Below, in pieces: positions 1 through 32,706 of a stretch of 32,706 nt of DNA (position 1 is the first letter of the stretch; each line of letters opens with the position of its first letter). The notes beneath the pieces are model-generated. The model saw only the letters and a program-made list of their open reading frames with translations. It was not told where the DNA came from and did no database searches. The translations under genes were made by a program, and so were the position numbers. The stretch covers positions 1-32,706 of IMG/VR virus record IMGVR_UViG_3300042480_000340; one strand, given 5' to 3'. Source of the DNA: a virus.

Positions 1-1213
1 TACTACGCACATCATCGATGCAAATTATTTTTCTACCTAAACTTTGTATGAACTCACTATGTTGCACTGTATTAAAATTACAAATCTGTGCAGTGTTGTT
101 ATTGCTTTGTTTGCCTTTGAAATCATTGAAGCATTCATTCCACTTATGAAACACATCTTTTTCTCTATTACGATATGCTTCTAATATATCATTAGAATAC
201 CAAGTCTTAGCATCAGGAACATTATTATATAAATCTAACACAGTCTTAGCCATATTCTTTTTGTTGACTGTAAAAAAATGACGGCTATCAAAGTTTTGAG
301 TCCAGCGTTGATTCTCTAATACTACTGTAGGCATCTGTATCATCTGTTCATAAAAAGCCATGCCATAACTCTCTACAGTGCTAGGGTTGAATGCTACCCT
401 TGCGCCAGTGATGAAGTCTACCTTCTCTTGTCCTACAATGCTAGCACGAACATCATAGGTAGCACCGATCTTAGCCAGTCTATCTTCAAACTTCTTAACA
501 CCATTAGGACTAGTCATTACTTTAGCGGGTAATTTAGTTTGTTCTATCAAATCGATAAACAGTTCAGGATTCTTACCTTCTTCCCAACGACCAATAAACA
601 ATACACCTTCACGTGGTTTGTGATGTTCTTCTAACAATCCTTGCTCCGTGACGGGGATAGGTAAATGCCAAGCATTGTCAAATTGATGCTTATTGAACAT
701 GCTCTGTGTACCTACATAGATACCATCAGTCTGTAACTGTTGACGCATCACCACATTTGTATTGTACAAGAATGGATTCTTTGTGTCTTTGAACATTTGA
801 CTTTCAAGGTGTGTATACGCAATAATTTGTATAACATCCTCGAGGCCCATAGTACTAGCGACTTGTACAGTCTCGTATGTATTACAGATAAATGCATCAT
901 ATAGATTGTGTTCCAATGCTTCTACAATAGCAGTACGGAAGTTGGCCATGCGCTCATAGCAAAACGTATCACCATACATGAATATATTACTATGAAGAGT
1001 GTATGGCAGTGGTTCTAGTGGGGCAATGATGTTCGCTTTCAATGACTCGACAAACTCATTATCTTTAGGTTCTTTATCTGTAATGATATCGACTTTGATA
1101 TTATGCTCGTCCATCAATTCACAAAAACTCTTTGTAAATTGACCTATACCACCATGAGGTATCAATGTTTGATAACTCACTAAGAAGCCGATTCGTTTAT
1201 CGTAGGTTCTCAT
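1..1213 (-). CDS. GT4-type glycosyltransferase, partial (C-terminus beyond window)
   Basis: I translated this open frame by hand; it starts with ATG at 1213 and stays open to the window edge for 404 codons. The N-terminus has a Rossmann start with a glycine-rich turn (IPHGGIGQF, about residues 19-27). The C-terminal half has FIGRWEEGKNPELF, as in GT-B donor-binding domains, and later FNPSTVESYGMAFYEQM, which fits the E-x7-E signature of GT4 retaining glycosyltransferases. It probably transfers a sugar from a nucleotide-sugar donor in the cytoplasm; the acceptor (glycan, LPS or DNA) cannot be read. Its ATG overlaps the stop of the upstream gene as ATGA. It is of the same broad class as the gene at 9692-10861. 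Confidence 0.8.
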   Translation of the reverse strand, partial: MRTYDKRIGFLVSYQTLIPHGGIGQFTKSFCELMDEHNIKVDIITDKEPKDNEFVESLKANIIAPLEPLPYTLHSNIFMYGDTFCYERMANFRTAIVEALEHNLYDAFICNTYETVQVASTMGLEDVIQIIAYTHLESQMFKDTKNPFLYNTNVVMRQQLQTDGIYVGTQSMFNKHQFDNAWHLPIPVTEQGLLEEHHKPREGVLFIGRWEEGKNPELFIDLIEQTKLPAKVMTSPNGVKKFEDRLAKIGATYDVRASIVGQEKVDFITGARVAFNPSTVESYGMAFYEQMIQMPTVVLENQRWTQNFDSRHFFTVNKKNMAKTVLDLYNNVPDAKTWYSNDILEAYRNREKDVFHKWNECFNDFKGKQSNNNTAQICNFNTVQHSEFIQSLGRKIICIDDVRS

Positions 1214-1596
1214 TCTTCCACTTTAGTAATTTCTAACTCACAATCGATGATCATCTCGCATTCATCTTGTACCCAACCGTGATCGCATTCGAGGTCAAGC
1301 CAACTATTGCCCTCTTCAAAAAATTCTTCTAGCCACTCTTGTGTTTCTTCATCACATTCATCCATGTCATGCTCTTCCCAACAGCCGTCAGTAGTTTCTA
1401 CTAGTTCAGATTCATAACCACAATCATAGATATTCACACCGGCTTCGATATCAGGAGGATTATCATCCTCAGTCTCTACGGTGAACTCACCCCAACGCCA
1501 TCCAGTCTCAATCATAATACGATTGTCACCTTTATAAAGGTAATTACGTTCAATGATTGACTTCTTCCATGCGGGTTTTACACTCCAAGTTGCCAT
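1210..1596 (-). CDS. Acidic hypothetical protein, 128 aa
   Basis: Strongly acidic in its second half, with long Glu/Asp runs and several cysteines. The N-terminus (ATWSVKPAWKKS) resembles a small hypothetical family I recall from marine T4-like phages, but no function is known to me. The start has a good ribosome site (AAAGGA about 8 nt before ATG). The ATG overlaps the upstream stop by one base, and the stop overlaps the glycosyltransferase start as ATGA. The acidity could suit a DNA-mimic or a protein-binding role, but nothing here proves that. Confidence 0.8.
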   Translation of the reverse strand: MATWSVKPAWKKSIIERNYLYKGDNRIMIETGWRWGEFTVETEDDNPPDIEAGVNIYDCGYESELVETTDGCWEEHDMDECDEETQEWLEEFFEEGNSWLDLECDHGWVQDECEMIIDCELEITKVEE

Positions 1597-1844
1597 TATA
1601 CGTTTCCTTTCAATTTAGCAATAAGATATTCATCTTTATGATACCAGCGATATTCAAACACAGGTTCGCCTGGACCTGTCCACATGGCTACTTTTCTATA
1701 TGCGAACTGTAGCCATAACCTTTTATCTGATAGCCAGCAACGTTTAGGTAACCAAGCGAATCGCAAGGTAGTACCTATACTATGGTGATCAAAATGATCC
1801 CAATCATCTACTCTATCTCTACTGTTATAGAATGGCATTACCAA
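1596..1844 (-). CDS. Hypothetical protein, 82 aa
   Basis: A small Trp- and Tyr-rich protein with no motif I recognise. GAGAG lies 6 nt before the ATG, and the gene overlaps the end of the upstream gene by 7 nt. Its stop shares a base with the next ATG. The tight coupling on both sides supports a real gene in one operon with the neighbouring acidic protein. No signal peptide or membrane span is evident. Confidence 0.65.
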   Translation of the reverse strand: MVMPFYNSRDRVDDWDHFDHHSIGTTLRFAWLPKRCWLSDKRLWLQFAYRKVAMWTGPGEPVFEYRWYHKDEYLIAKLKGNV

Positions 1845-2047
1845 CTCTCTACGTCAGTAATGTCTAACTTTACCATCTCTTTAGGATCAAACTCAATTGT
1901 TACTGACGGTCCAATACCGCTAGGTGATGATTGCTTCCAAACAATTTGATTAACTGCATCATACATATCGAACACTTCTCTAAGTTTTTCAAACTGATTG
2001 CGAGTGATCACAAATTGTTGTTCTTTTGATATAACACCTTCTGTCAT
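1838..2047 (-). CDS. Hypothetical protein, 69 aa
   Basis: A small soluble-looking protein with no recognised domain. A GGGGA Shine-Dalgarno site lies 7 nt before the ATG. It begins one base after the stop of queE and overlaps the next gene by 7 nt, so it is probably translated from the queE transcript. An antisense frame at 1998-2234 crosses this start but has no coding character. Confidence 0.65.
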   Translation of the reverse strand: MTEGVISKEQQFVITRNQFEKLREVFDMYDAVNQIVWKQSSPSGIGPSVTIEFDPKEMVKLDITDVESW

Positions 2048-2048
2048 G

Positions 2049-2906
2049 TTATGTTCCCCATTCGTTCTTAAACAATGGTACTTGCAGTCTATCGCTGTAC
2101 CTCAAACCATTCTTCATAGCAAAGTTTGCTACTTGTCTATTATTAAGACTGTACACACTTTCTACACCGCCTACGGGCATGACATACACATTACCTGTAA
2201 AACCTTCACTGCGATAAAGTTCTGTGACTTCTAATACTTCGTCCATATCTTCTTGACTTGCGATAACAAACTTAAGATATACATGACCTGATTCTTGATA
2301 TTGTAAAACAACATCAGGTCTGATCGCACGTTCACGCTTTTCACCACTAACACTGAGTTTTGCGCTTACGCTAAACGTGATACTATCATAACTGCGACTG
2401 CTGAACGGATCACCCTCAGCCCAATCATATAAAAAGTCTACAAGTTCAGGCTTTAGTTTCTGACTACCGTTAGTCTCAAACGTGATCTCTTTAAGATTTT
2501 TCATGAAGGGATGACTGAGAAGTTTAGGATACATCTTCTGCCATCCTAACAGTGGCTCACCGCCTGTGATGACTAAGTGTTCGTCTCGCCACTCTTTGAA
2601 GGGGAGGATATCTTTGATTGAATCAGCGATGCCATCAACTGAGACACGCGGACTAAGATGCTTGAACCTAGGATCCCAACTAGCATAACTGTCACATCCG
2701 GTACTAACCAGTGGTAAATCTCTATAAGATTTATATAACTTTGCATCGACAGCATGACGTTCATTAGTTTTTTCTCCTCTGGGCATACCGAAACCATCGC
2801 AAGTGAAGTTACAGCCGAACGTTCTTAGAAAGACTGAAGGCACGCCCATGTAGCGACCTTCGCCTTGAATACTGTAGAATAGTTCACTTATCTTGATTGA
2901 GTTCAT
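2049..2906 (-). CDS. queE: QueE-like 7-carboxy-7-deazaguanine synthase (radical SAM)
   Basis: QueE converts 6-carboxytetrahydropterin to 7-carboxy-7-deazaguanine with a 4Fe-4S cluster and SAM. The N-terminus has the family start (ISELFYSIQGEGRYMGVPSVFLR, residues 6-28, described here in part) and later TFETNG and the TGGEPLL motif. The cluster cysteines are unusual: C32 and C36 are followed by no Cys at +3; the next is C71 in TGCDSYASWD, which looks like the WCDT element pushed 32 residues further on. The 285-residue length exceeds ordinary QueE (about 210-250). AAGG lies 7 nt before the ATG. With folE and queD in the same window it supports 7-deazaguanine synthesis, probably for DNA modification. 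Confidence 0.85.
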   Translation of the reverse strand: MNSIKISELFYSIQGEGRYMGVPSVFLRTFGCNFTCDGFGMPRGEKTNERHAVDAKLYKSYRDLPLVSTGCDSYASWDPRFKHLSPRVSVDGIADSIKDILPFKEWRDEHLVITGGEPLLGWQKMYPKLLSHPFMKNLKEITFETNGSQKLKPELVDFLYDWAEGDPFSSRSYDSITFSVSAKLSVSGEKRERAIRPDVVLQYQESGHVYLKFVIASQEDMDEVLEVTELYRSEGFTGNVYVMPVGGVESVYSLNNRQVANFAMKNGLRYSDRLQVPLFKNEWGT

Positions 2907-3294
2907 TTAAATACCTTATTAATTCTTTATCTGTAGGTTTCACACTGTAGTTCTGTTTAAAGAATATCTCATAACTATCACTACCGTATTTACCAATACC
3001 ATAGAGTATATTAGCATTTATTTTGTCCCAAGTCAAGTAATCACGGCTCATACCACGCAACCTTTTTTCCCTGATATTATACATACCAAGAGGCTTGATG
3101 ATATCGATCACTTGTTCTGGTGTACTATTTAGGAGACTTCTTGGGTTTGGAAACTTTTTTAGGAACTTTGGAAGCACGTACTTTACTGGCTTTCTTCCCG
3201 TTTGGTTCAGCATGATCACTCCTACCATGTGTTCCCATTCGTTCTTTATCTGTTGCTGAACCATTAGATCGTCTCTTAGTGCTTTTACCTTCAC
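2884..3294 (-). CDS. MBD4-like HhH-GPD DNA glycosylase
   Basis: The protein resembles the catalytic domain of MBD4 (thymine/uracil glycosylase acting on mismatches) along most of its length: MLNQTGRK (28-35), IIKPLGMYNIREK (65-77), the helix-hairpin-helix YGIGKYGSDSY (98-108) and a catalytic Asp at D122 in VKPTDKEL. It would excise a damaged or mismatched base from DNA. It lacks the 4Fe-4S cluster loop of MutY/Nth. I favour the GTG start at 3294 because AGGGAG lies 7 nt upstream; ATG at 3264 is the alternative. The start lies about 170 nt inside the upstream gene, a long out-of-frame overlap. The 3' end overlaps queE by 23 nt. Confidence 0.75.
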   Translation of the reverse strand: MKVKALRDDLMVQQQIKNEWEHMVGVIMLNQTGRKPVKYVLPKFLKKFPNPRSLLNSTPEQVIDIIKPLGMYNIREKRLRGMSRDYLTWDKINANILYGIGKYGSDSYEIFFKQNYSVKPTDKELIRYLNELNQDK

Positions 3295-3463
3295 TTTGCT
3301 TCTCCCTGTATCTCAACACGCCATCTACTATGCCATATTCAGTAGTCTCTGTGACCAATCGCCAACCGTCAAAAACTACTATTTTTTCAGTGGTTTCACG
3401 CTCTAAAAATTGCTTGAATTCTGATAGGCTATTATACTTTAATTTTTTAGGTATATACATCAT
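3125..3463 (-). CDS. Hypothetical protein with Lys/Ser/Pro-rich tail, 112 aa
   Basis: The N-terminal 60 residues (starting MMYIPKKLKYNSLSEFK) look like a conserved small phage protein. The C-terminal 50 residues are basic and low in complexity (KKVSKPKKSPK at the end) and are encoded by DNA that also encodes the glycosylase in another frame. I chose ATG 3463 because it overlaps the upstream stop as ATGA; the longer TTG start at 3484 has no support. Either the tail is real and the two genes overlap by 170 nt, or an indel has run this gene into the wrong frame. No function recognised. Confidence 0.5.
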   Translation of the reverse strand: MMYIPKKLKYNSLSEFKQFLERETTEKIVVFDGWRLVTETTEYGIVDGVLRYREKQSEGKSTKRRSNGSATDKERMGTHGRSDHAEPNGKKASKVRASKVPKKVSKPKKSPK

Positions 3464-3726
3464 TGAAACTTGAGTTTGTACCAATTCAGTTCAGCATCAG
3501 AATATAAGTATATCCTAGTTCTATGATTGTCAGTCAAAAAAGCCCAGGTATATTTTTGTTTAGGATTTAAAAATTTTAATTCTCTACCCGGGCCAAATAC
3601 TTGCCAGCACCATTCACGTATCGTACAAAAATCATGACCATCTTTATGAGGGTGGACGAACTCTAAGCAGTACCCAAAGTTCGCACCACCGGCAAATCTA
3701 CGATCTAATTTTTGTATGATTATCAA
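3460..3726 (-). CDS. Hypothetical protein, 88 aa
   Basis: Residues such as KLDRRFAGGANFGYCLEF, REWCWQVFGPG and the C-terminal WYKLKFQ resemble a small conserved protein of marine T4-like phages; no function is known to me. The open frame reaches back to 3810, but that extension is a shadow of the phosphoribosyltransferase gene. I place the start at TTG 3726, directly after the upstream stop and behind GGTGG; an ATA codon at 3723 cannot be excluded. The stop overlaps the next ATG as ATGA. Confidence 0.6.
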   Translation of the reverse strand: MIIIQKLDRRFAGGANFGYCLEFVHPHKDGHDFCTIREWCWQVFGPGRELKFLNPKQKYTWAFLTDNHRTRIYLYSDAELNWYKLKFQ

Positions 3727-3727
3727 A

Positions 3728-4252
3728 TTACCACCAGTCTTCCCAAGGGAACACACACCATTCGGGATTCTCGGCTTTGTTGATCGCCAGGCCAACAAAG
3801 TCTGTCTCAAATTCGCTTGCTTGATTTTCGATCAATACAGCAAACCTGACATTCTTATGCCAAACACTAGCCCATGCTGTTTGTTCTTTAGGTAAGCAAC
3901 CGCCTTGCCAATCGCTAACAATATTTTTAAATGTATTGCCAGTGTCATTGATGTCGTCAACAATCAAGATATTCTTGCGCATAGAAACATCCCAGCGACT
4001 CTTATATGTCTCTTGCTCTTCAGATGGAACAGTGCCAAATGCGTCCTCTGCCATCCATAGATTAGACTCAGCAGGATCTAATGCATAGAAAGGAATGTTT
4101 AGGTAATGACTAAGCATCACGCCAGGAATCAATCCTCCCCTAGTCAAACCTACAATATAGTCAGGTCTGTAGTCGGCAGTATACATCTGACGCACGATTT
4201 CTAGAACCCCGCCCTTGACGAATTCATCTGTGTAATACATTTGTTTATCCAT
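3728..4252 (-). CDS. Purine phosphoribosyltransferase (xanthine/guanine type)
   Basis: A type I phosphoribosyltransferase joining a free purine base to PRPP. The PRPP loop NILIVDDINDTGNTF spans residues 94-108, with an upstream VGLTRGGLIPG segment (34-44) typical of xanthine-guanine/hypoxanthine enzymes, and the end (WCVFPWEDWW) matches that family. I chose ATG 4252 (174 aa), which lies 2 nt after the previous stop with GAGG upstream; the longer frame to 4318 would overlap the upstream gene. In a phage with a guanine-exchanging DpdA-like enzyme, salvage of released guanine is an attractive role (inference). Confidence 0.8.
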   Translation of the reverse strand: MDKQMYYTDEFVKGGVLEIVRQMYTADYRPDYIVGLTRGGLIPGVMLSHYLNIPFYALDPAESNLWMAEDAFGTVPSEEQETYKSRWDVSMRKNILIVDDINDTGNTFKNIVSDWQGGCLPKEQTAWASVWHKNVRFAVLIENQASEFETDFVGLAINKAENPEWCVFPWEDWW

Positions 4253-4254
4253 AA

Positions 4255-4446
4255 TTACCAATGCCTCATTACGTTTGCTATGATGAATAGACATGTTATC
4301 ACATGTAACACTACCCATGAAGTTTTTAGGAACAATGCGATACGGGCTTCACGCAAAGTAAGTACAGGGACTCTAGGGCGATCCTCGTCGGTCTCACCCA
4401 TTAGATGCCCTGTTGCTCTAGCCCAAATTTTTACTAGACTGTTCAT
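4255..4446 (-). CDS. Small hypothetical protein with membrane segment, 63 aa
   Basis: The start at ATG 4446 is set by an ATGA overlap with the end of queD; the frame reaches back to 4506, but that part is a queD shadow. Residues 10-33 (ARATGHLMGETDEDRPRVP onward) and the C-terminal NVMRHW recall a small conserved family in cyanophage-like genomes. Residues 35-58 are hydrophobic (SWVVLHVITCLFIIANV) and could form one transmembrane helix, leaving a short C-terminal tail. Function unknown. Confidence 0.65.
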   Translation of the reverse strand: MNSLVKIWARATGHLMGETDEDRPRVPVLTLREARIALFLKTSWVVLHVITCLFIIANVMRHW

Positions 4447-4892
4447 GCTTCGTAAATTGCGCTGTTTGCACCATGTTCGGCACATTCTACACGCACACAA
4501 TAACAACGATTGTTAGATTTCTCGCGAATTAAGTTATCAGCATAATTAAAAGCATGTTCAGCAAATTTTTCTGCGCCCACACCATTAAAATATGTAAGTT
4601 TTGCCAACCCCAATTCTTCTAAATGTTGAAAATCTGCAACGTGCGGGTCTGCTGTATCTAAACAAACCTTATGATCAAAACTGTCTTCTAACCATTTCTT
4701 TAAATCTTTAAGACCCCCGAAATCTACAGCCCAGTTTTTATCATCTAATGTCTCACATCCAAAAGTAAACTTGAATGATAAACTATAGCCATGCAATAAA
4801 TGACAATGACTATGCCCTGCATTGGGCTGTCTAAAGACTGCCGATAAACCTATGTTGTGTCCGTATGTTTTTGTTGAATAGTACTTTGCCAT
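4443..4892 (-). CDS. queD: QueD-like 6-carboxytetrahydropterin synthase
   Basis: QueD converts dihydroneopterin triphosphate from FolE to 6-carboxytetrahydropterin, the substrate of QueE. The protein has the T-fold layout: FRQPNAGHSHCHLLHGYSL (20-38) around the zinc and catalytic residues, a DFGGLKDLK segment (57-65), DHKVCLD (73-79) and the closing RVECAEHGANSAIYE with the conserved Glu. C30 and H34 match the catalytic Cys and a zinc His, but the second His of the usual HGH is Tyr36. H27, H29 or H31 might compensate. AGGAG lies 7 nt before the ATG, and a late-type octamer lies upstream. Confidence 0.85.
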   Translation of the reverse strand: MAKYYSTKTYGHNIGLSAVFRQPNAGHSHCHLLHGYSLSFKFTFGCETLDDKNWAVDFGGLKDLKKWLEDSFDHKVCLDTADPHVADFQHLEELGLAKLTYFNGVGAEKFAEHAFNYADNLIREKSNNRCYCVRVECAEHGANSAIYEA

Positions 4893-4933
4893 CTCTAGTC
4901 TCCTTTACTAATGAGCAAGTTTGATGGCGGCAG

Positions 4934-4941
4934 AATTTATA
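4934..4941 (-). promoter_or_regulatory. Candidate T4-type late promoter (TATAAATT) before queD
   Basis: TATAAATT on the minus strand matches the T4 late octamer TATAAATA at 7 of 8 positions. The predicted start near 4928 leaves a 36-nt leader that contains the queD ribosome site. It sits in the only noncoding gap of this region. Confidence 0.5.
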
Positions 4942-4969
4942 AATCGGGATGACGCCAAGACCGATGTGA

Positions 4970-5137
4970 TTATACGCTTTTTACTTCGTATTGTTCGCTA
5001 ATTTTAGTAGTCAATGTTTCCCATAATGGCTCTAGTGCATTACGCGGATCCAACTCTACTTCTTGATCAGTGATACAAGATACATCATAATTGACGATAA
5101 CCTTATCACCTTTGTTATTCTCAAATGTTAACTTCAT
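4970..5137 (-). CDS. Small hypothetical protein, 55 aa
   Basis: Found by hand. The protein starts MKLTFENNKGDKVIVNYDVS and ends SEQYEVKSV. AGGAG lies 6 nt before ATG 5137, and that ATG overlaps the upstream Smr gene stop as ATGA. An earlier in-frame ATG at 5143 touches the ribosome site and is less likely. The short, regular beta-like composition gives no clue to function. Confidence 0.65.
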   Translation of the reverse strand: MKLTFENNKGDKVIVNYDVSCITDQEVELDPRNALEPLWETLTTKISEQYEVKSV

Positions 5138-5346
5138 ATCCATCTCCTAACTATCACTGTTCCATATCTGTACATATGTGTCTCACAGCCTATTCTGTCA
5201 GTAACACTGTGTACTAATTGTATCATCTTTGCGCTGTTTCCGCAAATGATTTCTAATGGGAATTCGCCCTGATTCATCAATATAAAGTTCTCTACCATAG
5301 GTTCGACCTCACTATGTCTGACACCGTGTAGGTCTAACTGATTCAT
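5134..5346 (-). CDS. Smr-domain protein, 70 aa
   Basis: The N-terminal LDLHGVRHSEVE (4-15) is the signature of the Smr (small MutS-related) domain, followed by the helix and LEIICGNSAKM (32-42), where the usual HGxG turn reads CGNS. Smr domains bind nucleic acids and many are nicking endonucleases or, in bacterial SmrB, cut mRNA at stalled ribosomes. Here the domain stands alone and is at the short end of the family range. The ATGA overlaps at both ends tie it to the nucleotidyltransferase and the next small gene. Confidence 0.75.
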   Translation of the reverse strand: MNQLDLHGVRHSEVEPMVENFILMNQGEFPLEIICGNSAKMIQLVHSVTDRIGCETHMYRYGTVIVRRWI

Positions 5347-5819
5347 GGCTTATCAGAGTACCTTTTTTGATTCTCTGCTTCCCATACACGCTCACGCAAG
5401 TTAGTGCTACTGAAACTATGATCGCGGCTATTAAACACTAATTCAATATTACGCTTCTCGCAGATAGCACGACCAGTAAATTCACTTTGCATATACTCTA
5501 CACCTAATATACGAACATCAAGGGGTAGTGTTAGCAAAATATCTTCAAGGTCTTTTTCACTATTATAAACTACGATTTCGTCAACGAATCTATTTGCACT
5601 AAGTTGAATCTGTCTTTCTACCAGGCTTTGTATGGGAGCATTCTTTTGAGGTCTGTCCCAACTCGCATTGTTTTGTAAACCTGCGATTAGATAATCGCAA
5701 TGATTCTTTGCTTCTGCAAGCATAGCAACATGACCTGCATGTAACAAATCGAATTGGCTGAACGTGATACCTATCTTCAACCCTTTATCTTTTAATTCTT
5801 TTATTTTATTGAATATCAT
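5343..5819 (-). CDS. Cytidylyltransferase-like nucleotidyltransferase
   Basis: A single-domain HxGH nucleotidyltransferase of the GCT/CCT type, which joins CTP (or ATP) to a phosphorylated alcohol or sugar. The motif HAGH is at 27-30 in SQFDLLHAGHVAML, and the C-terminal FSSTNLR (136-142) replaces the usual ISST-x-IR. Length 158 is close to the glycerol-3-phosphate cytidylyltransferases (about 130) and related enzymes. It could supply an activated polyol or sugar for glycan or lipid work, in keeping with the glycosyltransferases in this window. Substrate not determined. ATGA overlaps lie at both ends. Confidence 0.8.
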   Translation of the reverse strand: MIFNKIKELKDKGLKIGITFSQFDLLHAGHVAMLAEAKNHCDYLIAGLQNNASWDRPQKNAPIQSLVERQIQLSANRFVDEIVVYNSEKDLEDILLTLPLDVRILGVEYMQSEFTGRAICEKRNIELVFNSRDHSFSSTNLRERVWEAENQKRYSDKP

Positions 5820-6052
5820 CTTTTTAATTCACTCCAAAATTGTTTCTTATGTTGCTCTTCAAGCCAAACATCTTCATCAGTGAATGTAGGTTGTCTTTTG
5901 AGCATTTCCTCTAAAAGAAATTTGATCTCATAGAGTTCTTTTTTAGTCTGCCAAGATGTCCATCCGTCATTATAAGGGCTACAGATTTCTCCATGAGCCT
6001 TAATCAATTGCATTTTAATGCTATCTGGCTCTATTGGTTTCCTGTATCCCAT
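5816..6052 (-). CDS. Hypothetical protein, 78 aa
   Basis: I place the start at ATG 6052 (MGYRKPIEPDSIK) because AAGG lies 6 nt upstream. The longer frame to 6073 adds seven residues without support. The gene overlaps the upstream small gene by 32 nt. The protein is hydrophilic and helical with many Lys/Glu; no domain recognised. Its stop overlaps the next ATG as ATGA. Confidence 0.6.
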   Translation of the reverse strand: MGYRKPIEPDSIKMQLIKAHGEICSPYNDGWTSWQTKKELYEIKFLLEEMLKRQPTFTDEDVWLEEQHKKQFWSELKR

Positions 6053-6218
6053 TTGCGACCTTATTAGTATCAATGATGATGTCCATTGCTTGACGTAGTA
6101 ACTGTTCGATAGTCACAAGTTTCTGTTCAGTTTCCCAAACTTTCTTGTGCTGTAGTTCTAATCTAGCCTCTAATTCACATACTTTAGAGAATAGTTGATC
6201 GTTAAAGTCTCCCATCAC
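6021..6218 (-). CDS. Short coiled-coil hypothetical protein, 65 aa
   Basis: A mostly helical protein with heptad-like Leu/Ile spacing (VCELEARLELQHKK and onward), suggesting a coiled coil. The start is GTG 6218 overlapping the folE stop as GTGA, or ATG 6215 right after it; AAGGG in the end of folE serves either. Function unknown. Confidence 0.6.
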   Translation of the reverse strand: MMGDFNDQLFSKVCELEARLELQHKKVWETEQKLVTIEQLLRQAMDIIIDTNKVANGIQETNRAR

Positions 6219-6895
6219 TTACAGCCCTTCATTGCGATATTCAAAAACTCAGCACGGGCAGCAGGATCGTTCTTGAATCCACCACCAAGACGGCTTGTGA
6301 CTGTGCTACTACCTGTATCCTCTACACCACGACTCTTCACACAATAATGTTGTGCATCAATCATTACAGCAACATCTTCTGTGCCTAGGATGAATTGTAA
6401 TGTGTGGAAGATTTGTTCTGTGAGGCGTTCTTGAATCTGTGGACGCTTGCTGAAGTATTCAACGATTCTGTTGATCTTGCTGAGTCCCAATACTTTATCC
6501 TTAGGTACATATGCTACTGTAGCAAGACCATCGATGACAACAAAGTGATGTTCGCAGTTGCTTTGTACATTGACATTACGCTCAACGACCATCTCGTTAT
6601 ACTTCATCTTGTTATCGACCGTAGTACACTTAGGGAACGAATCATAATCTAGTCCCCAGAAAATCTCATTGACATACATTTTAGCGACACGCTTGGGTGT
6701 ATCGATCAAACTGTCATCGGTCAAGTCTAATCCTAAAGCCCTCATGATCTCAGCAAAGTTACCTTCGATGATATCAATCTGTTCTTTACGATCTAGATTG
6801 CGCTTTTTGATTGGGGTTTCAACACCCATTTTGACTAGGTGTTCATGAACCTGTTTGCCAAGTTCTGGGTCTGTTTTTGTCTTATTGTATGACAT
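6215..6895 (-). CDS. folE: GTP cyclohydrolase I
   Basis: Converts GTP to dihydroneopterin triphosphate, the first step of both folate and 7-deazaguanine synthesis. The zinc ligands C114 and H117 (CEHH) and C185 (HYCVKSRG) are present, and the 71-residue distance between the two Cys equals that of E. coli FolE (C110, C181). The catalytic His is present in AQHYC, and the TGSSTVTSRLGG segment is typical. Length 226 fits the family. AAGGAG lies before the ATG, and the 14-nt gap from the upstream gene holds only that ribosome site. With queD and queE it makes a 7-deazaguanine supply line. Confidence 0.95.
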   Translation of the reverse strand: MSYNKTKTDPELGKQVHEHLVKMGVETPIKKRNLDRKEQIDIIEGNFAEIMRALGLDLTDDSLIDTPKRVAKMYVNEIFWGLDYDSFPKCTTVDNKMKYNEMVVERNVNVQSNCEHHFVVIDGLATVAYVPKDKVLGLSKINRIVEYFSKRPQIQERLTEQIFHTLQFILGTEDVAVMIDAQHYCVKSRGVEDTGSSTVTSRLGGGFKNDPAARAEFLNIAMKGCK

Positions 6896-6910
6896 TTAGT
6901 TTCTCCTTCC

Positions 6911-7660
6911 TTACACGGATATGTTAAATTTTGCATTGATATGCGGTAGAACTATTTGTTCTGCGAACCCTTTAAACTGTTCTCTACTTGGATGAGTAGC
7001 CCTGTATCGAACTTCTAGATTACTATGATTTCTTAAATGCTCGGGCAAACATGCGAATCCAGAATTCAAACACCAGTCCCAACATGTTTTGACTGGTAAG
7101 AAATTACTCCAGTCTATCATATCGTAAAGATGTTTAACGTTTGGATGCTTCATCATAGATTCTTCAGGTAAACCTGCTTCATTAAATATAGACATGAAGT
7201 ATTTTACGTTGACAGATTTAAGATACCACTGAGTCCTCACTATATGTTCTAATGCATATATGCAGGAACCTACAGGGTCATAGTAGTTTTTGATATAAGA
7301 GATTGTATAGTTATCTTCTTCCCAGGGACGCAGGGAAACCCAACAACCTTCATCGTTGTCTATGAAACGAAATGTGAATCTAGACTTAAATCTATCTGTA
7401 TCACTGTGATAATTTTCTAGCCTATGAATGCTAGACCACATCACGCCTACTAATAGTTCTTGGGGATTAGATGATTTCAGAGCAGTCTCTACACCGTGAA
7501 TGACGGATCGACTGATGTACCCATTACCTGCACCGTTAACGGCATAATTATATAAGGGTAGGTTTAAAGATTCGGCTACATAGTTTGGCCAAGCGATTCT
7601 GCCTTCAGTAGGAATACCCTCAGTAAAACTACAACCACTTACTATTAACTTTTCTAACAT
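6911..7660 (-). CDS. SGNH-hydrolase-like protein (copy 1)
   Basis: Has the SGNH/GDSL layout: a first strand ending in SGCSFTEG with the candidate nucleophile S11, an NGAGNGYISRS segment that may give the Gly and Asn, and a C-terminal HPSREQF with the candidate catalytic His. Such enzymes are esterases or acetyl-ester hydrolases acting on lipids or glycans. It is a clear paralogue of the next gene upstream (7729-8472) and resembles three more in this window. AAGGA lies before the ATG behind a perfect late octamer at 7720. The true substrate is unknown, and a non-catalytic binding role is possible. Confidence 0.65.
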   Translation of the reverse strand: MLEKLIVSGCSFTEGIPTEGRIAWPNYVAESLNLPLYNYAVNGAGNGYISRSVIHGVETALKSSNPQELLVGVMWSSIHRLENYHSDTDRFKSRFTFRFIDNDEGCWVSLRPWEEDNYTISYIKNYYDPVGSCIYALEHIVRTQWYLKSVNVKYFMSIFNEAGLPEESMMKHPNVKHLYDMIDWSNFLPVKTCWDWCLNSGFACLPEHLRNHSNLEVRYRATHPSREQFKGFAEQIVLPHINAKFNISV

Positions 7661-7719
7661 CGTCCTTCCTTACGCGGATAAAATTTGTAAATCAACTCGC
7701 TACCGTTGTGTAGCATATG

Positions 7720-7727
7720 TATTTATA
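7720..7727 (-). promoter_or_regulatory. T4-type late promoter TATAAATA
   Basis: A perfect TATAAATA octamer on the minus strand, one base after the stop of the upstream gene. A start near 7714 would give a 54-nt leader with the AAGGAAGGA ribosome site of the SGNH copy 1 gene. There is no other use for this 68-nt gap. Confidence 0.7.
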
Positions 7728-7728
7728 T

Positions 7729-8472
7729 CTAACTGATATAACCCTTACTTTTTAAATGGGGCAATATCACCTTATCTACAAACATCTTACTAATAGCAGG
7801 CGTAGGATGCTGTGTTTCATCGAACTTCATACCTTCTCTTTTACCCCAATCATACATGTTCTTTATGGGTAGAACGTTACTATAATCTATCTGATCGCGC
7901 AGATATTTTACGTCTGTATGATTATTATATTTCAAATAATCATCACCGTCTAAACTGTCGTAGTTATATGTAGTGAAAAAATATTTGATATTGTGCATTT
8001 TTAAGAACCATTGAATGCGCAAAATATTTTCTATAGTGTTTATGTACAGACCTATATCATCATAATAATGTTTATAATAAATCTGACTTAATTCATCACT
8101 CCAGCCCGGATGCATCAGATAATTATTCTGTTCAGCACCTACGCTACACGGTTGGCTGTAATACCAGTTGGTTGATTTGTGCGGATCCCACTGATAATAA
8201 TCTACAGGTTCATGCGTCAGATATACAGACTTTCTAGATACTCCCGACCACATCACTCCCACTAGTAGATTTTCAGGTTTGTACTTTTGCACAGTCAAGC
8301 ATTGATTGACTCTGAAGATCACACGTTTAGAAATAATGTCGTTACCTGTGCTACCTGCACCGTCAAAAAAAGCCTGCATGTCTAATGCATCACGCAAGAA
8401 TACAGGCCAGTTATCGCCGGGTACTTGTGTGAAACTGCAACCTGCTGATATCAATATTCTAGGATTTGCCAT
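7729..8472 (-). CDS. SGNH-hydrolase-like protein (copy 2)
   Basis: Paralogue of copy 1, with [12 protein letters not shown] (S13 as candidate nucleophile), an [13 protein letters not shown] segment, LLVGVMWSG in the middle exactly as in copy 1 (LLVGVMWSS), and a C-terminal HPTPAISKM with the candidate His. The gene starts inside the last codons of guaC (14-nt overlap) with no clear ribosome site of its own, so translational coupling is likely. Function in glycan or lipid ester chemistry is inferred only from the fold-like motifs. Confidence 0.65.
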
Positions 8473-9487
8473 TTACAAAAACACCATTATACTGTTGCGT
8501 TACGCGGACAAAAGTCGTACACTTGCTAAGATTTTTTAATGTATGCGCACCTACATACGTACATGTGCTACGGATACCTCCCAGTAAATCTAGTACTGTG
8601 TTATTAACAGGACCACGATATGGGACTACGACCGTTCGCCCTTCGCTACTACGATAACTTGCTATACCGCCGTTGTGCTTGTTCATAGCAGTATCAGAAC
8701 TCATTCCATAGAATGTAATTTTTCCATCTTCTACGGTGCCGCCACCTTCGTCATGTCCGGCTAACATACCACCAAGCATGACGAAATCTGCCCCTGCGCC
8801 AAATGCTTTAGCCACATCGCCTGGGCAAGTACACCCGCCATCAGCAATGATATGTCCCCCAAGCCCATGCGCCGCATCGCTACACTCAATGATCGCACTA
8901 AGTTGCGGGTAGCCAACCCCAGTTTGTATCCTAGTTGTACATACCGATCCTGGCCCGATTCCGACTTTAACAATATCTGCTCCTCGTAGTATCAATTCTT
9001 GTGTCATATCTGCGGTAACAACGTTACCTGCAATGATTGTACAATGCGGAAATGCTTCGCGCACTTCTTCTACATAATCACCGAAATGATCGCTGTATCC
9101 ATTGGCAACATCTATGCAGATAAAATGAATCTCAGGATAACTATTGATGATACGGCTTAGTCTTTGAAAGTCTTTCTCATTAGTACCTGTGCTTACTGCT
9201 AGATGATTACCACCGATCTTGCCGATCGTATCAGAAAACTGATCTTCAGTATATGACTTAACAAGGCATGTGAACATACGATGTTCATATAATGCTTCAG
9301 CCATTCCTAGAGTACCTACACCATCCATGTTAGCGGCCATGACTGGAACACCTGTCCATTCAAAACCGCTATGCTTGAACTTGTAAGTACGATTCAAATC
9401 GACTTCTTTACGACTAGATAGTGTGCTACGCTTGGGGCGTATCAATACATCCTTGAAGTCTAACTTGATATCTTCTTCGATACGCAT
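8459..9487 (-). CDS. guaC: GMP reductase
   Basis: Reduces GMP to IMP and ammonia with NADPH. The sequence matches E. coli GuaC over nearly its whole length: [20 protein letters not shown] at the start, CIDVANGYS (124-132), AGNVVT (153-158), [13 protein letters not shown] with catalytic C183, [11 protein letters not shown] and LGGMLAGH. Length 342 against about 347 and the GuaC-type start separate it from the longer IMP dehydrogenases, which also carry CBS domains. AAAGG lies 8 nt before the ATG. A phage copy would draw guanine nucleotides back to IMP, possibly balancing pools after host DNA breakdown or guanine release by the DpdA-like enzyme. Confidence 0.95.
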
Positions 9488-9490
9488 TTA

Positions 9491-9679
9491 TTAAGCCTTT
9501 GCTTCCTTACGTGCGTTCTTAGTAGCAGTGATTTCGTTACGGCGTGCCTTTACAGCCTTAGCAAGTTCACCAAGGGCCTTACGTGCGCGGGTACCGGCAG
9601 CGTTATTGCCCTTCTCAAACTTCTCATGTTCAGCAAGATATGCTTCCAAATGTGTGTTAATATCGTTATGTGCGCTCAT
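9491..9679 (-). CDS. H1-like basic protein, 62 aa
   Basis: A Lys/Arg/Ala-rich helical protein. Residues 22-58 (GKGNNAAGTRARKALGEL and onward to NARKEAKA) resemble the histone H1/Hc1-like proteins I recall from cyanophage-like genomes. It probably binds DNA or RNA non-specifically; where it acts is not known. TAGGAG lies before the ATG. It is sandwiched between guaC and a glycosyltransferase with gaps of 3 and 12 nt, so it is in the same operon. Confidence 0.7.
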   Translation of the reverse strand: MSAHNDINTHLEAYLAEHEKFEKGNNAAGTRARKALGELAKAVKARRNEITATKNARKEAKA

Positions 9680-9691
9680 ATTTTTCTCCTA

Positions 9692-10861
9692 TTAATATTT
9701 GCTTTCTCTCGTATGATTACGATAATCCGTACTCATACGCAACCATTGCTCACCCTTACCTTCAAGGATGTCACAAATTCTATCTATCGTCTTGTCAGTC
9801 CAGTCACTTATTTTACCCATGTATTGACTTTCAACAAAAATAGCATTGTTTAGTTTGATCAATGCATCAGTCTTAGACCATGGCACATACATACGTGAAT
9901 GATCATTAGCGAATGTCTCGGGGAAACTGCGATATGCCGGATACACTACGTTGCATCCTAATGCATCTGCTTCGCTGACAGTATTACTCACCCAGTCTTG
10001 TAATGCACAGTTGAACAACACACGGCTGTCGTTCAATAAACTATAGTAATCATTCTTGTCGAGATCGCTATAAATTGTAAGTTTACCTTGTTCTTCAAGG
10101 CGTAGTGTACGTTCCATATACGAACTGTTATTGCTACGTAACTTTGCGCCACTCAATAATGCAAACTCTACATCTTTGTGAATCTTAGTATATTCTTCAA
10201 TGATGTCCATGTAGAAGTCAGGCTGTTTCTCTTGATCCCAACGTGCGGCAAACACAACACGCAACTTACGCTTGTCGAAAGGCTTGATCTCTTTGACACG
10301 ACCACGAACTTCTTCTTTACCAAATGCAAGACCACTGATATTATAGATCGGAGCCTTCCAGCCTGCGACCTTCATATGCATGACCATCTCTTCATTGCTA
10401 GCCAATACGCCATCAACGAACTCGTTGACCATTTCTTCATACTTGCGCATGAAGCCTTGCATATCCCATACGTGCAAGAAGTCATCAGGGTCGATAGTCT
10501 GTGCTAGACAACGAACGTAGACCTTAGGGCGATACTCTTTAGGTACTTGCTTGAGAATATAAGGGATGCTGTCAATACCACTAGTATACATGTCTTCAAA
10601 ATAGATGACATCTTCGCTTGTGACTTCACCGATTTTCATCAATCTGACAAGTTCAGCCATCTGTGTGAGGCTGTAATATGTTCGACCATGTGCATCAAGC
10701 ACTTGACCAGTAACGATGCTCTGATCGTTGCTCAATGTCTGACCATTGACTAATTGATAGTTGATATCTCTACGCTTGAATACACGTTCATTCCAGTCTT
10801 GCAACTGTAATGTATATCTTGCCTTGTAGGGTTCTAGACCCATGTAGTATAATTTACGCAT
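9692..10861 (-). CDS. GT-B glycosyltransferase
   Basis: The C-terminal half reads as a GT4-type donor domain: RVVFAARWDQEKQPDFY, FALLSGAK, a YYSLLNDSRVLFNCALQDW segment and VSEADALGCNVVYP with an acidic residue where the E-x7-E motif usually lies. The N-terminal half is unlike common families and may bind the acceptor. GAGG lies 4 nt before ATG 10861; a GTG one codon earlier is possible. The gene overlaps the nucleotidyltransferase-cupin fusion upstream, which suggests one glycan pathway. The target could be host surface glycan, virion glycan or modified DNA. Confidence 0.75.
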   Translation of the reverse strand: MRKLYYMGLEPYKARYTLQLQDWNERVFKRRDINYQLVNGQTLSNDQSIVTGQVLDAHGRTYYSLTQMAELVRLMKIGEVTSEDVIYFEDMYTSGIDSIPYILKQVPKEYRPKVYVRCLAQTIDPDDFLHVWDMQGFMRKYEEMVNEFVDGVLASNEEMVMHMKVAGWKAPIYNISGLAFGKEEVRGRVKEIKPFDKRKLRVVFAARWDQEKQPDFYMDIIEEYTKIHKDVEFALLSGAKLRSNNSSYMERTLRLEEQGKLTIYSDLDKNDYYSLLNDSRVLFNCALQDWVSNTVSEADALGCNVVYPAYRSFPETFANDHSRMYVPWSKTDALIKLNNAIFVESQYMGKISDWTDKTIDRICDILEGKGEQWLRMSTDYRNHTRESKY

Positions 10862-11627
10862 CACGCCTCTCTATATCTGCTTCTATACATTCAACACCAT
10901 ATTGTACTTCAAGTATGTGACAAGGTTCATCATAATTATTCTGGCCTTGATGCCACACTTTTTGACCAATCACATATTCTTCATTGGGATGTTTAGTAAC
11001 TTTTATTATACTCTGATTATATTCAGTTACAATATCGCATTTACCCTTAAGTATATACCAATGTTCACTTCGGTTGAAATGACGTTGCATACTCAATTGT
11101 TTGCTTGGTTCGATCACTAATTCTTTTACTTTATAACCCGGTTTATCATCTAACACACGATAATAGCCCCATGGTCTGTGAACTTTCGGGTTCTTCCATT
11201 CTGCTAATATCCAACTACTGCTATTGATTTTTGTAGTACCACCTACCCCGAATATAAACTCAATATTATCATCATTGATATCCATCTCAGGAATATTTTC
11301 TTTTGTGCGGTCACCGCCATTAGCAAATATAATTCTACTGTGTGGGTATTGTTTACGAACTAATCTTAAAGCATCTTTTGCGCTATTGTCGCTGTCATCA
11401 AATGATATGACATCATGCACGCCTTTTAATTCGCTGATGATGATGCTACGGTCTTCAAACTGCATGAAAGGACGTCCTTTCTTGCGTTCTAACCAACTGT
11501 CAGAATTGACACCGACGATTAAGATGTCTCCTAATGCGCCGGCGTTTCTGAACAACTCAATATGCCCAGCGTGAAGGGGGTCGAAACCCCCTGTCACTAA
11601 GACAACCTTAGGCGTTCTTTCCTGCAT
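10854..11627 (-). CDS. Nucleotidyltransferase (heptose-type)-cupin fusion
   Basis: Two domains in 257 residues. The N-terminal domain has VTGGFDPLHAGH (11-22) and IVGVNSDSWLERKKGRP, as in the RfaE/HldE adenylyltransferase that activates heptose 1-phosphate. The C-terminal domain from about residue 150 (RPWGYYRVLDD, SMQRHFNRSEHWYILKG, WHQGQN) is a type II mannose-6-phosphate isomerase/ManC-like cupin. The pair suggests conversion and activation of a sugar phosphate for the glycosyltransferase next door. I chose ATG 11627; the frame back to 11723 is a shadow of the upstream gene. Overlap with that gene is 20 nt. Confidence 0.8.
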   Translation of the reverse strand: MQERTPKVVLVTGGFDPLHAGHIELFRNAGALGDILIVGVNSDSWLERKKGRPFMQFEDRSIIISELKGVHDVISFDDSDNSAKDALRLVRKQYPHSRIIFANGGDRTKENIPEMDINDDNIEFIFGVGGTTKINSSSWILAEWKNPKVHRPWGYYRVLDDKPGYKVKELVIEPSKQLSMQRHFNRSEHWYILKGKCDIVTEYNQSIIKVTKHPNEEYVIGQKVWHQGQNNYDEPCHILEVQYGVECIEADIERRDA

Positions 11628-11811
11628 CAAACGCCCACATGTCTTTTGCGTCTTTCCCGGCAACGAATTTACTAAACTGACGATAAGCAAAACTCCTATT
11701 GTCATAGAGAGTCGCCTCGTCATACTTGTAGCCGAAGTCCTTACAGAAATTTAGATAATTTTCCAAATCATCAAAAATCTGCCTTACTCGGTTCTTGTCG
11801 TTCTTTGCCAT
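11608..11811 (-). CDS. Hypothetical protein, 67 aa
   Basis: A charged, helical protein starting MAKNDKNRVRQIFDDLENY. I chose ATG 11811 because AGGAG lies 10 nt upstream; the ten extra residues of the longer frame hold that ribosome site. A candidate sigma70-like promoter and inverted repeat lie just upstream. No domain recognised. It is the first gene of the glycan operon running to 9692. Confidence 0.65.
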   Translation of the reverse strand: MAKNDKNRVRQIFDDLENYLNFCKDFGYKYDEATLYDNRSFAYRQFSKFVAGKDAKDMWAFDAGKNA

Positions 11812-11847
11812 GTTTATTGCACTCCTAGTTAATTTAAACACAAGTTA

Positions 11848-11876
11848 ATGATAACAGAAAGATATTCAAAAATCAA
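11848..11876 (-). promoter_or_regulatory. Candidate sigma70-like promoter (TTGATT-17-TATCAT)
   Basis: On the minus strand TTGATT (11871-11876) and TATCAT (11848-11853) are 17 nt apart, upstream of the 67-aa gene and the nucleotidyltransferase-cupin/glycosyltransferase genes. The match is moderate (4/6 and 5/6). It overlaps the inverted repeat at 11857-11885. Confidence 0.4.
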
Positions 11877-11885
11877 ATATCTTTC
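11857..11885 (-). repeat. Inverted repeat, 10-bp perfect arms
   Basis: Arms GAAAGATATT (11876-11885 read on the minus strand) and AATATCTTTC (11857-11866) flank a 9-nt loop that holds the TGA stop of the upstream SGNH gene. It could be a weak AT-rich terminator (no T-tract follows) or an operator over the candidate promoter here. Confidence 0.6.
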
Positions 11886-12883
11886 CACCCAGCCTGACGA
11901 ATCAAATGAAGCGCCCAGACGTGATGGCCAGTTTTGGTAGGATGATTGCTATGATAGACTAATCCCTTAGCAACCTTACCAGCAATATAATCGAACATGA
12001 AATTTACCTTGTTTATCTGATCTTCCATCCAATTCATTGGTAACAATAGTTTAGGACCAACAGATTTCGAATAGGCGTCAGTTTCGATAGCGTTCAAGAT
12101 ATACGGGGGTTCTACATCAACGTTGACTAATTTGCCCGTATAAACGATCCAGGTAGGATCGATTATCTTAAAATTATAATCTCGTTTAGGTGTAGCAATC
12201 TTGGTGAAATTTCTCCACATGATACCTTCTATAGGACATGCTTTGAAATTAGCAAGCATATTATGGAAACTCTCAAAGAACAGTTCATCATATGATGCTA
12301 ACCAATCCAAGATGTGTATCTCGCGCTCTTTGGGAATGTCGTACCATTTGCTGATAGCAGTGTGCGAACGGAATAACTTAGTCCATGGTAGGACTAATTC
12401 TCGACCAGGCTCTGTCATCTGCATTGCTACATAGACTTTCTTGTATCCTAATGTTGCAACGTGCTTCAATATTCTTTCGAGGTCTAGATGCATGTATAGA
12501 TTGCAATTGCCGGGAATAGCAAACTGATACAAGTCCCAACCCATGACTTCTGCAATTCTAGGACCAAAGCATCCTTGCAATTGATTACGGAAGTTAAATT
12601 TGCCGATGCCGGTGCCTATACCATCTAGCGCCTCGCCATATGTCCAACTCTCTCCCACATTGACAAACAATGTATCACTGCCCCTTATCACATGAAACTC
12701 TGTATTTTCTGCAGGAATTTGAATGTGCATGGGCTTCATATTGTCGTCAGTGACCAATATCTTTTTTGCGTTATTTAAAAAAGAATTTTCACTCATGAAT
12801 AATGAGTTCATATCGTATTCGCGATATGTTGATTTTTCTATCAATTCAGGTTCTGGGTGCAGACCTGTCTTTGGATCCCACAT
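11873..12883 (-). CDS. SGNH-hydrolase-like protein, long form (copy 3)
   Basis: The core begins with LFVNVGESWTYGEAL (about 72-86), where GESWT sits where the other copies have GCSFT or GCSWT, and ends with NHPTKTGHHVWALHL, the block V His motif of SGNH enzymes. An N-terminal extension of about 70 residues is not seen in the other copies. At 336 residues it is the longest of five such proteins in the window. No clear ribosome site precedes ATG 12883, which lies one base past the previous stop. An esterase or sugar acyl-ester hydrolase role is inferred from motifs alone. Confidence 0.6.
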   Translation of the reverse strand: MWDPKTGLHPEPELIEKSTYREYDMNSLFMSENSFLNNAKKILVTDDNMKPMHIQIPAENTEFHVIRGSDTLFVNVGESWTYGEALDGIGTGIGKFNFRNQLQGCFGPRIAEVMGWDLYQFAIPGNCNLYMHLDLERILKHVATLGYKKVYVAMQMTEPGRELVLPWTKLFRSHTAISKWYDIPKEREIHILDWLASYDELFFESFHNMLANFKACPIEGIMWRNFTKIATPKRDYNFKIIDPTWIVYTGKLVNVDVEPPYILNAIETDAYSKSVGPKLLLPMNWMEDQINKVNFMFDYIAGKVAKGLVYHSNHPTKTGHHVWALHLIRQAGWKDI

Positions 12884-12884
12884 A

Positions 12885-13361
12885 TTAAATAACCACTCTC
12901 ATATTAGGTTTTGTTGTATTGTACGTGATCGTAGCGCCATTCTCGCCGTCTTCGCTTACTGTGATCTCAATCTTGCGATCTGGATATCTAGTGGCGATTT
13001 GTTCGTAAAGGTCATCACTGATCATCTCACAACTCTTGTAGTCTAATGACAATACACCTTGTGCGCTAGAATACAACCCTTCAAGCCACCTTTTGAATTG
13101 AATGAATTCCACATCTCTGTCGTTATGGAAAACTTCAATGGCAACAGTAAAATGAAAAATATGCCTATGCGGGTAACCCAAAAACGATACATCATATTCA
13201 TCTCCAGTCTTAAGTTTAGGATCTTCTAATGCGGCAGGATACTTATGAATACCTTCTTTACGGAAGGTAACCCAGATCATTCTAGAAGCCTGATCTTTAA
13301 TTCTACGTCTAGTTTCTGCCTTGGCCAAATTGACCTGATAAATCACTGGATCCTCGCTCAT
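12885..13361 (-). CDS. Probable T-fold protein, divergent QueD/6-PTPS-like
   Basis: Residues YPHRHIFHFTVAIEV align with the HGHSY-x-VEV zinc strand of QueD/6-pyruvoyltetrahydropterin synthase, DVEFIQFKRWLE with the DF-xx-LK helix, and CEMISDDLYEQI plus IEITVSEDGENGATITY with the PTAEN helix and the closing V-x-V-x-ET strand with its conserved Glu. This would make it a second pterin-binding T-fold protein here, but it lacks a clear catalytic Cys in the usual place, so the reaction may differ. AGGAG lies 7 nt before the ATG. It follows the DpdA-like gene and a 58-aa gene in one operon. Confidence 0.55.
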   Translation of the reverse strand: MSEDPVIYQVNLAKAETRRRIKDQASRMIWVTFRKEGIHKYPAALEDPKLKTGDEYDVSFLGYPHRHIFHFTVAIEVFHNDRDVEFIQFKRWLEGLYSSAQGVLSLDYKSCEMISDDLYEQIATRYPDRKIEITVSEDGENGATITYNTTKPNMRVVI

Positions 13362-13534
13362 CTATCATCTCCTAAATCTATAGTTTCATGTTTTTCTTCC
13401 CACTCTTGACGGCGCAATCTACGCAACTGATTGACTATATCTGCCATCTTTTGCAGGTCCTTATTATCGGTACCGCTCTCTAATTGTTTTAATTGATTCT
13501 CTAACAATCTAATTTGATATGCGTATGACGACAT
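13358..13534 (-). CDS. Small helical hypothetical protein, 58 aa
   Basis: Found by hand. It starts MSSYAYQIRLLENQLKQLES, is rich in Leu, Gln, Arg and Glu, and is probably a short coiled coil. GGAG lies 8 nt before the ATG. Its stop overlaps the next ATG as ATGA, and it starts 2 nt after the DpdA-like stop. It may help assemble a complex with its neighbours, but no function is recognised. Confidence 0.65.
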   Translation of the reverse strand: MSSYAYQIRLLENQLKQLESGTDNKDLQKMADIVNQLRRLRRQEWEEKHETIDLGDDR

Positions 13535-13536
13535 AT

Positions 13537-15075
13537 TTAATTCTCCGTATTTTTAGACATCAGATCATCTGTGTCTTCAATTTCCTCTATATAATCTTCA
13601 GTACTTTCTTCTACTGAAAACAGTTCATCAAACTTAGTCAAAGCATTGACTGTCTTTTTGCCACTGAATCCTTGACTGCCTGATTTCATTTGCATCCAGA
13701 ATCTATCATACTTATCAATTAAGTTGAGACTTCGCTCCCTATCCTTCAATGAGAATATCCCTTCAACGATATCACTGAATCTGATCTTCTCAAAAATCTC
13801 GTTCATGACCATTGCAGGAACGATACCCTGATCATATGATTTGTTACCGTCTTGTACCGCAGTGATATGCTGATAGACATTATGGGCTTGCAACAATGTA
13901 TAACTCAATGTATCCCAACTTGTCTTAGTCTCTTTACCATGCGCACCCAAGAATCCAACACCTCTATAGCACAAGTCACGAACTAGCATTCTATCAGTGA
14001 TAGGGCTGTCAGTGAATGTTTTATGGATACCGTCAGCCAATACAGCAATACTGAATTTCCGATTATCGTTTGCATAATCTTTGTTTTCAGCCGTTTTTTC
14101 CATGCTGTATGACCACTTAGTATCATGTTCGATGTTGTTCTGAAAGTATGCTAATCCCTTAGCCGCACTATAGAACGGGCTTGCGCAATCGAATGTGATC
14201 TGGAAGTTTGGATTGTGATGCTTTCGAATCGCTCGTTGAATATCACTGAACAATACTGCATATTCTAAGATGCTAGTACCCAAGCAGTGTACAAGATCGT
14301 GCTTGCCTGGCTCAAGTAATCCATCATGAATCATGATCACAAGACGGCGTAGCATCAAATGAATATCAATCTTATTCTGACCACCGAATGCCCAACCATT
14401 GAAATGATTGTCTGGATAGATGTTAGGGTCACAATACTTCTTCATCTCTTCATACCATTTATCACTCTGTGTATGATTGAGACCCTGCAATACGTTTAAG
14501 AATTTGCAATTACCATTACGGTTATTGATGAAGTATTCGTTATTAATATGTGTAGCCTTCACCGCATCTTCGATTGTGCGAATGCCGTGTTTGTCAAATA
14601 GATGTTGATTGCGAATAGTCTGTGACGGAACGTCAAGACACATGCCATAATCCATGTATGTATCCATCCAGTTCAATACTAACTTGCGTTGCTTCATAGC
14701 CTTAGGACAGTTAGGGTCTTTCCAGTCAGCAGGCCATTGACCCTTCATGATCTGAAAACCACCACTATCACCTAACATAAACGTACCTTGTTCACGCTTA
14801 CGAATGATGCTTTCAGCAGGGTCATCAACAGTAGTGTCGAGATTAGCGTGACCTGCTGAATATAACGCCCACTTATATGTGTATAGTCCTTGCTTGCTAT
14901 TCAAGAAATTCAAACATTCAACATCGCCGTTAAACCCTTGGGGAATTCTAGACAGATCAAAATATTGTTGACCTTCACGCTGTTTTCCCAAACCAGTGAT
15001 GAAGAAACTAGACATAGCGGGCAAAAATAAAGCCCAATCATTATTGTGTGAATTCGATAGATTTATTTGTTCCAT
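13537..15075 (-). CDS. DpdA-like DNA guanine transglycosylase (TGT family)
   Basis: DpdA enzymes swap guanine in DNA for a 7-deazaguanine base. TGT-family landmarks are in order: FMLGDSGGFQIM (D103, as the D102 loop of Zymomonas TGT), MCLDVPSQ (D148), NVLQGLN (Q197), GWAFGGQ (228-233), HCLG (263-266) and ITFDCASPFYSAAKG with D296 as candidate nucleophile. At 512 residues it is longer than tRNA-acting TGT (about 375), with an extended C-terminus. I did not see the usual C-x-C-xx-C zinc site. AGGG lies 9 nt before the ATG. FolE, QueD and QueE in the same window support a DNA substrate; a tRNA role is the alternative. Confidence 0.8.
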   Translation of the reverse strand: MEQINLSNSHNNDWALFLPAMSSFFITGLGKQREGQQYFDLSRIPQGFNGDVECLNFLNSKQGLYTYKWALYSAGHANLDTTVDDPAESIIRKREQGTFMLGDSGGFQIMKGQWPADWKDPNCPKAMKQRKLVLNWMDTYMDYGMCLDVPSQTIRNQHLFDKHGIRTIEDAVKATHINNEYFINNRNGNCKFLNVLQGLNHTQSDKWYEEMKKYCDPNIYPDNHFNGWAFGGQNKIDIHLMLRRLVIMIHDGLLEPGKHDLVHCLGTSILEYAVLFSDIQRAIRKHHNPNFQITFDCASPFYSAAKGLAYFQNNIEHDTKWSYSMEKTAENKDYANDNRKFSIAVLADGIHKTFTDSPITDRMLVRDLCYRGVGFLGAHGKETKTSWDTLSYTLLQAHNVYQHITAVQDGNKSYDQGIVPAMVMNEIFEKIRFSDIVEGIFSLKDRERSLNLIDKYDRFWMQMKSGSQGFSGKKTVNALTKFDELFSVEESTEDYIEEIEDTDDLMSKNTEN

Positions 15076-15078
15076 ATA

Positions 15079-15747
15079 TTATATCCCTGATTTTATTTTA
15101 TCGTAAAAGTCTATACCTGTCATGAAATCATAATCAGGCTGTAAATAATTAGATACATTTTTCTTTGCTTGCTTATCTCTATTATAATACTTTTTGAGGT
15201 AAGTTAACAGCACTAATTTTACCGGACTGTCGGTATTTCTGTTATATCGCGATTCTAAGTCAGTGTTCCATAAAGTTAGTTTTTTACCCAATCGATGTTG
15301 AACAAAACTTTTGAATGAGTCGGTGTAGTTATCATTCACTCGTATAAAGGTACAATTATCAGAATTTAATCCATTTAAAAAGTTCACTTGTAGTTCTGAG
15401 TGTTCGTCTAATGCACACTGATTGAATACGTAACATAATAACGCATCATTGTTCAATCGAACCGGGGTGTCGCTAGGGTTATTCTTCCTGTAAAAATGTT
15501 CGACCACTCCAGACATCCATCTTTCTAGAGGATCGCGGATAAGTACCAACATTTCTTTTTTCTTTAATTCTTTATTGGTTAGAAAATTATCATAGTGCCA
15601 ATTAAAGTTATGCATTAAAATATATTCAGTGAATGAACTTGCATTTTTGGCTATAGGAATATAAACAAATCGCTCATCGTCCGAAACTACACAATGACCG
15701 CGATTTTCAAATCCTATCTTGGATAATGTACCCTTTATCTTACTCAT
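15079..15747 (-). CDS. Sulfotransferase-like protein (copy 1)
   Basis: Sulfotransferases move sulfate from PAPS to sugars or other acceptors. The 5'-phosphosulfate-binding motif appears as YIPIAKNASSFTEYI (PIAKNASS, 31-38), and the 3'-phosphate-binding motif as LVLIRDPLERWMSG (67-80). Both fit the carbohydrate sulfotransferase family. It is a tandem paralogue of the next gene upstream, with motifs at identical residue positions. AAAGG lies 8 nt before the ATG, and the genes overlap by 8 nt. The acceptor is unknown; host or virion glycan is the first guess. Confidence 0.7.
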   Translation of the reverse strand: MSKIKGTLSKIGFENRGHCVVSDDERFVYIPIAKNASSFTEYILMHNFNWHYDNFLTNKELKKKEMLVLIRDPLERWMSGVVEHFYRKNNPSDTPVRLNNDALLCYVFNQCALDEHSELQVNFLNGLNSDNCTFIRVNDNYTDSFKSFVQHRLGKKLTLWNTDLESRYNRNTDSPVKLVLLTYLKKYYNRDKQAKKNVSNYLQPDYDFMTGIDFYDKIKSGI

Positions 15748-16426
15748 GTTGAGGACCTTTATAAAACGTTAGTGTTTTAATAAAGTCATAGTCCGGCTTT
15801 AAGTAATCTTCTACTATGGCATTATATTTTGGGTAATCTTGAAAAAACTTTTTGAGTTTTTTAAGATTATTTTGTTTACCCGGCCTATCTTGAGTACGAT
15901 TGAACCATAATAGTTGATTCTCTTCTCGAAAGGCTCCGAAGTATGGATTTTCTGTGCCTTTCTTGTCCCAAAAACTATAGTTTTTATTTAGATCATTGAT
16001 GATAAAATATTTTAGTGTATCTTTATAGTTATCATCGAGGAACATAAACACGCACTCATCGGTGTCTAATCCTTCAAGGTAATTTACCTGTAGTTCACTA
16101 TGAGGATCTAATGCAAGTTGATGTAAAATATAGTGCATATTATTTTCTTGCATCTCAAGTTGTTGTAGATGAAAATGATGCACGATTCCCGAAAACCATC
16201 TAGATAAAGGATCTCGTAATACTACTAATTTTTTCTTTTCTTTTAGATTTTCATTAGACTTAAAGTTATCTGTCTCGGTCCAGCCGCACATATAATTTAA
16301 AATCTGTATGGTATATCTACTGGCACATTTAGGCAATGGAACATAGATGTAGTCAGTATCATTCGCCGGCGTACATTTACCTAAGTCCCAACGTGCTATC
16401 CTAGATTTAGGTGCTATTATTCTCAT
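15740..16426 (-). CDS. Sulfotransferase-like protein (copy 2)
   Basis: Paralogue of copy 1: YVPLPKCASRYT (28-39) and LVVLRDPLSRWFSG (67-80), followed in both by a His-containing V-x-H-F motif, and LHQLALDPHSELQVNYLEGLD that matches copy 1 closely. In the first motif the SS of copy 1 becomes SR, so PAPS binding may differ. No strong ribosome site is visible at ATG 16426, which lies within the last codons of the upstream gene (20-nt overlap). Confidence 0.7.
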   Translation of the reverse strand: MRIIAPKSRIARWDLGKCTPANDTDYIYVPLPKCASRYTIQILNYMCGWTETDNFKSNENLKEKKKLVVLRDPLSRWFSGIVHHFHLQQLEMQENNMHYILHQLALDPHSELQVNYLEGLDTDECVFMFLDDNYKDTLKYFIINDLNKNYSFWDKKGTENPYFGAFREENQLLWFNRTQDRPGKQNNLKKLKKFFQDYPKYNAIVEDYLKPDYDFIKTLTFYKGPQHE

Positions 16427-16739
16427 CTTGTACTAATTTGATAATGATATCTAATTTCTCTTTAGCATCTTTTACTGCTGGATATTCTTTAGCGAGTTTT
16501 TCGATACGCTCATCTTCAACCATCTTTTTCTTAGCCCAGTCCATGATAGACTGCAATTGAGGGTCAGATGATAATTCTACCGAGTTGTCGATCTTGTACC
16601 AAGATCCGCTAGCATTATCACATACCTCGAACTGCTTCGTGTTTCCGTTCCAACGCACTTGTCCACTCTGTGCTGGCAGTAGATATTGTCTATCTACTTG
16701 CCAGACTATGGGATTCTGATATGAATGGATCTTTATCAT
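16407..16739 (-). CDS. Conserved hypothetical protein after the clamp gene, 110 aa
   Basis: Starts MIKIHSYQNPIVWQVDRQYL at ATG 16739, which overlaps the clamp stop as ATGA; the 13 extra residues of the longer frame are a shadow of the clamp gene. Residues WYKIDNSVELSSDPQL and IMDWAKKKM recall a protein common in marine T4-like phages. The second half is helical and charged. Position after the clamp hints at a replication or transcription role, unproven. Confidence 0.65.
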   Translation of the reverse strand: MIKIHSYQNPIVWQVDRQYLLPAQSGQVRWNGNTKQFEVCDNASGSWYKIDNSVELSSDPQLQSIMDWAKKKMVEDERIEKLAKEYPAVKDAKEKLDIIIKLVQDENNST

Positions 16740-17458
16740 TTTGCCTGTGCGGGGAGCAGATAGCGATATGTCGCACACAGTCCCTTCACAGTGATTTCAG
16801 TTGCGCCCTGATCGCTGATCTTGACTGTCTTATCGCCGGGCAAGTCCATGATGCTCATGAATACCTTTACAGGCCATGCCCACGAACGACTCAATGTACC
16901 TTCTACATCAGGGTGAAATACAAAGTTACCGCTGTGTGTTGACGGGTCACCAAAGTAAATCTTAAGATCGCCCTTGTCAGTCTTAGTAGTGAAATGAATC
17001 TCTTCGCTGTTTGCTTGAGCCTGCTTCTTCAATCGCATGATACCTGCAACAGTAGGTTCGAACTCAACGTCCCACTTAGCGCCCTTGAACTTGACATCTT
17101 TGACTTTTTCTTCGATGATAGCCTTGCCCATCAATCGATAGTCATTGACGAAATCACCAGCCTTAGTCTCAAAGTGAATAGCAGTAGGGACATCGTCCTT
17201 GTTACGTGTAACATTGATGACTGCATGTTCATCATAATCATCAAAACCAAGAATAGTCTTGAGTTTGCCTAAATTAGGCATACCGAACGTACCAATGAAT
17301 TCTGCTTGAGGAGTATCAAAAGTACCCTCAACGATAACGCTCTTGTCTTCTGCGATAGCAGAGATTACTGTCTGCTTGTCAGTACCTGCGACCTTGACGA
17401 GTTCGATGACCCCCAAGCCAAATGTATGTTGAATCAAATCTTGTAAATTGTCTTTCAT
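16736..17458 (-). CDS. 45: gp45-like sliding clamp
   Basis: Length 240 matches T4 gp45 (228), the trimeric ring that tethers the polymerase and also activates late transcription. Segments such as FIGTFGMPNLGKLKTILGF and the C-terminal SWAWPVKVFMSIMD, VKISDQGATEITVKG and CATYRYLLPAQ are those of T4-type clamps. GAGG lies before the ATG, and a strong sigma70 promoter lies upstream, so it can be made early and separately from the polymerase gene that precedes it. The neighbouring DNA polymerase ends in a Phe-rich clamp-binding-like tail. Confidence 0.85.
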   Translation of the reverse strand: MKDNLQDLIQHTFGLGVIELVKVAGTDKQTVISAIAEDKSVIVEGTFDTPQAEFIGTFGMPNLGKLKTILGFDDYDEHAVINVTRNKDDVPTAIHFETKAGDFVNDYRLMGKAIIEEKVKDVKFKGAKWDVEFEPTVAGIMRLKKQAQANSEEIHFTTKTDKGDLKIYFGDPSTHSGNFVFHPDVEGTLSRSWAWPVKVFMSIMDLPGDKTVKISDQGATEITVKGLCATYRYLLPAQAK

Positions 17459-17501
17459 GTGTTTCCTCTTTGTGTTAGATATTTAGGTAGAATCATTGTG
17501 T

Positions 17502-17530
17502 ATAATAGTGGATTTTATTGCAAAAGTCAA
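17502..17530 (-). promoter_or_regulatory. sigma70 promoter (TTGACT-17-TATTAT) before the clamp
   Basis: TTGACT at 17525-17530 and TATTAT at 17502-17507 on the minus strand, spaced by 17 nt, in the 79-nt gap after the polymerase stop. A start near 17495 gives a 37-nt leader with the GAGGAAA ribosome site. A host-type early promoter fits a replication gene. Confidence 0.75.
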
Positions 17531-17537
17531 ATACTTG

Positions 17538-20243
17538 TCATCCAAAACTAAACAAATCATCAAATGTCGAATTGGTGTCTGTGTTCTCTTCTAGTTCCCA
17601 ATTCAACACTCCTAGAAGGTTATCGATCTTTTTATCGACCAATGTTTTTTCCATAGCACTATCATCGAATGGTAGTTCTATGAACCAGTTTGGTAATCGC
17701 AATTCATCAGTGGGATATGCTATGCTTGTGAAGTTCAACGGATTAGGCTTTAGTTTACATACCACTACCTTCATACCATCGACCATCTTCATGCTATAGT
17801 TGTCACCATTTACACGGCGTAGATAATTCCAGTTCAATGCCGCGCGAACGTGTCCGGGCATATTAGCCTTACCTGTCTTACTATTTGCTTCAAGATCACC
17901 ATATGTAGTTAAGTTGTTGACACTCTTGGGCGAACCCTTAGTCCAACTATCTTGCTTACCAAGTTCGATCTTGAATTGCTTGATGCGTTCAATGACATCC
18001 TCTCTAGTCTTACCTGCGAGGACCATCTCAAGCACTTCAAACAAGAAGTCTTGCACATACTTGGGAGTATCTGCTCGTTTCAAGTCAAGACCCATAGCCT
18101 TGATCTTGCCTTGCTTCCCATCTTTGTCTAGTCGCTTACCTTCTTTATCATAGATGTTGATAGCATAACGCTTCTTAGTGATGAACAAACTACGATCACC
18201 GACAAGTTCTCGACCACCTTTGATAACGCTTAATTTGCGGGGCACATGAAATGACCGTTCCATGAAACTGGGGAAGCCTTCGTTGACTTGATCAGCGACA
18301 CTATCATATAGAGCAACAGCCAAATCTTTATTGAATTCGACTTCGTTATTAGCGATCTGTTCTTTTAAAATAGGATACGCGCTAAAGTAACATGAGTCAG
18401 TATCACCATAAACGATTGAATCACCAGTATGATCATACTTGCCTGCAATGATCTCATTGATATGCGAACTCATATGTTTCACAATCTGGCGACCACTCAA
18501 TGTGACGCTCTGACCTATGCGCTTATCATAGAAACGACAATGCTCGTTCAACAATGCACCATATGCAGAGTTAAGCAAAATCTTGCGAACCAATTGACGC
18601 TTATCCCAGTATTCGATATCTTCTTTCGTTTTGCTCTCTTTTAACTTCTTCTGCATGTCTTTACGATCACTATACCAGCGTGTCAATAGTCCTGGGATCA
18701 CGCCTTCTTGATCGCTACGGAAGATAGTACCATTCGCGCTCAAGATATATGGCTTGTTGCTGTCAAAGATCAATTTCCATACTTCTGCCGCAGACATCTC
18801 TACGCTCTCGCCACTCTCAAAGTCAACTGTGAGCATAGTACCACGCTCTTGATTCATGACTGCTTCATATTCAAGACTGCCGAACAAGCCTTCCCAAAGC
18901 AACGAACTCATCTCAAGATCATCATCTTCGTCATAGCGTTTCTTTTCGCTTGCTAATCTTCGTGCTTTCTCAGTGAGGTGATGCTCAGTCAATGTAGGAC
19001 GCAATTGTGCAACGATAGTCTCGGGAGCCATGTTCAATGAACGAATGGCGCTAGGATACAGACTGTTGATATCGATAGCAGCCACATATTCGTGTATGCC
19101 TTTCTTTGGCACAGCGACATATGCACCGGCTGCAGCCATATCACTTTCTTTTGCATTTCTCTTTTTATCAGGAACCATCATGCCGCGCTCATGCGCTTCG
19201 TTCATGATAGCCATCTCAATCATCGCTACTGAACCCATGACTGTTGGCAACAGTACTGTATTCTCATGCGCTAGTGCGTTAGCAAGATCAAGGAACTTGA
19301 GTTTGTTGTGGATCTTTACAAGCAACATAGTATCCTGTCTGTTGTATTCAATAAACTTCTTGAAGTCCTTGTTATAGAGTTGGTCAAGAGTACCTTCATA
19401 CTGTGTCTTATTCTCACCGACTTCCATCTCACCGATGAAATCTAGTTTATAACTGTGACGGCTTTCGTAGTTGTACTTCTTATACAACTGTAGATAGTCC
19501 ATATGAATACGACCAACAAGGTCATATGTCACTTCTTCTTTGCCGAAACGTTCATATGTCCTTGATTTAGGAGTCTGCCCAAGCAAGCAGAATTTGCGTG
19601 TATCATCTTTGCTCATGATACGTGTGACACGATTGACCATGTAGGGTATATCGTATCCTTCTGAGTTCCAGCCTGTGAGTACGTCTGCATCTTTGATCAA
19701 CTCAAAGAATGTCTCAAACATCTCAATCTCTGACCTGAACAATATAGTATTACCTAAGTCAGTAGTCAAGTCATGCGCAGTTTCATCGCTCATGTGCTTG
19801 GGCGGGATAGCAAGTGTGACAAGTGTATCTTGCCAATCCAAGTACATTGAGATAGCCGTGACCGGATTGAAAGGATCACTCGTTGGACTAAAGCCCTTCT
19901 CTGGGTCAAAGTCTACCTCAATGTCAAAGAAACATGTATGGAGTTTTGGAGGCTCACTGCCTAAGTAGTTTTCACTTAGACAGCGGAACACCACATTGAT
20001 GTCCGATTCAAACAGTTTCTTATTGCTGTGGATTCGTTTTTCTTTTTCGAACTCAGTACGCTTTCTTGTGCTGAAGCGTGATATGGGATCGCCATATATA
20101 CTGCGATATTTACCCTTAGGGTCAGTATAATACAAAGTATAGTTGGCAGGAAACTCGTTGTATGTGCGCTTGCCGTCAGGCTGTCGCTCTACGACAAATA
20201 TCCTGTCGCTGTCTCTATCGTGAATCGCGTCAACGTAACTCAT
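17538..20243 (-). CDS. 43: Family B DNA polymerase (gp43-like)
   Basis: Replicative polymerase with 3'-5' exonuclease, 901 residues like T4 gp43 (898). Exo I FFDIEV (D107, E109), Exo II GWNSEGYDIPY (191-201) and Exo III EYNRQD (299-304) are intact. Polymerase motif A is DINSLYPSAI (D391), motif B KILLNSAYG (554-562), motif C VYGDTDSCYF (D614, D616), and a late TKKRY follows. The C-terminus TFDDLFSFG is a good clamp-binding tail. The gene overlaps the upstream SGNH gene by 14 nt with only a weak AAAGA site. No intein or intron is visible. Confidence 0.97.
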   Translation of the reverse strand: MSYVDAIHDRDSDRIFVVERQPDGKRTYNEFPANYTLYYTDPKGKYRSIYGDPISRFSTRKRTEFEKEKRIHSNKKLFESDINVVFRCLSENYLGSEPPKLHTCFFDIEVDFDPEKGFSPTSDPFNPVTAISMYLDWQDTLVTLAIPPKHMSDETAHDLTTDLGNTILFRSEIEMFETFFELIKDADVLTGWNSEGYDIPYMVNRVTRIMSKDDTRKFCLLGQTPKSRTYERFGKEEVTYDLVGRIHMDYLQLYKKYNYESRHSYKLDFIGEMEVGENKTQYEGTLDQLYNKDFKKFIEYNRQDTMLLVKIHNKLKFLDLANALAHENTVLLPTVMGSVAMIEMAIMNEAHERGMMVPDKKRNAKESDMAAAGAYVAVPKKGIHEYVAAIDINSLYPSAIRSLNMAPETIVAQLRPTLTEHHLTEKARRLASEKKRYDEDDDLEMSSLLWEGLFGSLEYEAVMNQERGTMLTVDFESGESVEMSAAEVWKLIFDSNKPYILSANGTIFRSDQEGVIPGLLTRWYSDRKDMQKKLKESKTKEDIEYWDKRQLVRKILLNSAYGALLNEHCRFYDKRIGQSVTLSGRQIVKHMSSHINEIIAGKYDHTGDSIVYGDTDSCYFSAYPILKEQIANNEVEFNKDLAVALYDSVADQVNEGFPSFMERSFHVPRKLSVIKGGRELVGDRSLFITKKRYAINIYDKEGKRLDKDGKQGKIKAMGLDLKRADTPKYVQDFLFEVLEMVLAGKTREDVIERIKQFKIELGKQDSWTKGSPKSVNNLTTYGDLEANSKTGKANMPGHVRAALNWNYLRRVNGDNYSMKMVDGMKVVVCKLKPNPLNFTSIAYPTDELRLPNWFIELPFDDSAMEKTLVDKKIDNLLGVLNWELEENTDTNSTFDDLFSFG

Positions 20244-20859
20244 TCTTTATTCTATTATAAATTTGTTCTGCTTGCAACCTGTTGCTTTCCATACCGGGAT
20301 GCCTGCCGTCTAATGCATAGTCATCCATTATCAATATCATATCCCAGAAATTTTTTAGATTCAGTGTGCTAGGTGGTCTTTCTTGACAACCATCTTGTAC
20401 ACCATGAAAATAAAAATTCTTTATATTTCTTGAGGTCAGATACAACTCTACGTGCTGTATGGCTAACCAATTGTACCAATAATATTTTTCTTTCAAGAAA
20501 GGCTCATCGATCTCGGACATTATCAATCTTTTATGCTCAGGCGTGTCCTTGTTAATCAACGTAGCGTTTCCTTCTGACATATCATTAAATTGATGACAGA
20601 AATACCTATCAAAATATGAGAAGGCAGTGATAACTATATCGTCAGGATATAGTTCTGCTTTAAGAACCTTCATCATGATCGCTAGATTACCTATACCAGC
20701 ATTGGCTAGGTTGACACACTCTATTCCCAGTTTATTAGCGACCATGTTGGGCCAGCCCAACTTGCTAGGTGTCAGTGCCGGGAGATTAGGGGGTATATGA
20801 CAATCTGGTAGTGCGTGTCCATATACAAAAGAACACCCGAACGTCACTAATCTAGGCAT
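20230..20859 (-). CDS. SGNH-hydrolase-like protein (copy 4)
   Basis: Begins MPRLVTFGCSFVYGHALPD with S10 as candidate nucleophile, then GWPNMVANKLG and NAGIGNLAIM (Gly/Asn block), VITAFSYFDRY and a C-terminal GRHPGMESN with the candidate His. At 209 residues it is the shortest of the five. GAGGG lies 6 nt before the ATG. Its place between a membrane protein and the polymerase suggests early or middle expression from the promoter before dsbA rather than a virion role. Confidence 0.65.
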   Translation of the reverse strand: MPRLVTFGCSFVYGHALPDCHIPPNLPALTPSKLGWPNMVANKLGIECVNLANAGIGNLAIMMKVLKAELYPDDIVITAFSYFDRYFCHQFNDMSEGNATLINKDTPEHKRLIMSEIDEPFLKEKYYWYNWLAIQHVELYLTSRNIKNFYFHGVQDGCQERPPSTLNLKNFWDMILIMDDYALDGRHPGMESNRLQAEQIYNRIKNELR

Positions 20860-21142
20860 TCAATACCCTCACTAATCCTACAGTGTCTATGACCGTCAAC
20901 AACATATAATTTGCTAACATGCCAAAACTACTACGTGTCCATGCAGCCCATGCATACATAGCGCACCCCATTATCCACAATGTGTATAACAATACTAAAG
21001 GTGGATTAGGTACAGTCAATGCCATCAATAATGAACAGCCTATGCTGATCATCCAGGCTATGACTTCTATGAAGAAACGGAATCGATTGGATCTGTAATC
21101 GTCAAGTATCCAATTGAAAACGTCACGAAAAATATCGATCAC
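20852..21142 (-). CDS. Small integral membrane protein, 96 aa
   Basis: Three hydrophobic stretches are visible: about residues 24-43 (IEVIAWMISIGCSLLMALTV), 48-67 and 74-93, so probably three transmembrane helices with a charged N-terminus in the cytoplasm. The start is GTG 21142, set by a GTGA overlap with the dsbA stop. The protein resembles small membrane proteins of marine T4-like phages. A role in superinfection exclusion or lysis timing is possible but not shown. Confidence 0.65.
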   Translation of the reverse strand: MIDIFRDVFNWILDDYRSNRFRFFIEVIAWMISIGCSLLMALTVPNPPLVLLYTLWIMGCAMYAWAAWTRSSFGMLANYMLLTVIDTVGLVRVLNA

Positions 21143-21399
21143 AATGTTTTCCCGACTGTCTCCAAGATAGTGTTGAGTTCTTCGTTTTCTTTGTTAGTCT
21201 CACCTAGTCGTGCCTTATAGGCTACGCGAATTGCCTTCTTAAGGATGCTTGGCTTGACTTCAAGTTCTTCTGCGATAGCCTTGACTGTATCAGTCAGGCC
21301 CTCTTGCAATGTCTCAACTTCTTGCATGACTGCCATGCCCTCGTTGATAAGTTGCGTGAGTTTGATTTTTGCTTCGTTATTAAAAGTGCGTGTTGACAT
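21139..21399 (-). CDS. dsbA: DsbA-like double-stranded DNA-binding protein
   Basis: Length 86 and the segment TVKAIAEELEVKPSILKKAI (38-57) resemble the T4 DsbA-type proteins (T4 DsbA has 89 residues), which bind DNA near late promoters and tune late transcription. The protein is helical with an acidic start and end. AGAGGAG precedes the ATG, and a strong sigma70 promoter is directly upstream. The many late-type octamers in this window give it natural targets. The match is at family level by eye only. Confidence 0.7.
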   Translation of the reverse strand: MSTRTFNNEAKIKLTQLINEGMAVMQEVETLQEGLTDTVKAIAEELEVKPSILKKAIRVAYKARLGETNKENEELNTILETVGKTL

Positions 21400-21426
21400 T
21401 AGATTACTCCTCTATGTGAATTAGTT

Positions 21427-21455
21427 AGTATACTACACTGTTGTAAATAAGTCAA
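21427..21455 (-). promoter_or_regulatory. sigma70 promoter (TTGACT-17-TATACT) before dsbA
   Basis: TTGACT at 21450-21455 and TATACT at 21427-21432 on the minus strand with a 17-nt spacer, in the 73-nt gap upstream of dsbA. The -10 lies in the 10-bp palindrome TAGTATACTA. A start near 21420 gives a 21-nt leader with an AGAGGAG site. Confidence 0.75.
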
Positions 21456-21472
21456 ACTTTTTACGTCCAAAC

Positions 21473-21721
21473 CTATTGATATTTCAGTTTTAGGAACATA
21501 TATTCCTCTTCTTTCATGGAAATGATTGCATCTTTGGAACTTGTGAGTTTTACTTTATAACCAAATGTTTCAAACTTCCTAAGTACTTGCGTTTTTATCT
21601 CTTCGGGTCTAGTCTTAGAAAAATTAGTAACTAGATAGTTCCTGAATTCAGGATCCATACTATCCACCTTTTCATAGATATAAGCCCATAACCATTGATT
21701 TTTATTTAGGCTGACTAGCAT
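21473..21721 (-). CDS. Hypothetical protein, 82 aa
   Basis: A small Lys/Trp/Tyr-rich protein starting MLVSLNKNQWLWAYIYEKVD. It overlaps the end of tilS by 20 nt and has no clear ribosome site, so translation is probably coupled. The end (MKEEEYMFLKLKYQ) and the DPEFRNYLVTNFSKTRPEE centre show no domain I know. Confidence 0.55.
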   Translation of the reverse strand: MLVSLNKNQWLWAYIYEKVDSMDPEFRNYLVTNFSKTRPEEIKTQVLRKFETFGYKVKLTSSKDAIISMKEEEYMFLKLKYQ

Positions 21722-22301
21722 CTAGGATTAATTTTTTGATGACTTTCTCAATACCGGGATTGACATGATATACATGCTCGACCATATGCTTCCTAATATA
21801 GTTTCGCATGTACTTGTCGTCATGATTAGACTTGTCTTCTCTCCACTCTAACCCTTTACGCATACACCAGTCAATGAATTCTTGTTTGGGATTTAGCAAG
21901 AAAGGTCTGTGTACATTTTTACGTGTATCGGGAATAACTTTAGGTTCTCCGTGCATAGCAGACCAAATATATGTCTCAATGCAGTCGTTCAAATGATGAC
22001 CAGTGACAACATATTCAAATTGTTCTAAGAAACGATAACGCTCATTGCGCCAGTGTTCTTCCCAACTATGATCTTTGGGTTTTTCGTTACGGATATAACC
22101 AATATGTAATGAGATGTTTCTACTACTACAATGATGGAAAACAAAGTCGTAAGCATTGTCGCTGGCTTCAGTACCGTGATGAAAAAATGCCGCATCAACT
22201 TCATGATTGTTGCTCAGAAAATCTAAGATGGCAACGCTATCCACACCACCGCTAAATGCGACAGTGATTTTTCGAGGCAACTTATGAAGTAATTGGATCA
22301 T
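21702..22301 (-). CDS. tilS: TilS-like tRNA(Ile)-lysidine synthetase, short form
   Basis: An N-type PP-loop ATPase: FSGGVDS at 16-22, then TGHHLNDCIETYIWSAMHG as in the TilS ATP/substrate region, and RPFLLNPKQEF, LEWREDKSN and YMRNYIRKHM, the classic TilS motif for the tRNA end. TilS joins lysine to C34 of tRNA-Ile(CAU) so it reads AUA. It has 199 residues against about 320-430 in bacteria, lacking the C-terminal tRNA-binding domains. It is not QueC. It sits behind a sigma70 promoter whose predicted start is the A of the ATG, with no proper ribosome site. Confidence 0.8.
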   Translation of the reverse strand: MIQLLHKLPRKITVAFSGGVDSVAILDFLSNNHEVDAAFFHHGTEASDNAYDFVFHHCSSRNISLHIGYIRNEKPKDHSWEEHWRNERYRFLEQFEYVVTGHHLNDCIETYIWSAMHGEPKVIPDTRKNVHRPFLLNPKQEFIDWCMRKGLEWREDKSNHDDKYMRNYIRKHMVEHVYHVNPGIEKVIKKLILDASQPK

Positions 22302-22302
22302 A

Positions 22303-22322
22303 CCTATATTATACGATATAGG
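22303..22322 (-). repeat. Inverted repeat over the -10 of the tilS promoter
   Basis: CCTATAT and ATATAGG are perfect 7-bp arms separated by 6 nt. They enclose the -10 TATAAT and end just before the ATG. A repressor site or a hairpin are both possible. Confidence 0.55.
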
Positions 22323-22336
22323 ATATGGATTTGCAA
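22308..22336 (-). promoter_or_regulatory. sigma70 promoter (TTGCAA-17-TATAAT) before tilS
   Basis: TTGCAA at 22331-22336 and a perfect TATAAT at 22308-22313 on the minus strand, spacer 17. The expected start, 7 nt past the last -10 base, is 22301, the first base of the tilS ATG. A leaderless transcript is predicted. Confidence 0.7.
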
Positions 22337-22339
22337 CTT

Positions 22340-22723
22340 TTATTGGAAAATGTGGTGATTCTTTTCGCCGTAAATCTTGATGTATTTTCCGGCTAGCATA
22401 TCTGCCATGCTCTCGACTGGGCTGCCGGGATAACTGTCCCCGTGATCGACCATGTCTAATTCACCCTGACGAACGTGAACCAATTCATGAAATACGGTGC
22501 GTAATATGTCTACAAGGTTTCGATTTTTAGCATAAACCCAAATAGTATCTCCACCGATCATATGCCCACCGGTATGATGGTTATTCTGGGCTTCTTCCGT
22601 ATCCATGCTTAATTCAATCTTGGGCGGATCGCTAATATTGAGTTTGCCGCATGCCCACTTAGCAAATTTATTTACTTCGCTAGGTATGTCTGCTCTGGAT
22701 CTGACGAAATCTTCTGTGCGCAT
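22340..22723 (-). CDS. Zinc metallopeptidase-like protein, 127 aa
   Basis: Zincin motif FHELVHVRQ gives H79-E80-x-x-H83, and PVESMADMLAG offers E104 as third ligand. This small single-domain layout matches a metallopeptidase family I recall in marine T4-like phages; the natural substrate is unknown. The N-terminus (MRTEDFVRSRAD) vaguely resembles the head-targeting starts elsewhere but has no good cleavage site. No Shine-Dalgarno site is present; a TATAAATA octamer sits exactly 6 nt before the ATG, so a leaderless late transcript is likely. Stop lies before the tilS promoter. Confidence 0.75.
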   Translation of the reverse strand: MRTEDFVRSRADIPSEVNKFAKWACGKLNISDPPKIELSMDTEEAQNNHHTGGHMIGGDTIWVYAKNRNLVDILRTVFHELVHVRQGELDMVDHGDSYPGSPVESMADMLAGKYIKIYGEKNHHIFQ

Positions 22724-22728
22724 TGTAG

Positions 22729-22736
22729 TATTTATA
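22729..22736 (-). promoter_or_regulatory. T4-type late promoter TATAAATA, leaderless position
   Basis: A perfect octamer on the minus strand whose last base is 6 nt above the first base of the ATG at 22723. In T4 the octamer spans -13 to -6, so the start would be the A of the ATG. It overlaps the stop codon of the upstream SGNH gene. Confidence 0.6.
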
Positions 22737-23511
22737 CTTTGTACCCTTTGGCAACCATAGCATCACGTATCAATAATGCTAACTGCATATGTCCTTGAAT
22801 TCCCGGATGTGGATCTTCGCCACTCACCCTACCATACTCCCAAAATGGTTTAGCATGGTGTAATTTAGGATCTCTGATATCGTCTAACACGTTGAAGTTA
22901 TTGTATAACGCATCCCTGTGATGTTCGGGCCAATTATGCCATAAATGACTTTGATGCCAAATATAAAATTCTTTCACCCCAAAAGCATCAAACATTCCTT
23001 TGAGTGCATAAGCATAACTGATAGTTCTATAAAAATCTTCTATAGGATGAGTTTCTGATATCTTTCTTGTAGCCTCTTCCCTGAGTTCTCGCAATCTTCC
23101 TAGGCTTCTATGATGCCTATCGTAAGTATATTGTATGTCTGTGCAAACTACATCGATCTTACAATTAACCCAGTAAGCCTGATTATCTTCCCATGCTTCT
23201 TTAGTACTGAGTGGATCATATTTTTCAAATCTAGACCACTCAGTAAATTGAATCACAGCAACAGTCCGCGCTAATTCTTCGGGTGTTTTGCTTAACAACC
23301 AATTATAAGTTTTTCTTAATACACGTTGATTACTTCCACAACCGTTAGCAAGGTTGTAAACTTCATCAGCATGTAATAATGACCCTAGGTGATGTGGCCA
23401 TAATAAAGAAAGCCTTCTATCATGGTCAGGTAAACCATTATGGGCATGAATAAAATGTGGTTCTAGTCCCCCACCCGCAGTCCAACTGCATCCATTAGTA
23501 TATAGTATCAT
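22732..23511 (-). CDS. SGNH-hydrolase-like protein (copy 5)
   Basis: Begins MILYTNGCSWTAGGG with S9 as candidate nucleophile, followed by NLANGCGSNQRVLRK (Gly/Asn block) and ending EDPHPGIQGHMQLAL, the clearest DxxH-like block V of the five copies. It is probably the most likely of the group to be an active hydrolase. No Shine-Dalgarno site is visible; AATAAATA lies exactly 6 nt before the ATG. At 259 residues it has an inserted His-rich centre (YDRHHRSLG, WHQSHLWHNWPEHH). Confidence 0.7.
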   Translation of the reverse strand: MILYTNGCSWTAGGGLEPHFIHAHNGLPDHDRRLSLLWPHHLGSLLHADEVYNLANGCGSNQRVLRKTYNWLLSKTPEELARTVAVIQFTEWSRFEKYDPLSTKEAWEDNQAYWVNCKIDVVCTDIQYTYDRHHRSLGRLRELREEATRKISETHPIEDFYRTISYAYALKGMFDAFGVKEFYIWHQSHLWHNWPEHHRDALYNNFNVLDDIRDPKLHHAKPFWEYGRVSGEDPHPGIQGHMQLALLIRDAMVAKGYKV

Positions 23512-23516
23512 GTAGA

Positions 23517-23524
23517 TATTTATT
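23517..23524 (-). promoter_or_regulatory. Late-promoter-like AATAAATA, leaderless position
   Basis: The octamer differs from TATAAATA at the first base only. Its last base is 6 nt above the A of the ATG at 23511, the same geometry as at 22729 and 30255. Confidence 0.45.
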
Positions 23525-23530
23525 TACGTA

Positions 23531-24118
23531 TTATTTTGCTAATGGATTTTCCCAAGCCTTCTTGATCTTGTCGTCTACTTTTCTCTCAAGTTCCTTCAAT
23601 TTAGCATCTGACTCACGTTCTAGGGCTCTGATTCTATTCTGTAGATCACGCTCAGTATCACCTAAACGCTTATCGCTTTGATTCACAAAACCACGAGTAT
23701 CACGGTCTAACTCACGACCTCTACGCTCGGCTGCATCAACTGCCGCTTCGACACGATCTATATCCGCTTTTAGATCACTTCTGATACCGCGGGTCATGTC
23801 TTGATTCTGTTGAACCAGTATGACTAAACTTTCTTGACTCTTTTCTAACTTAGTCAATCGTGTCTCAATAGCAGTAAAATCAGGGCTTACATAATTAGCG
23901 ATAGCATCCTTCATGTTCATGTAATCTTTATAAAACTCAAACGTAGCATAAAGACCACCGAGTACTGTTGATAATATACCGGCTGCTATCATCAATTTAG
24001 CAGGGGTGAAATTATAACCACCTACGCTGATGACTGTGTTCTCACTTAGATATTTTTCTTTAGCCGCTTCAAGTTCATCTACTTTAGCGTCAATGTCTGT
24101 CTTCTTTTTATTTGTCAT
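23531..24118 (-). CDS. Membrane-anchored coiled-coil protein, 195 aa
   Basis: One transmembrane helix at about residues 40-61 (KLMIAAGILSTVLGGLYATF), then a long charged coiled coil from about 85 to 190 with Arg/Asp/Glu heptads. The short N-terminus is also helical and charged. AAGGAG precedes the ATG. It resembles a conserved protein of marine T4-like phages of unknown role. With the two secreted proteins upstream it may form an envelope-associated structure during infection, which is inference from the order only. Confidence 0.7.
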   Translation of the reverse strand: MTNKKKTDIDAKVDELEAAKEKYLSENTVISVGGYNFTPAKLMIAAGILSTVLGGLYATFEFYKDYMNMKDAIANYVSPDFTAIETRLTKLEKSQESLVILVQQNQDMTRGIRSDLKADIDRVEAAVDAAERRGRELDRDTRGFVNQSDKRLGDTERDLQNRIRALERESDAKLKELERKVDDKIKKAWENPLAK

Positions 24119-24132
24119 TTTTTATTTTCTCC

Positions 24133-24318
24133 TTAATCCCAGAAACCCTTTTTTGTTTCTTCTAAGTAGGCTTGGGTTCTTAATTTAATACTACTAGGTG
24201 ATGATGGTACACCCATATAGTTCGTTATGATCTCTCCCTTGCATCTTTCATATTCTTCTTTTTGCTCAGGTGTCATGTCCTTATAATCTTTAAATTCATA
24301 CCATTTTGGTTTTCTCAT
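24133..24318 (-). CDS. Small hypothetical protein, 61 aa
   Basis: A hydrophilic protein starting MRKPKWYEFKDYKDMTPEQ and ending TKKGFWD. The ATG overlaps the stop of the Pro-rich protein gene as ATGA. No domain recognised. Its place between two envelope-type genes suggests the same transcription unit. Confidence 0.6.
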   Translation of the reverse strand: MRKPKWYEFKDYKDMTPEQKEEYERCKGEIITNYMGVPSSPSSIKLRTQAYLEETKKGFWD

Positions 24319-26078
24319 TTGTATTGTGCCTCCACCATTTTATTATAAGTATCTGTGTTACCCTTTTCTAAAAAGTACATGCTACGCTTGTTGTCAGAAG
24401 GCACTTGATTTTTGTATATCTCTTTAGGTGCATAGAAAGATGTATCTCTCAATGCAAGTTGTAGATATGAATTATATCCTATAGGTTGCATCATCATTCT
24501 GTCTAAACTGATGCCCATAGACAATTCATTGTTTTGTGCATTTTTGTTTAATGGATTTTCTTTTTGCTCTGTGCTAGAACTATTATTAGTTTTTGTGTTG
24601 TTCTCTATGATTTCAGTCAATGGGTTAGCACGATTAGTTAAAAAATTGTTAGTGAATAAAACGTTCTCTACTTCTGCACTACGCAATCCAGTCATAGTAG
24701 TTGTTTGCACACTAGATGTTGATTGTGTAACTACCGGCTGTATCGATATCATAGATACCTGTGTGTCTATTGATTGTGCAGATTGATTGTTGTTTGAAAC
24801 ATTCTGTTGCACACTTGCATTATTACCCATCATGACTTGGTTATTAACTGCACCAAGATTTTGCTGAGTGTTAGATGCTAAAGGTATACCCTGAGCAAAT
24901 GAAGAACTTTGCACATTACTTTGTTGTGTTATACTAACTTGTTGCGTGGCTGCTTGTATGCTTGCATTAGACGATGTATTTGCTACTGACATAGCAGTTT
25001 GTTCTGTGGCTCGCACAGCAGATTGTGCTACATCATTAGCGGCTTGTACAGCAGTTGTAGCAATCGCTTGTTCTTTCTTTTCATTGTTCTTGATCATAGT
25101 CAGTATTGATGAAAGACTTGGTCCACCGGAAGTAGAACTACCTTGTTGTGGTGCAGAACCTGAACTTGCTACATTGTTTGATGAGCCAGGAGGAGGTTGT
25201 GATCCTGGTGGCGGCTGTGATCCAGACGGAGCCGGCTGTGATGATCCACTTGGTGGTGGCTGACTAGTAGATGCTGTAGTTGTAGTCGTACTGCCGGGTG
25301 GAGGAGGCTCAGAGCCAGGTGGGGGAGGTGAACTATATGCAATCTGTTGTTCTTGCTGTTTGGGTTCTGACTCCGGAGGCGGCTTGCTAAATGTATCTGC
25401 TATCTCTATAGGACTAGATGTTCCTGTGTTAGTTGTAGTTGTTGTAGGTGTAGGTGATGTTGATGTTTGCTTAACGCTATAATTCAATGATAAAGATATA
25501 TCTCGTACCCTAGGACCATAATAACCACTCCAAAAATTCATGTCACTACCCGTCCATGATATAGAAATGTCACCTAAAGAATTTAGTTGATATGGACTAC
25601 TAAAAGTTTCAGTGCCTGTAAAGGTCTGAAAGGTAGCACCGGTATTTGTCAAACTATAATCATAGTTGTAGTATTCTAAAACTTTTCCTGTATTATTTGT
25701 AAGACTGCCATATACGTTTAATGAACCTCTAGTTCCAGAAGGATTATTTAAATCATTATATATCTTCCAAGAGTAATTAAAACCACCTACACTTATACCT
25801 TGTCCGCTCAATACTGAATTGATCGCTATTATCTGACTTACTGTATACGGCATGTAACTAAAACGAATCGTATTAGTATCAGTGTTGAATGCTGGAGAAG
25901 GACCGCCACCAGTACCCTCTACTTGACCTAATTGAGTAGCATTCATGTAAATAACATTACCCCATTGTGTGGGATCCACCAAATTTGGTGTAGTCTGTAC
26001 ACTACCTGTATTGGTGTTTATGTTTTGCGCACAGACTACGTTACTAACTAGCAACAATAAGGCTAAGAGTTTTTTCAT
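24315..26078 (-). CDS. Secreted Pro/Ser/Gln-rich protein, 587 aa
   Basis: A clear signal peptide (MKKLLALLLLVSNVVCA, cut before QNIN) sends it across the inner membrane. Residues 29-200 look like a beta-rich domain with many Tyr, Ser and Gly; 231-299 are Pro-rich with repeated PPPGS; 300-490 are Ser/Gln/Asn-rich; and the last 60 residues (DRMMMQPIGYNSYLQLAL and onward) look like a conserved end domain. It starts at the TAATG overlap with the Asn-rich gene, so the two are translated together. I know the type from marine phages but not its function; an export or surface role is inferred. Confidence 0.75.
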   Translation of the reverse strand: MKKLLALLLLVSNVVCAQNINTNTGSVQTTPNLVDPTQWGNVIYMNATQLGQVEGTGGGPSPAFNTDTNTIRFSYMPYTVSQIIAINSVLSGQGISVGGFNYSWKIYNDLNNPSGTRGSLNVYGSLTNNTGKVLEYYNYDYSLTNTGATFQTFTGTETFSSPYQLNSLGDISISWTGSDMNFWSGYYGPRVRDISLSLNYSVKQTSTSPTPTTTTTNTGTSSPIEIADTFSKPPPESEPKQQEQQIAYSSPPPPGSEPPPPGSTTTTTASTSQPPPSGSSQPAPSGSQPPPGSQPPPGSSNNVASSGSAPQQGSSTSGGPSLSSILTMIKNNEKKEQAIATTAVQAANDVAQSAVRATEQTAMSVANTSSNASIQAATQQVSITQQSNVQSSSFAQGIPLASNTQQNLGAVNNQVMMGNNASVQQNVSNNNQSAQSIDTQVSMISIQPVVTQSTSSVQTTTMTGLRSAEVENVLFTNNFLTNRANPLTEIIENNTKTNNSSSTEQKENPLNKNAQNNELSMGISLDRMMMQPIGYNSYLQLALRDTSFYAPKEIYKNQVPSDNKRSMYFLEKGNTDTYNKMVEAQYK

Positions 26079-27229
26079 TACTCAAACCAGCCCTTACTCT
26101 TACCTTTAGGTACCTTTTTAGGATTTGCTTCCCACGATACTTTTGCTTCTTCACCGATCTTACCTTCATATGGACAAGGAGTTCCGGCTGCCATCATAGC
26201 ATCAAATACACGACGGTCTTGACACATAGCCGCTACAGCCGCTACTTTCATGCCCATGTCGTATAATGTCTTGGATAACTTTAAGCGTTCGCAATTCTCA
26301 TCACGTAATGTAGAACCAAAACTTATACCAAGAATCTGTGTCTGTGCCGCACCTGAAACACCCGTTGTACATAAGTCAGCATTACCACCTGACAACATTG
26401 CAGGAGCAATCGCTGTTGGTGGAGGTTGAATGACTTTCTGTGTGACAGTTGTTTCATTGATGTTGCGATTAGTCATCTCGCCTTGTTGTATGTTGACGTT
26501 TGTGTTACTGCTAACGTTGTTATTTGTATTAACATTGTTAGATGTTGAAGTGCTACTGTTGATGTTTCTGTTAGTCATATCACCGGTATTAACGTTAGTA
26601 TTGACGTTATTATTAGTGCTTGTGCTAGTAGAAACATTGTTGTTATTATTGGTAACACTACCGCTCATCACATTGTTATTAGTATTAACAGATGTGCTAG
26701 CATTGTTATTATTGTACGTCATAGTACCACTATTGATGTTATTGTTGGTATTGACGGATGTGCTAGCATTGTTATTGTTATAAGTCATAGTACCGCTGTT
26801 GACATTATTGTTATTATATGTCATAGTACCGGTATTAACATTGTTATTGTTATTAGTCATCGTACCATTGTTGGTATTTTGATTGATGTTAGTAACAGTA
26901 CCACTTTGAATGTTATTGTTTGTATTAACATTCGTTGATGTACTTGTGTTATTGTTATTATTGTTACTATTAACCGTACTAATGCTAGTACTATTATTAT
27001 TAGTAGTAGTCATGTTTGTAGTGTTAACACTACTGGTACTATTACTTGTGCTATTCGTATCAACTAAAGAGGTAGTTGTATAACCTCCTTGGTTGATAGG
27101 AGTAGTGGTACTAGTTGTCGTGCCACCACTAGTAGCCTGAGTGCTTGTATTTGTTGTGGTTTGTGCATATGCCGGAACGCTGCCTATAAAGGCAGCGATT
27201 GTGGCCAACACAAGGATCTTTTTTATCAT
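26078..27229 (-). CDS. Secreted Asn/Thr-rich repeat protein, 383 aa
   Basis: Signal peptide MIKKILVLATIAAFIGSVPAYA, cut before Q23. Residues 60-262 are Asn, Thr and Ser repeats, with a 22-residue unit (SGTMTYNNNN, ASTSVNTNNNIN) seen twice at 145-188 and looser copies around it. The end domain (280-360) is conserved-looking with four Cys (C287, C313, C336, C352) and the segment RDENCERLKLSKTLYDMG; two disulfides in the periplasm are plausible. Repeats of this kind can form beta-solenoids or curli-like fibres. AGGGA lies 9 nt before the ATG, below a hairpin and a late-type octamer. Confidence 0.75.
   Translation of the reverse strand: MIKKILVLATIAAFIGSVPAYAQTTTNTSTQATSGGTTTSTTTPINQGGYTTTSLVDTNSTSNSTSSVNTTNMTTTNNNSTSISTVNSNNNNNNTSTSTNVNTNNNIQSGTVTNINQNTNNGTMTNNNNNVNTGTMTYNNNNVNSGTMTYNNNNASTSVNTNNNINSGTMTYNNNNASTSVNTNNNVMSGSVTNNNNNVSTSTSTNNNVNTNVNTGDMTNRNINSSTSTSNNVNTNNNVSSNTNVNIQQGEMTNRNINETTVTQKVIQPPPTAIAPAMLSGGNADLCTTGVSGAAQTQILGISFGSTLRDENCERLKLSKTLYDMGMKVAAVAAMCQDRRVFDAMMAAGTPCPYEGKIGEEAKVSWEANPKKVPKGKSKGWFE
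26444..26977 (-). repeat. Degenerate coding repeats for the Asn-rich tract
   Basis: Runs of AAC/AAT codons and GTMTYNNNN-type units repeat through about residues 85-262. The copies differ at synonymous sites, so the protein repeat is kept while the DNA repeat has decayed. Confidence 0.75.
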
Positions 27230-27244
27230 TTTTATTGTTCCCTG

Positions 27245-27282
27245 TATAAGCCGAAGAGGTTTTACCTCTCGGTATGCTTATA
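27245..27282 (-). promoter_or_regulatory. 5' leader stem-loop before the secreted-protein genes
   Basis: An inner stem CCGAGAGG/CCTCTTCGG (one bulged T, loop TAAAA) at 27251-27272 is enclosed by outer arms TATAAGC and GCTTATA (27276-27282 and 27245-27251). It lies 16 nt or more above the ATG. No T-tract follows, so a terminator is unlikely; a stabilising or regulatory leader hairpin fits better. Confidence 0.6.
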
Positions 27283-27288
27283 TTTATG
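27281..27288 (-). promoter_or_regulatory. Candidate late promoter CATAAATA
   Basis: Differs from TATAAATA at the first base only. A start near 27275 would place the inner hairpin at the very 5' end of the mRNA for the two secreted proteins. Confidence 0.45.
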
Positions 27289-27316
27289 CGGAAACAGTGT
27301 AAAAAAGACTCAGCAG

Positions 27317-27508
27317 TTAACGGCGGCGATTGCTAGCGAGGGTTATCAACTTCTGCATGTTGTCAAACAAATCAGGATCTAAACTATATAGGTCTTGCAC
27401 CCACTGTTTTAAATCTATTTTTCTTAAATTGCGGCGTATGTCTGCCGCCTCACGATCATAGATGTCTAAGTCATCCCATTCGTTTTTTGGTTTATCATGA
27501 TCGTGCAT
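27317..27508 (-). CDS. Hypothetical protein, 63 aa
   Basis: I chose ATG 27508 (MHDHDKPKNEWDDLD) because GGAG lies 7 nt upstream; ATG 27532 and the frame to 27589 lack a site and run deeper into the upstream gene. The protein is acidic in its first half and basic at its end (ASNRRR). It overlaps the upstream gene by 14 nt. No domain recognised. Confidence 0.6.
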   Translation of the reverse strand: MHDHDKPKNEWDDLDIYDREAADIRRNLRKIDLKQWVQDLYSLDPDLFDNMQKLITLASNRRR

Positions 27509-27692
27509 CCAAGAACTCCAACTGTCCGTCATTGAATATATGTAGCATGCCGGGATAGTCAGCAAACTCAAACACATATCTAATATCACCGCGAGTAGTA
27601 ATCGCAGTACCTACAATCACACCGGCTGCCTGATATGTGCCACCTACTTTTTGTACCTTGTCACCTATTTTAAATTTAAAATCAGTTGTCAT
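27495..27692 (-). CDS. SH3-like small protein, 65 aa
   Basis: FKIGDKVQKVGGTYQAAGVIVG at the start (5-26, in part) and MLHIFNDGQLEFL near the end look like a small SH3-like barrel found in many T4-like phages. The binding partner is unknown. AAAGGA lies 6 nt before the ATG. It overlaps the upstream stop by 4 nt. Confidence 0.7.
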   Translation of the reverse strand: MTTDFKFKIGDKVQKVGGTYQAAGVIVGTAITTRGDIRYVFEFADYPGMLHIFNDGQLEFLDARS

Positions 27693-27922
27693 ACGTAATC
27701 CTTTAGTCCAAAATGTGCGCGAATCTTATCACCGTAACTTTTATAGGGATAACTGCTATCTTGTTCAGCAATCTTTGCACACTCTTCAATAATATTTTCA
27801 GCGAACCTTTGTAATCTCTCTGAGTTCACTTCGGGGTAAGTGCTACCGCCGGTCTGTAAAGCAATCTCATAGACCTTGTTGGTCATGCCTTTTGGTTTGT
27901 GTCTGTTGTAATCGTAGTTCAT
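27689..27922 (-). CDS. Hypothetical protein, 77 aa
   Basis: The ERLQRFAENIIEECAKIAE segment (35-53) and the HFGLKDYV end resemble a small protein common in tailed phages; function unknown to me. No Shine-Dalgarno site exists. A sigma70-like promoter ends exactly 7 nt above the A of the ATG, and two perfect inverted repeats fill the region above it, one of which includes the start codon. This gene is probably under tight early control. Confidence 0.65.
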   Translation of the reverse strand: MNYDYNRHKPKGMTNKVYEIALQTGGSTYPEVNSERLQRFAENIIEECAKIAEQDSSYPYKSYGDKIRAHFGLKDYV

Positions 27923-27940
27923 GATACTATTTTATCATGA
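27919..27940 (-). repeat. Inverted repeat over -10 and start codon
   Basis: TCATGATA and TATCATGA are perfect 8-bp arms with a 6-nt centre. The -10 TAAAAT lies mostly in the centre and the ATG in the downstream arm. An operator, or a hairpin hiding the start, is possible. Confidence 0.6.
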
Positions 27941-27956
27941 ATATTGAAAATGTCAA
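27929..27956 (-). promoter_or_regulatory. sigma70 promoter (TTGACA-16-TAAAAT), leaderless position
   Basis: A perfect -35 TTGACA at 27951-27956 and TAAAAT at 27929-27934 on the minus strand. The expected start is 27922, the A of the ATG of the 77-aa gene. Confidence 0.65.
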
Positions 27957-27960
27957 TATT
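27940..27960 (-). repeat. Inverted repeat over the -35
   Basis: AATATTGA and TCAATATT are perfect 8-bp arms with a 5-nt centre that contain the -35 TTGACA. It abuts the second repeat at 27940, so the whole gap is palindromic. Confidence 0.6.
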
Positions 27961-28413
27961 TTATTTGCACCAACTCTGCTTTGCTTCACCATAATACTCA
28001 CGGGCATAACCCTTATTGATGAGTAACATGCGTAAACTCTGGCCATCGATGATGACATCGCCCAATACACGACCACCATACTTGTCCCAATCCATTAGTA
28101 CAATTTGTAGTTTCTGTGCTTTGGATATGCTATCTTTAGTGAAGTTAGTAGCAGCCTTGCCCAATAAATCTTCGCTCTGACATTGTGCGCGGTGTCCCTT
28201 CTCAGGAGTATCGACACCGAATACACGAATACTAAGTTCTTTCTTTAGTGGATCTGGTAAGAAGGGTGCTTGGAAAGCAACAGTATCACCGTCTATCACA
28301 CGCAAGATAGTTGCGTCATAAGTTACACCGGGCTTTTGTTTTTGAGCAAAGGCATCAGTAACACTTAGTGCAAGTGTTACAGATAATAAAAAACCTACGA
28401 TCTTACTTGTCAT
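27961..28413 (-). CDS. Secreted staphylococcal-nuclease-like thermonuclease
   Basis: A signal peptide (MTSKIVGFLLSVTLALSVTDAFA, cut before Q24) is followed by one SNase domain. RVIDGDTV (38-45), R63, D68 and E71 in IRVFGVDTPEK, and R115 in GGRVLGDV keep the exact spacing of the SNase catalytic set R35-D40-E43-R87. It is a calcium-dependent nuclease type that would act in the periplasm or outside. I chose ATG 28413, with GGTGA 6 nt upstream; 28416 is equally possible. It overlaps the CTS protein gene by 11 nt. Roles could include degrading incoming DNA or releasing nucleotides. Confidence 0.9.
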   Translation of the reverse strand: MTSKIVGFLLSVTLALSVTDAFAQKQKPGVTYDATILRVIDGDTVAFQAPFLPDPLKKELSIRVFGVDTPEKGHRAQCQSEDLLGKAATNFTKDSISKAQKLQIVLMDWDKYGGRVLGDVIIDGQSLRMLLINKGYAREYYGEAKQSWCK

Positions 28414-28789
28414 CATAGTCACCGGCGAATCCTGACATATAACGATCACCCTTAATCTTCATGTCTGGTTTAGCGGCTGCTTGTGCATTGATAACTGACA
28501 TCAATCCTTCTAGGCTCTCTATCGCCTTATTCTGCATCATCTCTTTTTCTTGAGGCTTAGCGGTCATGTATTTCTTAACGAATGTAACAATATCCGGAAT
28601 ATCAAGCATATGCTTGCTACCATCTTTGAATCTAAATTCGTAATTACCGTCTGTGTCTACGGCTTTGCGCATCTGCATTAGTATGTGAGGAATCTTATCT
28701 AGATCAGCATCCTGCGCAGGGGCATCGTCTTCATCGTCCCAGTCGTTTTGGGGACGCTTTTTCGCTTCAATAACTTCAAAAATCTTCAT
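28403..28789 (-). CDS. Hypothetical protein with capsid-targeting-like start, 128 aa
   Basis: The first residues MKIFEVIEAKK resemble the T4 internal-protein targeting sequence (MKTYQEFIAE cut before A), with VIE/A as the cleavage-like site. An acidic linker (NDWDDEDDAPAQDADLD, 15-31) and a helical domain follow. The protein may be packaged in the head and freed by the prohead protease. GAGG lies 7 nt before the ATG, and a late-type GATAAATA is 26 nt above it. No enzymatic motif is recognised. Confidence 0.65.
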   Translation of the reverse strand: MKIFEVIEAKKRPQNDWDDEDDAPAQDADLDKIPHILMQMRKAVDTDGNYEFRFKDGSKHMLDIPDIVTFVKKYMTAKPQEKEMMQNKAIESLEGLMSVINAQAAAKPDMKIKGDRYMSGFAGDYDDK

Positions 28790-28814
28790 GTCTAATCCTC
28801 ACAATAGTATTATG

Positions 28815-28822
28815 TATTTATC
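28815..28822 (-). promoter_or_regulatory. Candidate late promoter GATAAATA
   Basis: Differs from TATAAATA at the first base only. A start near 28809 gives a 20-nt leader with a GAGG ribosome site, in the 60-nt gap before the CTS-bearing gene and the nuclease gene. Confidence 0.45.
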
Positions 28823-28849
28823 AAGCCACTAATTATAACATGGATCTTG

Positions 28850-29674
28850 TTACTTCAACTTAGTTTTGGTAACCTTCTGTAATAGTGCCCAGGCCTCTTC
28901 TTCTTTTCCGGCTGCTATGAGTTTCTTCATCAAAGCCCATAATTCAGGGCTAGCGATTTGCTTGAATTTTATCATTTCCATGGCCCCTAGATTACCCACA
29001 TATGACGCTTCATTTGTTTTTTTCTGGCTTCCGATCCATTCTTTTGCGGCAGGTCTTGTTGGAGGTTCTGCGACAAATTGCTTTAGTCTACTATATGTTT
29101 TGTTGATCTGTTCCTCTGTCGCTTCTCTATCGCCGCTGTTGTCGATAATGCTTAGAAATTTAAATATATTAGCAAAACGACCTATATTGTCCTGAACATC
29201 ATACCAACTATTAGTCACTATTTTATCAGGAACAGTTCTTGATCTCATTTGATTGCGTTGTCTTGCTACGTCAAGTTTGGTGTTCACTACCACTAGATAA
29301 CAATCATATCCTAGTTGTTCAAAATTCTTTTTAAGATTGGCAATCTTATCATAATCATCGCCGGTACCGTCTATATGAATACCTAGTCTACCCTCAAGTG
29401 CAAGATCACTTTTTTTGCTTGTGATCTGTTTGGCTCTTGCTCGTACTGTGTCACGCTTTTCTTTTTCTTCAGGGGGCATCTTGGGATCGATGTCGTGTTT
29501 CTTCATCATGTATTCGAATGCTACGTCACTATTGATTGTGACCAAACCCATAGCATTCAGTCCTAAACGGTCTGATACATAACTCTTGCCGCTGCCAGGG
29601 CCACCGATAACAAATACTACCTTAAAGATAGCAGGGTCGTTGATACCTTCTTGTACGAATTCACTTGCTCTCAT
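28850..29674 (-). CDS. Zeta-toxin-like P-loop kinase with capsid-targeting-like start
   Basis: Walker A GGPGSGKS spans 24-31; TINSDVAFEYM (47-57) and HIDGTGDDYDKI (100-111) fit the zeta toxin/polynucleotide kinase layout, and an Arg cluster (R138, R140, R144, R146) fits the lid. The first residues MRASEFVQE are followed by G, like the T4 capsid targeting sequence. The last 55 residues (YVGNLGAMEMIKFKQ and onward) are a separate helical module that I recall at the ends of phage structural proteins. It could phosphorylate a nucleotide sugar or nucleic acid; packaging into the head is inferred. ATGA overlaps the upstream gene. Confidence 0.7.
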   Translation of the reverse strand: MRASEFVQEGINDPAIFKVVFVIGGPGSGKSYVSDRLGLNAMGLVTINSDVAFEYMMKKHDIDPKMPPEEKEKRDTVRARAKQITSKKSDLALEGRLGIHIDGTGDDYDKIANLKKNFEQLGYDCYLVVVNTKLDVARQRNQMRSRTVPDKIVTNSWYDVQDNIGRFANIFKFLSIIDNSGDREATEEQINKTYSRLKQFVAEPPTRPAAKEWIGSQKKTNEASYVGNLGAMEMIKFKQIASPELWALMKKLIAAGKEEEAWALLQKVTKTKLK

Positions 29675-30249
29675 TTCACACCTATCTTCATATATCTTGT
29701 GTAACTTGTTTCTGGATCTGTAAAATCTTTACTACCTAAATAATTTACTTTACGCATTGGAAATAAATCTGTAAATTGTTCTAGGTCTGCTATTTTTGTT
29801 ACTGCCCCGCTTGCTTGGTCTCTTCCTTGAACTATCACTCTATATCCATCTGGTACTACATTATACCAAGTGGACTTCATGTCATTGACACTAGTATTGA
29901 TTATGATTCCGGGCTTGTCATATATCACATCTCTAGCATCAGTATTTAAAAATATCAACTTCCCCGGTTTAAAAAATGGTTTCAGCAACTCGTGGCTAGT
30001 TTCAAGTTTATCTTCGTCATTTTCTACTAATACGATATGATCAAATATCACACCTTCTTTTTGCAATAACATAGCAAGGTTACCATACCAACTACCTAAT
30101 ATATAGATAGTTCTAGCGCATTTCCCGCCTAATCCTTCTTTTAATTTTTTGCATAACCAAGTCTTGCTTTGTATAAGATCATCCGTGAAGCTACCTTCCA
30201 GTGTGTCCGGGCTTGATTCTTCTATTTCTGCAAATTCTACGATACGCAT
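29671..30249 (-). CDS. Methyltransferase-like Rossmann protein with capsid-targeting-like start
   Basis: IYILGSWYGNLAMLLQ (48-63) looks like the SAM-binding loop of a class I methyltransferase, though the usual GxGxG reads GSWYGN, and IVLVENDEDKLE (72-83) like its acidic ribose-binding strand. The catalytic part is not identified. The N-terminus MRIVEFAEIEES may be another targeting sequence (IEE before S). There is no ribosome site; GATAAATA is exactly 6 nt above the ATG. It overlaps the kinase gene by 4 nt. Enzymatic activity is uncertain. Confidence 0.6.
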   Translation of the reverse strand: MRIVEFAEIEESSPDTLEGSFTDDLIQSKTWLCKKLKEGLGGKCARTIYILGSWYGNLAMLLQKEGVIFDHIVLVENDEDKLETSHELLKPFFKPGKLIFLNTDARDVIYDKPGIIINTSVNDMKSTWYNVVPDGYRVIVQGRDQASGAVTKIADLEQFTDLFPMRKVNYLGSKDFTDPETSYTRYMKIGVK

Positions 30250-30254
30250 TATAT

Positions 30255-30262
30255 TATTTATC
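30255..30262 (-). promoter_or_regulatory. Late-promoter-like GATAAATA, leaderless position
   Basis: Differs from TATAAATA at the first base only. The last base is 6 nt above the A of the ATG at 30249. There is no Shine-Dalgarno site between. Confidence 0.45.
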
Positions 30263-30264
30263 TA

Positions 30265-30900
30265 CTACTCCCTGATCGCAAGGTCTATAAAACGCTGTTC
30301 ATATCTGCTAAAATTAGACCAAATCTCTATTATGCTATCAGGGATCACGGGTAATTCTTCATACTTGAACAGTCTAGTGATGAATTGATAACGCCTGTCA
30401 TACTTGATCTTGGGGTTGGGTATATACCAACTAGGGGGAAGGTGATCAAAATAGTTATTTAAATTCCCATGGTCGACTGGTACCGGTAGTTGATAGCCCT
30501 TGAAAGTCAGAATGCTTTCATTGTCTTTCTTTATCTTTAGTGAAGTTCTGTTTAAAGATATGTTGTCGTGTTTTTTATAGATTAACTTACAGTGATTGTC
30601 ACCACCACGCCAAGCCATCGTGTTCTCTATCAAATCATCAATGTCTATGCCGACATCGTGAAGTAATATTTTAATTATTCTATAGTCATCTACATCAATG
30701 GATGCAGTACCGCTCAGATAGTGATTTAGTATTATAGAGCAGTCATTGTTTAGATTTGTTGCAGGAAAATTCTTTAAATAACCATCATAAGAAAATACAT
30801 GATTAGTGAATTTGCCGAATCTAACCGGCATCGCGTTTATCTTATAGCCGTATTCTTCAAATAATAGTCCGGCTTCTCGCACATCATCCGGAAAGTTCAT
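30265..30900 (-). CDS. Hypothetical protein, 211 aa
   Basis: A mixed-composition soluble protein starting MNFPDDVREAGLLFEEYG. Notable are LPPSWYIPNPKIKYDRRYQF (153-172) and a His/Asp-containing centre, but I cannot place it in a family. The ATG is 4 nt after the Dps stop with no strong ribosome site. It shares the operon with Dps and probably the membrane peptide. Confidence 0.6.
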   Translation of the reverse strand: MNFPDDVREAGLLFEEYGYKINAMPVRFGKFTNHVFSYDGYLKNFPATNLNNDCSIILNHYLSGTASIDVDDYRIIKILLHDVGIDIDDLIENTMAWRGGDNHCKLIYKKHDNISLNRTSLKIKKDNESILTFKGYQLPVPVDHGNLNNYFDHLPPSWYIPNPKIKYDRRYQFITRLFKYEELPVIPDSIIEIWSNFSRYEQRFIDLAIRE

Positions 30901-30904
30901 GCAA

Positions 30905-31345
30905 TTATGCGCGTTCTTTCTTTAGTATGCTCTTGATCATCCAAGCATGTTTAGCATGTGCATCCATGCGTTCTGCGATATAGTTCTCTATACCATAATT
31001 GTTTTCATTTTTAGCGTGACTCATGCATTCACCTAAACAATGTAACACTAATTCATTATCATGTAACAACTCTGCAAACATTAGTTCTGCTCTTGGGATC
31101 ATGGTCTGACCTTTGATATCGCTCAATTCAACAAAACGTTCCATGCTTCCTGGAGTATAACTATCAAGTGTTCTGATATATTCAGCAGTCTTATCTAATG
31201 ATGCATATACTTCAGCGTATAAATTACCGAAGAAATCGTGATACTGAGGGAAGTTTGGGCCCTCAACGTTCCAGTGGAACTGTTGCGCTTTGATCACAAA
31301 CGCATAACTATTTGCTAATAAATGTTTTAAACTATCTGCTAACAT
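30905..31345 (-). CDS. dps: Dps-type ferritin-like protein
   Basis: Dps proteins form 12-subunit shells that oxidise iron with peroxide and can protect DNA. H24 and H36 (FHWNVEGPNFPQYHDFF) and D51 and E55 (SLDKTAEYIRTLD) keep the exact 12-15-4 spacing of the E. coli Dps ferroxidase residues H51, H63, D78 and E82. The D67 position is Gly40. Length 146 is at the short end of the family because the Lys-rich N-terminal tail of E. coli Dps, which binds DNA, is missing. AAGG lies 9 nt before the ATG. A role against oxidative stress or in iron storage during infection is inferred. Confidence 0.85.
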   Translation of the reverse strand: MLADSLKHLLANSYAFVIKAQQFHWNVEGPNFPQYHDFFGNLYAEVYASLDKTAEYIRTLDSYTPGSMERFVELSDIKGQTMIPRAELMFAELLHDNELVLHCLGECMSHAKNENNYGIENYIAERMDAHAKHAWMIKSILKKERA

Positions 31346-31351
31346 ATTCTT

Positions 31352-31492
31352 TTACCTTTTACAAATCTCGTCACTTACTCTAGTCTTATATATCTCAGGA
31401 AATATTCCATGTATCAATAGTATGATCGCCCATCTCCAGGCTCTATATAAATGTTGAAAATATCCTATGTTATTTTCCTTTAAGTGACTCAT
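31352..31492 (-). CDS. DUF6356-like small membrane protein, 46 aa
   Basis: Found by hand. It begins MSHLKENNIGYFQHLYRAWR and has one hydrophobic stretch (WAIILLIHGIFPEIY), the pattern of the DUF6356 family: HLK, Y-xx-HL, a short membrane segment with HG-x-FP. Function unknown. Its ATG lies 23 nt inside the end of the upstream gene with only a weak ribosome site, so coupling is likely. Confidence 0.65.
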   Translation of the reverse strand: MSHLKENNIGYFQHLYRAWRWAIILLIHGIFPEIYKTRVSDEICKR

Positions 31493-32090
31493 TTCTTTTT
31501 ACTTCGTTTTGCAAACCTTTCATTATAGAACTTTCTTTAGTAGGCTTGTCAAATTCTTTTTTAGTAGCACGAACTATACCGCTGAAACGTTTGTTGCCGC
31601 GTTCGAAATCACCTTCTTTGTCTGCTTTACTTGCATCAGCGCCTGCGGCTTTTTTATATCTTGCTAATGTTTCAGGACTTAATTCATCAAGTTGTTCTTT
31701 ATCTGTGCCTGCTGATTTAGGTGTGAACTTGCGATAACTCTGACCCATGCCGCCCGGTGTGTTAATTTTTTCACCTAATGGTTTTTCGATTACTTTTTCC
31801 ATTGGGCTCTTTTCGATTCCTAGTCCTGAACCACCAGTAATACCTGCGCTATAACCTTCTTCTACAGATTTAGCCTTCATCGCTTTGCTCAATGCAAACA
31901 ATGCATTATAGAATTGCTCTGTCTTATATGCAGCCTTGATGAATTCTTCGCTCTGTATCATATCATTGAAATCTTTTGCAAGTTCTTTAACATGGCGCTT
32001 TAACATTTCTAATGGAACAGTGCCGTAACCAGGTACATTTACCTGGAAATCATTTTGCTCATTCTGTAATCCTTTTATGATACTACTCAT
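31470..32090 (-). CDS. Probable virion or core protein with terminal repeat motif, 206 aa
   Basis: The N-terminus SSIIKGLQNE (2-11) returns at the C-terminus as SSIMKGLQNE, encoded with different codons. The centre has helices rich in Lys and Glu and a LDELSPETLARYKKAAGADA segment that I recall in phage head-associated proteins. Gly-rich linkers lie at 80-95. It starts at the TAATG overlap with the upstream gene. A scaffold or core role is a guess from composition. Confidence 0.6.
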   Translation of the reverse strand: MSSIIKGLQNEQNDFQVNVPGYGTVPLEMLKRHVKELAKDFNDMIQSEEFIKAAYKTEQFYNALFALSKAMKAKSVEEGYSAGITGGSGLGIEKSPMEKVIEKPLGEKINTPGGMGQSYRKFTPKSAGTDKEQLDELSPETLARYKKAAGADASKADKEGDFERGNKRFSGIVRATKKEFDKPTKESSIMKGLQNEVKRNESLKGK

Positions 32091-32647
32091 TATTTGTCTC
32101 TCTTACTCTTAGTTGCTACATTCTTTGCTTTACCGCTACGCTCTGGATTAGGATCTTCTCTACGCTTACGTGCTGCCGCGCTTGCACGACCCTTCTTGCC
32201 TAGGCTATGTGCTTTGCTTTGTGGCAAGCACTTGGGCTTACCCTCACTACTACTACCTCTAGCACATGAGCCACGAATCTTTCCATCTGGGCCGAAACGA
32301 ACCCACTTCTCTTTAAACCACTTGCGTAAATCTTCTTCTAGTTCTTGTTCACTTAGTTTCTTTTCTAAGCCTTGAACATTTGTATTCTTGTCTGGTTCTG
32401 GTGCTAAACGCTTTTTAGCATCAGGCATAAACTTGTCTATAGTCTTTAGTGTTAACGGACCTAACACGCCATCAACATCTAAGTTAGCATTGAACTTATC
32501 GTTTAAGAAATTTTGAATCTTACGTACACGCTCATCGCTTATCTGATCTTCGCTGACCTTTTTGCAACTACCAGGTGTGTTGGCTTTGGTACCTGGCACA
32601 CGCCTGTAACCTTTCCAACATGCTTCTAGTATTTGACGATATCTCAT
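32090..32647 (-). CDS. Basic protein with peptidoglycan-binding-like and DUF5872-like regions, 185 aa
   Basis: Residues 1-8 (MRYRQILE, then A) fit the capsid-targeting pattern. CWKGYRRVPGTKANTPGSC (10-28) is a Cys-bounded element common in marine phage proteins. Residues 43-70 (RKIQNFLNDKFNANLDVDG, then VLGPLT) look like a peptidoglycan-binding repeat. The end (DLRKWFKEKWVRFGPDG, then a Lys/Arg/Ser-rich tail) resembles DUF5872. The basic tail could bind DNA inside the head. ATGA overlaps the upstream gene. Confidence 0.65.
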   Translation of the reverse strand: MRYRQILEACWKGYRRVPGTKANTPGSCKKVSEDQISDERVRKIQNFLNDKFNANLDVDGVLGPLTLKTIDKFMPDAKKRLAPEPDKNTNVQGLEKKLSEQELEEDLRKWFKEKWVRFGPDGKIRGSCARGSSSEGKPKCLPQSKAHSLGKKGRASAAARKRREDPNPERSGKAKNVATKSKRDK

Positions 32648-32706
32648 TTCTTGCTACTATTGCCCCAATTGCTTGCGCCAACTTTACGGCACTTGACTAA
32701 TGCACC
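32644..32706 (-). CDS. Partial gene, C-terminus only
   Basis: An open frame runs from the window edge to a TGA that overlaps the next ATG as ATGA; the last residues read GALVKCRKVGASNWGNSSKK. The rest lies outside the window. The ATGA overlap supports a real gene; no family can be named. Confidence 0.5.
   Translation of the reverse strand, partial: GALVKCRKVGASNWGNSSKK

Follow-up and report, generated by a model that had tools for sequence, protein, structure and literature searches.

The T4-superfamily phage clade to which the DNA analysed here belongs very probably makes leaderless mRNAs systematically, as judged by comparison of sequences; T4-type late promoters are the main source of these mRNAs, and σ70 promoters a less frequent one. 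The window (the whole stretch analysed, 32,706 nt) is part of the IMG/VR virus contig IMGVR_UViG_3300042480_000340. The original prediction, made from five promoter-like elements in this window, was that both early and late promoters systematically give leaderless mRNAs. This was supported strongly for the late promoters and also, with fewer cases, for the early ones; it holds for only a part of the late promoters.

The five promoter-to-ATG spacings given in that prediction proved exact on the minus strand, and none of the five genes carries a Shine–Dalgarno (SD) sequence, which many other genes in the window have. The elements and genes concerned are as follows:

22729..22736, minus strand: TATAAATA octamer, predicted late promoter, ending 6 nt upstream of the ATG whose A is at 22723; it contains the stop codon of the upstream gene
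22340..22723, minus strand: 127-aa gene, predicted leaderless late, no SD sequence; neither a Pfam nor a PHROG match was found
23517..23524, minus strand: AATAAATA octamer, ending 6 nt upstream of the start codon at 23511
22732..23511, minus strand: 259-aa gene, predicted leaderless late, weak DUF6071 match, no SD sequence
30255..30262, minus strand: GATAAATA octamer, ending 6 nt upstream of the start codon at 30249
29671..30249, minus strand: 192-aa gene, predicted leaderless late, no SD sequence
22331-22336, minus strand: −35 element TTGCAA of tilS, spacer 17 (TTGCAA-N17-TATAAT-N6-ATG)
22308..22313, minus strand: −10 box TATAAT of tilS, ending 7 nt upstream of the start codon at 22301
21702..22301, minus strand: tilS-like PP-loop gene, predicted leaderless early (PF01171, E 2.4e-32)
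27951-27956, minus strand: −35 element TTGACA of the 77-aa gene, spacer 16 (TTGACA-N16-TAAAAT-N6-ATG)
27929..27934, minus strand: −10 box TAAAAT of the 77-aa gene, ending 7 nt upstream of the start codon at 27922
27689..27922, minus strand: 77-aa gene, predicted leaderless early, no SD sequence

The coding strand of the window carries six NATAAATA octamers, and the other strand none. In three of them the last base lies exactly 6 nt upstream of a gene's ATG (N5-ATG; 22723, 23511 and 30249), and the other three (at 7727, 27288 and 28822) precede SD-bearing genes by 60, 52 and 26 nt; half of the late-promoter-like octamers of the window, not all, are therefore predicted to be leaderless. The three octamers of the second kind are:

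28815..28822, minus strand: GATAAATA octamer, ordinary leadered late promoter by prediction, 26 nt before the ATG at 28789 of a gene with the SD sequence GAGG
27281..27288, minus strand: CATAAATA octamer, leadered, 52 nt before the ATG at 27229 of a gene with an SD sequence
7720..7727, minus strand: TATAAATA octamer, 60 nt upstream of the gene at 7660, which has an SD sequence; this octamer is followed, 4 nt on, by an ATG that is out of frame

Three sets of genomes were compared. Contig G003 (77,860 bp) is from the same phage as the window, and relatives of the window phage with 79–93% identity in DNA polymerase B are present in many environmental contigs, including the 335-kb contig G005; the window clade set was composed of G003, G004, G005 and G006. 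The second set consisted of the SAR11/OM43 phages HTVC008M, Mosig and Melnitz (pelagiphages/methylophage), and the outgroup set of T4, the cyanophage Syn9, RaK2, Atu_ph07 (398 kb) and Slickus01. The cultured phages nearest to the window phage are jumbo phages of the T4 superfamily: Atu_ph07 (47% identity), Phosso, XaC1, GAP32 and RaK2. Assignment of a host to the window clade through its GMP reductase gene was given up, the matches being too weak to name any host (best cellular matches: Pelagibacteraceae at 66–68% aa identity, then a Rhodospirillales bacterium and many Bacteroidota).

Distances were measured from each ATAAATA on either strand to the first ATG opening an ORF of at least 60 codons, an AUG start thus being a condition of the counting, and were classed as near (5–9 nt), gap (10–15 nt) or far (16–50 nt). 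The following numbers of sites (near/gap/far) were obtained:

Window clade: G003 7/1/14, G004 11/0/13, G006 3/0/7, G005 29/0/37; pooled 50/1/71
SAR11/OM43 phages: HTVC008M 12/0/9, Mosig 7/2/21, Melnitz 3/0/20; pooled 22/2/50
Outgroups: T4 0/4/26, Syn9 0/1/18, Slickus01 0/2/21, Atu_ph07 2/0/46, RaK2 0/2/31; pooled 2/9/142

The original prediction had named the distance distribution as its own check, to be refuted by the lack of a peak at 6–7 nt. The outcome was the opposite: the distribution has a sharp near peak and an almost empty gap, and is specific to certain lineages. The near class makes up about 30–41% of the octamers with a readable gene (about 41% in the window clade), whereas it is practically absent from the five outgroup phages (2 of 153 usable sites). 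The peak lies at exactly 6 nt in HTVC008M (9/12) and Mosig (6/7), and at 5–6 nt in the window clade; three genes of Melnitz are at 6 nt. A chance origin of the peak was ruled out by the outgroup phages and by permuted-heptamer controls: at exactly 6 nt, ATAAATA gave 22 matches in four genomes, as compared with at most five for each of the 20 other permutations of AAAAATT (A5T2). One-sided Fisher tests against the pooled permutations gave p values of 1.5e-22 (G005), 3e-10 (HTVC008M), 6e-7 (G004) and 3e-4 (G003); Melnitz alone, with three genes, was weakly enriched (p = 0.05 in the same test). Another 160 loci (2.25 Mb; 73 + 81 near-class genes), in part independent of the first genomes, were fetched by bS21 and portal similarity and deduplicated by protein start; they showed the bimodality again.

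The T4 late octamer occupies positions −13 to −6 relative to the transcription start (PMC1524935). Where the promoter is leadered, an A is enriched downstream of the octamer, at a distance of 6 nt in T4 (0.62), RaK2 (0.61), Atu_ph07 (0.78) and the pelagiphages/methylophage (0.76) and of 5 nt in the window clade (0.56). By its position this enriched A is the predicted +1, and the near ATGs, at 6 nt in most HTVC008M and Mosig cases and at 5–6 nt in the window clade, accordingly track the +1 of their own lineage. A late sigma of the gp55 family is present in T4, Syn9, RaK2, Atu_ph07, HTVC008M, Mosig, Melnitz and Slickus01; several profile and sequence searches gave no gp55-type late sigma in G003–G006, the contigs of which may be incomplete or the protein diverged. 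The octamer-to-start rule is for this reason borrowed from relatives in the window clade, where it is supported by the A-at-5 signature.

The near class is marked by a lack of SD sequences. In the window clade they were found at 0 of 50 near genes as compared with 33 of 71 far genes, and in the 160-locus set at 1 of 154 as compared with 81 of 172. Among the near-class genes of G005 are three for tail-type proteins, one for a baseplate wedge subunit and the portal gene; in G005 and G003, octamers precede portal, baseplate wedge, virion structural and tail-fibre genes. All nine ATGs at 6 nt in HTVC008M coincide with CDS starts annotated in GenBank, among them those of a baseplate wedge subunit, a DNA end protector and the tape measure protein. 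It would be possible to attribute the near class to wrongly called ATGs, the true start being a downstream in-frame codon with an SD sequence, since the start calls were mechanical; these annotated starts make such an error most improbable, as do the homology, which begins at residue 1, and the scarcity of in-frame starts with an SD sequence within the first 25 codons (near 3/50, far 7/71, and none in the three genes of the window).

The near placement is kept while the flanking sequence diverges. For the 127-aa gene, ATAAATA stands at 6 nt in all seven orthologues with a readable start (59–100% aa identity), with all seven positions invariant; the 259-aa gene retains its spacing in four relatives that have about 52% aa identity, with CTAAATA in one of them. 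The octamer of the 192-aa gene is absent from the 84%-identical orthologue in locus L022, so turnover does occur. The leaderless state appears labile at the portal gene as well, which is near-class in some relatives and preceded by CTAAATA at 13–27 nt in many others.

The early (σ70) leaderless class is real; it has fewer members than the late class, and less certainty attaches to it. Both tilS and the 77-aa gene have good σ70 promoters by sequence, with a −35 element and a −10 box ending 7 nt before the ATG. The 26 tilS orthologues compared, that of the window phage among them, have 52–100% aa identity; in these the best −10 hexamer lies at 7 nt in 19 and at 8 nt in 4, and the context TTGAC...TAAAATAATATC of the 77-aa gene is kept in L022. 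TATAAT at 7 nt is in modest excess in the window clade (11 matches against a background of about 2–3 per position); the excess was not seen in the outgroups. At host level, a 400-kb sample of SAR11 DNA gave no clear TATAAT peak. In whole-genome counts, TATAAT-N6-ATG was about 1.5- to 2-fold more frequent than the reversed control in four genomes of alphaproteobacteria, and was not so in a second SAR11 genome.

Two further explanations of the late near class were weighed. The near-ATG octamer might be a translation-level signal (an AU-rich ribosome/S1 site) rather than a promoter, with transcripts starting further upstream: it is AU-rich, it is placed where an SD sequence would be, and about half of the near-class genes lie within co-directional gene runs. 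Such a signal would predict neither the near-empty gap of 10–15 nt nor the lineage-specific offset of 5 or 6 nt, and other A5T2 heptamers are not enriched. Within the same genomes, moreover, this octamer also stands 16–50 nt upstream of genes that have an SD sequence, and in the outgroups it occurs at T4 distances with the A at the T4 +1 position; this explanation is thus considered very unlikely.

Somewhat less improbable, though still unlikely, is an origin in genome compaction, by which the promoter overlaps the upstream stop (TAA inside ATAAATA), the downstream cistron is translated by coupling or reinitiation, and leaderlessness is a by-product that serves no function. The octamer at 22736 includes a stop codon of this kind, and 24 of the 50 near genes of the window clade follow a co-directional ORF ending within −40..+10, so that translational coupling could contribute at these genes. 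The remaining half have no such ORF, and coupling cannot explain the divergent leaderless pairs of G005 (46337/46382 and 275648/275709), which have no upstream cistron. Other TAA-containing heptamers give no comparable peak, and T4, RaK2 and Syn9 are compact as well, yet have no near class.

With leaderless transcription as the preferred reading, a large minority of the NATAAATA late promoters and a smaller number of host-type σ70 promoters would start transcription at, or 1–3 nt before, the A of the ATG, and the resulting mRNAs would have to be translated by recognition of the 5′-AUG, with no SD sequence. Not all late genes of these phages are concerned, since others have kept a leader. The near-empty gap of 10–15 nt is expected if a gene must have either no leader at all or one with room for a ribosome site. 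Since an AUG with no SD sequence should be translated poorly from transcripts that read through from upstream genes, the arrangement may serve to gate the expression of a cistron by the firing of its own promoter. Intergenic DNA would also be spared by a leaderless design.

Ribosomal protein bS21 (PF01165) is encoded by all five sufficiently sequenced phages of the leaderless class (G004, G005, HTVC008M, Mosig and Melnitz) and by 3 of 12 phages lacking that class, which for 7 of the 12 was judged from pattern counts only. The bS21 of HTVC008M is reported to enter E. coli ribosomes; expression of phage bS21 coincides with that of the late genes, and the protein has been proposed to favour phage transcripts (PMC9723584); the words “leaderless” and “promoter” are absent from the main text of that paper, and no such mRNA feature was proposed there (PMC9723584). 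Late phage bS21 might replace the host protein beside the anti-SD sequence of the 30S subunit, by which initiation would shift to phage mRNAs with a 5′-AUG and no SD sequence. That phage bS21 and leaderless late mRNAs form one system is a speculative idea, to which a low probability is assigned; the two leaderless phage groups being few and internally related, the link is put forward as a hypothesis and not as a result. bS21 as a sufficient condition for the leaderless class was ruled out by Atu_ph07, Phosso and a Vibrio phage, which have bS21 and lack the class. An octamer 38 nt upstream of bS21 was likewise rejected as evidence of a late promoter, as it falls within the preceding gene, where it encodes I-N-I; this gene and bS21 share an ATGA overlap in 48 of 54 loci.

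Phage mRNAs that have no leader are usually regarded as isolated instances, and SD-led phage translation is exemplified in textbooks by the late expression of T4. The cI mRNA of lambda transcribed from PRM is leaderless and resembles the present cases in its start at the A of the AUG (predicted here) and in its lack of an SD sequence; it concerns a single regulatory gene, whereas the genes concerned here number dozens, among them those for the portal, baseplate wedge and tail fibres. The late promoters of phiKZ give leaderless transcripts genome-wide; phiKZ is likewise a large phage with leaderless late mRNAs, but it uses its own multisubunit RNA polymerase and another motif in place of the T4-type octamer found here. 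With T4-type late promoters (TATAAATA, gp55/gp33/gp45) the octamer itself is shared, as is the A 6 nt after it in the pelagiphages/methylophage, and the polymerase switch is presumed to be common to these gp55-bearing phages; the difference lies in the distance to the ATG. Leaders of 26–491 nt have been described for AR9, a giant phage related to phiKZ (PMC5312081). A search of open-access literature gave no report of leaderless late mRNAs in phages of the T4 superfamily.

If confirmed, the finding would mean that widespread freshwater and marine T4-like phages, including cultured SAR11/OM43 phages, express a large share of their late genes, some of which code for virion parts, from leaderless mRNAs. 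Experiments are brought within reach by the cultured phages HTVC008M, Mosig and Melnitz. Confirmation would matter for the prediction of gene starts in environmental phages and for the understanding of how SD-poor hosts are exploited, and it would supply a concrete mRNA feature on which phage bS21 could act.

The window carries the following further features:

2049-6895: radical-SAM (QueE-like), PTPS/QueD-like and GTP cyclohydrolase I genes (weak matches)
6911-7660, 7729-8472, 20230-20859 and 22732-23511: paralogue-looking genes with an initial GCSF/GCSW-type motif
8459-9487: GMP reductase-like gene, nearest cellular relatives found in Pelagibacteraceae (66-68% amino acid identity)
24315-27229: two Asn/Thr/Ser-rich repetitive proteins with apparent signal peptides

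The genes at 2049-6895 possibly encode a preQ0-type deazaguanine pathway, perhaps with a role in DNA modification. The GCSF/GCSW-type genes appeared SGNH-hydrolase-like by eye, and one of them gave a weak DUF6071 match. AT skew was stronger across the stretch coding for the repetitive proteins.

No recognisable gp55 (T4 late sigma) was found by profile and sequence searches in the window-clade contigs G003-G006, though the T4-type late octamer occurs there; either the late sigma is very divergent or replaced, or the contigs are incomplete.

A conserved gene with the C-terminal end ..INI..VLEPKxxL directly precedes bS21 in the 335-kb relative G005 (L122:5962-6183) and at about 50 bS21 loci (L334-L413). 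It overlaps the bS21 ATG as ATGA in 48 of 54 loci, and translation of bS21 is probably coupled to it.

Upstream of the portal orthologues (L414-L493), two states were observed, with switching. In one, ATAAATA is spaced 5-10 nt and the gene is mostly predicted leaderless; in the other, the motif is CTAAATA, for the most part 13-27 nt away, and there is often a short leader that lacks a Shine-Dalgarno site. These orthologues constitute a natural series for leader-length evolution.
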